From the NCBI RefSeq assembly GCF_000506985.1, contig NZ_KI650979.1, forward strand, positions 310,001 through 374,000: a stretch of 64,000 nucleotides of DNA, given 5' to 3'. Shown one piece after another: positions 1 through 64,000 of the stretch; the first letter of the stretch is position 1; every line of letters begins with the position of its first letter. The DNA is from Advenella kashmirensis W13003 (GTDB lineage Bacteria > Pseudomonadota > Gammaproteobacteria > Burkholderiales > Burkholderiaceae_B). Below the pieces are notes generated by a model. That model had not been told where the DNA came from. It did not search any database and worked only from the letters and a program-made list of their open reading frames with translations. The translations under genes and the position numbers were made by a program.

Positions 1-507
1 TTCATCGAACAGTTTGCGCGCGTGCAGATCAGGACAGGTATATTCGGGCGACACCAGCGCCAGATCAATCACACCGCGCTCCAGCTGCGTCAGCATTTGC
101 GTGTCGTTCACCAGCAGCAGCGCCACCTGAATGTTCGGCGCCAGGCGCTTGAGGGTTGACAGAAACGGCAAGGCAATGGCGCGCATGGCGTAATCGGTCG
201 AGGCCATGGTAAAGCGCTGGGTAGCCGTGGCCGGATCAAACACCGGCGGCTGCAGCAAGGTTTGCACTTCGCCCAATACCTGCTTGAGCGGAATGGCCAG
301 CGCCAGCGCCCTCTCGGTCGGTTCAATGCCGCGCTGCGCCCGCACAAACAGGGGATCGTCAAACGTATCGCGCAGGCGCGTCAGCATGCCGCTCATGGCC
401 GGCTGCGTCACGCCCAGGCGTGCTGCGGCCCGCGTTACGTTGCGCTGGTCCAGCAAGGCGTCCAGCGCCTTCAGCAGATTAAGATCCAGGCTTTTGATAT
501 CTTTCAT
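1..507 (-). CDS. LysR-family transcriptional regulator, cut by window start
   Basis: The reverse-strand frame begins with ATG at 507 (MKDIKSLDLNLLKALDALL) and stays open to base 1, so 169 codons are visible and the C-terminus is missing. The first 60 residues form the LysR winged helix-turn-helix (NVTRAAARLGVTQPAMSGML), followed by the start of the substrate-binding effector domain. It points away from the MFS gene at 663, the usual LysR arrangement, but that gene carries its own SoxR-type promoter, so a regulatory link is only possible. The ligand is unknown. Confidence 0.9.
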   Translation of the reverse strand, partial: MKDIKSLDLNLLKALDALLDQRNVTRAAARLGVTQPAMSGMLTRLRDTFDDPLFVRAQRGIEPTERALALAIPLKQVLGEVQTLLQPPVFDPATATQRFTMASTDYAMRAIALPFLSTLKRLAPNIQVALLLVNDTQMLTQLERGVIDLALVSPEYTCPDLHARKLFDE

Positions 508-604
508 GGTTATATCACGTACGTCATAGATTGCATTTGTCTTATATCTTTATAGCATTCCTGCGCCATCTCATAAATAAAAAACACAAGCGGCGCCAGC
601 ACCG

Positions 605-635
605 TTGACCTTAAGTTTACTTGAGGTCTTATGAT
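605..635 (+). promoter_or_regulatory. SoxR-type promoter for the MFS gene
   Basis: TTGACC (605-610) and TATGAT (630-635) are separated by 19 bp, the over-long spacer typical of MerR-family promoters. The spacer region carries CCTTAAGTTTACTTGAGG (609-626), which differs at 2 of 18 positions from the E. coli soxS SoxR box as I recall it. Transcription would start near 642, which supports ATG 663 as the start of the gene. No soxR gene lies in the window. Confidence 0.75.
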
Positions 636-662
636 GAAAGTATTCCGGTCAACAAGGCAGTC

Positions 663-2063
663 ATGAAACCCCGTCCGCAACATAAGCCCAATGCACCTGA
701 CGCAACCGTATTGTCAGGCACGCCCGAGGTCTCCGATACTCCCGTCGCTTCAGATCAATCCGACAGATCAGCTACGTCAGGCGTGGTACATGCGCCGGTC
801 GCAAGCGATACAATGCATCCGTTCGAGGCTTCTGCAAAGACCGCTGCCATGAGCCCGCGATCGCTGGTCGCCCGAAAGCTGGTCCTGCTGCTGGTGGCCA
901 CACTGACCATCATGGCCGGCATCATCATCGCTCCCTCGCTGCCTGCCATTGCGGTGCACTTTGCAGATAACGAACAGATCGACCTGTTAAGTCGCATGGT
1001 GCTCACGCTACCTTCCCTGTTTGTCGCCCTGTCGGCCCCGTTTGCAGGCATGCTCGCTGACCGTTACGGGCGCAAGCGCCTGCTGGTTACCGCCATTGTG
1101 CTTTACGGCGTGTCCGGGGCATCAGGGCTCATGGCCGACAGCCTGCCTGCGCTGCTGGCCGGCCGCGCGGCACTGGGCATTGCCATCGGCGGCATCATTA
1201 CACTGAGCATGGCCCTGGTCGGCGATTATTTCTCGGGCGCCGAACGGGAACGCTACCTTGGCCTGCAACAGGCCTTTGTGCAATTGGGCGGGGTGATATT
1301 TGTCATGTCAGGCGGGTTGCTGGCCGAAGTGCACTGGCGCATGCCATTTGTCATATACGGGGCGGCGCTGGTATTGGTACCCGCCGTTATGCTCTTCTTG
1401 ACTGAACCCGTGCGATACCGGCCCCGCCATGATGCAGCCGGCCTGACGACGGCTGCCGGCATGAACTGGCCGGTGGTTGCGGTTGTCTGCCTGCTGGCAT
1501 TTTTGATCAATGTTTCGTTCTATACCGTGCCATCACAATTGCAATTCCATATGGAAGCGCTGGGCATTTATAACGCCAGCGGATTCGGCCTTGTCCTGGG
1601 CTCCTTCAATCTGGCCGGTGGCGCCATTGCACTGTGCTTCGGCTGGTTCAAGCGGCGTTTCACAACCCAGGCCATTTTTCTGATCGGCTTTACCCTGATG
1701 ACGGGCGGCTTTGTTCTGTTGTCTGTCTCCTCGGGCTATGGCGCAATGATTGCCGCCAATATCACCCTGGGGGCAGGCCTGGGCATTGTCATGCCCAATG
1801 TCATGTCCACCGCCATCGGCCATTCCGCCCCCTTGCTGAGGGGCCGCATTTCGGGCATGGTGGCCACCTCCATTTTTATCGGCCAGTTCGTCTCGCCATT
1901 CGTCAGCCAATACTGGGTTCGCCTGGCAGGCTACGCCGATATGTTCCGCAATGTCGGCATGATCATGGCTGCGCTTGCCGTTTTATCAGTACTGGCTGCT
2001 TTACACAGCCGCCGGGGCGCCCGAAACGAACAGAAAAATAATGCAAACCCGCGCTCATATTGA
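663..2063 (+). CDS. MFS efflux transporter, probably SoxR-regulated
   Basis: A 466-residue major facilitator protein. After a hydrophilic N-terminal tail of about 75 residues come about 12 hydrophobic segments, with the MFS motif A region reading GMLADRYGRKRLL between the second and third. The family exports drugs or metabolites by proton antiport across the inner membrane. A TTG at 621 would extend the frame but lies inside the predicted promoter, so ATG 663 (preceded by AAGG) is chosen; M at 849 is another option, since the tail is poorly conserved in type. The SoxR-like box suggests induction by redox-cycling compounds, as for SoxR-controlled MFS pumps in Pseudomonas; substrate unknown. 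Confidence 0.85.
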   Translation: MKPRPQHKPNAPDATVLSGTPEVSDTPVASDQSDRSATSGVVHAPVASDTMHPFEASAKTAAMSPRSLVARKLVLLLVATLTIMAGIIIAPSLPAIAVHFADNEQIDLLSRMVLTLPSLFVALSAPFAGMLADRYGRKRLLVTAIVLYGVSGASGLMADSLPALLAGRAALGIAIGGIITLSMALVGDYFSGAERERYLGLQQAFVQLGGVIFVMSGGLLAEVHWRMPFVIYGAALVLVPAVMLFLTEPVRYRPRHDAAGLTTAAGMNWPVVAVVCLLAFLINVSFYTVPSQLQFHMEALGIYNASGFGLVLGSFNLAGGAIALCFGWFKRRFTTQAIFLIGFTLMTGGFVLLSVSSGYGAMIAANITLGAGLGIVMPNVMSTAIGHSAPLLRGRISGMVATSIFIGQFVSPFVSQYWVRLAGYADMFRNVGMIMAALAVLSVLAALHSRRGARNEQKNNANPRSY

Positions 2064-2064
2064 G

Positions 2065-2102
2065 AGTACAATTCAAGTCTTATATAAGACTTGAATTGTA
2101 CT
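2065..2102. repeat. 38-bp perfect palindrome upstream of chromate transporter genes
   Basis: The half-site AGTACAATTCAAGTCTTAT is followed by its exact reverse complement with no spacer. It lies 1 bp past the MFS stop codon and 9 bp before ATG 2112. There is no T-run after it, so it looks more like an operator for a dimeric regulator (the core TCTTATATAAGA is GntR-like in style) than a terminator. Its regulator is not identified. Confidence 0.8.
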
Positions 2103-2111
2103 GTGTGCAGC

Positions 2112-2699
2112 ATGACCACCTCCACTCCCTCCCTGCCTGACGCCGATCCCCCCGTTGCGACCTTCACCGCCCTGTTTCGCGGTTTTGCAAAAATCGGCCT
2201 GCTCGGCTTTGGCGGCGTCGGCCCGATTGCGCGCCATGTCATTGTGCGCGAACAGAAGTGGCTGAGTGAAAAGGACTATGCCACCCTCCTGGGCGTCGGC
2301 AAAGTGCTGCCCGGGGCGAACACCGTCAACGTGGCCGTCATGCTGGGAGATCGCTATCACGGCATGCGCGGGTCCATCGTCGCCGTCAGTGGTCTGCTGG
2401 TGCTGCCGATGCTGGTACTGATTGTGCTGGCGGTGCTATACCAGTTCCTGGACCAGAACCCCTATTTCAACGCCGCGCTGCAGGGCTCGGCCTGCGCTGC
2501 GGCTGGCATGGTCATAGGCATGGGCCTGAAAATGGCCAGCAAAATCGACCTGCAGGCCCATCACATCGTGGCGGGCCTGGCCACGATTGCCCTGGTGGTG
2601 TGGCTGAAATTTTCCCTGCTGCAGGTCGTTGCAGTCATGATGCCGCTGGCCATTGTGGCCAATTTCATCCTGGCACGCCGTCACGGACACACATCATGA
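2112..2699 (+). CDS. chrA: Chromate transporter, N-terminal half (short-chain CHR)
   Basis: A 195-residue membrane protein with one CHR (chromate_transp) domain. The signature GLLGFGGVGPIARH near residue 30 and LPGANTVNVAVMLG near residue 70 are diagnostic, followed by several membrane segments. Single-domain CHR proteins work as tandem pairs and export chromate (or sulfate-like oxyanions) across the inner membrane. The next gene encodes the partner and overlaps by 4 bp. A TTG at 2091 would extend the protein into the upstream palindrome, so ATG 2112 is preferred. Whether chromate is the real substrate cannot be judged from sequence. Confidence 0.85.
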   Translation: MTTSTPSLPDADPPVATFTALFRGFAKIGLLGFGGVGPIARHVIVREQKWLSEKDYATLLGVGKVLPGANTVNVAVMLGDRYHGMRGSIVAVSGLLVLPMLVLIVLAVLYQFLDQNPYFNAALQGSACAAAGMVIGMGLKMASKIDLQAHHIVAGLATIALVVWLKFSLLQVVAVMMPLAIVANFILARRHGHTS

Positions 2700-3229
2700 C
2701 GACGCTGCTCGATCTGTTTTTGACCTTCGCGCGCATTTCGCTGATTGCCATTGGCGGCGCCAACGCAGCCATACCGGAAATCCGCCACGCGGCAGTCGAC
2801 GTGCATCAGTGGATGAATACCGATACATTCACCCACCTGTTTGCCGTTGCGCAATCGGCGCCCGGCCCCAATGTGCTGATCGCCAGCATCATCGGCTGGC
2901 ATGTCGCAGGCCTGGCCGGCCTGCTGGTCGCGACGATCGCCATGGTACTGCCGGCCTCGGTCCTGGCCTTTGCCGTGGGCCGCCTCATCAGCCACTTTAC
3001 TCACCGGCGCGAATACAAACTGGTGCAGGATGCCGTGGTGCCCGTCGCCATCGGGCTGATTATTGCAAGCGGCATTGAGCTGTCGCTGTACTCGGCCTTT
3101 GATGTGCTGACCTGGAGCATGGTGATCGGCACGCTGGTCTTTGTGTACTTCACCGAAGCCAACCCCATGTGGGCGTTGCTGGTCTGCGCCATCGGCGGTG
3201 TGATTGCCTATCAGACCGGCGTGTTCTGA
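2696..3229 (+). CDS. chrA: Chromate transporter, C-terminal half (short-chain CHR)
   Basis: A 177-residue membrane protein with the second CHR domain: SLIAIGGANAAIPEIRH near the N-terminus and AVAQSAPGPNVLIAS near residue 60, followed by about five hydrophobic segments. The start ATG at 2696 overlaps the stop of the preceding half (ATGA), implying translational coupling and a heteromeric transporter. An upstream in-frame start inside the first gene exists but has no domain support. Confidence 0.85.
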   Translation: MTTLLDLFLTFARISLIAIGGANAAIPEIRHAAVDVHQWMNTDTFTHLFAVAQSAPGPNVLIASIIGWHVAGLAGLLVATIAMVLPASVLAFAVGRLISHFTHRREYKLVQDAVVPVAIGLIIASGIELSLYSAFDVLTWSMVIGTLVFVYFTEANPMWALLVCAIGGVIAYQTGVF

Positions 3230-3366
3230 GCACGGGCGTTGCAACTGCCCTCCACGTCAAATACCCGCCATGCTAAGTGCGCGCCAACCCACACAAAACC
3301 GCGGTGTGCCGCAATATTCGTCTAAAATCAATCTTTTCCCTCTTTTTTGATCTGAAACAGCATCTT

Positions 3367-5466
3367 ATGTCTCGCACGATTTTTGTTACCACGGCTCTTC
3401 CCTACGCTAACGGTTCGTTCCACATTGGCCACATCATGGAGTACATCCAGGCCGACATCTGGGTACGAAGCATGCGAATGGCCGGACATACCGTGCACTT
3501 TGTCGGCGCAGACGACGCGCACGGCGCGCCCATCATGCTCAAGGCCGAAAAAGAAGGCATTGCCCCGCGCGATCTGGTGGCCCGTTATGCGCAGGAGCGC
3601 CCGCGCTACCTGAACGGCTTTCATATCAAATTCGACCACTGGCACAGCACCGACAGCGAAGAAAACATCGAGCTGTCCCAGGCAATCTATCGCCAGCTCA
3701 AGGGCGCGGGCTTTATCAGCACCAAAACCATCGAACAGTTCTATGACCCGGTCAAGGGCATGTTCCTGCCCGATCGTTACATCAAGGGCGAATGCCCCAA
3801 ATGTCATGCGAAAGATCAGTACGGCGATTCCTGCGAAGTGTGTGGCGCCGTCTATGCACCCACCGACCTGATCAATCCGTATTCCACATTGACCAACGCC
3901 ACGCCGGTCATGAAGTCGTCCGAACACTTCTTCTTCAAGCTGTCCGACCCGCGCTGCGTGTCCTTCCTGCAGGAATGGACCACCGGCACCAACGCACAGG
4001 GCAACAAGCGCCTGCAATCGGAAGTGCTGGCCAAGACCCGCGAATGGCTGGGCAATGAAGAAGGCCAGGAAAGCAACCTGAACGACTGGGACATTTCGCG
4101 CGACGAGCCGTATTTCGGCATTGAAATCCCCGATGCGCCCGGCAAATACTTTTATGTGTGGCTCGATGCCCCTGTCGGCTACCTGGCATCCCTGAAGGCC
4201 TACTGCAAACTCAAGGGCATGGATTTTGACGCCCTGCTGGCACCGGACAGCAGCACCGAACAGGTTCACTTTATCGGCAAAGACATTGTGTATTTCCACG
4301 CCCTGTTCTGGCCGGCCATGCTCAAGTTCTCAGGCCGCAAAGTACCGGACGCGTTGAATGTTCACGGCTTCATTACCGTGAGCGGCGAAAAAATGTCCAA
4401 AAGCCGCGGCACGGGCATCTCCCCGGTCAAATACCTGGACATCGGCATGAACGCCGAGTGGCTGCGCTATTACATCGCGGCCAAGCTCAACGCGCGCGTG
4501 GAAGACATCGATTTCAATCCTGATGATTTCATTGCCCGCGTCAATAGCGACCTGATCGGCAAATACATCAACATCGCCAGCCGCGCCGCCACCTTCATTA
4601 CCCGGCACTTCGACGGCAAGCTGGAATATGCAGGCGACATCGAGGCCATGACAACTGAAATGGCCACGCTTACCGCCAATGTGCAGCGGGACTTCGAGAA
4701 CCGTGAATACGCCCGCGCCATCCGCAACATGATGGCGCACGCCGACAAAATCAACCAGGCCTTCGATGGCGCACAACCCTGGGTCATGGCCAAGGGCATC
4801 AGCACGGCAGACGAGCAGCAAAAAGCCGCCCTGCAGGACGTCTGCTCGCGCGCCATTGCCGGCTTCAAGGCCTTGTCAGTCATGCTGGCGCCCGTATTGC
4901 CGGCCCTGGCCGAGCGTATTGCAACTGAATTGTTCGGCATGAACCGCAGCTTTAACTGGACCGATGCGGCCGAACTGCCCGAGCGTATCGCGCCCTTCAA
5001 GCATCTCATGCAGCGGGTCGAGCCCGCCATGCTGGATACGCTTCTTGAACCCGAAGAACCCGCTGTCTCCGACGCCGTCGCAAACGCCGTGGCCGCTGCC
5101 CTGCCCGGCGGCGAAGCCATTGCAGATGTGATCACCATTGATGATTTTGTAAAAATAGATTTGCGAATTGCAAAAATTGTTAATTGTGAACACGTAGAAG
5201 GTTCAAGTAAGCTGTTGCGGCTTACACTGGATGCAGGTGAAGGTCGAACCCGCAACGTGTTTTCGGGTATTAAATCGGCCTACCAACCCGAGATGCTGAT
5301 CGGCAAATATACGGTCATGGTCGCCAATCTGGCGCCGCGTAAAATGAAGTTCGGCCTCTCTGAAGGCATGGTGCTTGCCGCCAGCGACGCCGATGAAAAA
5401 ACCAACCCCGGTATCTACATTCTGGAACCCTGGGAAGGCGCCCAGCCAGGCATGCGCGTTCGTTAG
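3367..5466 (+). CDS. metG: Methionyl-tRNA synthetase
   Basis: Charges tRNA-Met with methionine in the cytoplasm. The 699-residue protein has the class I HIGH signature (residues 19-22, in GSFHIGH), a zinc knuckle ([18 protein letters not shown] near 143-160), the KMSKS loop (342-346) and a C-terminal EMAP/Trbp111-like tRNA-binding domain from about 593 ([14 protein letters not shown]). Length and domain order match the long, dimeric bacterial type. ATG 3367 begins with [16 protein letters not shown], the usual N-terminus; an upstream in-frame extension has no support. Confidence 0.98.
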
Positions 5467-5541
5467 GCAACGGTCCCGTTATACAGACCGCATGCAAAGC
5501 GCCTTGCTGTGGTCAACAATAACGATGGGACGAATACATAT

Positions 5542-6150
5542 ATGGTTGAAACTTGGTGCAGAAACGGTTTTGTACGTCTGAAAAAAACCGTCAGGCGCTC
5601 ACGCCCGCTCATGTTTGTGAATGAACTCGTCAACCAGCCCAAGTTTACCGGCGCCATCTGTCCCAGCTCACGCAAGCTTGGCCGCTATATGGCCAAGCAC
5701 ATTCCACTGAACCATGACGGCGTCGTCATCGAACTGGGCGGTGGCACCGGCGTCATCACCCAGGCCATTCTGGATCACGGTGTCCCGGCCGACAAGCTGA
5801 TCGTCATTGAGTTTTCCAACGTCTTTGCCCAGCATCTGCGGCGTCGCTTCCCGCACCTGACCATCATCAACGGCAACGCCGCCGACCTGGACGCCCTGCT
5901 GCCGCCCGGCATCCGCATCAATGCCATCGTCTCCAGCCTGCCACTGATCTCCCTGCCGCCCGAAGTGCGCAGCCGGGTCCTGCATCACTGGCAAACCCTG
6001 CTCAAAGATGAAGGGCGTGCCATCCAGTTCACCTACAACCTGCGCCAGACCCAGTGGCAAGGCGCCCTCAAGGCCTGTCATTACAGCAGTGAAATCGTGT
6101 GGACCAATGTGCCGCCCGCGCGGGTCATGACATTCCGTTTCGCGGCGTAA
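5542..6150 (+). CDS. Class I SAM-dependent methyltransferase, phospholipid N-methyltransferase-like
   Basis: About 202 residues. The N-terminal FTGAICPSSRKLGRYMA and the SAM-binding motif VIELGGGTGVITQAIL resemble the PmtA-type phosphatidylethanolamine N-methyltransferase/rRNA adenine dimethylase-like group, followed by VIEFSNVFAQHLRRRFP and SSLPLISLPPEVR, which are typical of the PmtA group. Phospholipid methylation is therefore the best guess but not proven. A GTG at 5509 is an alternative start; ATG 5542 has a weak GGGA upstream. It stands between metG and trmB on the same strand. Confidence 0.75.
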   Translation: MVETWCRNGFVRLKKTVRRSRPLMFVNELVNQPKFTGAICPSSRKLGRYMAKHIPLNHDGVVIELGGGTGVITQAILDHGVPADKLIVIEFSNVFAQHLRRRFPHLTIINGNAADLDALLPPGIRINAIVSSLPLISLPPEVRSRVLHHWQTLLKDEGRAIQFTYNLRQTQWQGALKACHYSSEIVWTNVPPARVMTFRFAA

Positions 6151-6258
6151 GCAGCCCGCGCGTAGTGGGTGAATAGACTACAATGCAGGTTTAGCCGCCG
6201 CGCGCGCCGTACCCTATGGTGTATGCCGTGCGCGAGGCCTGTACCTGATCGATTCACC

Positions 6259-7065
6259 ATGACCACCGCAGATCCAGACAACAATAAGACCAGCCCGCCT
6301 TCCGCCCACACCGACGTGTGCACGCACGAAACCGGCGACGCGCCGGGCGCGAGCGATGCCGCGGGAAGCACCGACCACGCAGGCGACAGCGACGCCCTGA
6401 AGACCCGCCACATCCGCAGCTTCGTGCATCGCCGCTCGCACATGACACCCGGCCAGAAACAGGCCGTGGAACAGCATATGGACACCTGGGCAGTGCCCTA
6501 TCAGGCCAGCCTGCTGGACTATGACGCCACCTTCGGCCGGCACGCTCCCACGATCCTGGAAATCGGCTTCGGCATGGGTGAAACCACACAAAAAATCGCA
6601 CAACTTCGCGACGGGGACAATTTCCTGGGTGTCGAAGTTTTCAACGCAGGCGTGGGCGCCCTGCTCAAGCGTATCGAAGAGTCCGGCGTCACCAATATCC
6701 GCATCATCCAGCACGACGCCGTGGAAGTCGTGCAGAACATGATCGCGCCCGACAGCCTGGCCGGCGTGCATATCTACTTTCCCGACCCCTGGCCCAAGAA
6801 ACGGCATCACAAGCGCCGCCTGGTACGTCCTGAATTTATTGCGCTGCTGGCCAGCCGCATTCAGCCGGGCGGCTACATCCACTGCGCCACAGACTGGGAA
6901 GACTACGCCGTTCAAATGCTGGAGGTGCTCAGCGGCGAACCGTTGCTGGCCAACACGGCGACAGACTACGCCCCCAAGCCCGACTACCGCCCCCAGACCA
7001 AATTTGAAACCCGCGGCCTGCGCCTGGGCCACGGCATTCGCGACCTGGTTTTCAAACGTAAATAA
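6259..7065 (+). CDS. trmB: tRNA (guanine-N7-)-methyltransferase
   Basis: Forms m7G46 in the tRNA variable loop using SAM. The 268-residue protein has a variable hydrophilic N-terminal tail of about 50 residues, the [14 protein letters not shown] segment, the SAM motif [10 protein letters not shown], and the family signature [17 protein letters not shown]. It ends with [19 protein letters not shown] 6259 is chosen over upstream non-ATG codons because no family homology extends further. Likely cotranscribed with the iminopeptidase gene 21 bp downstream. Confidence 0.95.
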
Positions 7066-8025
<960 letters not shown>

Positions 8026-8061
8026 TTCTGCTTGAAATAAAAACCAGCGCAGCTGAACAGA

Positions 8062-8086
8062 CCGCGCCCGACAGGCGCGGTTTTTT
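8062..8086 (+). terminator. Intrinsic terminator after pip
   Basis: CCGCGCC (8062-8068), loop CGACA, GGCGCGG (8074-8080), then six T. It ends the trmB-pip transcript. The 280 bases that follow before the kbp gene show no gene. Confidence 0.9.
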
Positions 8087-8372
8087 CTTGCCTGCACTCC
8101 GTTTCGGCTGCGATCGGGTGGCCGAATGCCATGTCGGCTTTGCCGGTTCCCAAAGCCGTATTTGCCCGACACGCAGCAGCTCGCCCCCGCAGGTTCACCG
8201 ACCAATCAGCGAACATGCCATCAATTGAACGATATTGATAGACAATTGACGACTTCTAACATTTATTAACCTTCAGGGTCTTCCGTTTGTCATGTATTCA
8301 ATGAATAATATACAGACGCACGCATCGTGCGATATCGACGTTGTCATTCAACGATAACAAGGAGTCATAACA

Positions 8373-8807
8373 ATGGGTATTCTCAGTTTTATCAAGGAAG
8401 TCGGCGAGAAAGTGTTCGGCGGCAGCGAAGCGCAGGCAGCCACGCCAGACGATCTCAAAAAAGAACTGGCCAAGCACGGCCTGAATGCTGATGGCCTGGA
8501 TATCGCCGTGGATGGCGACAAAGTCACGGTCAAGGGCAATGCCGCAAGCACGGCAGACGCTGAAAAAATCGCCATCGCCATCGGCAATACGCAAGGCGTG
8601 GCTTCGGTAGACAACCAGCTGACCGCCGCCTCTACCGAGGAAGAGTCCAACTTCTATACGGTCAAATCCGGCGATACGCTGTCCAAAATCTCCAAAGACC
8701 AGTACGGCGATGCCAACCAGTACCAGAAAATCTTTGAAGCCAACCGTCCTATGCTCAGCCATCCGGATAAAATTTATCCCGGCCAGGTGCTGCGTATTCC
8801 CAAGTAA
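8373..8807 (+). CDS. kbp: Kbp/YgaU-like BON and LysM domain protein
   Basis: A 144-residue cytoplasmic-looking protein without a signal peptide (MGILSFIKEVGEKVFGG). Residues about 25-85 form a BON domain and 92-143 a LysM domain (FYTVKSGDTLSKISKDQYG ... KIYPGQVLRIPK). Length, order and ending match E. coli Kbp (YgaU), a potassium-binding protein needed for growth in high K+. Start is set by AAGGAG at 8359-8364, 8 bp before ATG. It is monocistronic, with terminators on both sides. Confidence 0.9.
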   Translation: MGILSFIKEVGEKVFGGSEAQAATPDDLKKELAKHGLNADGLDIAVDGDKVTVKGNAASTADAEKIAIAIGNTQGVASVDNQLTAASTEEESNFYTVKSGDTLSKISKDQYGDANQYQKIFEANRPMLSHPDKIYPGQVLRIPK

Positions 8808-8826
8808 GCGCTCTGAAAGTCAAAAA

Positions 8827-8858
8827 CCCTGCGACATAATTCCGCAGGGTTTTTTTTT
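8827..8858. terminator. Terminator between convergent kbp and ICMT-like gene
   Basis: CCCTGCG (8827-8833) pairs with CGCAGGG (8843-8849); nine T follow on the plus strand and five A precede, so it can work in both directions. Confidence 0.88.
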
Positions 8859-8897
8859 GGCTATTTGCTTAACGCCGCAATGACAGCATCCGAGGCA

Positions 8898-9620
8898 TCA
8901 GAACAAATGCCCGATCACCGGCAAAATACCATCCTTGTGCAAATAGTTCAGCAAGATAAAGAACGGACCGGCCAGCAGAAAACACAGCGCTTCGCGCACC
9001 GTACGACCCAGCGCCCTCGTGGAAATGTCCAGGTTTTCGGGATTATTCCAGTGACGCAGCGTCACGCCCAGGCGGGGCACATACCGCTTATAGTGCCGGT
9101 AAGGCTCGCCAAAAATCATCTCCAGCGTTTCTTCTTCCTGGGCAATCACCCAATTGAATACCAGATAAATCAGGCCGCCGCTGATCAAACCCGTCAGCAA
9201 CGAGCCTGACAGCAGCCCCATACCGGTCACACCCAGGATGGAAAAAACATACAAGGGATTGCGGGTGAGCGAATACGGACCATGCGTCATCAGCTCGGTA
9301 TTTTTGCGGCCATTCAAATAAAGTGACGACCAGATCCGACCCAGGGCGCCGGTCAGAATCAGCACCAGGCCCACTGCCTGAATCAAGTCATGAACCAGCG
9401 CCAGATTGCGCCAGGCCGAATCGGTAAAAAGACAGACGCCTGCAATAATGAGGCCCGAGGCCACCAGCAGCACGCGACGGATGCGCTGCACGCGGCTCAA
9501 ACGCTTGAGCAGGGCAAAAACAGCTGAATCGGGCGAGGCAGGTGCAGCGCGCGGACCGCTGGCCGATCGGGAATCAGCCGCACCGGCAATCGTGTTTTCG
9601 GTAAATTCGTTTACAGACAT
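8898..9620 (-). CDS. ICMT/PEMT-type membrane methyltransferase-like protein
   Basis: A 240-residue integral membrane protein. After a hydrophilic N-terminal 40 residues there are about four to five hydrophobic segments and the isoprenylcysteine carboxyl methyltransferase/phospholipid methyltransferase signature: GPYSLTRNPLYVFSI, then an EEE-containing stretch and FGEPYRHYKRYVPRLGV. The family uses SAM to methylate lipids or prenylated substrates in the membrane; the bacterial substrate is unknown. It lies downstream of ffh, behind the ffh terminator. Confidence 0.8.
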   Translation of the reverse strand: MSVNEFTENTIAGAADSRSASGPRAAPASPDSAVFALLKRLSRVQRIRRVLLVASGLIIAGVCLFTDSAWRNLALVHDLIQAVGLVLILTGALGRIWSSLYLNGRKNTELMTHGPYSLTRNPLYVFSILGVTGMGLLSGSLLTGLISGGLIYLVFNWVIAQEEETLEMIFGEPYRHYKRYVPRLGVTLRHWNNPENLDISTRALGRTVREALCFLLAGPFFILLNYLHKDGILPVIGHLF

Positions 9621-9633
9621 AAGGGACGCTCAT

Positions 9634-9670
9634 AAAAAAATGCATCGCGCAAACTCTTGCGCGTATGCAT
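9634..9670 (-). terminator. Intrinsic terminator of ffh
   Basis: Read on the minus strand, ATGCAT-A-CGCGCAA, a four-base loop and TTGCGCG-ATGCAT form a 13-bp stem with one bulge, followed by seven T. It sits between ffh and the ICMT-like gene. Confidence 0.85.
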
Positions 9671-9757
9671 CTTTATAACCATCCGTCTATCAAATTATTG
9701 TTGAAAAATTCGATGATATTTGGCGCGCCCACCGGGCGCCGGGTGTATCCGTTTGTA

Positions 9758-11182
9758 TTATTTCTTGAAATTGCCGAACGCGCCCATCCCGCCGCGCAGC
9801 CCCTTCATGCCACCCATGGCGCGCATCATTTTGCCCATGCCGCCTTTCTTGAACTGCTTCATCATGCCCTGCATCTGTTCGAACTGCTTGAGCAATTTAT
9901 TGACTTCCTGCACCGGCACACCTGCGCCCGCCGCAATGCGCCGCTTGCGCGTGGCTTTCAGCAACTCGGGCTTGCTTCGCTCCAGCGGCGTCATGGAATT
10001 CAGAATGCCTTCCGTGCGGCGCAACTGCTTTTCAGCCTGCCCGCCCTGAATCTGGCCAGCGGCCTGGGCAAACTGCGCAGGCAGCTTTTCCATAAGCGAA
10101 CTCATATCGCCCATTTTTTTGACCTGCTGCAACTGCTCGCGGAAATCGTTCAAATCAAAGCGGTCACCCGTCTTGATCTTGGACGCCAGCTTTTGCGCCT
10201 CGGCAATATCGATATTGCGTTGCGCCTGTTCCACCAGCGACACAATGTCGCCCATGCCCAGCACCCGCTGCGCCATCCGTTCCGGGTGGAACACTTCCAG
10301 GCCATCCAGTTTTTCGGACACCCCGATGAACTTGAGCGGCTTGCCGGTTACATGACGCACCGACAGCGCGGCGCCCCCTCGGGCATCGCCATCCAGCTTG
10401 GTCAGCACCACGCCCGTGAGCGGCAGCGCCTCGCCGAATGCCTTGGCCACATTCACCGCATCCTGACCCTGCATGGCATCGACCACGAACAGCGTCTCGA
10501 CCGGCTTGATCAGCCCGTGCAGCATGCTGATTTCCTGCATCATGGCCTCGTCCACACCCAGGCGGCCGGCCGTATCCACAATCAGCACTTCATAATGGTG
10601 CTTGCGGGCGTGATCTACCGCAGCCAGCGCGATATCGCGCGGCTTCTGGTCTGCAGCCGAAGGGAAGAAATCCGCCCCCACCTGCCCGGCCACGGTGCGC
10701 AACTGCTCGATCGCCGCAGGACGATAAACGTCGACACTGACCACCAGCACTTTCTTTTTGGGAACCTTGCGACCGTTCTGGATCAGCTCGCCGGACACCA
10801 GCAGGCGCGCCAGTTTACCGGTGGTGGTGGTTTTACCCGCCCCCTGCAGACCCGCCATCAGGATAATCGCCGGCGGCGTGGTGGTCAGGTCCAGCTCGGA
10901 GGCGCCCTCGCCCAGATCGCCGCCCATGACGGCGGTGAGCTCCTTGTGCACCACGCCGACCAGCGCCTGGCCGGGGCTCAGGCTGCCGGTGACATCAACC
11001 CCCAGCGCGCGCTCCTTGACCTTGGCCACGAATTCGCGCACCACCGGCAGGGACACATCGGCCTCCAGCAGCGCCATGCGCACTTCACGCAGCATCTCCT
11101 GGGTATTGGCTTCGGTCAGACGCGCTTCGCCGCGCAGGGTTTTCATGGCCCGGCTGAGCCGGTCGGTCAGATTATCAAACAT
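9758..11182 (-). CDS. ffh: Signal recognition particle protein Ffh
   Basis: GTPase of the bacterial SRP, which targets nascent membrane proteins with 4.5S RNA and FtsY. The 474-residue protein begins MFDNLTDRLSRAMKTLRG (N domain), has the G1 loop GLQGAGKT (111-118), DTAGR and TKLDGDARGG motifs, and a methionine-rich C-terminal M domain ending in a Gly/Met/Lys-rich tail. Standard length. The opposite strand carries a 511-codon open frame, which is a codon-bias shadow. Confidence 0.98.
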   Translation of the reverse strand: MFDNLTDRLSRAMKTLRGEARLTEANTQEMLREVRMALLEADVSLPVVREFVAKVKERALGVDVTGSLSPGQALVGVVHKELTAVMGGDLGEGASELDLTTTPPAIILMAGLQGAGKTTTTGKLARLLVSGELIQNGRKVPKKKVLVVSVDVYRPAAIEQLRTVAGQVGADFFPSAADQKPRDIALAAVDHARKHHYEVLIVDTAGRLGVDEAMMQEISMLHGLIKPVETLFVVDAMQGQDAVNVAKAFGEALPLTGVVLTKLDGDARGGAALSVRHVTGKPLKFIGVSEKLDGLEVFHPERMAQRVLGMGDIVSLVEQAQRNIDIAEAQKLASKIKTGDRFDLNDFREQLQQVKKMGDMSSLMEKLPAQFAQAAGQIQGGQAEKQLRRTEGILNSMTPLERSKPELLKATRKRRIAAGAGVPVQEVNKLLKQFEQMQGMMKQFKKGGMGKMMRAMGGMKGLRGGMGAFGNFKK

Positions 11183-11297
11183 GGAATTTCACTGAAGTAA
11201 AAGGGATTGGGCAAAACGGCTATACTATAGGCCTGCAGACCGGATCGCACCTATGCAGATCCGCTGATTGCTCATCCGGAAACACACATCATATTTT

Positions 11298-12149
11298 ATG
11301 TCTTACGACATTGTATTTCACTCTCTGGCCACCGTGGCCTATCTGCTGCTCAGTTTACTAATTTGGCGGCCCCTGCTCGGCGGGCAGGCCCCTGTTCTGG
11401 CCGACGGCGCCTCACGCTGGCTGCTGGCGCTGGTCCTGGTCGTGCATGGCGTGGCCGTGCACCTGGCCATGCTGCACGAGAGCGAACTGCGCCTGTCCTG
11501 GTCGGTGGGCTTATCGCTTACCATCTGGCTGGGCATGCTGGTGTTCTGGCTGGAAAACCTGGTCAGCGACATCGGCGGCCTTAAACTGCTGCTGTTACCC
11601 ATTGCCGGCGTCATCTGCCTGCTGGCCGCCCTCTTCCCGGGCCACGACAGCCTGGTCATCCCCGTCGCGGACGCCTATTTCCAAATTCACCTGCTCATTT
11701 CCATCGGCGCCTACAGCCTCATCGCCATCGCCGCCATCCAGGCGTTCCTGATGACCTCGCTGGACCGCTACCTGCACCAGCCGGTCAAAACCCGAGCCGA
11801 ACGCTCGGTCTTCGCCCTGGCGCTCGAAGAACAGCCGCCCCTGCTGGTTCAGGAAAAAATCCTGTTCCGCCTGATCTGGATCGGCTTTGTGCTGCTGACC
11901 CTGTCCATCATTACAGGTGTGGTCGTTTCCATGAGAATCAATGGCGTCATGCTGCCGTTTGACCACAAAACCGTCTTTACCATGATGTCCTGGGTGGTCT
12001 TTGGCCTACTTCTGCTGGGACGTGCCATGCGCGGCTGGCGCGGCCGCTTTGCCCTGCGCTGGACCCTGGTGGGCTTTGCCCTGCTCATGATCGCCTACAC
12101 CGGCACCCGCTTCATCTTCGACGTTCTGCTGCACAAAGGAGGCGCATAA
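11298..12149 (+). CDS. YpjD/CcsA-family cytochrome c assembly-type membrane protein
   Basis: A 283-residue protein with about eight transmembrane segments, in the HemX/CcsA/YpjD group related to haem-handling subunits of cytochrome c biogenesis. The family core is seen in FQIHLLISIGAYSLIAIAAI and, in the last third, FDHKTVFTMMSWVVFGLLL, which hold the conserved histidines. Being next to ffh is the common location for ypjD-type genes. ATG 11298 is preferred to an upstream TTG (11268). The exact role is not established. Confidence 0.85.
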   Translation: MSYDIVFHSLATVAYLLLSLLIWRPLLGGQAPVLADGASRWLLALVLVVHGVAVHLAMLHESELRLSWSVGLSLTIWLGMLVFWLENLVSDIGGLKLLLLPIAGVICLLAALFPGHDSLVIPVADAYFQIHLLISIGAYSLIAIAAIQAFLMTSLDRYLHQPVKTRAERSVFALALEEQPPLLVQEKILFRLIWIGFVLLTLSIITGVVVSMRINGVMLPFDHKTVFTMMSWVVFGLLLLGRAMRGWRGRFALRWTLVGFALLMIAYTGTRFIFDVLLHKGGA

Positions 12150-12409
12150 TGCGATTTGTCATCACCATCGTCCTGCTCTGTGTACTTTACCTTGTGCTGC
12201 GCCACTTCCTGCGCAGCTTCATTCGCAAACTGAGCGACAACGCAGCGACCCAGGCCGCCCGCGCCCAGGGCACCGCCACCGCCAGCCTGCCCGAAGAAAA
12301 CATGGTGCAATGCGCCCACTGCGGCGTCTACCTGCCCGCCTCCGAGGCCATCATGCAGAACGGACAACCCTGGTGCAGCCAGGAACACGCCAAACTGGGC
12401 ATGAAATGA
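12149..12409 (+). CDS. PP0621-family small membrane protein with zinc-ribbon-like C-terminus
   Basis: An 86-residue protein with one N-terminal membrane helix (VITIVLLCVLYLVL) and a C-terminal MVQCAHCGVYLPASEA ... WCSQEH segment, with two close cysteines and a Cys-x-x-x-His that look metal-binding. This layout is that of the conserved PP0621 family of unknown function. Its ATG overlaps the stop of the ypjD-like gene by one base, and ampD follows 25 bp later, so the three are probably one operon. Confidence 0.8.
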   Translation: MRFVITIVLLCVLYLVLRHFLRSFIRKLSDNAATQAARAQGTATASLPEENMVQCAHCGVYLPASEAIMQNGQPWCSQEHAKLGMK

Positions 12410-12434
12410 CTGTTATTTGGTAGAGCAATTTGAT

Positions 12435-13058
12435 ATGGCAACAACAGAAGACCTGAAACTGGATCGACACGGCTGGCTGTGCCCGCAGCCGGGCGTGCGG
12501 CACGTTCGCTCACCCAACCAGGATCGCCGTCCCCTGCTGGAAAACATCTCCCTGCTGGTGATCCACAACATCAGCCTGCCGCCTGGGCAGTTCGGCGGCA
12601 AATATGTACGGCAACTCTTTACCAACACCCTGCGCGCCGACGAACACCCCTTCTTTGCACAGATTGCTGATCTGCGTGTGTCGGCCCACTTCTTTATTCG
12701 CCGCAGCGGGCGGATTATCCAGTTCGTGAGCTGCGACCGGCGCGCGTGGCATGCGGGCGTGTCGCGCTTTGACGGGCGGGATCGCTGCAATGACTTTTCT
12801 ATCGGGATTGAACTGGAGGGGACGGATTTTGAGCCGTTTACCGATGAACAATACCTGCAGCTGGCGGCACTGACTACTGTGCTGCGCAATCGCTATACCT
12901 TGAAAGCAGTGCGCGGACATGAACATATTGCCCCCAAACGCAAGACCGATCCGGGGCCGTATTTTGACTGGCATTGGTATAAGCGGCTGACTGGATGGGA
13001 CTGGCGACAGATGCCCGAAGGCATTGCGAGCCAGCGGCTGGTGCGCGTCGGCTCGTAA
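12435..13058 (+). CDS. ampD: 1,6-anhydro-N-acetylmuramyl-L-alanine amidase AmpD
   Basis: Cytoplasmic zinc amidase of peptidoglycan recycling that cuts anhydro-muropeptides and so keeps AmpR-type beta-lactamase induction low. The 207-residue N-acetylmuramoyl-L-alanine amidase domain has the zinc ligands His44 (LLVIHNISLPPG), His162 and Asp172 (GHEHIAPKRKTDPG) and the catalytic Glu126 (IGIELEGTDFEPF). No signal peptide, as expected for AmpD. A TTG at 12417 is an alternative start. Confidence 0.95.
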   Translation: MATTEDLKLDRHGWLCPQPGVRHVRSPNQDRRPLLENISLLVIHNISLPPGQFGGKYVRQLFTNTLRADEHPFFAQIADLRVSAHFFIRRSGRIIQFVSCDRRAWHAGVSRFDGRDRCNDFSIGIELEGTDFEPFTDEQYLQLAALTTVLRNRYTLKAVRGHEHIAPKRKTDPGPYFDWHWYKRLTGWDWRQMPEGIASQRLVRVGS

Positions 13059-13080
13059 GACGACAACCGCCCCACAGAAT

Positions 13081-13100
13081 AAAAAAGCGCCCGCAAGCGC
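13081..13100 (-). terminator. Possible terminator of htpG
   Basis: On the minus strand GCGC, a six-base loop and GCGC are followed by six T. A second hairpin (GCGGCG ... CGCCGC, about 13114-13139) lies closer to htpG. Stem short, so moderate support. Confidence 0.45.
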
Positions 13101-13171
13101 ATTTCAAATGCAATGCGGCGATCCCATAGGACCGCCGCTATTCACTTAATGACCGGTTTCCCGGTCAGCCT

Positions 13172-15085
13172 TCAGCTCTTGAGAAGCAAACCATTCAGAC
13201 GCTTCACATACGCAGCCGGATCGGCAATCTGCGCGCCTTCGGCCAGCATGGCCTGATCCAGCAGCACGTGCGCCCAGTCATCAAACGCCTCGCCTTCCGT
13301 GCCCTTGATTTTTTCAATCAGGGCGTGCTCAGGATTGATCTCCAGCACAGGCTTGATATCCGGCGTTTCCTGGCCAGCCGCTTTCAACAGGCGCAGCAAA
13401 TGCGGGCTCACATCGTTCTGGCCAACCACCACGCAAGCGGGTGAATCCACCAGGCGATTCGTGACCTGCACTTCTTTCACAGACTCGCCCAGGGAGGTTT
13501 TCAGCCGCTCCAGCAAGGGCTTGAGAGACTCGGCCACTTCTTCCTGCTTCTTCTTCTCTGCCTCATCCGTGAGCTTGTCCAGATCCAGGCCACCCTTGGC
13601 CACAGACACAAAAGACTTGCCATCGAACTGGCGGAAATGCGAGAGCATCCATTCATCCACGCGGTCTGACAACAGCAGCACCTCAATGCCTTTCTTGCGG
13701 AAAATCTCCAGATGCGGACTGTTCTTGGCCGCAGCAAAAGTATCAGCCGTCACATAATAAATGGCTTCCTGCCCTTCCTTCATGCGGGAAATATAGTCAG
13801 CCAGCGTCACATTCTGAATGGCATCATCGTTATGGGTAGAGGCAAAACGCAGGAGCTTGGCAATACGCTCCTGGTTGGCCATATCCTCGCCCGTGCCTTC
13901 CTTGAGCACCTGGCCGAACTCGGTCCAGAAACCGGCGTAGTCTTCTGCACGGTTTTCTGCCAAATCCTCCAGCAGGCTCAGGATACGCTTGGTCGAGCCT
14001 TCGCGAATAGACTTCACATCGCGGCTTTCCTGCAGGATTTCACGAGAGACATTCAGCGGCAGATCGGCCGAATCAATCACCCCGCGCACAAAGCGCAGGT
14101 AGGACGGCAGCAACTGCTCGGCGTCATCCATAATGAAAACACGTTTGACATACAGCTTCACACCGCGGCGCGCATCGCGATCGTACAGATCAAACGGCGC
14201 ATGCTTGGGCAGATACAGCAGTTGCGTATATTCGCTGCGGCCTTCAACGCGGTTATGCGTCCATGCCAGCGGCTCTTCAAAATCATGGCTAACGTGCTTG
14301 TAAAACTCGGTGTACTGCTCGTCTGTAATATCGTTCTTGGCACGGGTCCACAGCGCGCTGGCCTGGTTAATGGTTTCCCATTCGTCTTTCTTAACCTGCT
14401 CGCCCTTCTCGGAATCGTACTCTTCCTTCTGCATGAGCACAGGCAGGGAAATGTGATCGGAATAGCGACGCAGCACCTCGCGCAGCTTCCAGCCACTCAG
14501 GAAATCATCCTCATCGGCGCGCAGATGCAGCGTCACGCTGGTACCGCGCTCGGCCTTTTCCGTGTCGGCAACCGTGAACTCGCCCTGCCCTTCGGATTCC
14601 CAGAACACAGCCTGATCGACCGGCTCGCCCGCGCGGCGGCTGACCACCGTGACCTTGTCGGCCACGATGAAGGAAGAATAGAAACCCACGCCGAACTGGC
14701 CGATGAGTTGCGCGTCTTTCTGCTTGTCGCCCGACAGCTGGGAGAAGAACTCCTTGGTGCCGGACCGGGCAATCGTACCCAGATTGGCCACCGCCTCGGC
14801 CTTGGTCAAACCGATACCGTTGTCAGCAATGGTGATCGTGCGCGCATCCTTGTCATAGCTGACGCGGATTTCCAGATCGGCGCCACCTTCGAGCAATTCG
14901 GGCTTGTCGATCGCCTCGAAACGCAGCTTGTCGCAGGCGTCTGACGCGTTAGAGACCAGCTCACGCAGGAAAATTTCCTTATTGCTGTACAGGGAATGAA
15001 TCATCAAATGCAGAAGCTGCTTCACTTCTGTCTGGAAACCCAGCGTTTCCTCTGCTTTCTTCACGGTAGTATCGGATTGACTCAT
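13172..15085 (-). CDS. htpG: Molecular chaperone HtpG (Hsp90)
   Basis: ATP-dependent Hsp90 chaperone, 637 residues. The GHKL ATPase motifs are visible: [17 protein letters not shown] (Asn/Asp for Mg-ATP), [13 protein letters not shown] and [15 protein letters not shown]. The middle domain ([18 protein letters not shown]) and C-terminal dimerisation domain are complete. ATG 15085 opens [21 protein letters not shown], the usual start. The 238 bases upstream to the tRNA gene are non-coding. Confidence 0.98.
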
Positions 15086-15282
15086 GGTAGTGATCGGGTA
15101 AATTGATTGGAAAATGGTGAAAAATGGGGCAAAACGGCCTGTTTTGAGGTGATTTTGCCCTCGTATCTGGTAGTAGTGGGGATAGTGGGAGGGTTTTCAA
15201 GGGGGAAAGTGGGGTTTTGAGGCGGGAATGGGGAATTTTTTTGTCGTGGGGCGTGGGAGTGGTGCGTGGGGAAGAATATGGG

Positions 15283-15288
15283 TATAAT
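15283..15288 (+). promoter_or_regulatory. -10 element of tRNA-Leu
   Basis: TATAAT 35 bases before the tRNA 5' end, followed by a C/G-containing discriminator. No good -35 is seen at the usual spacing. Confidence 0.6.
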
Positions 15289-15323
15289 TCCGCTCTTATC
15301 TCTGCAACATACCCTCCATACCT

Positions 15324-15408
15324 GCCCGGGTGGTGAAATTGGTAGACGCAGGGGACTCAAAATCCCCCGCCGCAAGGCGTGCCGGTTCGATTCCGGCCCC
15401 GGGCACCA
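15324..15408 (+). tRNA. tRNA-Leu (anticodon CAA)
   Basis: 85 nt including encoded CCA. The acceptor stem GCCCGGG pairs with CCCGGGC, the anticodon stem GGGGA/TCCCC holds loop CTCAAAA with CAA at 15358-15360, there is a long class II variable arm, and the T-arm is GCCGG-TTCGATT-CCGGC. It is intact and serves as the entry site of the island that follows; its 3' part is repeated at 21127. Confidence 0.96.
15354..15406 (+). repeat. Left att-like direct repeat (3' end of tRNA-Leu)
   Basis: Bases 15354-15406, from the anticodon arm to the acceptor 3' strand, recur at 21127-21179 with 2 mismatches in 53 (in the variable arm). Repeats of this sort mark integration of genomic islands into tRNA 3' ends. 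The enclosed segment is about 5.8 kb. Confidence 0.85.
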
Positions 15409-15446
15409 TTGTAAATCAAGAACTTACAATGGAATTTAGACATTTC

Positions 15447-15851
15447 GGCTCTACACCATAAACGAGGGATGGGTACTCACCAAACTCTGTGAATCACTCC
15501 ATTCCAACCGCATTGAGCTAATACTCGTAAGCTGTAATTCTCAAAATTCCTGAACCCATACGCACGACGCGAGAGCATTTCCATTTTAGTATGGAAGCCC
15601 TCGGTGATGCCATTTGACTTAGAGAACCGCCACACCCTCACAATAGGCTCCAGCCACGACTTAAGCGTGCTGGCCAGCACCCGCGCCGGGCTTTGGGCAA
15701 ATTGCTCCAGCAGTCCCAGAAACTCGGGCAAGAGCTGCTTGACCCGCTTGCGCCTGACGGTTGCGTCCCGCTTCCGTTCTTGCCGGACTGGCTGAGGCCT
15801 CAGGTCCCGCCCTTGATACCTCTTCCAGCCAGAATCACCACACGCATGCTG
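15447..15851 (-). pseudogene. ISL3-family transposase, C-terminal remnant (copy 1)
   Basis: A reverse-strand frame ending at 15477 encodes the last part of an ISL3-type DDE transposase: RVKQLLPEFLGLLEQF, then SNGITEGFHTKMEMLSRR and AYGFRNFENYSLRVLAQ, the standard ISL3 C-terminal signature. The N-terminal two thirds are missing. The outer end GGCTCTACACCATAAACG (15447 on) looks like the element's terminal repeat. A related remnant follows the second tRNA repeat at 21262. Confidence 0.8.
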
Positions 15852-16229
15852 AATTGCGCCATAGACAGCGCGGATGACGAGTCAAGGGGTAGGTTCGGCC
15901 CGCAGGCCTACGGGCGAGGACACGACCCCTTGACGCGGCAGGAGTGCCCACACGCTGCGCCCCGGGGGAGGTGTTCAGGGCCATCGGCCCGTAACCCCTG
16001 CCCCCGAGGCTCCCGCCGGCGAGGGTGGAGAGCCCAGAGAGGCAAAGCCTCTTTGGGAAGTACACTCACCAACGGGAAGCCAGTATCGCTGTCAATCGGG
16101 AAAACCTATTGATAGGCAGAAAAGCAAGACAATTTCTGCGTGAAACCTTTTCGCCTATTTTCTGGACGAAACACCAAAAAAAATATCACATCTTGTAAAC
16201 TAACGTTACCTAAAGCACGGGAGACAACC
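15852..16229. other. Gene-free stretch at the island edge
   Basis: 378 bases without a convincing gene. The first half is GC-rich and short-ORF-bearing on both strands; from about 16100 it turns AT-richer, matching the island genes. I see no repeat, tRNA or integrase remnant in it. Confidence 0.5.
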
Positions 16230-16454
16230 ATGGCTGAGATGAGTTCGCACGAAACAGAACTAAGTAAAACGATATCCGGTGCCGAGCGCGACCGGCGTGT
16301 AGCGGCCGTCCATTACGCTCGCGCATCAGTCGGTTTGGAGGGGTTCTCGCTCAGTGCAGCAGATGAAGAACATGCTCAACGGTTCATCAACGGGGACATT
16401 GACCTCGAAGAATTTGTGCAACCGCGTAGTGCCTTGGCAAGCCCAAAAGCTTAG
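16230..16454 (+). CDS. VbhA-like Fic antitoxin without a Fic partner
   Basis: A 74-residue protein, MAEMSSHETELSKTISGAER..., resembling the antitoxin VbhA domain. It contains the Fic-inhibitory motif (S/T)xxxE(G/N) as S-V-G-L-E-G in ARASVGLEGFSLS (about residues 36-41), whose Glu blocks the ATP site of Fic AMP-transferases. The C-terminal HAQRFINGDIDLEEFVQ also fits the family. ATG 16230 has GGGAG 7 bp upstream. No fic gene is nearby; the next gene is a SIR2 protein 149 bp on. It may be an orphan left by loss of its toxin, or act on a distant one. Confidence 0.72.
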   Translation: MAEMSSHETELSKTISGAERDRRVAAVHYARASVGLEGFSLSAADEEHAQRFINGDIDLEEFVQPRSALASPKA

Positions 16455-16538
16455 TCATGACGAAGAAAATATAGGTGGTTGAAGCTAGTGTAGGATAGGC
16501 TTTCGCCGGGCTCTGTATTACACAATCATTTAAAAACT

Positions 16539-16554
16539 TTGACGTGGGCGTCAA
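16539..16554. promoter_or_regulatory. Inverted repeat upstream of the Sir2-HerA pair
   Basis: TTGACG-TGGG-CGTCAA, a perfect 6-bp inverted repeat 50 bp before the SIR2 start. It could be an operator; the left half also resembles a -35 hexamer. Confidence 0.4.
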
Positions 16555-16603
16555 CACGATCTTTAGCTAGTTTAAATAAGACCTTCAAGGACGAGAGGAC
16601 CGG

Positions 16604-17647
16604 ATGGAGCTTCATAGCGTCAAATTACGCCTTCAAGAGCACCTCAGCGATGGAATGGTTACGGTGGTTGGTTCCGGCCTCTCCTGCGCTGAGGGCCTTC
16701 CGGGGATGGGGGAACTAGCAAATTACTTGCTCACCAATATTGGTTCTAATTTAGAAGAAGATGATTCGACTGCGTGGAAAGAGATAGGGCGATTAATTTT
16801 GAGCAAAGGCCTGGAGGCGGCGCTCTTAGCGATGCCTCCAACACCTGCCCTCGAAACAGCCATTTCTTCTGCTACGGCAGAGCTAATATCTGAGCGTGAA
16901 CGATCGGTTATATCTGAGGTATTTTCTGGAAAGCGAAAACTGCGACTTACTCGACTGCTTTCGCACCTCGTTAAGCCGCCCTCTGGACTAACGATTGTCA
17001 CTACAAATTATGACCGGTTAGTAGAAATCGCCGCGGAAGAGGCGGATCTGGGGGCTGATACGATGTTTACCGGGCGCTTCGCCGGCCAGCTAAACGAAAA
17101 TGAAAGCCGGATGAGCTTCTGTCGGGGAATCACTATGAAACCCCGGAGAGCGGCCTCTTTACAGTTCAGACACAGAGCTATCGTTTGCAAACCTCACGGA
17201 AGTCTTGACTGGTACGCAAGAAACGGGCGTCCGGTATTCTATGCCGGAGAATTAACTGGAGTCAGCCGCCTAATAATAACGCCAGGACACAATAAGTTTC
17301 GTAACGGCTACGAAAGCCCTTTTGACCACCATCGGTCCAAGGCAAACGAAGCAATTGACCGAGCAAGTCGATTCTTAGTCTTGGGGTACGGATTTAACGA
17401 CGACCATTTAGAAACGCATTTGTCGCCCAGCATCAGGGCTGGCAAACCAACATTGATGCTGACGCATTCGTTATCTGCCGTGGCAAGAGATTTTGCATTC
17501 AAATTCCCGAGAGTTATTGCTCTTGAGCACGCCCAGAAATCTGGAGTCACCGGCACGAACGCCATAATTGAACAGCAAGAGTTTTTCTTCCCAAATATTG
17601 CAATATGGGATGTTGATTCCTTTGTTACGGAGGTACTTGAACCATGA
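16604..17647 (+). CDS. SIR2-domain protein of a Sir2-HerA defence system
   Basis: A 347-residue SIR2-like protein. The Rossmann NAD-binding start is VVGSGLSCAEGLPGMGELA (21-39); TTNYDRL (133-139, Asn135/Asp137) and CKPHGSLDWY (195-204, His198) are the residues expected for NAD+ hydrolysis, so it appears active. In Sir2-HerA systems the complex with the HerA ATPase depletes NAD+ during phage infection. Its stop overlaps the HerA start by 4 bp. GAGAGGA upstream gives a good ribosome site at ATG 16604. Base use is clearly more AT-rich than the core genes to the left. Confidence 0.88.
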   Translation: MELHSVKLRLQEHLSDGMVTVVGSGLSCAEGLPGMGELANYLLTNIGSNLEEDDSTAWKEIGRLILSKGLEAALLAMPPTPALETAISSATAELISERERSVISEVFSGKRKLRLTRLLSHLVKPPSGLTIVTTNYDRLVEIAAEEADLGADTMFTGRFAGQLNENESRMSFCRGITMKPRRAASLQFRHRAIVCKPHGSLDWYARNGRPVFYAGELTGVSRLIITPGHNKFRNGYESPFDHHRSKANEAIDRASRFLVLGYGFNDDHLETHLSPSIRAGKPTLMLTHSLSAVARDFAFKFPRVIALEHAQKSGVTGTNAIIEQQEFFFPNIAIWDVDSFVTEVLEP

Positions 17648-19395
17648 CAGCCACACCCGCAGCACTACAATTTTCCGAAGCTGAGTTGCTTGGCCGAGTG
17701 TCTTCGGTCGATACAAGCCAAGTCGCCGTCGATGTATCTAACTCAGTGTTATTGACCAGAATAGGTATAGGTAACCTAATCGCAATTAAGGGTAGTACCG
17801 AGCGCGAATTCCTAATTGCAATTACAGAACGGGTCACACGCATCCTAAGCGATGCGCTACCTGACCAATTGCCTGCGGATGGCGAGGACTTACCACTAAC
17901 AGCTGTACCTACCGATGCGGTAAGAGGCGCATTGATTGGAACTTTTCGCACCGTAGATGGGGAAAAGAAAAATACGTTTAAACGCGGCGCTGATAGTTTT
18001 CCACAGATTGATCGCGAGTGTTATGTCATAGAAGGTGCAAATCTTCAACGATTCATGGGAATACTTGGCGCCGACTACCCGCCGAACGAAAGACTAAAGC
18101 TGGGAGCTTTTGTTGCTGATAGAACCGCAGAGGCTATTGCCAGTGGCGATAAGTTTTTCCAAAGACATGCCGCGATTCTGGGAAGTACTGGTTCGGGAAA
18201 AAGTTATGCAGTGGCATTAATTCTCGAGCGGGCAGCCCAGCTCAAGTACCCTAATATCCTTGTGTTTGATATGCACGGAGAGTATGCACCGCTGTCGGAT
18301 GAGAGCAAGGGCGGCTTTGCCAGCAGACTGCGCATCGCAGGCCCCGGGGACTTGGCTCAGCCAGCCGACGACGCGTTGTTCCTTCCCTATTGGCTGTTGA
18401 ATCGAGATGAGATGCTGTCAATGATTCTCGACCGTAGCGATCAAAATGCGCCCAATCAAGCTTCTAGGTTCACGTCTCATGTACGCACTTTAAAAGAGCG
18501 AACGCTCAAAGCAGAAGGCAAAGATGACGTAGCGCAAACCTTTACTGTTGACTCTCCAGTTCCGTACGAGATAAAGGACCTACTGGATCTCTTAAACATA
18601 GACAATACCACCAAGGGCGTCGGCAAAAACGGTCCTGTTAAAGGTGAATGGGAAGACAAGCTGACGAGATTTATCTCTCGCATGGAAGCAAAATTGGAGG
18701 ATCGACGGTATGGATTTATGTTCTCCCCGCCACCCCCTGCAATCGCCTACGATTGGCTCGCCGGACAAATTGCAAAATTGCTTGGTTCGAACGGAGGAAA
18801 GGGCATAAAAATAATCGACTTCTCAGAGGTGCCATCAGATGTCTTACCGGTAGTCACAGGAACTCTTGCTCGACTACTCTATGACGTGCAGTTCTGGATG
18901 GCCGGACGTGATCGCACGCCGGTCACATTGCTTTGCGATGAGGCTCACCTCTACCTTCCGGTACGTGACGATGCTGATGCTGTTCAGCGTCAAGCCTTGG
19001 GGGCTTTCGAGCGTATTGCCAAAGAAGGCCGGAAGTACGGCTTTTCATTGTTAGTCGTTAGTCAGCGCCCGTCAGACGTTAGTAGAACAATATTAAGTCA
19101 ATGCAACAACTTTTTGTCTTTGAGATTAACCAACGATGCAGACCAGGGAGTAATTAAGCGCTTGATGCCCGATTCCTTAGCCGGCTTGACTAGCGTGCTC
19201 CCTTTACTAGATACAGGCGAAGCCTTAATGCTAGGCGACGCGGTTCTACTACCCTCTCGTATCAAACTGGACTTGCCCACCATAGTTCCTGATAGTGCAA
19301 CCCGAGATTTCTGGAAGGATTGGGGAACACAAGCTCCAAATGTTGCAGCTCTGACTAAGGCTGTAGAGTCACTACGTAGCCAAACGAGAAAATAA
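17644..19395 (+). CDS. HerA-like hexameric ATPase of a Sir2-HerA system
   Basis: A 583-residue HerA/FtsK-superfamily ATPase. An N-terminal HAS-barrel-like region (1-150) precedes Walker A GSTGSGKS (180-187), VFDMHGEYAPL (208-218) and Walker B LLCDEAHLYLP (429-439); SLLVVSQRPSDVS and a late LRLTN carry the sensor and arginine-finger region. HerA proteins form hexameric rings that assemble with nucleases or, as here, SIR2 subunits. Translational overlap (ATGA) with the SIR2 gene supports a fixed complex. Confidence 0.9.
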   Translation: MTATPAALQFSEAELLGRVSSVDTSQVAVDVSNSVLLTRIGIGNLIAIKGSTEREFLIAITERVTRILSDALPDQLPADGEDLPLTAVPTDAVRGALIGTFRTVDGEKKNTFKRGADSFPQIDRECYVIEGANLQRFMGILGADYPPNERLKLGAFVADRTAEAIASGDKFFQRHAAILGSTGSGKSYAVALILERAAQLKYPNILVFDMHGEYAPLSDESKGGFASRLRIAGPGDLAQPADDALFLPYWLLNRDEMLSMILDRSDQNAPNQASRFTSHVRTLKERTLKAEGKDDVAQTFTVDSPVPYEIKDLLDLLNIDNTTKGVGKNGPVKGEWEDKLTRFISRMEAKLEDRRYGFMFSPPPPAIAYDWLAGQIAKLLGSNGGKGIKIIDFSEVPSDVLPVVTGTLARLLYDVQFWMAGRDRTPVTLLCDEAHLYLPVRDDADAVQRQALGAFERIAKEGRKYGFSLLVVSQRPSDVSRTILSQCNNFLSLRLTNDADQGVIKRLMPDSLAGLTSVLPLLDTGEALMLGDAVLLPSRIKLDLPTIVPDSATRDFWKDWGTQAPNVAALTKAVESLRSQTRK

Positions 19396-19560
19396 ATTGT
19401 TTGGGTCGCAAAATTTATCCTCCTCGCCAAATGAAAGCCACATGCGATTGTGGAAGATTAGGAACTCACTGTTATCTACTTTATTCATTACTAGGGCAGC
19501 CATATGGATATCTACTGTAGACATCCATCCGGCACTTGAAGCATATGGAGTCGCTTAACC

Positions 19561-20232
19561 ATGGCAATTAGTGACAACACGGTAAAGCTGCTCTGGGGCC
19601 GTGCAGCCGGAATTTGCTCAAATCCTGGCTGCCGGGAAGATCTGACCGTCCTGCTCGAGGGTATTCGTGGCTTCAATGTTGGCGAGATGGCTCATGTTAT
19701 TGCCAGTAGCCCTACTGGCCCACGAGGAGTGGCCGGCGGAGGAAGTGATGAGTATGAAAACCTAATTCTTCTGTGCCCAACGTGTCATCGTACGATCGAC
19801 AAAGCTCCATCGGGAACCTACTCAACGGAAACGCTTCATTTATGGAAAAGATCTCACGAGGCTAGCATTCGTTCCAATGGCATGGCAAAAATTTTTCAGA
19901 ACTCTGAAGAATTAAAGAAACACATAACATTCCTACTTGCTGAAAACCATGCGCTGTGGGCCACTATAGGGCCGCAATCCTCAGTGGCAAAAACAGATCC
20001 CGGATCAAACATGAATGAAATTTGGACGTTGCGAAAACTTGATACGATCGTCCCCAATAATATTGAAATCATCAATACAATCGGCGCAAACTTTAGGCTA
20101 CTCAGCAAAGCAGAAATATATCTATTTTTCTTATTTAAAAATCACGCTAAGGCCTTTGAGCAACACCAATACACTAGGTTAGACAATTACCCACTCTTCC
20201 CCCAAGAGTTTGAGAAAGCGATGCAACCATGA
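19561..20232 (+). CDS. HNH endonuclease-domain protein
   Basis: A 223-residue protein whose N-terminal 80 residues form an HNH/zinc-finger nuclease fold: GICSNPGC (Cys19, Cys24), GEMAHVIASS (His45), then ENLILLCPTCHRTID (Asn67, Cys72, Cys75, His76). The remaining 140 residues, predicted mostly helical, I do not recognise. It is the first of three tightly overlapping genes (next start overlaps by 4 bp), 165 bp after herA. It may be a DNA-cutting effector of that cassette; the assignment to defence is from neighbours only. Confidence 0.75.
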   Translation: MAISDNTVKLLWGRAAGICSNPGCREDLTVLLEGIRGFNVGEMAHVIASSPTGPRGVAGGGSDEYENLILLCPTCHRTIDKAPSGTYSTETLHLWKRSHEASIRSNGMAKIFQNSEELKKHITFLLAENHALWATIGPQSSVAKTDPGSNMNEIWTLRKLDTIVPNNIEIINTIGANFRLLSKAEIYLFFLFKNHAKAFEQHQYTRLDNYPLFPQEFEKAMQP

Positions 20233-20648
20233 GCCAGAACGGAAGCAATACTTGGAATGTGAGCTTTGCCCAGATTTCATGGCTCGAGCGACTTATTCGA
20301 AGCCACGGAAACTTTCTCAACCTCAGCCGGCATCACGATATCGCGTTCGAATTAGATCGACGTCAACAGCAAGATCATCTTTCCATAATATGTCTCAACG
20401 AGTACGCGATGGGGCTTACCGCAGTACATCGTGTTATCCATGAATTCGGAAAGCCATCAATTATTTATATTGGTGGCGGGTGGTGCGGTTACACGGAGCA
20501 AGCAAAGGAATTTTGTCTTTCTGAGCGTATAGGACTTTATGTCACAAATGAAATGTCGGGTGCTCTTTGGGCCAGCGAATATTGGGGATATCATCAACGA
20601 GACCAGAAAGGCAATCCAAACTATTACTTTAGTCGAGAGCAGGCTTAG
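20229..20648 (+). CDS. Unknown 139-residue protein between HNH and nucleotidyltransferase genes
   Basis: Not recognised with confidence. It is a soluble alpha/beta-looking protein; KPSIIYIGGGWCGYTEQAKE and RIGLYVTNEMSGALWASEYW are distinctive stretches. The pattern hydrophobic strand - Glu-x-Ala-Lys - second strand recalls small restriction-endonuclease-like or Rossmann-like cores, but no catalytic set can be assigned. Its ATG overlaps the HNH stop (ATGA), and the following gene starts inside it, so all three are surely cotranscribed. Confidence 0.6.
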   Translation: MSQNGSNTWNVSFAQISWLERLIRSHGNFLNLSRHHDIAFELDRRQQQDHLSIICLNEYAMGLTAVHRVIHEFGKPSIIYIGGGWCGYTEQAKEFCLSERIGLYVTNEMSGALWASEYWGYHQRDQKGNPNYYFSREQA

Positions 20649-20895
20649 TTCTGTCTATGGTTTCGGATCCGCGTTTCGAGGAGAAGAATTTCAGGACATT
20701 GACATACTCGCCGTACTCGGCAAAAAAACCGGTTCCATGATAGAAACTTACTATGCTTTGCGGGAGGTGCTTGTGAGCGCAACGAGAATGTACGGCGCTC
20801 CAATACACTTGACGGTACTCACAGAACCTGAGTTCGAGTCAAGGCCTCTCAAGTGTATGAAAGAGCTTGTCCCTTTGTGGACTAATGAGAGCTAG
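20539..20895 (+). CDS. Minimal nucleotidyltransferase-domain protein
   Basis: About 118 residues with the DNA polymerase beta-like nucleotidyltransferase signature: YGFGSAFRGEEFQDIDILAV holds G-S followed by D-I-D, the metal-binding pair of MNT-type enzymes. Such small NTases act in toxin-antitoxin systems (adenylylating HEPN toxins or tRNA). There is no HEPN partner here; the neighbours are an HNH protein and an unknown. The start lies up to 110 bases inside the preceding gene: ATG 20539 or 20548 are possible, so the exact start is uncertain. Confidence 0.65.
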   Translation: MSQMKCRVLFGPANIGDIINETRKAIQTITLVESRLSSVYGFGSAFRGEEFQDIDILAVLGKKTGSMIETYYALREVLVSATRMYGAPIHLTVLTEPEFESRPLKCMKELVPLWTNES

Positions 20896-20983
20896 AAATC
20901 TCTTCCAGCAGCTTCAAGGCAGCTAAAGTCGGAGCTAGTGACCAGCGTGATTGTTACTCGCTTCACACTGATTTTTTCAGTTA

Positions 20984-21005
20984 AGTACAGGTACAGTACA
21001 GGTAC
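20984..21005 (+). repeat. Two tandem 11-bp repeats downstream of the HNH cassette
   Basis: AGTACAGGTAC occurs twice head to tail, followed by a partial third (AGTGACC). The surrounding 230 bases (20896-21126) contain no gene. Confidence 0.7.
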
Positions 21006-21126
21006 AGTGACCAGTTTTCAGCCAGTCAGGCAAAATACGCTAACCTACTGATTTGAAACTAGTTTTACCTATTTCAACCTACGCTAGAATTCGCCCCATT
21101 TCCCTGTATGAACACTGTAAATTACC

Positions 21127-21179
21127 GACTCAAAATCCCCCGCCGCAAAGCCTGCCGGTTCGATTCCGGCCCCGGGCAC
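21127..21179 (+). repeat. Second tRNA-Leu 3' end repeat (att-like)
   Basis: Matches 15354-15406 of the tRNA-Leu gene at 51 of 53 positions, from anticodon loop to GGGCAC. The 5' half of the tRNA is missing, so it is not a functional tRNA. It marks the right boundary of the 5.8-kb Sir2-HerA segment and the left boundary of the next segment. Confidence 0.88.
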
Positions 21180-21261
21180 GACAGTTAAATCCCTAGGAAA
21201 TACAATGATTTAGCGCGATTCCCATTCTTACTCCGATACCGGGGGGATCTTCTAAAATTGC

Positions 21262-21923
21262 GGACTCTACACCATAAACGGGGATGGTACTCACCAAACT
21301 CTGTTAATCACTCCATTCCAACCGCATTGAGCCAAGACTCGCAAGCGGTAATTCTCAAAATTCCTAAACCCATACGCACGACGCGAGAGCATTTCCATTT
21401 TAGTATGGAAGCCTCCGGTGATGCCATCGATTTGGAAAAACGCCACACCAAAGGCTTTATGGTTCTTCAGATCGACCAGCGTGGTCGCGTAGCCGTCCTT
21501 GCGGCTGAAGAAATGCTCGTCGATGCCCAGTATCTGCGGGCACGATCGGCCTGACAGCTTCGAGACTTTCTGCTTAACGAAGGACTGATACCAGCGCTCG
21601 ACCGCGGCGCTGCCGATGCGGTGCGCACAAGTCAGCTTGCGCTGGCTGACGCCGCCGTCGTGGGCCTCAAAGACCTCCAGGTGGTGCAGTGGTATTTAGG
21701 CAGGCTCAGTAGACACGCTCTGGTGCACAATCATCAATCGATTACCCTGGCGGGTGTGCTAGAACGCGCGCTGGTAGGTCGCCTTGATCCGGACCGTCTT
21801 GTGCCGGCAATGCAGGCAGGGTGGGCGCTGTCCAGGCCGGGTCCAGACGTGAATATCTCGAAGGTGTTGCACGCGCTCGACTACAACACCAGTCAATCCT
21901 AGTATAGAATTTACGGGGGACAT
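21262..21923 (-). pseudogene. ISL3-family transposase pseudogene (copy 2)
   Basis: Reading from ATG at 21923 gives MSPVNSILGLTGVVVERV and a zinc-finger start (CLHCRHKTVRI), then stop codons, then QILGIDEHFFSRKDGYATTL, and after an internal deletion the C-terminal GFHTKMEMLSRRAYGFRNFE. So several parts of an ISL3 transposase remain but the gene is broken by stops, frame changes and loss of most of the DDE domain. The outer terminus GGACTCTACACCATAAACG matches copy 1 at 15447. Confidence 0.82.
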
Positions 21924-21966
21924 CAGTATTACTTCCATTAAGCCATGTTCTTGCTAAAACAAGTTT

Positions 21967-21987
21967 AATGAATACCGCTTGTCCCCC
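21967..21987 (+). repeat. Dispersed 21-bp repeat, copy 1
   Basis: The 21 bases AATGAATACCGCTTGTCCCC plus one more C recur exactly at 37334-37354, and GATGAAGA follows six bases later in both places. It probably derives from the edge of a mobile element I cannot name. Confidence 0.6.
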
Positions 21988-22289
21988 ATTTATGATGAAG
22001 AGCTAAGAGCTACGCGGACAGGAGCTACAGTCGCGAATAAGGTGATGAAGTCAGGAAAGATGGTTGAGCAGGCAAAGGCCAGATCTTTGGGTGCAGAGTA
22101 CACGTAAGCGCCAGCTCGCAGGCCCGAAGGGGGAGGACGGGCCGTAGGAAGGCTGGCGAAGCCTAGAGCAGCGCGGTCTGCATATACACAGAGACGCCAT
22201 GGTTTGATTAGGTGAAGAGTTTCAAAAGCAACACCACTCTGTTAATTTTTGATACATTCAATTAAATATCAGTTAAAGGACAACTCACC
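21988..22289. other. Gene-free stretch before the CD-NTase stub
   Basis: 302 bases. A short plus-strand frame to the stop at about 22108 reads like a protein end but has no recognisable domain or start. Nothing else seen. Confidence 0.4.
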
Positions 22290-22685
22290 ATGCTGACTAG
22301 AGTCGATGAAGATTACCTTGCCGCACTTGCGATCAGTGATATGCGCTATGACAAAGCCAGCCGCAGCTACCCTTCGCTCGGAGCATGGCTACATCGCCCA
22401 CAGCCCACTGTCCTCGCCTATAACCCGCAAGTCCATGCACAAGGATCCTTTCGTTTAAGTACGGCAATCCGTCAACCGTGCGACGACGAAGAGTACAACG
22501 GCGACTCTGTCTTCATTCTTGAGACCTTGGGCGCCGACGACCTGTCCCAGAAACAGTTGAAAACGCTCGCTGGCAACGAAATCAAGGCGTATCAGCGGTC
22601 TCAGAACATGGTAAAACCCATGCAAGGAGGACGTCGCTGCCGGATAGCCGTAGCTAACGAAACAGGAACATTCAATGATCTCTGA
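22290..22685 (+). pseudogene. Truncated CD-NTase (CBASS cyclase) stub with ruined active site
   Basis: 131 residues that match the N-terminal third of CBASS cyclic-oligonucleotide synthases (about 300-400 residues when whole): a helical start, then AQGSFRLSTAIRQP and DDEEYNGDSVFIL. In active enzymes the latter is of the EYDVDLV type with two Asp; here the first is Asn, so metal binding should fail. Homology fades after GRRCRIAV and the frame stops within the ABC-3C effector gene, which starts 11 bp before this stop. It may be a relic of a replaced CBASS operon, or now only a leader coupled to the next gene. Confidence 0.7.
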
Positions 22686-23772
22686 TTCTGACCTCAAGAA
22701 AATCCAACCAAAATTATTGAATGGGGAATCATCTCCATTGCATGTTCAAGTCGGCGTACCAATTCCCAAGGTTATACGAATCAGATTTTTCAGCCCCGAC
22801 GAATGGGAGGAATTCACAGAGGAATGGGCGAGCTCTCTAAAAAGTGATTACTCCAGAGTCCGGCGCTTCGGTGGGTCTGGCGACTTGGGAGTTGATATTG
22901 CCGGTTTTTTTTCAGAACAAGGATTTGAAGGAGAATGGGATAACTATCAATGCAAGCGATATGATCACGCACTACGACCAGGAGATGTTTGGGTAGAAAT
23001 CGGGAAGATTATTTATTACTCATACAGAGGTGAGTACACCGCTCCACGTAAGCATTATTTCGTCTGCTCCCAAGGAATTGGGACTAGCCTTGAAAAGCTA
23101 TTGAACAAGCCAGCGGAACTGAAAGCAAAAACGATCGAAAATTGGGATAAATATTGCCTCAACGGAATCACCTCAACAGTAACCATATCACTAACAGGTG
23201 GCCTAAAAAGCCATCTAGACGCCTTTGACTTTTCAGTGTTCACATCCCGATCGCTAGTTGAAATAATAGAGGGACACTCCAAAACTGTTTTCCATGCTGT
23301 TCGCTTTGGTGGAGGACTCCCTGCCCGTCCAAATCCTACTACACCTCCACCCATACCTACCGAAAACGAAAGTCGCTACATTCGCCAACTCCTCGATGCT
23401 TATGGGGACCATCTGGGAACACGCTTGCATGACACAACAGCGCTGAATTCACACGACATTATCAAACGTGACTACCTACGGCAACGTGAACGTTTCTATC
23501 ACGCAGAATCCTTAAAAAACTTTGCGAGAGATACGGTACCGGAGGGTACATTTGACTCGTTACAAGACGAAATTTATCATGGTGTCATTGATATCTGTGA
23601 AAACAGCCATCCCACTGGATTCGAAAGAATGAAGGCAACGGTAGCACAAGCATCAGCTGTCGCAGGGACTTCAAATCCGCTGGTTTCTTCGATAAAAACC
23701 CAGGATCGACAAGGAATTTGTCATCAACTTGCAAATGATGACCGCCTAATTTGGATGCCGAAAAATGACTAG
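22675..23772 (+). CDS. ABC-three-component system effector with Mrr-like restriction endonuclease domain
   Basis: A 365-residue protein. Residues about 40-125 hold a restriction-endonuclease-like core: FGGSGDLGVDIAGF (Asp74) and WDNYQCKRYDHAL (Gln92, Lys94), the D...QxK pattern of Mrr-type nucleases. Residues about 235-365 (RQRERFYHAESLKNFARD) fit the C-terminal domain of ABC-3C effectors. In this proposed conflict system an SMC-like ATPase and a middle component are thought to license a toxic effector upon invasion. It overlaps the CD-NTase stub upstream (11 bp) and the middle component downstream (8 bp). Confidence 0.78.
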   Translation: MISDSDLKKIQPKLLNGESSPLHVQVGVPIPKVIRIRFFSPDEWEEFTEEWASSLKSDYSRVRRFGGSGDLGVDIAGFFSEQGFEGEWDNYQCKRYDHALRPGDVWVEIGKIIYYSYRGEYTAPRKHYFVCSQGIGTSLEKLLNKPAELKAKTIENWDKYCLNGITSTVTISLTGGLKSHLDAFDFSVFTSRSLVEIIEGHSKTVFHAVRFGGGLPARPNPTTPPPIPTENESRYIRQLLDAYGDHLGTRLHDTTALNSHDIIKRDYLRQRERFYHAESLKNFARDTVPEGTFDSLQDEIYHGVIDICENSHPTGFERMKATVAQASAVAGTSNPLVSSIKTQDRQGICHQLANDDRLIWMPKND

Positions 23773-24256
23773 TTCTATATACCCAAGTCCCTTTAATAGC
23801 CCACTCGAAACAGGGATACGTTCGCTGGCGATCCTTGTTGCTTCATTTCCAGTAGCATTTGATCTGCAGCGGCTGGTTGAGATGGACTATCTAGTGGTCC
23901 ATTCAGGAGATGCTGACGGTCCACAGAGCCTTCATGCGCCTCTTCCATTGCGCGCAGGAGAGCTTCTAGTGAGACGCGGTTTAATCGAAAAGGGTTTAAC
24001 CTTAATGATGAGCCGCGGTCTCGTGCAGCGCGTGCCGGCTAACGACGGTTTTAGCTATCTTGCTGGAGAAAGTGCTGCACCCTTCGTTGCTTCCTTAACT
24101 TCAAGCTACTCTCATCAACTTAAAGAACGTGCGGAATGGGCTGTAGGCAGATTTCAGGATATAAAAACGGAGGAAATTCAACGCATAACACATAGTTTTT
24201 TCCAGCAATGGTCAAGCCAATTCCAAATCATTAACTCGGGCCGGAGGCCTCATTGA
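23765..24256 (+). CDS. ABC-three-component system middle component
   Basis: A 163-residue protein matching the ABC-3C middle component type 2 pattern as I know it: FNSPLETGIRSLAIL, FDLQRLVEMDYLVVHSGD, SLHAPLPLRAGELLVRRGL and GFSYLAGESAAPFV, a winged-helix-like sequence. It presumably links the effector to the ATPase. Overlaps of 8 bp with the effector gene and 4 bp with the ATPase gene show a single operon. Confidence 0.78.
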   Translation: MTSSIYPSPFNSPLETGIRSLAILVASFPVAFDLQRLVEMDYLVVHSGDADGPQSLHAPLPLRAGELLVRRGLIEKGLTLMMSRGLVQRVPANDGFSYLAGESAAPFVASLTSSYSHQLKERAEWAVGRFQDIKTEEIQRITHSFFQQWSSQFQIINSGRRPH

Positions 24257-26085
24257 ACGATAATTATATGCAGCTTCGGAAAATTTTGTTCAGAGGCCCA
24301 AGCCGTGAGGCGAGCCTAAGCTTCGCACCTGGAGTAAATGTAATTTGTGGTGCGTCCGACACAGGAAAATCCTTCCTCGCTGAATCGATTGATTTCATGC
24401 TTGGCGGCTCGGAACTTCGAGGAATTACCGAATTAGCAAAATATGCCGAAATAGAACTCGACCTTAGTATCAATAATGGTGAAAATTGGCGCTTTCGTCG
24501 ATCCACATCCGGTGGAAATTTTAAGCTAATCAATCTTGCCAAACCAGATTCGGATGAGGAAGTACTCAAACAGAACCATACTCACGGAAAAACTGACAAT
24601 CTTTCGGGATTTTTGCTTGAGAAAATTGGACTTTTGGGGACAAAAATCCTAAAAAGTAGCGTCAAATCGACGACCCAAAGTCTTAGCTTTAGGAATTTGG
24701 CCCGACTTATCCTTGTGCAGGAAGACGAGATTCAGCAAAAAGGATCGCCGTTTTGGAGCGGGCAGTTCACGACCAAAACAGCGGAATTAGCAACTGTCAA
24801 ACTCTTATTGACTGGTATAGATGACTCTTCTGTGATCTCAACCATTGAAGTCGGTAAAAATAATACGGAACAGGTCGCTCTGATTGATGAGCTGCTCACA
24901 GATATCAAGATAGAAATCGAAGATATAGGAGGAAATCGTGACGAGCTTGAATCCCAGCTTGAGCGACTCGAGTCGTCAATTAAAAGTCATCGAGATTCGC
25001 TCAATGTCGTACAGCAACGACTGGATAGCTTCCTGGCCCAAAGGCGTCGAGCGCTCAACGAGCGAACTGATACGCTAGATCGCCTAAGCGAAATTTCCGA
25101 TATGTTCTCACGGTTCAATTTGCTTCAAGAGCATTACGTCGTTGACATACATCGTCTTGAGGCGATCCAAGAAAGCGGCTCAATGTTTACTCATGTTGAC
25201 TCAGTTCCTTGCCCACTTTGTGGTGCAACGCCTAATGCACAACATCTGGAAGCCTCTTGCGAAGGTGACGTTAGTGCGATTGTTACCGCCGCTGTCGCAG
25301 AGATTGCAAAGATTGAGAAGCTGAAAGACGAATTGAATAACACTATTGCCGATCTTAAGACTGAGGAATTTGGCCTTGAAGAATTGCTAGCGGAAAAAGA
25401 GGCCACTTACCAGTCGCTAGACAAAACAATACAGCAAACAATTGGGCCCGAAGTCAATGACGTCCAGATTTCATTTTCAGAACTGATAGAGACGCGTTCT
25501 AAGATCCAAAAATCCATTGATCTGTTCACAAGAAAAGACAAACTTGAGAGTCGTAAGCGCGCATTGGAAGATGAAGGCGACACAAGAGAAGAAAAAGGCG
25601 ATGTAATATCCGGGCTTCCCGAGTCAATCGCACACTCACTCTCTAAAAAAATATCGTCGATCCTCAAGGCGTGGAATTTTCCGGGCGATGGACACGTTTA
25701 TTTCGATAAACAAAGTTCAGATTTTGTCATTGATGGCAAACCCCGTGGCAGCCGCGGCAAGGGACTACGTGCAATTACACATGCAGCTGTAAGCGTTGCA
25801 CTGCTTGAGTTTTGTCAGGAAAAAGGCCTATCACATCCCGGATTTATCACTCTCGATTCTCCTTTGCTCGCCTACTTCAAACCGGAGGGCGAAGATGATT
25901 TAGCTCTTAAAGGCACTGATTTAAAAGATCGCTTCTATGAATATCTTGCAAAGCACCATGGCAGAGATAGCCAAGTTGTAATTATAGAAAATCAACACCC
26001 ACCTGAGAGTATGAAAAATCGCCTTACTGTGACCGTGTTTACCAGCAATCCTAACGAAGGCCGCTTTGGGCTACTTGAAAAGTGA
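24253..26085 (+). CDS. ABC-three-component system SMC/Rad50-like ATPase
   Basis: About 610 residues. Walker A is VICGASDTGKSFLAES (GASDTGKS 33-40); a long coiled-coil centre holds a Rad50-style zinc-hook-like CPLC (Cys320/Cys323); the C-terminal head has GLSHPGFITLDSPLLAY (Walker B) and VVIIENQHPPES. This layout is typical of the DUF3732-like ATPases of ABC-3C systems, which are thought to sense DNA. TTG 24253 overlaps the previous stop (TTGA); ATG 24268 (MQLRKILFRG) is equally possible. The downstream DNA is an IS21 remnant. Confidence 0.82.
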   Translation: MNDNYMQLRKILFRGPSREASLSFAPGVNVICGASDTGKSFLAESIDFMLGGSELRGITELAKYAEIELDLSINNGENWRFRRSTSGGNFKLINLAKPDSDEEVLKQNHTHGKTDNLSGFLLEKIGLLGTKILKSSVKSTTQSLSFRNLARLILVQEDEIQQKGSPFWSGQFTTKTAELATVKLLLTGIDDSSVISTIEVGKNNTEQVALIDELLTDIKIEIEDIGGNRDELESQLERLESSIKSHRDSLNVVQQRLDSFLAQRRRALNERTDTLDRLSEISDMFSRFNLLQEHYVVDIHRLEAIQESGSMFTHVDSVPCPLCGATPNAQHLEASCEGDVSAIVTAAVAEIAKIEKLKDELNNTIADLKTEEFGLEELLAEKEATYQSLDKTIQQTIGPEVNDVQISFSELIETRSKIQKSIDLFTRKDKLESRKRALEDEGDTREEKGDVISGLPESIAHSLSKKISSILKAWNFPGDGHVYFDKQSSDFVIDGKPRGSRGKGLRAITHAAVSVALLEFCQEKGLSHPGFITLDSPLLAYFKPEGEDDLALKGTDLKDRFYEYLAKHHGRDSQVVIIENQHPPESMKNRLTVTVFTSNPNEGRFGLLEK

Positions 26086-28536
<2,451 letters not shown>

Positions 28537-28753
28537 GGGTCATTATTCGATTGCCGATTTCGGCAATAAAGGGGTCAAAATTCAATTGCCGTTGACAGCG
28601 GTAGCCATCCCCTTATGCCTTTACGGCTACGGTGGGCTACAGCCGATGGCGGTGGATCAGGTTTGCCAGCACACTTGTGGTCTGCCACCATGCATTGTTC
28701 GAGAGCCTAGGCGGTGTACGACCTAGTTCCAGCAGCAAAAGGCCCTTGCATAT

Positions 28754-29027
28754 CTACCCAACCCACTGCCCTGCCGTGCTGCGGGGATAGTCGATGACTG
28801 TAGCCATGGCTATGATTCTGTCTACCGGAGTAGGATTGGACCCAAAAAAATCATGTTCGGTCAGCTCGCGGACTAAATGGTCTCTACCTAAGACAAGTGT
28901 CAACGCTTCAATCAGAGTTGTCTTGCCCGTATTGTTGCCCCCCCACCAAGACAGCGTGTTTGCCGGACCGCACAAAACCCGTTTTCATTCCTTGAAAATT
29001 GTCAATTTTCAAGCTGGCTATTTGCAT
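28754..29027 (-). pseudogene. OLD-family ATPase/nuclease N-terminal stub, frameshifted
   Basis: Reverse-strand ATG 29027 opens MQIASLKIDNFQGMKTGF and leads to the Walker A GGNNTGKTTLIEAL, typical of overcoming-lysogenisation-defect (OLD) proteins. A run of seven G (plus-strand C run 28938-28944) is one base too long, so the Walker A lies in another frame. The ATPase sequence ends near PVDRIIAMATVIDYP with a stop at 28754, against 500-700 residues for a full protein. A dead defence-gene fragment bordering the IS21 element. Confidence 0.7.
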
Positions 29028-29194
29028 TTCTATTTTCTCGTGAAAAAGGTGTACAACCACAAACTTCTTACCTCAACTAGGGAAGATGTAGCCAAGCACC
29101 TTATTTGACTCATCGTTCAGGTGTGCGAGAGCCAACATGGTTAGCGAGCGACGGGCACAGCCAAGAGCAACCTCCTCCGACGCTTTCCTGAAGA

Positions 29195-32092
29195 TCAACT
29201 TACCTCCGCTATGAAACGCTTCAACTTTGCATCAGGATAACCGTCGCTCACAAACTTACGAACGCTCGGCTTAAAAGCAGGTGAAATCTCGTAGAAATCA
29301 GCGACTGTCTTTGCCTTAGTGTGCAGAAAGTACCCTGCAGCCAGTAGCCGATCAAACTTATCTGCAGCAAGGCCTGGAACCTTGTTTGAGAACTTGATGA
29401 ACTGTCGTTTATTGTCAATGAAATGGTCACCGCGGAAAAAAGAACGGAGGAAGCGAGATATCTCACTATGGATCATTGCCTTTTCTTCGGCTTTGCTCCC
29501 TTGTGTGACAACGAAGGCTTCCTGCAAATCCCCTGGATCGCAAGTGATGTCAATCATCGACGGTTCGAGCTGCGTATTTTTGATCGCGATATCTGCGCAG
29601 TCTTCGAAGGTCGAGTACATGAACTTTGTTTTGCTAAATCGACAAGCCATCAGATTTCGATACCCATGAAATCTCGACCGCGTGACAATCAGATTCGAGA
29701 AGTCCAACGTTGGAAACGAGCCTTTAATATAAAGGCCATTCAGCGTACGCTGACATTCTTCGTAACCGCATAGACCGTAGAAGGAAAGGAGCTTTTCCGT
29801 CGTCTCCTGAACTGGTAGTTTGTGGATCGCAAAGTAAACGTGCAGCAAACCTGCGATCGCAGCCTTCGCCCGTTCGCTATCTACTCTAGTGCTTTTTGAC
29901 GACGATTCCGATACCGCTTCGTCACGAAGCTTCGGTATTATTGCAGCGAGGGCTTTTTCGACCCCTAAGAGGTTCGTCCTGAAGAAGCGCTTGAGATCCT
30001 CCCCCTCCTCGTTGTCTGGTATTAACCGCGAAAATGCGAGAATAGTGCTTTTTTCAAGGCTCGTGTGCATGAGTCCACGAAGCATGAGAAGCACCTCGAG
30101 GTACGAACTCAAGAACGAATAACGCAGCTCGATGTCGTCCCCTTTTACCACTAGCAGCGGATTCAATTGGAGTTTGGAGGCAATCGAACTCGCACGAGCT
30201 TCGTATAAAATGTTGAGCCGCTCGAACATCTGCGAAGCTGGCCAACGTTTTCCAAAGTCGATTACGAGCTCCGAGATAAGTTCAACCACCTCGGCTTCTG
30301 GAATTTCTACTTCATGCCTTGTTTTCTCGCGACGCAAGACAGAATAAATTATGTGGTCGGTAAGGTCGTTATTCGATGGATACGGGGTCAAATCATCTGA
30401 CACATCGAGATCATCCGTTCGACCGTCTCGCAATTCATCTTCAACTACAGTCGTTGAGATATCGGCAAGGAAAGGGATGATACGCCCTTCGTCATCGCGA
30501 ATACGGATCTTCGCGATTTGCGACATAACTTTTTCGGCCATAGATTCCGCAGAGGTATAGCTCGCAAGGCGACGGTTAACGTAACTTCGACAGCTTTCAG
30601 TGTCAAAACCCAATAGTTCGTAACGCTCAATCGCAAGCGACTCCAATCGAATGTCATCCGCGATGACATGATTACGAGTGGTTAGCAAAACGTTAGAGCT
30701 ACCAAGTTGATCATGCAGATGTTTTAGAGACTCCAAGAATGCGCCAACATCGAATCTCTCCTGAAAGAGTGAGGTCAATTCATCTAAACCATCAATGATA
30801 ACAGAGAGGTTGCCGCAAACGACAGCTAAATCAAACGTCGACCGTTCAAAGAGTTTTCCGTGTCCTTGGTACTTGGCATATAGTTCATAGATATCGTAGA
30901 TACTCTCCACGCGAGATTGAGCGAGGCCGCGCTCAGCAACATATTTTTTTATTGACTCGGCTTGTATGAGGACTACCGAAGAACGAAGATCTTCTCGAAA
31001 ATGTAGTCTCTGGGCCACAGATAAACAAAGAGACGTCTTTCCCATTCCTCCTGGAGCCACGATCAAGTGGGCAGCTACCTTCGAGGGCTTTTGTAAAGCC
31101 TCGACCACGTGGTCCAGTGCAGGCTCTACGCGAATAGACTCTCCATTTTCATTGCTGATGTAGGTCAGTGCTTGGTTAGTGTAGTTTTCAATTGGGCTCG
31201 GCTGGTCAATTTGCTTGAGCGAAGCATCAATGCAATAGTCCCAGATGTACTCTTTGTAAGTGCATTCGTGGACCCGTGTCGAGAGCCCTACCTCATTGAA
31301 GGTACGTGCGATGAGATCTTGCTCTGGCCGACCAACGCGCGGTCGCAGGACAGTAATATCGCCCGGACGAATCTCGGCCTTCAACAGTTGCTGCGCCGCA
31401 TGCTGAGCACTCTGCTTGATGTTGCCACTCGGATGCAGTGCAAGAAAGTAGCCTACAGCCGGAGACTTTGTTTCCCACAGCTCGTATTTCACCCGGTGAT
31501 TACCGGAGAAATCAGTGCCAGCGGCTCCGGTAACCAGCGCTCGGCGGTTGGGGTGATTGACTTGGATGAGTTCTTCGACCCTGGTGAAGTCATAGGCCAC
31601 CTCACTGAGGGTAGTGAGACTGCGACGCTTCTTGGGACGTTGTGCCGTGGCGCGGCCTCGCAACAAGGAAAGCAGTTCTTCAATACTCTTGGGAAAGAGT
31701 GCATCATCCGTAAAGTCAAGACGAAAGTGGCCTTTCAAATAGCGTGGTGTGGAATCCTGCTCTCGCTGCATAACGATCAGCTTGCTTCGTTTTTCCCGCA
31801 CCATCCCTTCCCAATGCACAGCGCTTGCTAGAAAGGTTTCAAGCCCTACGCCGTTTATACGGTCGTCGGCCTTCTCCTTGTACTTAGTTGTGGCCACCAC
31901 CAGCACGTAATCTGCGTCATGGATACCAGCTTCCATAAAATAATTTTTGTCGACTAGGCTATCTAGGTCATAACCATCCCAAGCGACCGAAATCTCTTCG
32001 ATTTCCTCCAAAGTATCTGCCAACTTCTTGACCCACGCCCTATGCTCTAAACTATCCCAGCTGTAGGAAATGAAGATTTTTATGTTTTCCAT
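29195..32092 (-). CDS. SEFIR-NACHT STAND protein with C-terminal pentapeptide-like repeats, candidate defence protein
   Basis: A 965-residue multidomain protein. Residues 1-145 are a SEFIR (TIR-related) domain: KIFISYSWDSLEHRAWVKKL. Residues about 160-290 form a domain I do not recognise (NHRVKYELWETKSPAVGYFL). The NACHT NTPase follows, with Walker A VAPGGMGKTSL (346-356) and Walker B SVIIDGLDELTSL (430-442). The C-terminal third is helical, then LDFSNLIVTRSRFHGYRNLM ... CRFSKTKFMYSTFEDC, resembling pentapeptide repeats. STAND proteins of this type sense phage and fire the N-terminal effector, here probably NAD+ cleavage. ATG 32092 has AGAGAG upstream; ATG 32122 or 32155 are alternatives. Confidence 0.8.
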   Translation of the reverse strand: MENIKIFISYSWDSLEHRAWVKKLADTLEEIEEISVAWDGYDLDSLVDKNYFMEAGIHDADYVLVVATTKYKEKADDRINGVGLETFLASAVHWEGMVREKRSKLIVMQREQDSTPRYLKGHFRLDFTDDALFPKSIEELLSLLRGRATAQRPKKRRSLTTLSEVAYDFTRVEELIQVNHPNRRALVTGAAGTDFSGNHRVKYELWETKSPAVGYFLALHPSGNIKQSAQHAAQQLLKAEIRPGDITVLRPRVGRPEQDLIARTFNEVGLSTRVHECTYKEYIWDYCIDASLKQIDQPSPIENYTNQALTYISNENGESIRVEPALDHVVEALQKPSKVAAHLIVAPGGMGKTSLCLSVAQRLHFREDLRSSVVLIQAESIKKYVAERGLAQSRVESIYDIYELYAKYQGHGKLFERSTFDLAVVCGNLSVIIDGLDELTSLFQERFDVGAFLESLKHLHDQLGSSNVLLTTRNHVIADDIRLESLAIERYELLGFDTESCRSYVNRRLASYTSAESMAEKVMSQIAKIRIRDDEGRIIPFLADISTTVVEDELRDGRTDDLDVSDDLTPYPSNNDLTDHIIYSVLRREKTRHEVEIPEAEVVELISELVIDFGKRWPASQMFERLNILYEARASSIASKLQLNPLLVVKGDDIELRYSFLSSYLEVLLMLRGLMHTSLEKSTILAFSRLIPDNEEGEDLKRFFRTNLLGVEKALAAIIPKLRDEAVSESSSKSTRVDSERAKAAIAGLLHVYFAIHKLPVQETTEKLLSFYGLCGYEECQRTLNGLYIKGSFPTLDFSNLIVTRSRFHGYRNLMACRFSKTKFMYSTFEDCADIAIKNTQLEPSMIDITCDPGDLQEAFVVTQGSKAEEKAMIHSEISRFLRSFFRGDHFIDNKRQFIKFSNKVPGLAADKFDRLLAAGYFLHTKAKTVADFYEISPAFKPSVRKFVSDGYPDAKLKRFIAEVS

Positions 32093-32240
32093 TTTTCTCT
32101 CTTTGAATTCTCTCTTTTCCATAGCGGAAACTGGTTGCACACCCAACACATGCATTTCAGAAACGTTTACAACTCAATAGACCGGTAACTGCAACAGTCA
32201 AAAAAGACAGCTCAAACGCCAAACAAGACTGCCCATCTCT

Positions 32241-32556
32241 CTAATTTTCTTGTTGCAGGATTCGCCATGCCTCAGTGAGGCCATTATTAGACACAATCCC
32301 TGCACTCACAGCACCAAGCGAGTGAGGTTCACTCAGTGCCATTGGTTTAGCCCCTAACCACTTCCGAACAAAAAAAATTCATTGATAGCCCATTGCTCTT
32401 ATTAATGACCGCAGGAGGCGCAATTTCGGAAAGATATCTAGGCGCCACAACACGTTCGCCAAAAATACTTGCCAGCGCCCTTCCATCGCCATCATGCATA
32501 TCGCACATAGATTCGAGAATCGGATCGGTTCTCTTGCCAAGTAGAACATAATTTAT
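32241..32556 (-). pseudogene. Unidentified coding relic, frameshifted and 5'-truncated
   Basis: Joining two reverse-strand frames across an eight-A run (plus strand, 32369-32376) gives about 100 residues of credible protein: DPILESMCDMHDGDGRALAS, APRYLSEIAPPAVINKSNGL, then MNFFVRKWLGAKPMALSEPH and a C-terminus ending EAWRILQQEN before TAG. There is no start codon; a stop precedes the frame. I do not recognise the family. Confidence 0.5.
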
Positions 32557-33196
32557 CTAAATGTGACTAATTTTAGCCATATCGCTCAATTATTAAAGCC
32601 GCGAAGCATAGGGATTATCCACAATTCCCTGAGATATACCTCATTTTGACGTTGTTGCTGCCACGTTGGTCACCACAAATTCACACGCATCGATAGCTCA
32701 CCACACGCTTGCCGTTGGCGTAGTTGCTACCTCAATCCGCTTTACTTTTGGAGTTTCTATGATCCCGTACAGCCAGATCTATCGCCCTCGCTCGCCCGTT
32801 GCTATCGGTAGACTCAAGCCCGAAAGCAGAACTTACTAAGCAACATAGACAAAATCAATGTGATTCTATTGTAGAGTGACCATGTCATCCCGACTTTGCT
32901 TTTCACTATTTTCCTTTGCCCTCGGCTGCCACTCTACCAACGAGCCATTACAAAACTTGCCCTGCAGCCTCCTTAATCGCTACATAAATCGCGGTAATAA
33001 GTGCGGTAATCCCCCGCACCTCCCGAAGCAGCAACGCGTCCTGCCTTCTTATCAACAATCGGTGACAGGTTAGCCGTACCTGATGATCCATTTGAATAGA
33101 AAAATGTTACCTTTTTAATAAAAACCACATCATTTTGAAGACATAAGCTACCTAAACCGATAAATTTGCCAAATTTATTCCGCCCTTGGTAGCTTT
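32557..33196. other. Gene-free stretch in the decayed island
   Basis: 640 bases with stops in all frames and no long ORF. A 26-codon frame at 32759 has GGAG upstream but no further support. Probably decayed sequence. Confidence 0.5.
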
Positions 33197-33613
33197 ATGC
33201 ATCAGTACCCTTTGGGTAGTCTATCGCAGTCTCAAAAAAACCAGCTCAAGTATGTTGAGCTGCGGCTCCGCTTCCTAGGTGAAATACGCCGGCCAGGCCT
33301 GATGCAGCGCTTCGGCATTGCCTCGGCGGTGGCCTCACGTGATTTCGTACTCTACAAAGATCTAGCCCCTCAAATCATTGTCTACGATGACAAGATTAAG
33401 CGTTATCTACTGGGGCGTTCTTTCGAGCCGCTGTTTCCTATACCCAACCCAAAGACTCCTGTCAGCGACGAGGACCTGGAAGGGGCAGTCCGCATCAGCG
33501 AATTAAATGCAATGTGCTGTTGTAGCAGTTCTCTAATTATTAGTACTGGAGGACTTACATACCGCCGATACAATGTTACCTGCTATCGCCAAATTTGTCG
33601 AGCACCCGGCTAG
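33197..33613 (+). pseudogene. Truncated CapW/BrxR-type WYL regulator
   Basis: 138 codons of which the first about 105 match the N-terminal winged-helix part of the CapW/BrxR repressors that control CBASS and BREX islands: LSQSQKNQLKYVELRLRFLG, RFGIASAVASRDFVLYKDLA and GRSFEPLFP. Full proteins of about 290 residues continue into a WYL domain; here the sequence becomes unrelated after DEDLEGAVRISELNA and stops. A non-functional or partial regulator left from a lost defence operon. Confidence 0.7.
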
Positions 33614-33889
33614 CTCCAGAAGAGTAGCATTCACCCGGGCTGATAGCCGACAACACAGTCGGCTTAACTCAATAATCGTTAGACTGTATTCACATGTAAG
33701 ACATTGAATACATCGAAAGGGAAATTAAGCACTTACGGCTGTAGGTGACCGAGTTTGTACCCTGAATTAATCAGGAGAATCAACGCGTGAAATCACTCGT
33801 GAGCAATAATGGACAAGTAGCACTTTTTTCCACACAGATCTTGAAATCATAGTCTCGGTTGTTCAGTCAGTTCGGGATACACCGAATGA

Positions 33890-34792
33890 TTACGCATCAC
33901 TACCCATTCCGATAATCGATCCCGCCAGCATATCTTTCGTTTCATGCAAACTGTCCCTAATAAAATTCGCTACTGCTCGAATTCTCGGCACCTCAATACT
34001 ATCATCGTGCAATATGAGATAGATATCCTGGCTAAGATAATTTTCAGGTCCATCAATTCGAACGAGTCCTGGCGTGTGGTCACCAACCAAACACGGTAAG
34101 TAAGCATAGCCAAGCCCAGCTTGAGCCGCAGCAACCTGTCCCTTCAGTGAGCTTACCCGGACACTGGATTCGCGCCAATAACGATGGGCCATAGCAGCCC
34201 TGGCGATTGGCAACGATTGACAGTTTTCCGACCACCCGATAACTCCAAGATTAATTTCCTGTCCGTCCGAGATGATCTCTCCCGAAAGATAAAGCGCATG
34301 CCGAAGGGTTCCTAAAGTCCGAACCTTGAAAGGCCCACGCTCAGGCATAGAAACCCGAACAGCTAGATCAGCTTCACGCGCATGCAGTGGGACAGGTTGA
34401 ACATCCGTCTGAAAATCAATATTAATCAGCGGGTAACGCGCCAGGAAATTTGGCAGACGTGGCAACAGGATCAGGTTCGCAATATTCTCACTTGTTGCAA
34501 CGCGAACCGTGCCCGTTGGTTCTTCCGCAGCGGCCTCAAGTGACGAGGACAGCGCGCTAAACCCATTTTCAATCGAAGTGCAAGACTCCAGAAGCACCCT
34601 CCCCTCCTTGGTCAGGGCATAGCCAGTAGGGCTACGGGCAAAAAGCAATTGACCAAGTTCAAACTCAAGGTTCGCCAGTCTTCTTGACAGCGTGGCCGGA
34701 CTCATGCGCAATGCATTTGCCCCAGCCGTTAGCGATCCAGCGCGAGCTGTTGTAATAAAACACTTTATATTGTCCCAATTGATTGTTCGCAT
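33890..34792 (-). CDS. LysR-family regulator
   Basis: 300 residues. N-terminal helix-turn-helix: SLTAGANALRMSPATLSRRL, then an effector domain with AREADLAVRVS. It lies divergent to a Bcr-type MFS gene and an aldo-keto reductase gene and probably regulates them. Together with those genes it opens the accessory metabolic region right of the defence island. Confidence 0.9.
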   Translation of the reverse strand: MRTINWDNIKCFITTARAGSLTAGANALRMSPATLSRRLANLEFELGQLLFARSPTGYALTKEGRVLLESCTSIENGFSALSSSLEAAAEEPTGTVRVATSENIANLILLPRLPNFLARYPLINIDFQTDVQPVPLHAREADLAVRVSMPERGPFKVRTLGTLRHALYLSGEIISDGQEINLGVIGWSENCQSLPIARAAMAHRYWRESSVRVSSLKGQVAAAQAGLGYAYLPCLVGDHTPGLVRIDGPENYLSQDIYLILHDDSIEVPRIRAVANFIRDSLHETKDMLAGSIIGMGSDA

Positions 34793-34960
34793 GCCGTATT
34801 CAGTGTCATTTGATTGCCAATACGCCCAGATATTTTAGCGATTTTCAAAAATGAAAAAGGGTGTGCGAAAGATAGCCATAGAAATTTGGCTTATCGGCAA
34901 ATAAACTTATCCAGTAGCAGCAGGCGATTACGCTACCGCAAGAAACTGGAAAATTCTGCA

Positions 34961-36166
34961 ATGACTGATATATCGACTACCGAGACTCAAAACATCAGAG
35001 CAAAAGGATCTGATCACTTTTACGCCTTTCTCATCGTCGCCTTGGCGCCGATTGGTCAGATGGGAATCGACATTTTCACCCCGTCACTCCCTCTCATCAC
35101 CAAAGAGTTCGCATCCACTCGCGAGTTCGTTCAATTGAGTGTTTCACTCTATCTTGCTGCCTTTTCAATCGGGCAACTTTTCTATGGCCCCCTTTCCGAC
35201 AGCATAGGACGTCGTCGATCTTTGATATTAGGACTAATACTATTCCTGGCTGGCTCCCTAATAGCCATTACCGCAGCAAACATAAACATTTTTATAGTAG
35301 GCCGTCTGATTCAAGGCTTCGGTATTACATGCGCATCCGTCTTGATGCGGGCAATTGCAACCGATATGTTCAAGCCACCTCAACTTGGAAATGTGCTCAC
35401 CTATATGGTCGTCGGATGGGGAATGGGGCCAATTATTGCGCCCGTTATTGGTGCGGCTTTGCAGGAAACGATCGGATGGCAATATTCATTAATTTTCCTG
35501 GCAATCTACGCCGTCATTCTTCTGCTGCTTATTGTGTTTGTCATGAAGGAAACAAATCGAAATTTAGTGCCGTTTAGCCTGACGAAGATTACGTCAGGCG
35601 TTTGTGAGATTTATAGTAATTTTCGGTTCATTCTCATTTTTCTCTCGATGGGCTTTTGTTACGGGGTGATTTTGTGCTTTAACCTCGTTGGCCCATTCGT
35701 TGTTCAGGAAGCGATGGACTATAGCCCCAGCACCTTCGGCGTACTCGCACTGGCTATGGGCCTTGTGTACTTCCTCGGTGTCCTGTCGAATCGTGTCATG
35801 CCTGCCTCCGTCACAGCAGCAAGAAAATTCTCCATTGCTTCCCTGGTTTGCGTCGTGGCGGCCACGTTACAGTTTGTTCTTGCTCTACTGATCGACTTAA
35901 ACATTTGGACGCTTGCTGTCCCTTTTGCTCTAGTTGTCTTCTTCTGCGGAGTCATGTATCCGAACCTGATGGCAATGGGAGTTTCTGCTTTTCCCCATAT
36001 TGCGGGTCTTGCAAGTTCCATTTTGGGATTCTCTCTCATGCTGCTTGCCGCAGCCATTATGTGGGTATCGTCGTTGATGCAAGCCCACTCGCTGTTGCCA
36101 TTTGCCACACTCACCCTTGTGTTAATGGCAGGCGTTTACCTTATGATCCGCGCTATTCGTCCTTAA
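34961..36166 (+). CDS. Bcr/CflA-family MFS drug efflux transporter
   Basis: 401 residues with 12 predicted membrane segments. GIDIFTPSLPLITKEF in the first loop and LFYGPLSDSIGRRRSLILG (motif A) are typical of the Bcr/CflA group, which exports drugs or sulfonamides by proton antiport. ATG 34961 is chosen; an upstream in-frame extension of 49 residues has no MFS character. The aldo-keto reductase gene starts 23 bp downstream, so the pair may detoxify and export one compound. Confidence 0.9.
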   Translation: MTDISTTETQNIRAKGSDHFYAFLIVALAPIGQMGIDIFTPSLPLITKEFASTREFVQLSVSLYLAAFSIGQLFYGPLSDSIGRRRSLILGLILFLAGSLIAITAANINIFIVGRLIQGFGITCASVLMRAIATDMFKPPQLGNVLTYMVVGWGMGPIIAPVIGAALQETIGWQYSLIFLAIYAVILLLLIVFVMKETNRNLVPFSLTKITSGVCEIYSNFRFILIFLSMGFCYGVILCFNLVGPFVVQEAMDYSPSTFGVLALAMGLVYFLGVLSNRVMPASVTAARKFSIASLVCVVAATLQFVLALLIDLNIWTLAVPFALVVFFCGVMYPNLMAMGVSAFPHIAGLASSILGFSLMLLAAAIMWVSSLMQAHSLLPFATLTLVLMAGVYLMIRAIRP

Positions 36167-36189
36167 CCCACACCTTTACAGAGGCATCT

Positions 36190-37263
36190 ATGTCAAACAT
36201 GAACGATAATGCTGTACCTAATGAAAATAACGCTCTCCCCACTCGTCGCGCCCGAAATGGCAGCATAGAAGTTTCCATGATGGGCCTTGGCTGCATGGGA
36301 ATGTCTGAGTTCTATGGCGACAAAGACGATAACCAATCTAGTGATTTAATCAATTATGCCGTCGACAAAGGAATGCGCTTTTTTGATACGGCTGATGTTT
36401 ACGGATACGGTCATAATGAAACCCTGGTTGGGAGCGTGCTTCGGGATCATCCAAAACGCAAGGAAATTATCCTTGCAACCAAAGGAGGCATTGTTCGAAA
36501 GGGCGATGACAGCAGCCATCGAAGCATTGATACCTCTCCTGAATACCTGCAAGTAGCCATTAAACGATCCCTTGATCGCCTGGAAACGCCGATCGATCTT
36601 TATTATTTGCATCGCGTAGAGGATGATGGCGCACGGATCGAAGAAAGCATGTCAGCCCTGGCCGATCATTTGCATTCCAGAAATATCGGCGCAGTCGGCC
36701 TGAGCGAGGTTTCAGAGAAGACCATTCGTCGTGCAGATGCCGCGCTGCGAAAGGCAACGGATGACAAACATGGGATCGCAGCCATCCAGACGGAATTCTC
36801 GTTAATGACTCGCCATATTGAAATTGACGGAGTCGATCAGGCATGTCGACAACTCGGGATTTTACTAGTAGCATATTCGCCGATTTGCCGGGGATTGTTG
36901 ACTGCTCCCTCCTTCAATCCTGAAACACTAGCACCATCGGATTTCCGTCGAAATCTGCCACGATTCACCGGGGATAACCTGAAGCAGAATCTTCAGTTGA
37001 TCGAAGTCCTGGCAACGGCGGCCAGGAACGAAGGCCTGACTCCTGCGCAGGTCGCTCTCGCTTGGGTGTTGGCGCATGGTGATCATGTCGTGCCCATTCC
37101 GGGTACTCGCAGCAAAGCGCGTCTGGACGAGAATATGGCTGCATGCTCGGTCAAACTAAGTCCGGAAACAATAACGTTGCTTGAAGATGCTTTCGCCCCA
37201 CAAGCAGTTGCCGGTTTGCGATATACGCCAGCTGCAATGCAGGCTTATGGTCTTTCTATCTGA
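36190..37263 (+). CDS. Aldo/keto reductase
   Basis: 357 residues, NADPH-dependent (beta/alpha)8 oxidoreductase. MMGLGCMGMSEFYGD starts the barrel; DTADVYGYGHNETLVG holds the catalytic Asp and Tyr, ILATKGGIV the Lys and DLYYLHRVE the His; VVPIPGTRSKARLDENM near the end is the cofactor-binding segment. It resembles the YajO/AKR13-type group. AGAGG precedes ATG 36190. A fragment of a similar gene lies at 51507. Confidence 0.92.
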   Translation: MSNMNDNAVPNENNALPTRRARNGSIEVSMMGLGCMGMSEFYGDKDDNQSSDLINYAVDKGMRFFDTADVYGYGHNETLVGSVLRDHPKRKEIILATKGGIVRKGDDSSHRSIDTSPEYLQVAIKRSLDRLETPIDLYYLHRVEDDGARIEESMSALADHLHSRNIGAVGLSEVSEKTIRRADAALRKATDDKHGIAAIQTEFSLMTRHIEIDGVDQACRQLGILLVAYSPICRGLLTAPSFNPETLAPSDFRRNLPRFTGDNLKQNLQLIEVLATAARNEGLTPAQVALAWVLAHGDHVVPIPGTRSKARLDENMAACSVKLSPETITLLEDAFAPQAVAGLRYTPAAMQAYGLSI

Positions 37264-37333
37264 GGCATTCTGGTTTGGTAAACATTGCATCTGCTCGTTC
37301 TTCGACGCATCTGGAAAGCACTTGCGGGGGATC

Positions 37334-37354
37334 AATGAATACCGCTTGTCCCCC
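37334..37354 (+). repeat. Dispersed 21-bp repeat, copy 2
   Basis: Exact copy of 21967-21987, lying between the aldo-keto reductase gene and a Bug receptor fragment. GGGGG six-base-class ends flank it (GGGGGA at 37326, TCCCCC at 37349), suggesting a small inverted structure. Confidence 0.55.
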
Positions 37355-37421
37355 GAGTAGGATGAAGACCCAGGAGTTCTCTAGTGATTAGGAAAATGAC
37401 GAGACAACCACCTGCGCTGTT

Positions 37422-37581
37422 TTATTCGATCTCGATACCCGCATCATCAATGATTGAGCGCCACTTGGCACTGTCTTTCTGCACAAGCGCGGTCAACGCC
37501 TCTGGTGTGCTGGATACGAATTCGACACATTGAGGCTCAAACTTCTTGTTCATTTCCGGGTTATCAATAATCTTGGCAACA
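37422..37581 (-). pseudogene. C-terminal fragment of a Bug-type TTT receptor
   Basis: The reverse frame reads VAKIIDNPEMNKKFEPQCVE ... ALVQKDSAKWRSIIDDAGIE and a TAA at 37422, the standard end of tripartite tricarboxylate transporter receptors. The first five sixths of the gene are missing. The remaining bases to 37796 hold an inverted repeat (about 37625-37650) and no gene. Confidence 0.75.
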
Positions 37582-37796
37582 CTACCGCCCCTGCCGGATC
37601 GTCCTTAGATTGTTGAGAAAGGCCACAAAAATCCGGCGAATGCCGGTTCGGCCTGCTGCTACCGCAGTTGCAGAAATCTTGACTGAAGAAAAATCCGGAC
37701 GGTGATGAATTCACTCTCGGCGCGCGAGCCACGCCCGTCGTTTATATTTTAAATATTTGATCAGTGTCGTCACTTGGAAGCTCCTTACACTTTTTA

Positions 37797-39020
37797 TTAC
37801 ACTGGGAGCGCCCATGTAAAACTAGTATCTCCTCGTTTTTCAGTCCAAAAGGGTCCAGTCGAATTGATAGGTGCTTGCGCGCCAGATTGAGTGACCATTA
37901 GTTTGAACTGGGCGCCTACAGGTTCTCCATAATTTACCCAATCAGTAAAACCTTTTAGCATGTTTTGTTTATAACGCTCGTCTCCAAAACTGCGTAAATT
38001 TCCCCCGTTCCAGACTGCGCCTGACGACCAATCAGCGGAAAGAAGACACTGCCCAATTGCCGATGGATCACCGAACACACCCGCTTTGAAGCTAGGCGCG
38101 ATTTTATGATTGCTGAGGCCTACCACTAGATAATCCGATTGAGTCTTGGACATGAAGGATGAAAAGGCCAGAACGCCAGGAGGACCACCCGGAATATCCA
38201 GAATCTGCTGATGACCATGTTGGATCTTGTCGAGTAAGGCATCGTTACCGTGTTTAATCCCCGACAGATCGTTGCCGGAAGACGTCTGTATCATCTGCAC
38301 AAACTTACAAATCCGCGCATCTATAGACTCAAATCCCCATTCAGTACGGACCAAAATTTGCACCTCTTCAGCTAATCCTTTATTGCGAAGAGGAATAATT
38401 ACCCGCCCTCCAATTTTGCACAAGTCAAATAGGTATTGCGGGAATCTATACGTTGACGCCGTATACATGATGCGGTCAAACTGACCTTCTCTGACGGGGC
38501 AGGTGTTACCGTCTGCAAGCAAGATGGTAGCCTGACCAAGTCCAACATCTTGTAAGTTTGAACGAGCTTTAGCTGCCAGAGACGGAATGATCTCAACACC
38601 GGTCGCATTGGCTGCAATGCCGGATAGTTCTGCCATCATTGCCAGGAGCCATCCTGTTCCACATCCTATTTCCAGGACGCGATCTCCGGCACGGATATCT
38701 AATAGCGAAAGGAGATGAACAATGAAGGCAGGTTCAGAGCTCGAAGCTTGCAAGCTTTCTCCCTTCTCCCCGACATACATAAGAGGCTGATTTGAATAGA
38801 TAAGTTCAAGCGCTTCCGCATCGGAACTGGAACGAAAGGACGTTTCCCACATTTCACTTACAAGACGAAAACGGTGTATAAACTTGTGCCGAGGGTACTT
38901 CAAGAAGGTCTGCCTTATACCATCATTAATTTGTGAGGGAGGACCATAGACCGGCGTATACCTGACCACAGTATCCAATAGCTCAAGATTAAGAGTTGAA
39001 TAATCAACAGACATGTTCAT
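37797..39020 (-). CDS. PCMT-like SAM methyltransferase in an amino-acid hydroxylase operon
   Basis: 407 residues. The N-terminal half is a protein-L-isoaspartate O-methyltransferase-like fold with SAM motif GDRVLEIGCGTGWLLAM (about residues 115-131) and GGRVIIPL. The C-terminal about 170 residues (QTQSDYLVVGLSNHK not conserved elsewhere I know) form an extra domain. PCMT relatives with such extensions modify peptides in natural-product clusters; here it is the third gene after an amino-acid hydroxylase and a LysE exporter (37-bp gap). True substrate unknown; protein repair is less likely given the context. Confidence 0.7.
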   Translation of the reverse strand: MNMSVDYSTLNLELLDTVVRYTPVYGPPSQINDGIRQTFLKYPRHKFIHRFRLVSEMWETSFRSSSDAEALELIYSNQPLMYVGEKGESLQASSSEPAFIVHLLSLLDIRAGDRVLEIGCGTGWLLAMMAELSGIAANATGVEIIPSLAAKARSNLQDVGLGQATILLADGNTCPVREGQFDRIMYTASTYRFPQYLFDLCKIGGRVIIPLRNKGLAEEVQILVRTEWGFESIDARICKFVQMIQTSSGNDLSGIKHGNDALLDKIQHGHQQILDIPGGPPGVLAFSSFMSKTQSDYLVVGLSNHKIAPSFKAGVFGDPSAIGQCLLSADWSSGAVWNGGNLRSFGDERYKQNMLKGFTDWVNYGEPVGAQFKLMVTQSGAQAPINSTGPFWTEKRGDTSFTWALPV

Positions 39021-39057
39021 TATCTCCCAAAGAAAAGAGTGTTTATGGCGGTTTCAT

Positions 39058-39672
39058 TCACAGGCCGATCAAATAATTAATATTTTTTATAAATAAAGTG
39101 AGGCCAATTATTATTATCAAAAAGCCACTTGCTTTGCGCATCTTGTTAATTGCTGATTGATTCAGCTTCTTAGCAATGATGTTGGCGATTATTGCGTACC
39201 CCATCATTATGCTGAAGTCAACGATGACCCAACCAACCGTCAATGATGTCGCTGACACAAAATAAGGAATGGATTGATTTATAAACTGAGGAAGAAGAGT
39301 GATAAAGAAAATAATATCTTTCGGATTACTTATTCCCGTAAAGAACGACTCCTTGAATAGCGCGAGATTATTATGCTCATATATATCCGCCCTATTGATT
39401 TCGATACTTTTAAAACCTGATATCCCCACATAGATGAGCAATATCGCACCCAGAATCGATAGTACAGTCATCCATATATCATTTAGAAAAAATGCTATCC
39501 CGGCCAGGGAAATAACAATTAGAATGAAAGAGGCGCATATGCTTCCAAGGGCGTTATATAGACATTTTCTAGCTCCAAACATTGCCGAATGTTGAATGAC
39601 AAGCAGAGCGGAAGGTCCTGGCGTTACGATAATCAGGAATATCGTTGCGAGATATAGGGTGTATTGTTTCAC
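39058..39672 (-). CDS. LysE/RhtB-family amino-acid exporter (copy 1)
   Basis: 204 residues with about six membrane segments; IFLIIVTPGPSALLVIQHS near the N-terminus and FFTGISNPKDIIFFITLLPQ (G-x-x-N-P-K) are the LysE/RhtB signatures. GTG start at 39672. It follows the hydroxylase gene by 8 bp and so likely exports its hydroxylated amino-acid product. A close relative lies at 59722. Confidence 0.9.
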   Translation of the reverse strand: MKQYTLYLATIFLIIVTPGPSALLVIQHSAMFGARKCLYNALGSICASFILIVISLAGIAFFLNDIWMTVLSILGAILLIYVGISGFKSIEINRADIYEHNNLALFKESFFTGISNPKDIIFFITLLPQFINQSIPYFVSATSLTVGWVIVDFSIMMGYAIIANIIAKKLNQSAINKMRKASGFLIIIIGLTLFIKNINYLIGL

Positions 39673-39680
39673 TATTGCAC

Positions 39681-40655
39681 TTATATAATTTCTCGTATAA
39701 CTGGCACTTGATCAGGAAGCCGCTTTCTCACTGCATCTATATCCTGCTTGACAAAAACTCGCTGAAGCCACCTGTCATACCCATCAAAATATGCTTTAAA
39801 TTTCGTACGTGAGTGCGATGTGCGACGATTATCTATAATAATTAAGTCCCCAGGCTCTAACACTACTGTTTCCATAGTAGATCGCAAAGCCAGGTCGAGT
39901 TCACGAAGCGCGGATGAAGACTTTTCATTTAATGGAGTAATTAAATCCGAGTCGTAAGTCATATATGGATCTGACAAATCTCCTTCCAGGATTGGGCAAT
40001 TTTTTAATTTATTGCTTTTTCCTAAAAAATTTCCAAATGACAAATCATAAGCGAAAGAGAAATTCGGCTTTCTAAGTTCGTCAATGATTTCTTTGCTTAG
40101 CATGTGCAAAGCTTTGCGAACACAAGCCACGCCTGTTTTTGCCTGCTGATGATGATCTTGACGTAAACAATACAAAAGAAGGAAATCGGGGCGAAATTCG
40201 TGAAAGGCGATATCAGTGTGGAGTTCTAAAAAAACATCGCTACTTTCAGAAGATTGAACCGAAGCACTCTGAGGTAAGGGACGAATATTATTGAATAGAG
40301 ATCCCTCGCTTTCCTGTATAAAACCGTACAACTCACCTAAATGAGACCCTACCATCGTAAGGCAATATTCCGACACAAAAGCCGGTCGGGAACGCACTTC
40401 TTCATGCCTTTCTGGTGTTCTGATGAGTTTTTCATCGCAAGGCATTCCTTTTATAAGAATAAATCCATCAGTGTTTCCGTCGGATCTGAATTGAATAATT
40501 TTTGAAAGTACGCTTATAGGCAGCGTAAAGAAAGCAGTTTGAGCATGATGTTTAAAATCACGCATGGATAAATACGGATTGAGCTCACTCGAATCCGGCA
40601 CGCATATTCCAGAATACCCCTGAGATACATATGACTTGAGGTCGATGATAGACAT
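39681..40655 (-). CDS. Fe(II)/2-oxoglutarate-dependent amino-acid hydroxylase, VioC/AsnO (clavaminate synthase-like) type
   Basis: About 324 residues. The iron ligands appear as LELHTDIAFHEFRPD (His-x-Asp) and the distal His in IIIDNRRTSHSRTKF; the following YFDGYDRWLQRVFVKQDI is very like the end of the arginine/asparagine beta-hydroxylases VioC and AsnO. These enzymes hydroxylate free L-amino acids for peptide antibiotics. A LysE exporter and PCMT-type methyltransferase follow in the same operon. The start is uncertain: ATG 40655, ATG 40715 or GTG 40745 are in frame and none has a good ribosome site. Confidence 0.8.
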   Translation of the reverse strand: MSIIDLKSYVSQGYSGICVPDSSELNPYLSMRDFKHHAQTAFFTLPISVLSKIIQFRSDGNTDGFILIKGMPCDEKLIRTPERHEEVRSRPAFVSEYCLTMVGSHLGELYGFIQESEGSLFNNIRPLPQSASVQSSESSDVFLELHTDIAFHEFRPDFLLLYCLRQDHHQQAKTGVACVRKALHMLSKEIIDELRKPNFSFAYDLSFGNFLGKSNKLKNCPILEGDLSDPYMTYDSDLITPLNEKSSSALRELDLALRSTMETVVLEPGDLIIIDNRRTSHSRTKFKAYFDGYDRWLQRVFVKQDIDAVRKRLPDQVPVIREII

Positions 40656-40745
40656 AACTTTTTTGAACCAGTGAAATGCAATGGGTTTATCGCAAATTTG
40701 TCGAAAAAAATACATCAGATAGATTTCTACATCGGCTGATCGCAC

Positions 40746-41099
40746 TATGGCGCTTTTCTATGAGTGTCTATGTATTTTTTAATTTAATTTTTTTACTCAA
40801 CCAAAGAAATTCTATTGCAATGAAAAAATCAACGCATTGATCTACATCAATGCACCGGACAACGTGAAGATTTTGATAACTGCCTACAGCGGTATCGCCA
40901 ACACCATTCAAGACTAGTTAAAGTCCGCCACAGACTCCGATGTCAAGTCAAAATCTTGATCCGTATCATTTTCAACCGATAAATTTCGAGCTACGATGCC
41001 GTTTCGCTTTGTGACAGTCCTGCCCGCGCCATCTGCAAACGTATGAGGACTTTCGCAGAAGGATGAAGTCGATTTCAAAACATTCTTGATTCAATTGCC
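40746..41099. other. Intergenic region with conserved operator block
   Basis: 354 bases between the hydroxylase operon and the Nudix gene. It carries ATTGCAAT (40814-40821) and the inverted repeat ATTGAT-CTAC-ATCAAT (40836-40851). The same two elements, with the same spacing and similar flanks, lie upstream of the second lysE at 60397-60434. The rest shows no gene. Confidence 0.6.
40814..40851 (-). promoter_or_regulatory. Probable operator of the hydroxylase-lysE operon
   Basis: ATTGCAAT and ATTGAT-N4-ATCAAT, conserved with copy 2 while the four spacer bases differ (CTAC against ATGC), as expected for a protein-binding site. An Lrp/AsnC-type regulator would suit an amino-acid exporter but none is adjacent. 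Confidence 0.55.
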
Positions 41100-41648
41100 A
41101 TGCGTAAAAAAGGACAGTTTCGGATTAAATCCACCACCCAGATATATAAGAACCCGTGGATAGAAGTGACTGAAGACAAGGTGATACGGCCAGACGGCAC
41201 TGATGGTATTTTTGGCCTGCTGGACATGAAAGACGGCGTGGCCATACTTCCGGTCTTTCCCGACGGTCAGGTTATTCTTGGCAAGGAATACAAGTACGCC
41301 CAGCAGAAGGAAATGATTGAAATCATTGGCGGTGGCATAGACGAAAACGAATCGATCAATGAAGCCGCTTCGAGAGAGCTCGCAGAAGAAGCGGCGCTCA
41401 AGGCGGGAAAGTTTCATTATCTTGGGCCGACAGATCCATTTACCACTTTAGTGCGCACCAGAGATCATCTTTTTATCGCAACGGAACTTGAGCGCCTGCC
41501 TAAAAAGCCAGATACAGATGACTTTGTCGAACCTGTTTCCATTCCACTTAAAACGGCTGTGGACTATGTTCTCGAAGGGAAAATAACGCACACTACATCG
41601 TCTCTTCTCATACTCCGAGCGACGTTGATATTTCCCCAGTTCATGTAA
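41100..41648 (+). CDS. Nudix hydrolase, ADP-ribose pyrophosphatase-like
   Basis: 182 residues. The Nudix box is GGGIDENESINEAASRELAE followed by EAAL (about residues 75-98), with the catalytic R-E-L-x-E-E set intact, and the flanking GVAILPVFPDGQVILGKEYK and tail recall the NudF-type sugar-nucleotide pyrophosphatases. Substrate not determinable. It stands alone; no clear operon partner. Confidence 0.88.
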   Translation: MRKKGQFRIKSTTQIYKNPWIEVTEDKVIRPDGTDGIFGLLDMKDGVAILPVFPDGQVILGKEYKYAQQKEMIEIIGGGIDENESINEAASRELAEEAALKAGKFHYLGPTDPFTTLVRTRDHLFIATELERLPKKPDTDDFVEPVSIPLKTAVDYVLEGKITHTTSSLLILRATLIFPQFM

Positions 41649-41749
41649 GAGTTCTTTTTCAAAGCGTTCTAAAGACGCCTAAGATCAATAGCAACAACGA
41701 CAGTGAAGACGGTGGAAATTACTGATACTTTTTAAAGTAAGGAATTGAT

Positions 41750-41920
41750 ATGAGGTGGATACACTTTTTCTTATTGGCAGTAGCATTTATCTTTGCGGCA
41801 CAATTTTTGCACTATCTAATTACTGGGGCGATGTATAAGTTTAAAAATCCCCTTACGCCGTCTCTTTTAGCAGTATTACTTGCCGGTTTGGGCACGATTA
41901 TTCATTCCTATTTTTTTTAA
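41750..41920 (+). CDS. Small two-helix membrane protein, 56 residues
   Basis: ATG 41750 with AAGGA 6 bp upstream opens MRWIHFFLLAVAFIFAAQFL and ends LLAGLGTIIHSYFF before TAA. Two hydrophobic helices are joined by a short basic loop (YKFKNP). The good ribosome site and coherent composition support a real gene, too short for most gene finders. Function unknown. Confidence 0.6.
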   Translation: MRWIHFFLLAVAFIFAAQFLHYLITGAMYKFKNPLTPSLLAVLLAGLGTIIHSYFF

Positions 41921-42055
41921 AATTGGATCATATCGGTAAATTTTTTAATAGGTTATAGGCGAACAAAGCGCATTGGCATCGACCGCTTGTGCGGCCAATG
42001 TCTTCGCCTCTGACTTGGACACCCCGGTGCCATTATCAACATCGGGGCGATAAAA

Positions 42056-42076
42056 GGCAGCTCGCTCAGCGCTGCC
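42056..42076 (-). terminator. Terminator overlapping the AA_synth stop codon
   Basis: On the minus strand GGCAGC, a nine-base loop holding the TGA stop codon, GCTGCC, then TTTT. Confidence 0.5.
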
Positions 42077-42641
42077 CATCCTCACCAACGACATCTTCAA
42101 TCAGCAACCCACCCAACCTGGAATGAGGCCGCGGTCCGGTCGCCATGCCCAGCGCAAACAGAATTTCATCAGGCTTCGGCGAATCTACCGCACCCACTTC
42201 GACCAAATTAAAATGGCTGCGCACATAAGATGCGTGAATATAATGAAGCGGCATGATCAGTCTGAATCCCGCAGACGCCGTGACCTGGGACGCGGGTACC
42301 ATGGCTTTTGGATTGCCCAGCACTTCCCGCATCGCCCAGCCCCCCGCTTCGTGCCAGACAGCACCATGTTCAGCCTCCCCGTTCAGCCCCACAATCGCAG
42401 CCTTGCCGTAAGATTGAACATTTTCCTTGCCTAATGCGCCTGCCAGGCGCGTTGCCAGGTCAAAACCCACTGTGCGCAGTTCTTTCATGAAGTCGATCAG
42501 ATTTTCTTCATAGCGTCCGGCAAATGGGTTTTTTACGACAGCAAAGGCCACCGCACACTGAAGGGGCGCTTCAAGCACCGGACCGCCATCGTGGAAGATG
42601 TTTTCTACTGTCAGTACTGTCTTTCTTATTTCTATCGTCAT
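42066..42641 (-). CDS. Amino-acid-synthesis family protein (AA_synth, DUF1185)
   Basis: 191 residues matching the AA_synth family: EIRKTVLTVENIFHDGGPV at the N-terminus, VKNPFAGRYEENL, GKAAIVGLNGEAEHGAVWHE and a C-terminal DEILFALGMATGPRPHSR. The family's name rests on weak genetic evidence and its reaction is not established. It is 51 bp downstream of a hydroxyisobutyrate dehydrogenase-like gene in one operon, pointing to a short carboxylic-acid pathway. Confidence 0.85.
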   Translation of the reverse strand: MTIEIRKTVLTVENIFHDGGPVLEAPLQCAVAFAVVKNPFAGRYEENLIDFMKELRTVGFDLATRLAGALGKENVQSYGKAAIVGLNGEAEHGAVWHEAGGWAMREVLGNPKAMVPASQVTASAGFRLIMPLHYIHASYVRSHFNLVEVGAVDSPKPDEILFALGMATGPRPHSRLGGLLIEDVVGEDGQR

Positions 42642-42692
42642 ATTCGCTCCTGATATCTATTAATCGCCCTCATTCCCTGCCCTGTCCGGCAG

Positions 42693-43577
42693 TCAGGAAT
42701 TGAGGGTATTGGAAAGGTGATGATGGATTTCCAGATTGTCTGCCTGTGCAGGCGCAGTCTTGATGGCGCTTTGCCAGGTCTCGAAACAAAGACCCAGCAG
42801 CCCGGGATTGACACCCAATTGCTGGGCAAGATCGTGGGAAATACCCAAGTCCTTGGCCATCAGATGCAGGCCGAAACCGCCGCTGAAGTCGCCGCCCTTC
42901 AGCATATGCTGCCTGACCTTGGTTTCAGTCGCGACATTGCGGCCACTGGAGGCGTTAAGTACATCCGTAAACTTTTCCAGGTCCAGATCCAGTTTTTCGG
43001 CCACAATCAGAGCTTCGGACACGGCCATTAAGCCGGCGGCGTAGACGTAATTGTTGAGGGTCTTCATGCTGTGGGCAGAACCCGTTTTCCCGGTAGGGAT
43101 GATCGCTGATCCCATTGCCTCCAGTACAGGCCGTACCCGTTCCAGCACCGCTGATTCCCCGCCCACCATGATCGCCAGCGTCTGGTTCTTTGCTTTCTGG
43201 ACGCTGCCGGATACTGGGGCGTCCAGCAGGGCGATACCCTTTTGGCCCAGTTTTCCATGCAATTGAAGCGTGTCAAGGGGCGAACTGGATGACATGTCGA
43301 TCACAACCGCGTCCTTCTTCAATGCCCCTTCCCGCTCGCAAAGGGGCAAAACGCAGTCCTGCACGATGCGGCCATTCGGCAGCATCAATATCAGGATGTC
43401 GATATCGGTCATCTCATCCAGCGAGTCCAACACCACATAGGTTGACTCGTTTTCTGCCTGTCGTATCGCCACACGGGCTTGCGAGTTGCCATCAAACGCC
43501 TGCACGTCGAACCGTTCGGACAGGTTCTGCATCATGGGCAAGCCCATTTTTCCGAGTCCTATGAATCCAATCTTCAT
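42693..43577 (-). CDS. 3-hydroxyisobutyrate dehydrogenase-family oxidoreductase
   Basis: 294 residues. Rossmann start KIGFIGLGKMGLPMMQNL, the substrate motif LLDAPVSGSVQKAKNQTLAI and the catalytic-lysine helix SMKTLNNYVYAAGLMAVSEA are all present, so it should be an active NAD(P)-dependent beta-hydroxyacid dehydrogenase; the substrate could be 3-hydroxyisobutyrate, tartronate semialdehyde or similar. ATG 43577 is chosen; the 33-residue upstream extension has no family match. Divergent from the LysR-Bug chimera. Confidence 0.9.
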   Translation of the reverse strand: MKIGFIGLGKMGLPMMQNLSERFDVQAFDGNSQARVAIRQAENESTYVVLDSLDEMTDIDILILMLPNGRIVQDCVLPLCEREGALKKDAVVIDMSSSSPLDTLQLHGKLGQKGIALLDAPVSGSVQKAKNQTLAIMVGGESAVLERVRPVLEAMGSAIIPTGKTGSAHSMKTLNNYVYAAGLMAVSEALIVAEKLDLDLEKFTDVLNASSGRNVATETKVRQHMLKGGDFSGGFGLHLMAKDLGISHDLAQQLGVNPGLLGLCFETWQSAIKTAPAQADNLEIHHHLSNTLNS

Positions 43578-43709
43578 TCTTCCACCCTGTGTTATACAGT
43601 TGTAATTTCCTTGTTCAGGGCAAAAGTCTAAAGGAAAACCGGTGTTTCGCTGTATGCCGATAATGCAGCAGACCATAACCGGGGGTTAATCAGTACAGGA
43701 GCAATTCAT

Positions 43710-44561
43710 ATGAAATTCAAGCTGCGCCAAATGGAAATATTCCGGGCCGTCATGATTACCGGTACGATCAGCGGCGCCGCACGCATGTTGTTCATCTCGC
43801 AGCCGGCTGTGAGCAAGCTGTTATCCCATACGGAAACAAATTTGCGGCTCAAGCTCTTTCACCGCAGCAAAGGCAAGCTGATTCCAACGCCCGAGGCGCA
43901 TAACCTGTTTAACGAGGTCAATCAGGTCTATGAAGCCGCTCTCAAAGTGGATGCCTTTGCAGAGAACTTGTCAGCAAACCCTTCAGGAAAGGTTCATATC
44001 TGCTGCAGCCCCAGCCTCGGGCTGGATGTTGTGCCTTCGGCATTACAGTTGTTTTCAGAGAAGTATCCCGATACCAAAATACACTTTCACACGACGCTTA
44101 TTCAGGACATTCCGCTGGAAAAATGGCAAGACGTGCCTTACAAGGGGCTTTCACAGACGACCACAGATGTCATTGGCAAGCAACTGGATCTCGCAGTGGT
44201 AGATACGCCGGGGACTACCCGGATTATCAACGGGGAACAGGTTAAAGCGATCGCCGTTACCGGAGATAAGCGGCATCCGGAGCTGCCCGATGTTCCGACA
44301 CTCAAGGAGAGCGGTTATGCCGATGCCATCCATTACAGTTGGACCGCGCTTTGGCTGAAGGCCGATACACCACTCGAAACCGTGCAGTATCTTTCCGATA
44401 ACATGCAGGCGGTACTAAGCGAACCGTCATCAACGACGTTCGTATCGAATAATTCCGGGGAAATCATGGACATGCAGCCGGAGCAGTTACGCGCATTTCA
44501 GCTGGAAGAAATCGAGCGCTTTGAAAAGGCAGCGGCGCAAACGAATTTTACGAAGTTGTAG
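43710..44561 (+). CDS. In-frame chimera: LysR regulator N-terminus fused to C-terminal half of a Bug TTT receptor
   Basis: 283 residues. Residues 1-60 are a LysR helix-turn-helix (TISGAARMLFISQPAVSKLL), and 90-138 start a LysR effector domain (GKVHICCSPSLGLDVVPSAL). From about residue 141 the sequence switches to DVPYKGLSQTTTDVIGKQLD, LAVVDTPG and KRHPELPDVPTLKESGYADA, the second half of a tripartite-tricarboxylate receptor, running to the stop. The join (about 44118-44135) is in frame. Neither half-domain is a full ligand site, so it is probably a deletion product; whether it still binds DNA is open. It sits where the regulator of the divergent dehydrogenase operon should be. Confidence 0.8.
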   Translation: MKFKLRQMEIFRAVMITGTISGAARMLFISQPAVSKLLSHTETNLRLKLFHRSKGKLIPTPEAHNLFNEVNQVYEAALKVDAFAENLSANPSGKVHICCSPSLGLDVVPSALQLFSEKYPDTKIHFHTTLIQDIPLEKWQDVPYKGLSQTTTDVIGKQLDLAVVDTPGTTRIINGEQVKAIAVTGDKRHPELPDVPTLKESGYADAIHYSWTALWLKADTPLETVQYLSDNMQAVLSEPSSTTFVSNNSGEIMDMQPEQLRAFQLEEIERFEKAAAQTNFTKL

Positions 44562-44596
44562 GTCTGAACAAACGCGCGCTTTTGCAACATGTCGGG

Positions 44597-44839
44597 CTAT
44601 GGGTTTGCCGGTAGGTATTTGTTGAACACCGGGCCGCAGGAACGTGCCTCGGCCAGCGCCTTCAGGAATGCGTCGTGCACGCCTTTCTGAAGCAGCAGCC
44701 GGCTGCCGGCCGAGCATGTCTGACCAGTATGTGGACAATGCCCCTTCACGATGGTTGGGTACACCCAAAAGACCTGAATGGCTTTACGCGCATCAGGCTT
44801 TAATGTGGCTGCGCTGAGCATAATCAGAATAGCTGTCAT
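44597..44839 (-). pseudogene. Aldehyde dehydrogenase fragment with internal deletion
   Basis: The reverse frame contains TIVKGHCPHTGQTCSAGSRL followed by LLQKGVHDAFLKALAEA and, after a gap, CGPVFNKY. This is the catalytic-cysteine region of an aldehyde dehydrogenase very close to the intact gene at 54950, but with about 15 residues lost and nothing of the rest of the enzyme. Plus-strand sequence 44572-44616 beside it recurs at 54899-54943. Confidence 0.75.
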
Positions 44840-44857
44840 AGCAGACAGCGTTGATGG

Positions 44858-46393
44858 TTAGCCGGTTGAGGCTTGAATAGGAGGCGCTATCGGATTTGCG
44901 GGAGAAGAGCGCAATAGCACCGCCAGCGTCAGGCTAAGCAGGCTTGTCCAAAAAACAAGATGAAAGCCGTCTATATGGGCAATAACCTGAGATTCTCGCG
45001 CTATGACACTTGCGATACCATTTAATCCAGAACGTGTGCGCTCCACGACTAGGGGCTCGCCGGCCTGCACATAGGCGCTTAATGATGCATAACTGGTATC
45101 TGCGGCCATACGAAGCCAGGTTGACATGATTGTACCGGCCATTACCGGCATCAATACGCGTGCTATTGAGACATACGCGCCAAGCGCCACGCCATGTTGC
45201 GGATTGAGGTTGGTAACGAATGAGGCAATTAATCCGATGAGCATAATACTCTCGCCAAGCGACTGCATAATCAGGATCGTGATGAATTGATCCACTCGCC
45301 AGTTGTGGCTGATATGCGTGCCTAGCCATGCTGTGATCGCAATGATAATCAGTCCGCATACGATGAGCAGCCTGGGCTCGGCGCGTCTGGCCAGATAAAC
45401 GGCCAAGGGCGTAGCGGCGAGATAAGCAGCGAATGCAATCAGGGTGGCCGAACCCGTCTGCATCGGCTTGAGATCGCCCATTTGCGCAAGAAATGTCGGG
45501 ATCAGCAAGGAAGTAGGCGTCATCAGCACACCGAACAGACATGCAATCACCAGGCAAATGAGGATATTTCGATTGCCAAACGCGGCAAGATCTCCAAATG
45601 CATTTGGCTGTAGCGCGGCGCGAACAACAGCCGCGAAAAACAGAATAGCCCCGCCTGCGACTGCGATAACTACCAGGCCCGAATCTAGCCAGCCCAGGCG
45701 TTCGGCCGATTCGATACCGATAAACATCAACACCAAGCCTGTGCAGAACAAGGTCATGCCTGCCCAATCAGCCTGCCGCAGTTGATCTTGATTGACAGGC
45801 GTCAGCGGCATTGCTTTCCAGGCAAGCAAGGCAATGAGCGGCCCAATAAATGCCGTCGTCCAATAGACCCAGTGCCAACTGACTTCTTCCACCAGAAAGC
45901 CTGACGCGCCATACCCCGCATCCATGCCGGTCGACACACGCAAGCTATAGGCGGCCATGACAACCAGCCAGAACCTCGGGTGCACGCTGCGCAACCCCAG
46001 GCTAATAGTCAATGGCAGGTATATGCCCATACACAAGCCTGCAACAGCATGCAGAAGCACCAGCATTGGATAATTGTGTGCAAAAACAGGAATGAGCAGC
46101 GTTGCGACACCAAGACACAGACTGGGCGTAACGAGAATCCGTGTCGGGCCGATAATGGTGGCAAGCCAGGGGACAATAGACATGGTAACAAGCTGTGCGC
46201 CGTTTAGCGCGGTTCCCAGCCACGCGGCTTCCAGAACATCCAGACCGAATTGACCGCGCAGATCTGGTAATGCCGAGGAAAACAGCCGTCCTTGCAAAGT
46301 AGTCAGAACCGCGCCCAGAAAAATGGCTACTACGGTGAGTGCAGGGCGGGCACGAGGCGTGTTAGCGAAAAGAGATCGACGTGCCATGATCAA
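44858..46393 (-). CDS. EmrB-like MFS multidrug exporter (DHA2)
   Basis: 511 residues with about 14 hydrophobic segments, typical of DHA2-family drug:H+ antiporters; FSSALPDLRGQFGLD follows the first helix. It is the second gene of an emrA-emrB pair (4-bp overlap with the fusion-protein gene) controlled by a divergent TetR gene. Substrate unknown; with a TolC-like outer-membrane channel, not encoded here, it would span both membranes. Confidence 0.88.
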   Translation of the reverse strand: MIMARRSLFANTPRARPALTVVAIFLGAVLTTLQGRLFSSALPDLRGQFGLDVLEAAWLGTALNGAQLVTMSIVPWLATIIGPTRILVTPSLCLGVATLLIPVFAHNYPMLVLLHAVAGLCMGIYLPLTISLGLRSVHPRFWLVVMAAYSLRVSTGMDAGYGASGFLVEEVSWHWVYWTTAFIGPLIALLAWKAMPLTPVNQDQLRQADWAGMTLFCTGLVLMFIGIESAERLGWLDSGLVVIAVAGGAILFFAAVVRAALQPNAFGDLAAFGNRNILICLVIACLFGVLMTPTSLLIPTFLAQMGDLKPMQTGSATLIAFAAYLAATPLAVYLARRAEPRLLIVCGLIIIAITAWLGTHISHNWRVDQFITILIMQSLGESIMLIGLIASFVTNLNPQHGVALGAYVSIARVLMPVMAGTIMSTWLRMAADTSYASLSAYVQAGEPLVVERTRSGLNGIASVIARESQVIAHIDGFHLVFWTSLLSLTLAVLLRSSPANPIAPPIQASTG

Positions 46394-47526
46394 TCCGATT
46401 CCGTCCGGGTTTTGTACGCAACATGATGCGCTTGTTTCGTGTAGGGAAGAATATTTTCTCCTTTTGTATTGATGCTGGCTTCGACAGACATTCCAGGCCG
46501 TAGCCTGTTTAATTCCCGCTGCCCGGGGGCCAATTCAATACGCACAGGGATACGCTGTACAACTTTGGTAAAATTGCCAGATGCATTGTCTGCCGGTAGC
46601 AACGCTGATTCGGCACCACTCATGGGCGCTATTTCTCTGACCCGGCCACGAAACTGCCTGCCGGGAAGGCCATCAACGCTCACGACTACTGGCTGACCAG
46701 GCTGGACATGGACTAGCTGCGTTTCCTTGTAATTGGCGATAACGTAGAACTGATCGGAAGGCACAATAGACACGATCTGAGTGCCGGTGCTGACCAGGCT
46801 GCCGTGTTGTACATGGCGTTTATTTAACACGCCATCGAAGGGAGCGAAAATGCGCGTATAGTCAAGGTCGCGTCTGGCTCCTTCAAGTTCTGCAGCAGCG
46901 GCATTTACATCGGCTACGCGCAGCCCACGCTGCCCTTTGAGGACAGCCAGCGATTTACTGGCCAGGTCAGCCTGGGCGATGGCCGCTTCGTGCAGGCCCA
47001 CTGCATGATCCAAGTCTGCCTGGGCATTTTCAAACAATTGCCGCGATAAAGCCCCTTGCCGGACCAGTTTTTCCTGGCGTTCCGGATTGCTCTTGTATTG
47101 GCGAACCCGAACCTGGGCCGCGCGGGCATTGGCCTGCTCACCCTTGATGCGAGCACGCTGTTCCAGGATTTCCCTATCGAGATTGTCCAGATTGGCCTGA
47201 GCTTTACTCAGCTTGGCCAATGCAGATGTAACTTTCAGAACATAATCCCTGTCATCGATCTGCACAATTAACTGGCCAGCGTGCACTGTTTGGTAATCTT
47301 CGACCGGCAATGCCTTGATATAGCCGGAGACTTTGGTGCTCAGCACCGCAAAGTCCGATTTCACGAACGCATTTTGTGTCGTTTGAATCGTCCTGCTGCT
47401 TGTCCATTCGCGCCAGTGGGTTGTGGCCAGGATAAGCAGAGCAATGATGGCCGCGCACCCTACCCAGGGAGCCAGGCGTAATGCCAGCGGGCGACGGTTT
47501 GTCGTTTCTTCAGACTGAATAGTCAT
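46390..47526 (-). CDS. EmrA-like HlyD-family membrane fusion protein
   Basis: 378 residues. One N-terminal membrane helix (VGCAAIIALLILATT), the first biotinyl-lipoyl half-motif (VSGYIKALPVEDYQTVHAGQ), a long coiled-coil hairpin (about 110-220), and the second half-motif (RIFAPFDGVLNKRHVQHGSL). It is the periplasmic adaptor of the EmrB-like pump. ATG 47526 (MTIQSEETTNRRP) is chosen; an upstream extension would run into the TetR operators. Confidence 0.9.
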   Translation of the reverse strand: MTIQSEETTNRRPLALRLAPWVGCAAIIALLILATTHWREWTSSRTIQTTQNAFVKSDFAVLSTKVSGYIKALPVEDYQTVHAGQLIVQIDDRDYVLKVTSALAKLSKAQANLDNLDREILEQRARIKGEQANARAAQVRVRQYKSNPERQEKLVRQGALSRQLFENAQADLDHAVGLHEAAIAQADLASKSLAVLKGQRGLRVADVNAAAAELEGARRDLDYTRIFAPFDGVLNKRHVQHGSLVSTGTQIVSIVPSDQFYVIANYKETQLVHVQPGQPVVVSVDGLPGRQFRGRVREIAPMSGAESALLPADNASGNFTKVVQRIPVRIELAPGQRELNRLRPGMSVEASINTKGENILPYTKQAHHVAYKTRTESD

Positions 47527-47614
47527 TAAGCGTCCTTGCAATTCATCTTGTGTGGATACACACCATCGTGTATGGCGCTTGCGAACAGCACCTGAGTCAT
47601 GGTTTTCAATAAAT

Positions 47615-47657
47615 CTAACACCGTTAGTTTTATTAAATGATACACTAACAGTGTTAG
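47615..47657. promoter_or_regulatory. Paired TetR-type operators
   Basis: CTAACACCGTTAG (47615-47627) and CTAACAGTGTTAG (47645-47657), two near-identical 13-bp inverted repeats 30 bp apart between the divergent emrA and tetR starts; both promoters would be covered. Confidence 0.8.
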
Positions 47658-47685
47658 ATTTCAAGTCGGCAAGCCAAGGTGTGAT

Positions 47686-48342
47686 ATGAGAATCCCGAAA
47701 ATTCAGCGAGAACAAGTGGTCCAGGCCGCGCTCGCACTGCTGGACCAGGACGGCCTGGAAGGATTGACTATGCGTAAACTCGCCCAGTCTTTGAAGGTGC
47801 AGGCGCCTTCGCTGTACTGGCACTTCGATAGTAAGCAGGCGCTGATTGACGGCATGGCAGATGCCCTGGTGGAGACTGTGGCAAGAAATCTTTCTAAAAC
47901 TGCGTCATGGGAGGATCGTGTCCTGCAGGTAGCCGGAGAACTTCGTCGGGCACTGTTGCGTCATCGCGATGGCGCCCGGGTGTTTGCGGGCACGTATGTG
48001 GTGACCGATAACGTTTTGCGAACCAGCGAGGCCATGATCTCCGCTTTCGTTCAGGCCGGCGCGAGCGCAGAGCTTGCCGCAGTTTACAGTTTTAGTACTA
48101 CCTATTACGTTCTTGGTTTCGTCATGGAAGAACAGGCGCTGGGGCCCGGCAGTACGCTGGATTTGGCTGATCGCAAGCGCCAGTTCCTGGCATCCACGCA
48201 TGAGAAATATCCGCATAGTCTGGCTGCGAGCGAAGCAATATTCTCTGATAACTTCGATCACCGCTTTGTGATCGGGCTGGAGCTGCTGATTGCCGGCTCG
48301 TATCAGCGAATTCGCGCCGACAGCGCCCAATCTCACCAGTAA
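47686..48342 (+). CDS. TetR-family repressor of the EmrAB-like pump
   Basis: 218 residues. The N-terminal helix-turn-helix is LEGLTMRKLAQSLKVQAPSL followed by YWHFDSKQALID, and the C-terminal part fits the tetracycline-repressor-type ligand domain. Divergent to emrAB with two operators between, so it should repress both the pump and itself until a drug binds. Confidence 0.92.
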   Translation: MRIPKIQREQVVQAALALLDQDGLEGLTMRKLAQSLKVQAPSLYWHFDSKQALIDGMADALVETVARNLSKTASWEDRVLQVAGELRRALLRHRDGARVFAGTYVVTDNVLRTSEAMISAFVQAGASAELAAVYSFSTTYYVLGFVMEEQALGPGSTLDLADRKRQFLASTHEKYPHSLAASEAIFSDNFDHRFVIGLELLIAGSYQRIRADSAQSHQ

Positions 48343-48357
48343 ACTGGAGTCAGCGTA

Positions 48358-48732
48358 ATGCATATTGACACTCGTCAATTCCCCTTGGTCTGGATGTCTG
48401 CAAGTGGCGCGTCCAACTGGGAATCAGAGTTCAACAAGCTGCTGCTTCAAGGCGAACGATTCGTCCTTTTGACCCGGGAAATACCGGCGCGGGACAAAGA
48501 GAGTGATAATGCAAGCAGAAAGCAATTGGCACTTTGGTTAAAAGTCAACCGCGACCAGCTCAAGCATGTCTGCGCGGGAAGCATCGTAGTCGTGGGCAGC
48601 CAGGCTATTGCGCTGCCGTTGCAAGCGGTTTTGGGGCCACTAAGTAAAGCGTTTGGTTACCCGATACGGGCAGTAGCTGAAAGGCATCTTGATGCTGAAA
48701 TCAGCAGTTTGCTAAAAAGGCGACTGGACTGA
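48358..48732 (+). CDS. Hypothetical protein downstream of tetR
   Basis: 124 residues, soluble, not recognised. The pattern (FPLVWMSASGASNWESEFNK ... GSIVVVGSQAIALPLQAVLG) suggests a small alpha/beta fold. It follows the TetR gene by 15 bp and is likely cotranscribed, so it may take part in the same resistance response; that is inference from position only. Confidence 0.65.
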   Translation: MHIDTRQFPLVWMSASGASNWESEFNKLLLQGERFVLLTREIPARDKESDNASRKQLALWLKVNRDQLKHVCAGSIVVVGSQAIALPLQAVLGPLSKAFGYPIRAVAERHLDAEISSLLKRRLD

Positions 48733-48918
48733 CATGGATTTTGTTTAGTTTGCAAAACCGACCGCCCCAATGGCGCAAAATCTGCCCAAACCTTGGTGAT
48801 GGTAAAGCAAATGTAGTTTGCGTTGCGATCTGCATAACTTTATGCCGGCAAGTCCACACCCGACCATCGCTGGCACATAGGCATAACACGTAATCAACGT
48901 TCCCACCCTTTTACGATC

Positions 48919-49785
48919 TCAATTGTCCGTCGACACAGTAATAGACTCCCAAGTTCCTATCTCCTCTTCCAATTCCGACAGCTTATTCCGCACAAGCGTC
49001 ATTGCATCGCTGCCAAGCAACAGATGAGCGGGCGGACAATCCGATGCGATCACTGAAAGCACCGCTCTCGCTGCCTTGATTGGGGCTCCCAATTGCTTGC
49101 CGCTCTTCTCCTCGCGCGCTTTACGAATAGGATCGAAAAGCGCATCGTAGTCTGAAATCGAGCGCGGTGTCCTCGTCATTGAACGTCCTGCCCAGTCGGT
49201 ACGAAACGAACCTGGTGCTACAGCAGTGACCGCGATACCCAAATGTTTAACTTCCTTGCCCAGCGTCTCGGATATACCTTCCAGTGCAAATTTGCTTCCA
49301 CAATAATACGCAATTCCAGGCATCGTCATGTAGCCGCCCATCGAGGTGATATTGAGAATATGACCACAACGACGTCTGCGCATGAAGGGAAGCACCGCTT
49401 TCATCATGGCAACTGCACCAAACACATTCACCTCAAACTGTCTGCGCATCTCAGCTATAGGCGATTCCTCCATGACGCCTTCGTGCCCGTAGCCGGCATT
49501 GTTGACCAACACATCGATCGGTCCGACGGTTGCTTCTATTTCTGCCACAACGCTGTCGATGTTTTCCAAGTCAGTTACATCCAACACGACGCCGACAGCA
49601 GAACCAGCCGACAAAGACTCGAAATCACACTTTGCCTGCATGCTTCTCACCGTCCCGACAACCATATAACCCTTTGCCAGCGCTTCTTGCGCAAGTGCAC
49701 GGCCAAAGCCGCTGCTGACACCTGTGATAAGTAAAATTTTGTTGATCGCCACGCAATTCTCCTGGACTTGGATTGAAAAGTGCAT
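48919..49785 (-). CDS. Short-chain dehydrogenase/reductase
   Basis: 288 residues, classical SDR. Cofactor motif TGVSSGFGRALAQEA, NNAG in VLVNNAGYGHEG, Ser in NITSMGGYM and the catalytic Tyr-x-x-x-Lys in YYCGSKFALEGIS. It is divergent from an AraC regulator, a frequent pairing in which the regulator induces the SDR. Substrate unknown. The first ATG (49785) is kept; M at about 49740 region is absent, and the valine-rich start is typical. Confidence 0.9.
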   Translation of the reverse strand: MHFSIQVQENCVAINKILLITGVSSGFGRALAQEALAKGYMVVGTVRSMQAKCDFESLSAGSAVGVVLDVTDLENIDSVVAEIEATVGPIDVLVNNAGYGHEGVMEESPIAEMRRQFEVNVFGAVAMMKAVLPFMRRRRCGHILNITSMGGYMTMPGIAYYCGSKFALEGISETLGKEVKHLGIAVTAVAPGSFRTDWAGRSMTRTPRSISDYDALFDPIRKAREEKSGKQLGAPIKAARAVLSVIASDCPPAHLLLGSDAMTLVRNKLSELEEEIGTWESITVSTDN

Positions 49786-49844
49786 ACTAGTCTCATTACC
49801 CAGGTTAAATAAGTCAATTTTCTATATATTTCTTGCATAAAACT

Positions 49845-50816
49845 ATGAATGGCGCATCTGCGCTCACTCGCCCCGCAGGGCTGTCCTCTCGCAGCCAGGA
49901 GCGCATCATTGCGTTACTACATATACTGGCACCCGACGAGGGATACAACCCGACTCCATTGCCAAGTGTTCGTATCCTGCGTTCTGACCGCGCACTGTCA
50001 CGCACACCGGTGCTGTACGATCCGGGGATCGTGATTGTATGTCAGGGTCGCAAGCGAGGCTATTTCGGCGATCAACTCTATATATATGACGAAGATCACT
50101 ATTTGGCGGTGTCTGTGCCCGTTCCCTTCAGCATGGAAACGGATGCGACTGCCCAGCGGCCATTGTTGGCCTTATACCTGCATCTTGACTTCATCGTCGC
50201 CGCTGAACTTGCAGCACAAATCGATGGTAAAGGCTTGGCAACTGAAACGCATGCCCCTCAAAGCATGATGTCAAGTCCATTGGATGAAGCGATGCAAAGT
50301 TCGATATTGCGCTTTCTCGAGGCAATGCATCAGCCGCTTGACGCTGCAGTGCTTGGCCCAAGCCTTTTGCGGGAGCTTTACTTCCGGGTACTGACGGGAG
50401 AACAGGGAGCGTCCATGCGAGAAGCGTTGGCCATGAGGGGGCAGTTCGGGAAGATTGGTCGTTCGTTGCGCCTGATTCATGGCGGTTATTCACAGCCTCT
50501 CGATGTGACCGAGCTCGCCCAGAAGGCAGGTATGAGTGTCCCTAGTTTTCACAGCCATTTCAAGGCAATCACAAAAATGTCACCAATGCAGTATGTCAAA
50601 TCCACGCGTCTACATCAGGCCCGCCTGTTAATGATACGGGAGGACCTGACAGCGGAGGCGGCGGGTCACGCGGTTGGTTACACGAGTTCGTCCCAATTCA
50701 GCAGGGAATTCAAACGTCTCTTTGGCTTGACGCCGGCAGCGGAAACAAAACGTATGCGGAAGAACTTCGCCACCCCTCCCGCATTTGTGGACGCAGCGTA
50801 TGTATCATCGCACTGA
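49845..50816 (+). CDS. AraC-family regulator
   Basis: About 323 residues with an N-terminal AraC_N (cupin-like) domain (VLYDPGIVIVCQGRKRGYFG) and a C-terminal double helix-turn-helix: LDVTELAQKAGMSVPSFHSH and EAAGHAVGYTSSSQFSREFK. Probably controls the divergent SDR gene. TTG 49833 is an alternative start. Confidence 0.9.
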   Translation: MNGASALTRPAGLSSRSQERIIALLHILAPDEGYNPTPLPSVRILRSDRALSRTPVLYDPGIVIVCQGRKRGYFGDQLYIYDEDHYLAVSVPVPFSMETDATAQRPLLALYLHLDFIVAAELAAQIDGKGLATETHAPQSMMSSPLDEAMQSSILRFLEAMHQPLDAAVLGPSLLRELYFRVLTGEQGASMREALAMRGQFGKIGRSLRLIHGGYSQPLDVTELAQKAGMSVPSFHSHFKAITKMSPMQYVKSTRLHQARLLMIREDLTAEAAGHAVGYTSSSQFSREFKRLFGLTPAAETKRMRKNFATPPAFVDAAYVSSH

Positions 50817-50861
50817 CTATAACGCTCACTAATCGCTTAATCTAAACAGGCCGGGTATTGC

Positions 50862-51491
50862 TCATCTATTCGTATAATTTCGCCTATATACCTCTTCCCC
50901 CATAGCCTGCACCTGCTGCGCGATCTGCGCCCTGAAGGGCGCCAATAAACGGTCGAAACTTTGCTCAGGTTCAAGCAGCGACAGGCTACGCGCAATCGCT
51001 TCAATGGTGGACACTGCAGCATGCTGACTCGTCTTGCGTATCCGGTATTCCGACGGCATGCCAGGGGGCAGGCTCAGCCGAGGCAGTGTGTCCAGCACCG
51101 GGTTCGCGCCTACTATTTTGCGTGCCTGGCGCCAGGTGCCGTCCGGCACGATGAGCAGCGACGAAGCAGGCTCACCACAAGAGGAAGTAGAAACGGCAGC
51201 AACCTGCGCGCTGCTTGCTTCCCGCTCGGGAAAGAGCAGCAACACACGACCCGCTGAGGCAACGATGTCATCCAATTGCGGAAAATGCTCACCCACCAGC
51301 AACCGTGCATTAAGCAGCCCCATCACCGCCAGGCGGGCGGTATTCAGGGGATGGTTCGCTTCATCCGGGTGTTGCAGCACCAGTACCTGCGTGCGGCTGG
51401 GAATGCGACTTATATACGCACACAGGCAATGCGATGCAGGCCGCTGGCAATGCTCGCAACGAGGACGGGGCAGTTTTTTCAACTCAGACAT
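50862..51491 (-). CDS. DTW-domain tRNA-uridine aminocarboxypropyltransferase
   Basis: 209 residues. The zinc-binding N-terminus CEHCQRPASHCLC, QVLVLQHPDEANHPLNTARL and the DTW-family motif VPDGTWRQARKI are present. Family members (TapT/YfiP) form acp3U in tRNA from SAM. ATG 51491 (MSELKKLPRPRCEHC) is preferred over an upstream start at 51551 that would cover a gene fragment. A core-type gene surrounded by accessory DNA. Confidence 0.88.
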   Translation of the reverse strand: MSELKKLPRPRCEHCQRPASHCLCAYISRIPSRTQVLVLQHPDEANHPLNTARLAVMGLLNARLLVGEHFPQLDDIVASAGRVLLLFPEREASSAQVAAVSTSSCGEPASSLLIVPDGTWRQARKIVGANPVLDTLPRLSLPPGMPSEYRIRKTSQHAAVSTIEAIARSLSLLEPEQSFDRLLAPFRAQIAQQVQAMGEEVYRRNYTNR

Positions 51492-51506
51492 GTGCCCATT
51501 ATACAA

Positions 51507-51603
51507 AGCCTGACGCCTGCGCAAGTCGCACTCGCCTGGGTATTGGCGCATGGTGGTATTGTGGTACCCATTCCATGTACGCGCAGCAAAGCGCGACTAT
51601 GGG
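51507..51603 (+). pseudogene. Aldo/keto reductase C-terminal fragment
   Basis: Plus-strand frame SLTPAQVALAWVLAHGGIVV then PIPCTRSKARLWE, the cofactor-binding end of an aldo/keto reductase, nearly the same as residues 300-340 of the enzyme at 36190. Nothing else of the gene remains. Confidence 0.75.
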
Positions 51604-51782
51604 AAGTCGACAGACGCTTGGGTAACTGCGGGACAGAGCAACCCCTATCATTCCATATCTCTATATGACGATGAAAATGGCAATACCAAGATCATTTTCA
51701 TCGGCACGCAATAGCGATGACTTTTTCCAGTCACAATGGCTGAACGTTACTCAAACCCAGGCTAAATGGCGTCCCGGATCTG

Positions 51783-51828
51783 CCCCTACCCGCAAGACGA
51801 GCCGGTTTGATTCAGCCCGCGGGCATCA
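51783..51828 (+). repeat. Degenerate tRNA-Leu-like 3' end
   Basis: Aligned to the tRNA-Leu 3' end by eye, about 35 of 45 positions agree, including CCCGCAAG, GCCGGTT, GATTC and CGGGCA. The T-stem no longer pairs, so it is not a tRNA. It may be a third, decayed att-like site of the composite island, or come from another tRNA-Leu. Confidence 0.45.
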
Positions 51829-51862
51829 CTCTAAAAACGCTAATCAATACAAGTTTTTAGAG
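51829..51862 (-). terminator. Inverted repeat across the alpha/beta hydrolase stop codon
   Basis: CTCTAAAAAC (51829-51838) and GTTTTTAGAG (51853-51862), a perfect 10-bp inverted repeat with a 14-base loop; the TAA stop lies in the upstream arm. The T-rich arm could serve as a weak terminator. Confidence 0.4.
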
Positions 51863-52903
51863 CGGTTCCAGGTCTGCCGCGTATGAAGCCCGGTGCGCGT
51901 TCTGCGCCGTTTCCGGCTCATAACTACGGTCATAGAAATCCCGGACAGCTTGAAACACAAGCAAGCGATTCTTCTCCAGCAACACCAGATGAGTAGCCTC
52001 ACCAATTTCCACCCACTGACGATAGGGCGCGTTGCTAAGCTCAGAAAACAGCGCCTGCGCTAGCTCAACCGGCACGTCTACGTCCCACTCGCCGTGAACC
52101 AGCAGCACCGGCACCTGGATATTGCCGGGCTCGTAATACTTGCGCCCGACGCGCCAGTAGTCGCGAATGTCCTGGATAGGACCGTTGCTTGCGCGCAGTT
52201 GGTCCGGTGTGCGCTCGCTACTCCAAGGATCCTCGGCCAGCGTGAAATCAGCCCATTGCTCGAACCAGCCTTCCGGCACCAGGGTTGCACGGCCATGTTC
52301 CGGCGCGGTGCTAAGCCACCGGTCCTTGCTTTGCCGTACCGGAACCAGGCGCCAGGCGTCGAGTTTGCCGCCGGTATCAATCGGAATCGGCTTGTCGCTC
52401 AGCCACTGCGGCGCAAGCAGGGCCAGCTTATGCACCTTGTCATTATTGCGGCTGGTATAGGCGCCTGCGACGGTGCCGCCCCAGGACATGCCGAACACGG
52501 ATACTTTCTGCAGACCGCGCCGTTGCAGCACATAGTCGACCACGGTGCCAAGGTCGGCCACGCCGGTGTCGGTCTTGACGACTGGCTGGCTCTGCTCGGC
52601 CGGCCGCTCCATTTCCGGCGGCCGGGCCGAATGGCCGTAACCGCGTACATCCAGCGCGTAGACTTCATAGCCCGCGGCGGCGAGGTAATCGATAAACGAC
52701 ATGCCGTTGAACGGTACATCGTACAAGCTACCGGACGAGAAGGTGGCGCCATGCACCATCACAATGGTGCGTTCCGGCGTAAAGGTCTTCAGCCCAGCGG
52801 GACGCTTATTGCGCACATACAGCTCGATGCCAGGAGTGCCGGTAGCGACGCGCAGTTCCTCGAAGATCACTTCGGTTCCGTTGATAAAAATGTTCTGACT
52901 CAT
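51857..52903 (-). CDS. Alpha/beta hydrolase
   Basis: 348 residues. Oxyanion-hole segment TIVMVHGATFSSGSLYDV, nucleophile elbow VFGMSWGGTVAGAY (Ser), and late VPVLLVHGEWDVDVPVELA (Asp) and GEATHLVLLE (His) give the full triad. AGGAAC precedes ATG 52903. It is 20 bp downstream of a metallo-beta-lactamase-fold gene and the two form an operon with a divergent LysR regulator; together they probably open a lactone or ester. Substrate unknown. Confidence 0.88.
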   Translation of the reverse strand: MSQNIFINGTEVIFEELRVATGTPGIELYVRNKRPAGLKTFTPERTIVMVHGATFSSGSLYDVPFNGMSFIDYLAAAGYEVYALDVRGYGHSARPPEMERPAEQSQPVVKTDTGVADLGTVVDYVLQRRGLQKVSVFGMSWGGTVAGAYTSRNNDKVHKLALLAPQWLSDKPIPIDTGGKLDAWRLVPVRQSKDRWLSTAPEHGRATLVPEGWFEQWADFTLAEDPWSSERTPDQLRASNGPIQDIRDYWRVGRKYYEPGNIQVPVLLVHGEWDVDVPVELAQALFSELSNAPYRQWVEIGEATHLVLLEKNRLLVFQAVRDFYDRSYEPETAQNAHRASYAADLEPL

Positions 52904-52923
52904 TCTAAGTAGTTCCTGATTCA

Positions 52924-53817
52924 TTACTCGTAGCGCCAGGCAAAACGATCGCCCTGACGTGTCACATAGCCGGCTGAGGTTTCCGCGAAGTGCGGGGTAA
53001 ACAGCAGCAAATTGTGTTCGGCGCCCTGCTCCAGCACCCAGCGACGCGACGCGAGTGCTGCTTCCTGCCACTCGCAAAATACCGAGTTCCAGTCCGGACG
53101 CACCACTTGCAGTGGATGGTGCATGACATCACCGGTGAAAAGCGCTACCTCGCCCTTAGAGCGCAGCTCAATCGACATATGGCCGATGCTGTGGCCCTTG
53201 GTCGGACGGAAGGTAAAGTTCTCCAGGTAGTCACCGCCCTCGTTGCTGATACGCTCGGCCTGGCCGGCGGCAATGATCGGCGCCACGCTGTCCTCGAACA
53301 CGCCCAGGCTGGGCACGTTCACTTCGTTATGGCTGTCGGGGCTGCCGTAGTAGTCCTCTTCCGCCCTGGAGAACACGTGGCGGGCGTTGGGAAAGGTCGG
53401 CACCCAGCGGCCGTCGATCCGTTGCGTGTTCCAGCCGACGTGGTCGACGTGCAGGTGGGTGTGCAGCACGTAATCAACGTCTTCCGGTAACACGCCTGCG
53501 GCGGCAAGGCGTTGCAAGAAGGGCGTGTTCAGTTGATGAAAAATCGGGTTGCGTGGCCGCTCCTTGTCGTTGCCCGAACCGGTATCGATCAGGATCGTAT
53601 GCTCGGGCGTGCGCACCAGCCAGGCATGGATACTTTGGATCAGATTGCCGGTGCCGGCGTCCATATTACTGGGCGTTAGCCAGTGCAGATTGGGTTCGAG
53701 TTCGGCTGCCTCCCAGCTCGGGTAGAGGAAGGCCGGTGTGGCCACATTCAGGCGCATTTCTTCGATTTTTGTGATGGTAATGTCACCGATTGTGTAGGTT
53801 CTATTCGGATGAATCAT
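52924..53817 (-). CDS. Metallo-beta-lactamase-fold hydrolase, lactonase-like
   Basis: 297 residues. The metal motif is LHTHLHVDHVGWN (H-x-H-x-D-H), with ILIDTGSGND before it, GHSIGHMSIEL (His) and LFTGDVMHHPLQV (Asp) after, and a final LLLFTPHFAE. It resembles AHL-lactonase/MBL hydrolases of about 290-300 residues. ATG 53817 is preferred to GTG 53844. Operon partner of the alpha/beta hydrolase. Confidence 0.88.
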   Translation of the reverse strand: MIHPNRTYTIGDITITKIEEMRLNVATPAFLYPSWEAAELEPNLHWLTPSNMDAGTGNLIQSIHAWLVRTPEHTILIDTGSGNDKERPRNPIFHQLNTPFLQRLAAAGVLPEDVDYVLHTHLHVDHVGWNTQRIDGRWVPTFPNARHVFSRAEEDYYGSPDSHNEVNVPSLGVFEDSVAPIIAAGQAERISNEGGDYLENFTFRPTKGHSIGHMSIELRSKGEVALFTGDVMHHPLQVVRPDWNSVFCEWQEAALASRRWVLEQGAEHNLLLFTPHFAETSAGYVTRQGDRFAWRYE

Positions 53818-53892
53818 GTTGTAAATCCCGCTGGTTGAAATCACATTTGTAGTTTAAACTTGCGGTATCAATTAAACAAATCGATTCAAATA

Positions 53893-54831
53893 ATGTCTTC
53901 CATTGATCATTTCAATTTATGGTCCTTCGACCTGAATTTGCTGGTGGCCTTCGACGCGCTCATGCGCGAGCACAGCGTCACCCGCGCGGCGACCCGTTTG
54001 AAAATCAAGCAGTCGGCGATGAGCCATAACCTCAGTACGCTGCGCCTGCTGCTGGATGACGAGCTCTTCATCCGGGTCGGCCAGGTGATGAAACCGACGC
54101 CGCGCGCGATCGCCCTGGCGTTGCCGATCGGCCGGCTCCTCGAGCAGGCACAGCATGCGATCACCACCCGCGAGACCTTCCGCCCGGAGCAAGAGACGCG
54201 CACATTCTCAATCGGTTTTTCAAGCGAGTTGGAAGTTCTGCTGATGCCGAATCTGACCGCGCAGGTTCAAAGCGACGCGCCGGGCATCAAACTGTTGGCA
54301 CGACCGGCACAGCCGGACGAGGTGCACCGGATGCTGGATGATGGCGTGATCGATCTGGCGATCGGCTGTTTTGGCGACGGCGCCGAGCGGCACCGCCGCA
54401 AATTGCTCTTTGAACAGTCACTAACGTGCTGCTTTAATCCCAGGCTGCTTGATCTGGCGGTGCCCATCAACCAGAGCGCCTACCTGGCGCAGCGGCATGC
54501 TTTGGTTTCTCAAAACGCGAGCATCCGCGGCTGTCTGGAGTATGCGATGCGCACCGCCAATGTGGAAGTGGATGTGGTGATGGCAGCGCCGGAATTTCTG
54601 ACTGTGCTCAGTACCGTGATGTCCACGCCAGTCATTGCCACCGTGCCGTCGCGGATCGCCAACTGCTACGGGCCATTGATGGGGCTGGTGAACAGCCCGG
54701 TGCCGTTCGACTTTGAGGTCACGCCCATTTCGATGGTGTGGGCGGCGCATTCCGATCGGGACCCGGCGTCCGAATGGCTGCGTCAACAGGTCGAACCTAT
54801 CCTGGCGCAGATCGAGGGGGTTACGACGTAG
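53893..54831 (+). CDS. LysR-family regulator of the hydrolase operon
   Basis: 312 residues: SVTRAATRLKIKQSAMSHNL is the helix-turn-helix, in the NodD/PcpR-type subgroup that begins SFDLNLLVAFDALM. Divergent from the hydrolase pair with a 75-bp gap, so probably its regulator. Confidence 0.92.
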   Translation: MSSIDHFNLWSFDLNLLVAFDALMREHSVTRAATRLKIKQSAMSHNLSTLRLLLDDELFIRVGQVMKPTPRAIALALPIGRLLEQAQHAITTRETFRPEQETRTFSIGFSSELEVLLMPNLTAQVQSDAPGIKLLARPAQPDEVHRMLDDGVIDLAIGCFGDGAERHRRKLLFEQSLTCCFNPRLLDLAVPINQSAYLAQRHALVSQNASIRGCLEYAMRTANVEVDVVMAAPEFLTVLSTVMSTPVIATVPSRIANCYGPLMGLVNSPVPFDFEVTPISMVWAAHSDRDPASEWLRQQVEPILAQIEGVTT

Positions 54832-54880
54832 GTCATGACCTGGATCTATGGGTACCTACTCCAATGCCTATCAGCATAGG

Positions 54881-54943
54881 CATGCAGCCGGATCAGTTAC
54901 GCGCGCTTTGGCAACATGTCGGGCTGTGGATTTGCCGGTGGGT
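54881..54943 (+). repeat. Dispersed repeat shared with 44471-44616
   Basis: CATGCAGCCGGATCAGTTAC (54881-54900) matches 44471-44490 with one change, and the next 45 bases (54899-54943) match 44572-44616 with about four changes. At the first locus the two blocks are 80 bases apart; here they are joined. Both sites lie beside an aldehyde dehydrogenase or its fragment. Confidence 0.7.
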
Positions 54944-54949
54944 TTACGA

Positions 54950-56401
54950 TCAGGATCGTATGCCCGCCTGCCCATGATAATGAACAATGGTTTTCGTCGT
55001 GCTCATTTCCTCCAGCGCGATAAACCCCTTTTCACGTCCATGTCCGCTTTTCTTGACGCCACCAAAAGGCAATTCCACCCCTCCCCCGGCGCCAAAACTA
55101 TTGATATAAACCTGTCCTGCCTGCATGGCGCGCGCCACGCGCTGTTGACAACCCCCATTTTCTGACCAGACGGCAGCCATCAGTCCATATTCCGTGGCGT
55201 TGGCCGTCGCAATGGCCTCCTCCTCGGTATCAAAGGGCACAACCACCAGGACCGGCCCAAAAATCTCGTGCATCAGAAGCTCGCTATCGTGATTCCGGGC
55301 GCCAAATATTGTGGGTGTCACAAAAAATCCCCCTTCGGGCACATCATCGGCAATCTGCCCCTGCGCTACCACCTCCAGGCCTTCTTCTGTTCCCTTCTGG
55401 ATATAACGGTTTATGCGCTCCCACTGGGATTTGTTAATTACCGGGCCGCAGGTCAGGTCCATATCCGGCGTGCCGGCGCGGGTTTGCGAGAAAGCCTCGG
55501 CCAACGCCTTCAGGAACGTGTCGTGCACGCCTTTTTGCAGCAGCAAACGGCTGCCTGCCGTGCACGTCTGGCCGGTATTGTGGACAATGCCTTTCACGAT
55601 GGCCGGGATGGCCAGCTCGACATTGACGTCATCAAACACAACATGCGCGGATTTGCCTCCTAGTTCCAGAACACATTTGACCGCGTTCACAGCGGCCGAT
55701 TGCTGAATCAGCGTGCCCACTTCGTTGGAACCCGTAAATGAAATGAAGTTGATGTCCGGATGGCTGGACAGCGCAGCGCCGGCCTCCTCGCCCAAACCCG
55801 TTACGATATTCACGGCGCCTGCAGGAAACCCCACTTCCATGGCAAGCTCGGCAACCCTTAATATCGACAGGCAGGCGTCTTCCGCGGGCTTGACCACGAC
55901 CGCATTGCCCATCGCCAGGGCGGGCGCGACGCTTCTGCCGAACATCTGGGCGGGGTAGTTCCAGGGAATAATATGCGCCGTCACGCCCAGCGGCTCGCGC
56001 ACGAGTTCTACCGAATAGTCGTTCAGAAAAGGGATTGTTTGGCCGTGGACCTTATCGGCACCGCCCCCGTAGAACTCGAAATAACGGGCCAGCACGCCGA
56101 TATCGCCGCGGGCGGTGGAAATCGGCTTGCCGGTATCGCGCGATTCAAGCCGGGACAATTCTTCCTGGTGTTCCAGCACTTTCTGGCCCAAGCGGTTCAG
56201 CAAGCGGCCTCGCTCGAAAGCCGCCAATTTTCCCCAATCACCATTCAGCGCGGCGCGGGCGGCCGTTACGGCATGATCCACATCCTGCTGCCCTCCGCGA
56301 GGGATGGTGGTGAATACCTTGCCGTCGCTCGGGTCAATTACATCAATGGTCAGCTTGTTAACGGCGTCGGTTTTCGTTCCGTTGATAAGCATTTGCGTCA
56401 T
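54950..56401 (-). CDS. Aldehyde dehydrogenase
   Basis: 483 residues, NAD(P)-dependent. TAHIIPWNYPAQMFGRSVAP, the catalytic Glu in CVLELGGKSAHVVF and Cys in GQTCTAGSRLLLQK are intact, and EIFGPVLVVVPFDTEEEAI ends the fold. Last gene of the TauD-Bug-ALDH operon (70-bp gap), so it probably oxidises the aldehyde released by the dioxygenase. AAAGGA lies 7 bp before ATG 56401; ATG 56407 is too close to it. Confidence 0.93.
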   Translation of the reverse strand: MTQMLINGTKTDAVNKLTIDVIDPSDGKVFTTIPRGGQQDVDHAVTAARAALNGDWGKLAAFERGRLLNRLGQKVLEHQEELSRLESRDTGKPISTARGDIGVLARYFEFYGGGADKVHGQTIPFLNDYSVELVREPLGVTAHIIPWNYPAQMFGRSVAPALAMGNAVVVKPAEDACLSILRVAELAMEVGFPAGAVNIVTGLGEEAGAALSSHPDINFISFTGSNEVGTLIQQSAAVNAVKCVLELGGKSAHVVFDDVNVELAIPAIVKGIVHNTGQTCTAGSRLLLQKGVHDTFLKALAEAFSQTRAGTPDMDLTCGPVINKSQWERINRYIQKGTEEGLEVVAQGQIADDVPEGGFFVTPTIFGARNHDSELLMHEIFGPVLVVVPFDTEEEAIATANATEYGLMAAVWSENGGCQQRVARAMQAGQVYINSFGAGGGVELPFGGVKKSGHGREKGFIALEEMSTTKTIVHYHGQAGIRS

Positions 56402-56477
56402 AAACATTTCCTTTTGCCACTGTCGTTAATACTGCGTTTACCGGATCGTCCGGTTCACTGTCGAGGTGTACCGGCGA

Positions 56478-57473
56478 TCAGTTCTTGGGCGGCGTCGGCA
56501 TTTTGCCCTGGGTCTTGATCATGGGTGCGGCCTCTTTCCAGTGTTTGATGTCGTCGTTGACGAATTTCCCAAACTCTTCGGGATTCTGATACGCGACCGT
56601 GACACAGGCTTTTTCCAGCGCCTGCCGCACGCTGTCCTTTTTCACCGCGTTATCAAGCGCCTGGGCGATCTTGGCAACCCGGTCTGGCGGTGTGCCGGCG
56701 GGCGCATGCAAGCCATACCAGCCTTGCATGTTGACTTCGGCAATACCGGCTTCCTTGGTTGTCGGAATATCCGGGGCCGCGCTTGAGCGCTTGTCGCCGG
56801 TGATCGCCAGGATATTGACTTTATTGTCATTGATGGCGCCACAGGCGAGATTGCCGGACACGGTTGCCAGTGCGACGCGTCCTTCGTAAAGGTCGGTCAT
56901 GTGTTGCGCCGCCCCCTGGTACGGCACAAACAGCAGATCAATACCTGTCGCCTTGCCGACCATATGCGTGACAATGGTCGTATATGCGCCGCCGATCAGT
57001 ACCGCGCTGGGCAGGTCCGGGTGCTTCTGCACGTAGGACTTGAGTTCAGGAATGGTCTTGAAGGGCAGCTTTGCCGACGAGATGATGAAGCCGGATGAGG
57101 TGGCGAACCGGGCGATGGGCGTAAAATCCTTGGGGCTCCACTCAATGTCATCGAACAAGACCGGGATGCTGGTCAGCACGGCCGAACTGGATAGCAATGT
57201 ATAGCCGTCGGGCTTGGCTCTGGCGACCGCCAATGCGGCAATGTTCCCTTCCCCGCCCGGGCGCGGCTGCACGATGATGGGCTGGCCCAGGTCCTTGCTC
57301 ATCTCCTTGGAGATGATGCGCGTCAGCACATCCACGGCCCCGCCGGCGCTATAAGGAACAATGATCTGAATGGGCTGCTCGGGCCATTCGCCGGCAGCCG
57401 ATGTAGAAGGGGCAATGCCACACAAACAGGCCAGGGCGAACGCCCCCGCAAGTTTAACTCTATCCTTTATCAT
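56478..57473 (-). CDS. Bug-type tripartite tricarboxylate transporter receptor
   Basis: 331 residues. Signal peptide FALACLCGIAPSTSAAGEWP, then the Bug family core PIQIIVPYSAGGAVDVLTRI, FVPYQGAAQHMTDLYEGRVA and DIPTTKEAGIAEVNMQGWYG. It binds a carboxylate in the periplasm for a TctAB-type membrane partner, which is not encoded here. Located between a TauD dioxygenase and an aldehyde dehydrogenase, so the ligand is probably their substrate. Confidence 0.93.
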   Translation of the reverse strand: MIKDRVKLAGAFALACLCGIAPSTSAAGEWPEQPIQIIVPYSAGGAVDVLTRIISKEMSKDLGQPIIVQPRPGGEGNIAALAVARAKPDGYTLLSSSAVLTSIPVLFDDIEWSPKDFTPIARFATSSGFIISSAKLPFKTIPELKSYVQKHPDLPSAVLIGGAYTTIVTHMVGKATGIDLLFVPYQGAAQHMTDLYEGRVALATVSGNLACGAINDNKVNILAITGDKRSSAAPDIPTTKEAGIAEVNMQGWYGLHAPAGTPPDRVAKIAQALDNAVKKDSVRQALEKACVTVAYQNPEEFGKFVNDDIKHWKEAAPMIKTQGKMPTPPKN

Positions 57474-57570
57474 GTCTTCCTCCAGTTACATCGTTTTTCT
57501 AGTTCATATTTGTGATATTCGTTTTGAGGGGCCCGTCTATTCTTTGTCAATAGACGGCCGGTAGATAAGA

Positions 57571-58647
57571 TCAGATGTCTTCAAGCGTAAAGTTAAGGCG
57601 GGTGTCTTTCACCACAATGCCGCCACGATTGCCCGGTTCCAGCGACCCATATCGGGCCGCAAAACTCTCCGGCAAAGGACGGGCGGTTCTGGGAGAAACC
57701 CACAGCCGAAGCAGGTGACGGCGGCGTTCCAGTTCGGGCCAGTCCTCGAAATCCGTGCGCGAGTGCAGAATCTGGTGGTTATGCAGAAACTGCATGTCGC
57801 CCACCTTGAATTCCATTTGCAGATTGATATCGGTGTCGTTAGTCAGGTCGTCCAGCATTTGCAGGGCGTCGATTTCCGGTTGCGTCAGGCGCCTGGCCTG
57901 GGGGTAGTTTTCCTGGGCGCTGCGGATATATTGCCCAGAATAAATCGTGGTGAAATACCCCTCATGCCAATTGAAAACGGGCACCTCAAACCACGGGTCC
58001 ATGCCTTCGGGTATTTCGCCGCGGCGATCCGTGGGAAATGAATGGAACAACTGCACTGCCAGGTCCGGCCGACGCGCCATCATCTCGTTGTAGATCGTCA
58101 CGGAACTGGCGATTCGGCTCTCTCCCCCGCTTTTTGAAGTCTGCAGGCACAACAGGCCCACGATATCGCATGAATCGGTATGGTATTCAAGGCCCCTGTT
58201 TGTCTGGTAATAACGGACCTTGGCGTTCCGGATATCCGCGCCCATATCGCGCACATGCCCAAGCAAATGCCCTTTTGCATTCTGCGAACGAAAGCTTCCC
58301 AGATGTGCGCCAATGCCAAGATACGCGATGGCCGAGTCGGCCTTTCCATACTTCTCTACAGGCATGCCGCGCAGCAGCACAAAGCCGCGGCCATTAATAA
58401 TTTCATTCAGAATTTTGCCCAGTTTCTCCGACAGGCGGGGCAAGGAGAAGGTGTCGGGGCTGATGTCTGCCATGGACAGTCCGCCCGCATGAAAGGCGTC
58501 CAGCGCCGCGTCGATTTCCTTGATATCCTCGGACGTCAATGCGTGGATCCATTCGGTACCGCGGGACATATCCCGCCCGTACCAGGCGGCTTCCCCGCTC
58601 ACCGCCTCGGGCACATTGTTAGCAACACGCTCTGTTGGGTTGTTCAT
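57571..58647 (-). CDS. TauD/TfdA-family Fe(II)/2-oxoglutarate dioxygenase
   Basis: 358 residues. The iron motif is GLEYHTDSCDIVGLLCLQ (His-x-Asp), the distal His lies in LHNHQILHSRTDFED and the 2-oxoglutarate Arg in RRHLLRLWVSPR. Such enzymes release aldehydes from sulfonates, ethers or N-methyl compounds by hydroxylation. First gene of the operon with Bug receptor and aldehyde dehydrogenase, divergent from a LysR gene. GAGGA lies 6 bp before ATG 58647; ATG 58650 is the other choice. Confidence 0.9.
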   Translation of the reverse strand: MNNPTERVANNVPEAVSGEAAWYGRDMSRGTEWIHALTSEDIKEIDAALDAFHAGGLSMADISPDTFSLPRLSEKLGKILNEIINGRGFVLLRGMPVEKYGKADSAIAYLGIGAHLGSFRSQNAKGHLLGHVRDMGADIRNAKVRYYQTNRGLEYHTDSCDIVGLLCLQTSKSGGESRIASSVTIYNEMMARRPDLAVQLFHSFPTDRRGEIPEGMDPWFEVPVFNWHEGYFTTIYSGQYIRSAQENYPQARRLTQPEIDALQMLDDLTNDTDINLQMEFKVGDMQFLHNHQILHSRTDFEDWPELERRRHLLRLWVSPRTARPLPESFAARYGSLEPGNRGGIVVKDTRLNFTLEDI

Positions 58648-58744
58648 CATTTTCCTCTGTGAATAATGAAAAGATGAAATTAGTTTAAACTTGGGAAAAT
58701 GTTTGAACAAACGAATAATTTCAATCCATTAATCGATTTTATCA

Positions 58745-59707
58745 ATGGCAAATATTACCCTGAAACAGATTCGTGCGTTTATTGCCGTGGCCGCCGAGGG
58801 CAGCTTCACCAAGGCGGCAGACAGCCTGCACGTCACGCAATCGACCCTGACCTCGTCGATCAAGGTGCTTGAAGACGAGGTCGGGCTGCAACTGTTCGAT
58901 CGCTCCACCCGGTCCGTTATCCCGACCCGGCAAGGGGAAATGTTCCTGCCGACGGCGCAGCGAATCTTACGCGACCTGGAGGATGCGCTGGATGAGTTAC
59001 GGATGGCGGCGGCAAGGGAACGCGGTTCGGTCTCGGTATGCGCAGCCGGCTCCTTCATCACGTATGTCTTGACGCCGGCGTTGATGGACCTGGCTCAGCA
59101 GTACCCTGGCATACACACCCGTTTTACGGAGGGCACGACCCAGAGCGTTCCCGACCAGGTCCTGTCCGGCGAAGCGGATTTTGGGGTGACGACGCTGTTT
59201 GAGCCGATCAACGAACTGGACTCCGCCCTGCTCCTGACAGACTCCTATGGCGCGGTGTATGGTGCCGACCACCCGTTGAGCAGAGAAACATCATCGTTGA
59301 CCTGGCACAGGCTGTCGCAACACAATATGGTGCGCCTTAGCAAGGCCAACGGCATACGCATTTTGCTGGACAGCGAACCGAAAATCGCAGGCCTGTTCAA
59401 GAATACAGTTTATGAAGTCAGCGGCGTGGCTTCGCTACAGGCGCTGCTCAGGCGCGGCTTTGGATTCAGCGCACTGCCGGCGCTGGCCGCCAAGTCGCTG
59501 GTGGTGGAGGGATTGAATTTCCGGCTGTTGACCCGCCCTGCCATACGCCGAAAACTCTACGTGGTGAAAAAGAAAGGCCGCAGCCTGTCTCCTGGGGCAG
59601 TGGCGTTTTTCAGGGCAATGATTGATGCACTGGAGAATATGGCGCCTGATGGCGCGATTGACGTGACGTTTACCCAGTCGGAGATTCGGGATTTTTGCGG
59701 GTTTTGA
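58745..59707 (+). CDS. LysR-family regulator of the TauD-Bug-ALDH operon
   Basis: 320 residues; helix-turn-helix SFTKAADSLHVTQSTLTSSI and a full effector domain. It is divergent from the tauD-like gene with 97 bp between, so likely its activator. Confidence 0.92.
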   Translation: MANITLKQIRAFIAVAAEGSFTKAADSLHVTQSTLTSSIKVLEDEVGLQLFDRSTRSVIPTRQGEMFLPTAQRILRDLEDALDELRMAAARERGSVSVCAAGSFITYVLTPALMDLAQQYPGIHTRFTEGTTQSVPDQVLSGEADFGVTTLFEPINELDSALLLTDSYGAVYGADHPLSRETSSLTWHRLSQHNMVRLSKANGIRILLDSEPKIAGLFKNTVYEVSGVASLQALLRRGFGFSALPALAAKSLVVEGLNFRLLTRPAIRRKLYVVKKKGRSLSPGAVAFFRAMIDALENMAPDGAIDVTFTQSEIRDFCGF

Positions 59708-59721
59708 GTGGGTGCTTTTCT

Positions 59722-60336
59722 TTACAGGTACGTCAAAATAAAAATATTTTTTGCAAATAAAGTGATGCCAATTATTATTATCAAAAAACCACTGGCTTTT
59801 CGCATCTTGTTAATTGCTGATTGATTTAGCTTTTTTGCAATAATGCTGGCAATTATTGCGTACCCCATCATTGTGCTGAAATCAACGATGATCCATCCGA
59901 CAGTCAGCGATGTCGCTGATACAAAATAAGGAATTGATTGATTTATAAACTGAGGAAGAAGAGTGATAAAGAAAATAATATCTTTCGGATTACTTATCCC
60001 CGTAAAGAAAGACTCCTTGAATAGAGCGAAATTAGTATGCTCATATATACCAACGCTATTGATCTCGATATTTTTAAAACCTGATATTCCCACATAAATT
60101 AATAATAGTGCGCCCAGAATCGATAATACATTCATCCATATACCATTTAAAAAAAATGCTATCCCGGCCAAGGAAATAACAATTAGAATGAAAGAGGCGC
60201 ATATGCTGCCAAGGGCGTTATATAAACATTTTTTGGCTCCAAACATTGCCGAATGTTGAATGACCAACAGAGCGGAAGGTCCTGGCGTTACGATAATCAG
60301 GAATATCGTTGCGAGATATAGGGTGTATTGCTTCAC
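59722..60336 (-). CDS. LysE/RhtB-family amino-acid exporter (copy 2)
   Basis: 204 residues, GTG start, differing from the copy at 39058 at only about two dozen positions in the whole chain and identical through FILIVISLAGIAFFLN and FFTGISNPKDIIFFITLLPQ. Its upstream operator block also matches that of the first operon, but here it leads straight into lysE: the hydroxylase gene is absent and no PCMT gene follows. A diverged duplicate. Confidence 0.9.
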   Translation of the reverse strand: MKQYTLYLATIFLIIVTPGPSALLVIQHSAMFGAKKCLYNALGSICASFILIVISLAGIAFFLNGIWMNVLSILGALLLIYVGISGFKNIEINSVGIYEHTNFALFKESFFTGISNPKDIIFFITLLPQFINQSIPYFVSATSLTVGWIIVDFSTMMGYAIIASIIAKKLNQSAINKMRKASGFLIIIIGITLFAKNIFILTYL

Positions 60337-60396
60337 AAGTCAGCTTAAAAATATCTGTTTATTGTTTTAATTTTTGCATCCAACCAAACTAATTCT

Positions 60397-60434
60397 ATTG
60401 CAATGAAAAAAACAACGCATTGATATGCATCAAT
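60397..60434 (-). promoter_or_regulatory. Operator block upstream of lysE copy 2
   Basis: ATTGCAAT (60397-60404) and ATTGAT-ATGC-ATCAAT (60419-60434), same order and spacing as 40814-40851. It lies 61 bases before the GTG start. Confidence 0.55.
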
Positions 60435-60504
60435 TCTCTAGACAACGTTAAGAAGCCCCTTCTGTTTCACAGACGCTGGAGCAAATACGGTGTCGATACT
60501 CTGC

Positions 60505-61311
60505 CTAAAACATATGCATTGGCGCATTCCGTTTCTTGAAATACTGTGCCGGCGTACTCCCCAGCGCCTTCTTGAACATGGTAATAAATGCGTTCACCGA
60601 TTCATAACCCAACTCGGCCGCGACATTTTGCACCGACTCGCCGCTCGCCAGTTCGCGCAGCGCAACGACAAGATGCAGTTGTTGACGCCAACGTCCGAAC
60701 GTTAATCCCGTTTCCCGGATTAACAGGCGCGCCAGCGACCGCTCGCTCATCGCCAGCCGCGTCGCCCAATGGCTCAACGTGCTGCGATCTGATGGATCGA
60801 TTGTCAGTGCCTCAGCCATCGACCGGATCTTCGGATTGCCGGAGATCGGAAAATTGAACTGTTCGCGGGGCATGTCTGCCAATTCGTCCAGCACGACCCT
60901 CGCAAGCCGCGCAGCATGGCTGTCGGCAAGGTAGTCCGGGCCGTCGCGAGCAAGCCGGTCTATTAACTCCCGAATCATGGGTGAGATTGAAAGCGTACAA
61001 CTGTATTCGGGCAAGTTCGCCGCTCCCGGTTCCACGAACAGATAGTTAAGCCGCGCGTTCGACGTCGCATGGGCGCTATGCGACACGCCACCCGGAATCC
61101 AGACGCCACAGTTGGGCGGAACAATCCAGATTTCGTTACCTGTCATGCATGTAACAGCGCCGTGCAGGGCGAGGATCAGCTGGCCTTTCCTGTGAACATG
61201 CAACGGCACTTCCGATTGGTGATCAGCAAAGTCGAGCTGGTGGGCGACCGCCGGCAGCGGCGAGACGTCAGGGTCAAAAACAGAAATAGCGGAAAGTGAC
61301 TGAGGCATCAA
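60505..61311 (-). CDS. AraC-family regulator of the efflux operon
   Basis: 268 residues: N-terminal cupin (EVPLHVHRKGQLILALHGAV) and C-terminal AraC helix-turn-helix pair (WATRLAMSERSLARLLIRET and NVAAELGYESVNAFITMFKK). Divergent from the FUSC gene with 73 bp between; probably senses an aromatic or weak acid and activates the efflux operon. Confidence 0.9.
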   Translation of the reverse strand: MMPQSLSAISVFDPDVSPLPAVAHQLDFADHQSEVPLHVHRKGQLILALHGAVTCMTGNEIWIVPPNCGVWIPGGVSHSAHATSNARLNYLFVEPGAANLPEYSCTLSISPMIRELIDRLARDGPDYLADSHAARLARVVLDELADMPREQFNFPISGNPKIRSMAEALTIDPSDRSTLSHWATRLAMSERSLARLLIRETGLTFGRWRQQLHLVVALRELASGESVQNVAAELGYESVNAFITMFKKALGSTPAQYFKKRNAPMHMF

Positions 61312-61384
61312 AATGGCATAATTTAGGTATTTTTTGTCATAATACTGAATTTACTTTGCATTGTAAACGGGAAATAATAGCGAC

Positions 61385-63502
61385 ATGAATACGTCGCAGC
61401 CCACAAATACCGTTCCAGGCAAAGCCAGTGCAGCATTGCTGAAGGCAGGTTCGAATATCCTTCGCACACCGGCCATGAAGGTAGATGCGTACGCGATCCT
61501 TTTTTCGGCCAAGAGTTTCACCGCAGCAATGCTGGCCTACTACATCGCGCTGCGTATCGGGTTGCCCAAGCCTTTCTGGGCCATCGTGACCGTTTACGTT
61601 GTTTCGCAAACGTCTGCGGGCGCGTCACTCAGTCGTGGTGTATATCGCTTTGCCGGAACGTTCGTTGGCGCCGTCGCGACCGTTGCGATCGTACCCAATT
61701 TCGTGAACGACCCGATCGCGTGCAGCATGGTACTTTCCGGCTGGATCGGTCTTTGCCTGTTTTTTTCACTGCTTGATCGCACGCCTCGAGCCTATGCCTT
61801 CGTTCTTGCAGGCTACACAGCGAGCCTTATCGGCTTTCCGAGCGTGCTTGACCCGGGATCCGTTTTTGAGACGGCGTCGCTGCGTGTCCAGGAAATCTCC
61901 ATCGGCATTCTTTGTGCAGTTCTGATCCATCGCTATGTCCTGCCCAAACGCATGAGCGCCCAATTCACCGGCAAGCTCTCGGTCGCGCTGCGAGACGCCC
62001 GCCGGCTGGCGGCTGATGCACTGAAGGGAGAGCCCGGTAAATACCGGCGCGATCGCAGCCAGCTTGCCGCGGACCTCCTTGCGCTGCAAGGGCTGACGAC
62101 GTACCTTCCGTACGATATTGCCCCCGCCACGCCACGTCGCAAGACGCTGCAACATATCCATGACCGGCTCGCTCGCTTGCTTCCACTCGCGACAGAGATC
62201 GAAGACCGGGTTCATTCCCTTCGCATAAGTAACGGCAAGGCGCCCGATGAGCTGATTGCGTTGGTTGACGACGTCGGATCGTGGATCGCAACCATCGAGG
62301 CAAACGAACGGGAAACCACCGCAGCCCAACTGATCGGTCGTGCGCGATCAATCCGGAAACAGTTTGGCACGGACGTTGCAACGCCCGTCCACAGGTTTAC
62401 AGCGAACCTTGCAGGTCATCTGGCCGAAATGGTCGGCTTACTTGCCGACTGCGACTGGCTTGAGCGAAATATCGCGACACCCGGACGGTCGCGTGCCCTG
62501 ACGCAGCTTCATGGGACAACGCGTGTCAAGGGTTACGTCTATCACCGTGACCCATGGATGGCAGGCCGGGCGACACTGGGCGCTATCATCGGCATTCTTC
62601 TGGGCTGCGCCTTCTGGATCTGGTCTGCCTGGCCGGACGGTGCAACGGCGGTCTCCATTATCGGCGTATGCTGCTCCCTGTTCGGCAATGTCGATGCACC
62701 TGCGCCCAACGTCGTCAAATATACCCTTGGCTCGCTATATGGGGTCGCTATCAGTTTCGCCTACAGCTTCGTCATTATTCCCCAAGTCACAGACTTCGCC
62801 GTTCTTGTCGCTGTACTCGCCCCGGCTTTCCTGTTCGCAGGCTCGCTCCAGGCCCGCCCACCCACAACGTATATGGCGCTAGGCATTACCCTGACCATTC
62901 CGATCCTCTTGAACCTGGGACCCCATTACACCGGCGACTTCGCCGCCTCTCTTAATATCTCCGTTGCGCTCTTTTCCGGAATCGGATTCGGGGCAATGAG
63001 CATGTCCCTCTTCCAGACCGTCCCGGTCGATGTCGCGATCAAACGGTTGCTTCAATTAAGTCAGCGGGATATCAGTCGACGGGCCCTGGGCGCAGCGCCC
63101 GACGAAGCGCACTGGACAAGCCTGATGATTGATCGGACAGCATTGTTGCTGCCAAGATTGCGGGCATCACAAAATAGCTATACAGGCGTGTTCGACGATA
63201 CCTTGAACCATCTTCGTATCGGACATGCTGCTGGTCAGCTGCGCAAGACACTCCCGCGAATAAAAGGTGAGACCGAGATCAGGATAAGCGAACTCCTTTC
63301 GGCAATCGCAGCAAGCTTTCGAGCCGGAGGCCCGTTAACGCCAGCCGAGCTAATCGACTTGGACCAGCGCATCGAGATATTGATGACCATGATCGCAAGC
63401 AGTCCGCTCAAAAATCGCTTGCAAATACTCGATCTGCTCATCGACCTCAGGTTTGCACTGGGCACCAGTGAAAGAGCAGACGGGAGGAAATACAACTTAT
63501 GA
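61385..63502 (+). CDS. FUSC-family (AaeB-like) aromatic-acid efflux protein
   Basis: 705 residues. Two blocks of about five to six membrane helices (residues about 35-170 and 390-540) separated by cytoplasmic regions, the layout of FUSC proteins; AMLAYYIALRIGLPKPFWAI and PFWAIVTVYVVSQTSAGASL are typical. AaeB exports p-hydroxybenzoate-type acids with the AaeA fusion protein. Overlaps the DUF1656 gene by 4 bp, which overlaps an HlyD gene, the aaeXAB set in altered order. Confidence 0.9.
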   Translation: MNTSQPTNTVPGKASAALLKAGSNILRTPAMKVDAYAILFSAKSFTAAMLAYYIALRIGLPKPFWAIVTVYVVSQTSAGASLSRGVYRFAGTFVGAVATVAIVPNFVNDPIACSMVLSGWIGLCLFFSLLDRTPRAYAFVLAGYTASLIGFPSVLDPGSVFETASLRVQEISIGILCAVLIHRYVLPKRMSAQFTGKLSVALRDARRLAADALKGEPGKYRRDRSQLAADLLALQGLTTYLPYDIAPATPRRKTLQHIHDRLARLLPLATEIEDRVHSLRISNGKAPDELIALVDDVGSWIATIEANERETTAAQLIGRARSIRKQFGTDVATPVHRFTANLAGHLAEMVGLLADCDWLERNIATPGRSRALTQLHGTTRVKGYVYHRDPWMAGRATLGAIIGILLGCAFWIWSAWPDGATAVSIIGVCCSLFGNVDAPAPNVVKYTLGSLYGVAISFAYSFVIIPQVTDFAVLVAVLAPAFLFAGSLQARPPTTYMALGITLTIPILLNLGPHYTGDFAASLNISVALFSGIGFGAMSMSLFQTVPVDVAIKRLLQLSQRDISRRALGAAPDEAHWTSLMIDRTALLLPRLRASQNSYTGVFDDTLNHLRIGHAAGQLRKTLPRIKGETEIRISELLSAIAASFRAGGPLTPAELIDLDQRIEILMTMIASSPLKNRLQILDLLIDLRFALGTSERADGRKYNL

Positions 63503-63714
63503 TCGTCGATCTCAATATTGGCGGCGTCCTTATTCCCGGCCTGATGGTGCTCGCGCTCGTTGCTTTAGTAGCCGCCGTGGCAACGCTCCGCCTTCTCTCC
63601 ATGACCGGAATTCGTCGCATGTTCGCTTATCGCCCACTCGTCGAGCTGGCGACCTTCGTCATTCTTTACGGTCTGCTCGTGCAGTACCTGCCATTGACTG
63701 GATTATCATCTTGA
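63499..63714 (+). CDS. DUF1656 small membrane protein (AaeX-like)
   Basis: 71 residues with two hydrophobic helices; INIGGVLIPGLMVLALVALV starts it, the DUF1656 pattern. Always found between FUSC and HlyD genes in such operons; role unknown. ATG overlaps the FUSC stop (ATGA). Confidence 0.9.
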   Translation: MIVDLNIGGVLIPGLMVLALVALVAAVATLRLLSMTGIRRMFAYRPLVELATFVILYGLLVQYLPLTGLSS

Positions 63715-64000
63715 AGCGTATTCTATCCCTGCTCAGCCGCTATGCGCTGACCCTTTGTCTCACGACTGTTGCCATTTTTATCGCGCTGAAGGTGTGGGGC
63801 CACTACGGACAAACACCCTGGACCCGCGACGGGCGGGTTGGCGTGGATGTCGTACAAATCACACCGGAAGTTTCCGGCACGGTCAGCCTCGTACCTGTGG
63901 TTGATAACCAGTATGTCCATCGCGGCGACATTCTATACAAAATCGACCCCGAGCGGCTTCGCATCGCAGTGGCGCTGGCAGAGGCCGATGTCGACGCCAA
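63711..64000 (+). CDS. HlyD-family membrane fusion protein (AaeA-like), cut by window end
   Basis: Starts with TTG 63711 overlapping the previous stop (TTGA). The 96 codons seen give one N-terminal helix (YALTLCLTTVAIFIALKVW), then TPWTRDGRVGVDVVQITPEV and the lipoyl half-motif SGTVSLVPVVDNQYVHRGD. Periplasmic adaptor for the FUSC pump. The C-terminal two thirds lie outside the window. Confidence 0.88.
   Translation, partial: MKRILSLLSRYALTLCLTTVAIFIALKVWGHYGQTPWTRDGRVGVDVVQITPEVSGTVSLVPVVDNQYVHRGDILYKIDPERLRIAVALAEADVDA

Follow-up and report, generated by a model that had tools for sequence, protein, structure and literature searches.

A three-gene operon of Advenella kashmirensis W13003, contained in a 64,000-nucleotide stretch of DNA (the window), may well be a horizontally acquired, oxygen-responsive module in which a hydroxylase (HYD) modifies a free amino acid and a LysE-type protein exports the product, a reading that we hold with moderate confidence. 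Judged by sequence, the operon has an FNR-type class II promoter, HYD has ligands for iron, 2OG, and the substrate carboxylate, and LysE is duplicated behind the same promoter. The third gene encodes a methyltransferase (MT) that probably acts on Asp in a peptide or protein, and methyl-esterification by MT of the amino acid handled by HYD is poorly supported.

The open-reading-frame list and Pfam matches bore out the first-pass annotation in its claim of three real, tightly spaced genes on the minus strand. HYD (39681–40655) matched TauD with 56.9 bits, the LysE/RhtB-family amino-acid exporter encoded by lysE copy 1 (39058–39672) matched the LysE domain with 82.4 bits against a cut-off of 25.6, and MT (37797–39020) gave a PCMT-type match of 84.9 bits, each score being above its own cut-off. 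HYD and lysE are separated by 8 nt and lysE and MT by 37 nt, with an SD-like GGGAG 5′ of MT. Directly 3′ of MT, on the same strand, a 20-codon frame with a GTG start and an SD-like site (37711–37773) is possibly the truncated start of a fourth gene. The operon had also been drawn as reaching 40851, where no gene ends; positions 40746–40851 are the promoter region. A downstream Bug-receptor-like remnant (37422–37553), read by eye, was dropped when Pfam gave no confirmation. No NRPS-sized frame was found between 12 and 64 kb of the window, where the largest frame has 986 aa (29195–32155, a bSEFIR match), in agreement with the original placement of the pathway outside any peptide-synthetase cluster. 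Pfam scans recognised no RiPP enzyme among the operon neighbours, and a search for a riboswitch upstream of the operon found none, the window yielding only a tRNA.

The open frame of HYD extends from a GTG codon (39681–40745, 354 aa), and translation probably begins at the ATG at 40655, giving a protein of 324 aa, the same length as the 1drt chain. The best PDB matches were clavaminate synthase 1 (1drt; 3.2e-50, query residues 29–306 of 324), clavaminate synthase 3 (4.2e-48), AsnO (2og5; 5.5e-47, query residues 37–314), L-Lys 3-hydroxylase (6e-34), and Arg hydroxylases. In the alignment, AsnO columns H155, H287, R301, R305, E125, and D241 are kept in HYD and E157 is replaced by Asp. We take columns H155, 157, and H287 to be the 2-His/1-carboxylate triad, R301 the 2OG Arg, and R305 the substrate Arg. 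The triad of VioC and its Arg-carboxylate contact are described in the section of PMC10884159 consulted. The iron ligands, whose loss was to have refuted the first-pass proposal, are retained in the sequence alignment. The carboxylate ligand is Asp in HYD (His-x-Asp) and Glu in AsnO and CAS1 (His-x-Glu); His-x-Asp also occurs in three of 15 aligned relatives and in L081 and L083, and hence is not unique to HYD. Because HYD scored below all NCBIfam equivalog cut-offs (CAS1, 235.6 of 450 bits; GntD, 182.7 of 345; VioC, 134 of 418.6), it was not assigned as any of these three enzymes. Clavulanate-type chemistry, suggested by the best NCBIfam score, was rejected at about half of the cut-off and with no partner genes. 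HYD is thus predicted to be an AsnO/clavaminate-synthase-like Fe(II)/2OG oxygenase, which resembles the clavaminate synthase/AsnO/VioC/L-Lys 3-hydroxylase group over most of the protein length and in the facial triad, 2OG Arg, and substrate Arg, but differs in its His-x-Asp, its sub-cut-off equivalog scores, and its weak placement in a tree. That HYD might correspond to lysX, presumably PA4364, from the lysR-lysXE operon in P. aeruginosa was considered and dropped. PA4364 is named a putative acetyltransferase in an excerpt of PMC6521587 and is placed in 'pyoverdine-iron importers' in an excerpt of PMC12041424.

Upstream of HYD on the minus strand lies a perfect, palindromic FNR/ANR-type box, TTGAT-N4-ATCAA (40837–40850), with a TAGAAT −10 hexamer 22 nt 3′ of it (40809–40814) in class II geometry, which would place the transcription start near 40802. 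This region falls within a segment (40769–40870, minus strand; blastn and local alignment) that recurs upstream of a second lysE. Copy 2 (59722–60336, minus strand), about 20 kb from copy 1, encodes a protein 92% identical over 198 residues and has neither a hydroxylase nor a methyltransferase. Its 88-bp upstream segment (60366–60453, minus strand) is followed by 29 nt and then by lysE, with no hydroxylase between, and contains an FNR-type box (60420–60433) and a TAGAAT −10 hexamer (60392–60397) spaced as in copy 1. The two upstream segments are 84% identical over the 88-base blastn match, and the local alignment is longer. Both boxes are centred at −41.5 as judged from the −10 hexamer, which is class II spacing; the canonical FNR box and the class II position are given in an excerpt of PMC7349173. 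The window holds two FNR-type boxes versus 0.14 expected (at least two in 2 of 100 shuffles), and the combination of box, 22 nt, and TANNNT occurs twice versus 0.00 expected (0 of 100 shuffles). Genome-wide, there were 14 sites versus one for the reversed pattern. Of the 12 other boxes, three (L050, L056, and L057) are located within long frames and are therefore doubtful as promoters. The genome also has an FNR gene, recognised by eye from CxxCxxxxxC and ETVSR, that scored 226.5 bits on the Fnr model, just below the cut-off of 228. The promoter pattern suggests that the operon is apparently switched on at low oxygen. Neither the FNR-type box nor the second promoter-lysE copy was in the first-pass annotation.

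The two lysE copies are under purifying selection (dN 0.040, dS 0.314, dN/dS ~0.13). LysE fell below all substrate-defined NCBIfam models (homoserine/threonine, leucine, and cysteine) and, because copy 2 stands without a hydroxylase, may serve another substrate. The operon looks foreign. Its GC content is 40% in HYD and 38% in lysE versus 56% in htpG, and in a sample of 398 further genomes from the order, lysE was found in none and HYD in one. GC is also lowered, to 46.8–50.3%, in the genes around the operon (33.9–41.6 kb), and low GC is therefore not peculiar to MT. Partial duplicates are present in the operon region.

A relative of HYD occurred in 23 of 148 genomes sampled in one other family (f48, the family of genome G394), and in all 23 loci, read with flanks of ~1.5 kb on each side, a lysE gene lay directly 3′ of the hydroxylase on the same strand with a gap of 0–9 nt. 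These hydroxylases form one clade, and the 23 loci thus count as one well-kept instance of the pairing. Eight loci were read with wider flanks; six had a divergent LysR, and the other two had no shared LysR in frame clustering. The f48 loci resemble the window in having the hydroxylase directly followed by lysE but differ in the LysR neighbour, in a distant LysE, in showing no perfect FNR box at any of the 23 short loci, and in the lack of a methyltransferase within the short flanks (0 of 23). Window LysE is 27–29% identical to the LysE proteins of G394 and G450, no more than to a paralogue in its own genome (29%), which hints at separate pairing. In a tree of 25 rows, four of them partial PDB chains (L003–L008, L019/L027, the short copy of L020, and L021 were left out), the LysE-linked rows fell on one side of a branch with support of 15/76, and window HYD fell in no well-supported set; because HYD groups firmly with nothing, the tree does not discriminate between a common and an independent origin of the pairing.

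Other relatives of HYD occupy varied settings. EamA, TSUP, or MFS genes adjoin four of them, a LysE gene lies ~2.9 kb from the relative in G329, no exporter was found next to the relative in the neighbourhoods read of L024, L028, L044, L045, and L046, and some relatives lie in biosynthetic settings (NRPS, ATP-grasp, argininosuccinate-synthase-like). The first-pass annotation had made its proposal depend on the three genes occurring together elsewhere: the hydroxylase-LysE pair does recur, but the set of HYD, lysE, and MT was found nowhere else in the genome contigs, plasmids, and loci searched. The HYD pattern scan of genome contigs gave no match and that for MT matched only the Rhizobium plasmid, with short patterns that miss distant kin; the silence of both scans is weak, the HYD scan having missed Sulfobacillus and other relatives found in plasmids. 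Matches to HYD occurred in 126 plasmid records, nine of whose neighbourhoods were read, and matches to MT in 458, three of which were read. One relative search gave eight matches including the window itself, with L021 left unwidened and L027 widened but outside the neighbourhood readings given here. Scans of viral contigs gave no HYD match; for MT they gave PIMT-like genes, which were used to deepen the MT alignment, and a scan started from one of these found itself only.

In MT (407 aa), PCMT-type matches end at residues 225–248, and the remaining C-terminal extension of ~160 residues exceeds the 100 aa that serve as the PAMT criterion (PMC10787088, in part). The WXXXGXP motif is present as WVNYGEP (residues 361–367); when the C-terminal 167 residues were shuffled, it arose in 3.2% of cases. 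The exact motif occurs in four of nine proteins checked (window MT, the Rhizobium and Prauserella proteins, and L061) and is absent from L011, L059, L060, L062, and L064, even though L060 reached 378.8 of 380 bits on a graspetide-type model. On a Rhizobium Ti plasmid, the closest relative of full length that was found (37% over 97%) has as neighbours a SagB-type gene, a weak match to a macrolactam cyclase, and a YcaO gene interrupted by an IS3 element; another relative (26%) lies inside a lasso cluster. A structural model from a seven-row alignment was good for the catalytic domain only (a two-row alignment was unusable); its C-terminal pLDDT was mostly below 50, and its top Foldseek match was the Thermotoga PIMT 1dl5 (371–377 columns, rmsd 11–12). 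MT resembles PAMTs and the RiPP-type PIMTs of imiditides, graspetides, lasso peptides, and LAPs in its PCMT domain, long extension, and motif. Its locus differs in having no recognised RiPP partner or convincing precursor, and MT scored below the cut-offs of TIGR04188 (96.7 of 380 bits) and TIGR04364 (96.3 of 320 bits). A precursor scan (20–100 codons, 36.0–42.7 kb) returned one unconvincing SD-linked, Gly/Pro/Asp-rich frame, of 20 codons with a TTG start and 30% G/P/D, on the opposite strand (37546–37608). According to an excerpt of PMC10787088, 70.2% of PAMTs lie outside known RiPP clusters, and the missing RiPP genes therefore lower, but do not exclude, membership of MT among the PAMTs.

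These features bear on a reading that may coexist with the one we prefer. MT could be an orphan PAMT, either a remnant of a RiPP cluster or recruited from one. HYD and LysE would then form a two-gene module of their own, and the joining of all three genes in one operon would be an accident of a rearranged region. We regard this as a serious possibility, given the motif and extension, the relatives beside YcaO/SagB-type genes and in a lasso cluster, the absence of MT from lysE copy 2 and from the short flanks of all 23 hydroxylase-lysE loci, and the partial duplicates nearby; set against it are an intact MT that runs in the same direction as lysE with its own SD-like site 37 nt downstream, the want of any other recognised RiPP gene or precursor-like frame nearby, and the lack of the exact motif in proteins such as L060. 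That the operon makes a hydroxylated amino acid which MT methyl-esterifies before export, as first envisaged in full, is very unlikely. The closeness and shared direction of the genes and the 3653 of 9408 PAMTs without a known partner (PMC10787088, in part) fit it, but known enzymes with the architecture of MT methylate Asp side chains in ribosomal peptides (PMC13001092, in part), the nearest full-length relative keeps company with YcaO and SagB-type genes, and MT accompanies the pair nowhere else in the searched data. Of the earlier reading, the free-amino-acid-type hydroxylase with its exporter is supported by the recurrence of the pair, if within one clade, by the other exporter classes that adjoin some relatives, and by the lack of an NRPS-sized frame nearby (12–64 kb); the methyl-esterified product is not supported.

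Two further alternatives concern HYD and LysE themselves. In a detoxification or overflow role, which we think unlikely, HYD would modify and LysE remove a harmful amino acid or analogue whose product has no outside function. The LysR beside the f48 pairs resembles LysR-type control of lysE, a lysR-lysXE lysine-export operon is cited in PMC12930750, and export of FVG by LysE is required for producer survival (PMC8067088, in part). Efflux, however, needs no costly hydroxylation, and some HYD relatives lie in the biosynthetic settings noted above. It is hardly likely at all that HYD acts on a peptidyl or carrier-bound amino acid supplied by other parts of the genome: relatives L026 and L046 adjoin NRPS genes, but no NRPS-sized frame is nearby (12–64 kb), and HYD keeps the Arg taken to bind a free α-carboxylate (column 305), a residue that L026 and L046 nevertheless share.

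Known systems temper the original claim that such a pathway had not been described. In the AMB cluster of Pseudomonas aeruginosa (ambABCDE), a LysE-type exporter lies beside Fe/2OG oxygenases in the pathway to a non-proteinogenic amino acid (PMC4357302, in part), as in the window, but AMB needs two NRPSs, whereas the window operon has none nearby and has one oxygenase and a PCMT-type methyltransferase. In Pseudomonas fluorescens WH6, the FVG (gvg) cluster has two LysE proteins with overlapping roles in exporting a non-proteinogenic amino acid, recalling the two lysE copies of the window, but uses other enzymes, with no Fe/2OG hydroxylase found in the gene table (PMC8067088, in part). For the stand-alone hydroxylase-LysE pair the claim may hold, no description of it appearing among the matches listed (literature titles and abstract openings).

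In the horizontally acquired module that we favour, limiting oxygen would lead FNR to activate the operon, and HYD would use 2OG and the remaining oxygen to hydroxylate a free L-α-amino acid, whose side chain we guess to be polar and Asn/Asp- or Lys-like. LysE would export the product, whether antimetabolite, signal, or overflow, and protect the producer; LysE-type efflux of hydroxy-L-lysine is assumed in an excerpt of PMC12930750. The second FNR-lysE copy would add export capacity, and MT, as a PAMT-type enzyme in line for the same transcript, would probably modify an Asp in a peptide or protein. A point against this reading is that FNR control would be strange for an O2-using enzyme except under micro-oxic conditions. 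A bolder version is distinctly improbable: an NRPS-free pathway, induced by oxygen limitation, in which the AsnO-like hydroxylase, a PAMT-fold MT acting on a small molecule or unrecognised scaffold peptide, and duplicated LysE make and secrete a new modified amino acid, backed by a broader and as yet undescribed class of stand-alone hydroxylase-LysE modules that came together on more than one occasion.

A hydroxylase and its own exporter in one operon predict that the free amino acid, once hydroxylated, is secreted as an end product rather than used as a building block. With the pairing seen at 23 of 23 loci in a second family, this prediction becomes testable with two genes, and the natural promoter-lysE duplicate, 20 kb off and without a hydroxylase, provides a built-in comparison. 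If MT worked on the product of HYD, that would be an unexpected substrate for the PAMT fold. FNR control, if true, would tie amino-acid secretion to micro-oxic life.

On the minus strand between 37.8 and 40.75 kb, three intact genes run in one direction with intergenic gaps of 8 and 37 nt, bearing out the operon that the first-pass annotation had placed at 37797-40851, although position 40851 falls at the promoter rather than at a gene end. HYD, whose open frame spans 39681-40745 when read from a GTG and gives 324 residues from an ATG at 40655, has a Pfam TauD match, lysE1 (39058-39672) encodes a LysE-family exporter of 204 residues, and MT (37797-39020) encodes a PCMT-type methyltransferase with its PCMT domain at residues 86-227 and ~160 further residues.

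Among solved structures, HYD matched clavaminate synthases, AsnO, L-lysine 3-hydroxylase, and arginine hydroxylases. An alignment of HYD to four enzymes of solved structure and 15 relatives showed conservation of the AsnO columns H155, H287, R301, R305, E125, and D241, of which we take H155 and H287 to bind iron, R301 to bind 2OG, and R305 to bind the substrate carboxylate. In HYD, the third ligand to iron is Asp (HTD), as against Glu in AsnO and CAS1; Asp also occupies this position in three of the 15 aligned relatives (L028, L039, and L045) and at L081 and L083, two of the hydroxylase-lysE loci of family f48 discussed below. The column of AsnO N146 is Ser in HYD. By analogy with Arg334 of VioC, which is described as binding the substrate carboxylate (PMC10884159), the arginine in the R305 column may play the same role. 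Because the ligand columns are kept, HYD is expected to be active, with a free α-amino acid as the most likely substrate. HYD reached none of the NCBIfam cut-offs set for CAS1, GntD, and VioC, and the hydroxylase tree gave it no firm position.

A second exporter gene, lysE2 (59722-60336), encodes a protein 92% identical to that of lysE1 and has the same upstream segment. Both copies are preceded by TTGAT-N4-ATCAA and then, after 22 nt, by TAGAAT, an arrangement found in none of 100 shuffles; this box/–10 geometry matches the class II FNR promoter architecture reported from Ideonella dechloratans (PMC7349173). The genome contains an FNR gene and 14 perfect FNR-type boxes, compared to one match for the reversed pattern. 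By eye, three of the other 12 boxes lie upstream of genes resembling cbb3-oxidase maturation genes (with a ccoS-like frame), an OmpW-like gene, and a Crp/Fnr-type regulator, respectively, and 3/12 fall within long frames. HYD lies between the promoter and lysE1, with MT downstream; copy 2 has neither gene. Over 198 codons, the two lysE genes differ by a dN of 0.040 but a dS of 0.314, and thus diverged under purifying selection. Near lysE2, with a LysR gene between, is a gene for a TauD-family oxygenase (57571-58710) remote from HYD (26% over 131 residues).

The HYD-lysE-MT set was not found elsewhere in the genome samples searched; the hydroxylase-LysE pair was. Among 398 genomes of the phylum sample, seven besides the window's had a HYD relative (E ≤ 1e-15), and lysE adjoined it in two. 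In f48, the family of genome G394, HYD relatives (E ≤ 1e-20) were present in 23 of 148 genomes, and in all 23 lysE followed on the same strand after a gap of 0-9 nt. Within flanks of ~1.5 kb, neither MT nor a perfect FNR box was found at any of these 23 loci. Six of eight loci viewed with wider flanks shared a divergent LysR gene, in at least two chromosomal settings; by eye, the LysR-hydroxylase-LysE loci (L022, L023, and L100-L105) have a metK/transketolase side in some cases and a nitrilase-like side in others. Seven f48 hydroxylases were included in the tree and fell into a single clade (100/99), and the family therefore represents one well-kept instance rather than 23 independent ones. 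LysE proteins of G394 and G450, another genome with a HYD relative, are 27-29% identical to the window's, as distant as a paralogue in the window's own genome (29%). This distance gives a hint that hydroxylase and exporter were paired separately in the window. The hydroxylase tree is compatible with a single origin of the pairing.

Other HYD relatives have different neighbors. In genome G329, one of 138 genomes sampled from its order and the only one with a HYD relative, an argininosuccinate-synthase-like gene adjoins that relative and another LysE gene lies ~2.9 kb away. Four further relatives adjoin EamA, TSUP, or MFS transporters, and no exporter was seen beside the relative in the neighborhoods read at L024, L028, L044, L045, and L046. 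The pairing of an AsnO-like hydroxylase with an argininosuccinate-synthase-like gene occurs at L010 4616-7811 (Sulfobacillus plasmid, with an EamA exporter), L025 5178-7429 (G329, in the window's phylum), and L040 4815-7185 (Streptomyces plasmid); these hydroxylases group in the tree (87/77), and the pairing is possibly a widespread amino-acid pathway.

MT resembles the aspartyl methyltransferases with C-terminal extensions termed PAMTs in two sequence features, the extension itself and residues 361-367 (WVNYGEP), which fit WXXXGXP, a motif reported in most C-terminal domains of RiPP-associated PIMTs (2026 review, PMC13001092). The motif arises in 3.2% of shuffled MT C-termini and is absent in exact form from the L060 protein, which scores 378.8 of 380 bits on a graspetide-type model, and is therefore a pointer rather than proof; 4/9 proteins checked have it exactly. 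The predicted MT structure resolved the catalytic domain alone, and the top Foldseek match to this model, good in that domain only, was the Thermotoga PIMT (1dl5). Of the full-length relatives found, the closest (37% over 97%) is a PAMT-like gene on the Ti plasmid of Rhizobium sp. L51/94 (L009 4578-11654), in a damaged, odd RiPP-like cluster that also contains a SagB-type nitroreductase gene, a YcaO gene interrupted by an IS3 element, and a weak match to a macrolactam cyclase. A second relative (26%) sits in a lasso-peptide cluster, and a third (24%, Caballeronia, 671 residues) lacks the motif and lies outside any such RiPP cluster. The survey that uses the name PAMT for such enzymes counts two LAP clusters and lists 3653 of 9408 enzymes as having no known partner (PMC10787088). 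No RiPP partner gene was recognized among the neighbors and small frames scanned at the operon, which include one small G/P/D-rich frame, and MT (E ≤ 1e-30) was found in 0/397 other genomes of the phylum sample. MT is likeliest a peptide-directed enzyme and a mere neighbor of the hydroxylase-lysE pair.

Base composition also differs within the operon. GC content is 40% for HYD, 38% for lysE1, and 36% for lysE2, compared to 56% for htpG; MT, at 47%, resembles NUDIX, MFS, aldo/keto reductase, and LysR genes outside the operon (46.8-50.3%). In a sample of 398 further genomes from the order, none had lysE (E ≤ 1e-30) and one had HYD (E ≤ 1e-25; 29%, beside an NRPS), and lysE was absent from nine other genomes of the genus. 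Because of the low GC and near-absence in these samples, we take the HYD/lysE DNA to be a recent foreign acquisition.

The surrounding region includes a defense island and partial duplicates. The island (16604-26085 and 29195-32155) contains a SIR2-HerA pair (16604-19395), an HNH gene like CBASS effectors (19561-20232), a short oligonucleotide-cyclase match (22290-22685), Lamassu-type LmuA/LmuC/LmuB genes (22675-26085), IS21-like frames seen by eye (26.2-28.5 kb), and a bSEFIR protein gene (29195-32155). The 3' part (15354-15406) of a tRNA-Leu gene (15324-15408) is repeated at 21127-21179 (96%), and a second repeat links 15442-15636 with 21257-21449 (91%); this arrangement resembles the boundaries of an integrated element. 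Partial duplicates of aldehyde dehydrogenase and aldo/keto reductase genes (44572-44754/54899-55602 and 37031-37121/51505-51595) are not collinear with the lysE duplication, and a perfect 38-bp palindrome lies at 2065-2102.

Related systems are known. AMB production is described as employing, besides the NRPSs that it requires, two Fe/2OG oxygenases and a LysE-type transporter (PMC4357302), and FVG export as relying on a pair of LysE proteins whose roles overlap and of which at least one is needed for survival (PMC8067088); neither cluster consists of a hydroxylase-LysE pair standing alone. That LysE-type systems export hydroxy-L-lysine is an assumption, rather than a demonstration, in PMC12930750. 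Titles and abstract openings among the matches listed, a scope mostly outside subscription journals, held no description of a stand-alone pair, a weak sign of novelty.

We propose that low oxygen, acting through FNR, would induce transcription of HYD-lysE-MT and of lysE2, that HYD would hydroxylate a free amino acid, and that LysE would export this product. The first-pass annotation had suggested that a hydroxylated, perhaps methyl-esterified, amino acid is made and secreted outside any peptide-synthetase cluster. The recurring pair lends comparative support to export of a hydroxylated amino acid, which is plausible, but not to methyl-esterification.
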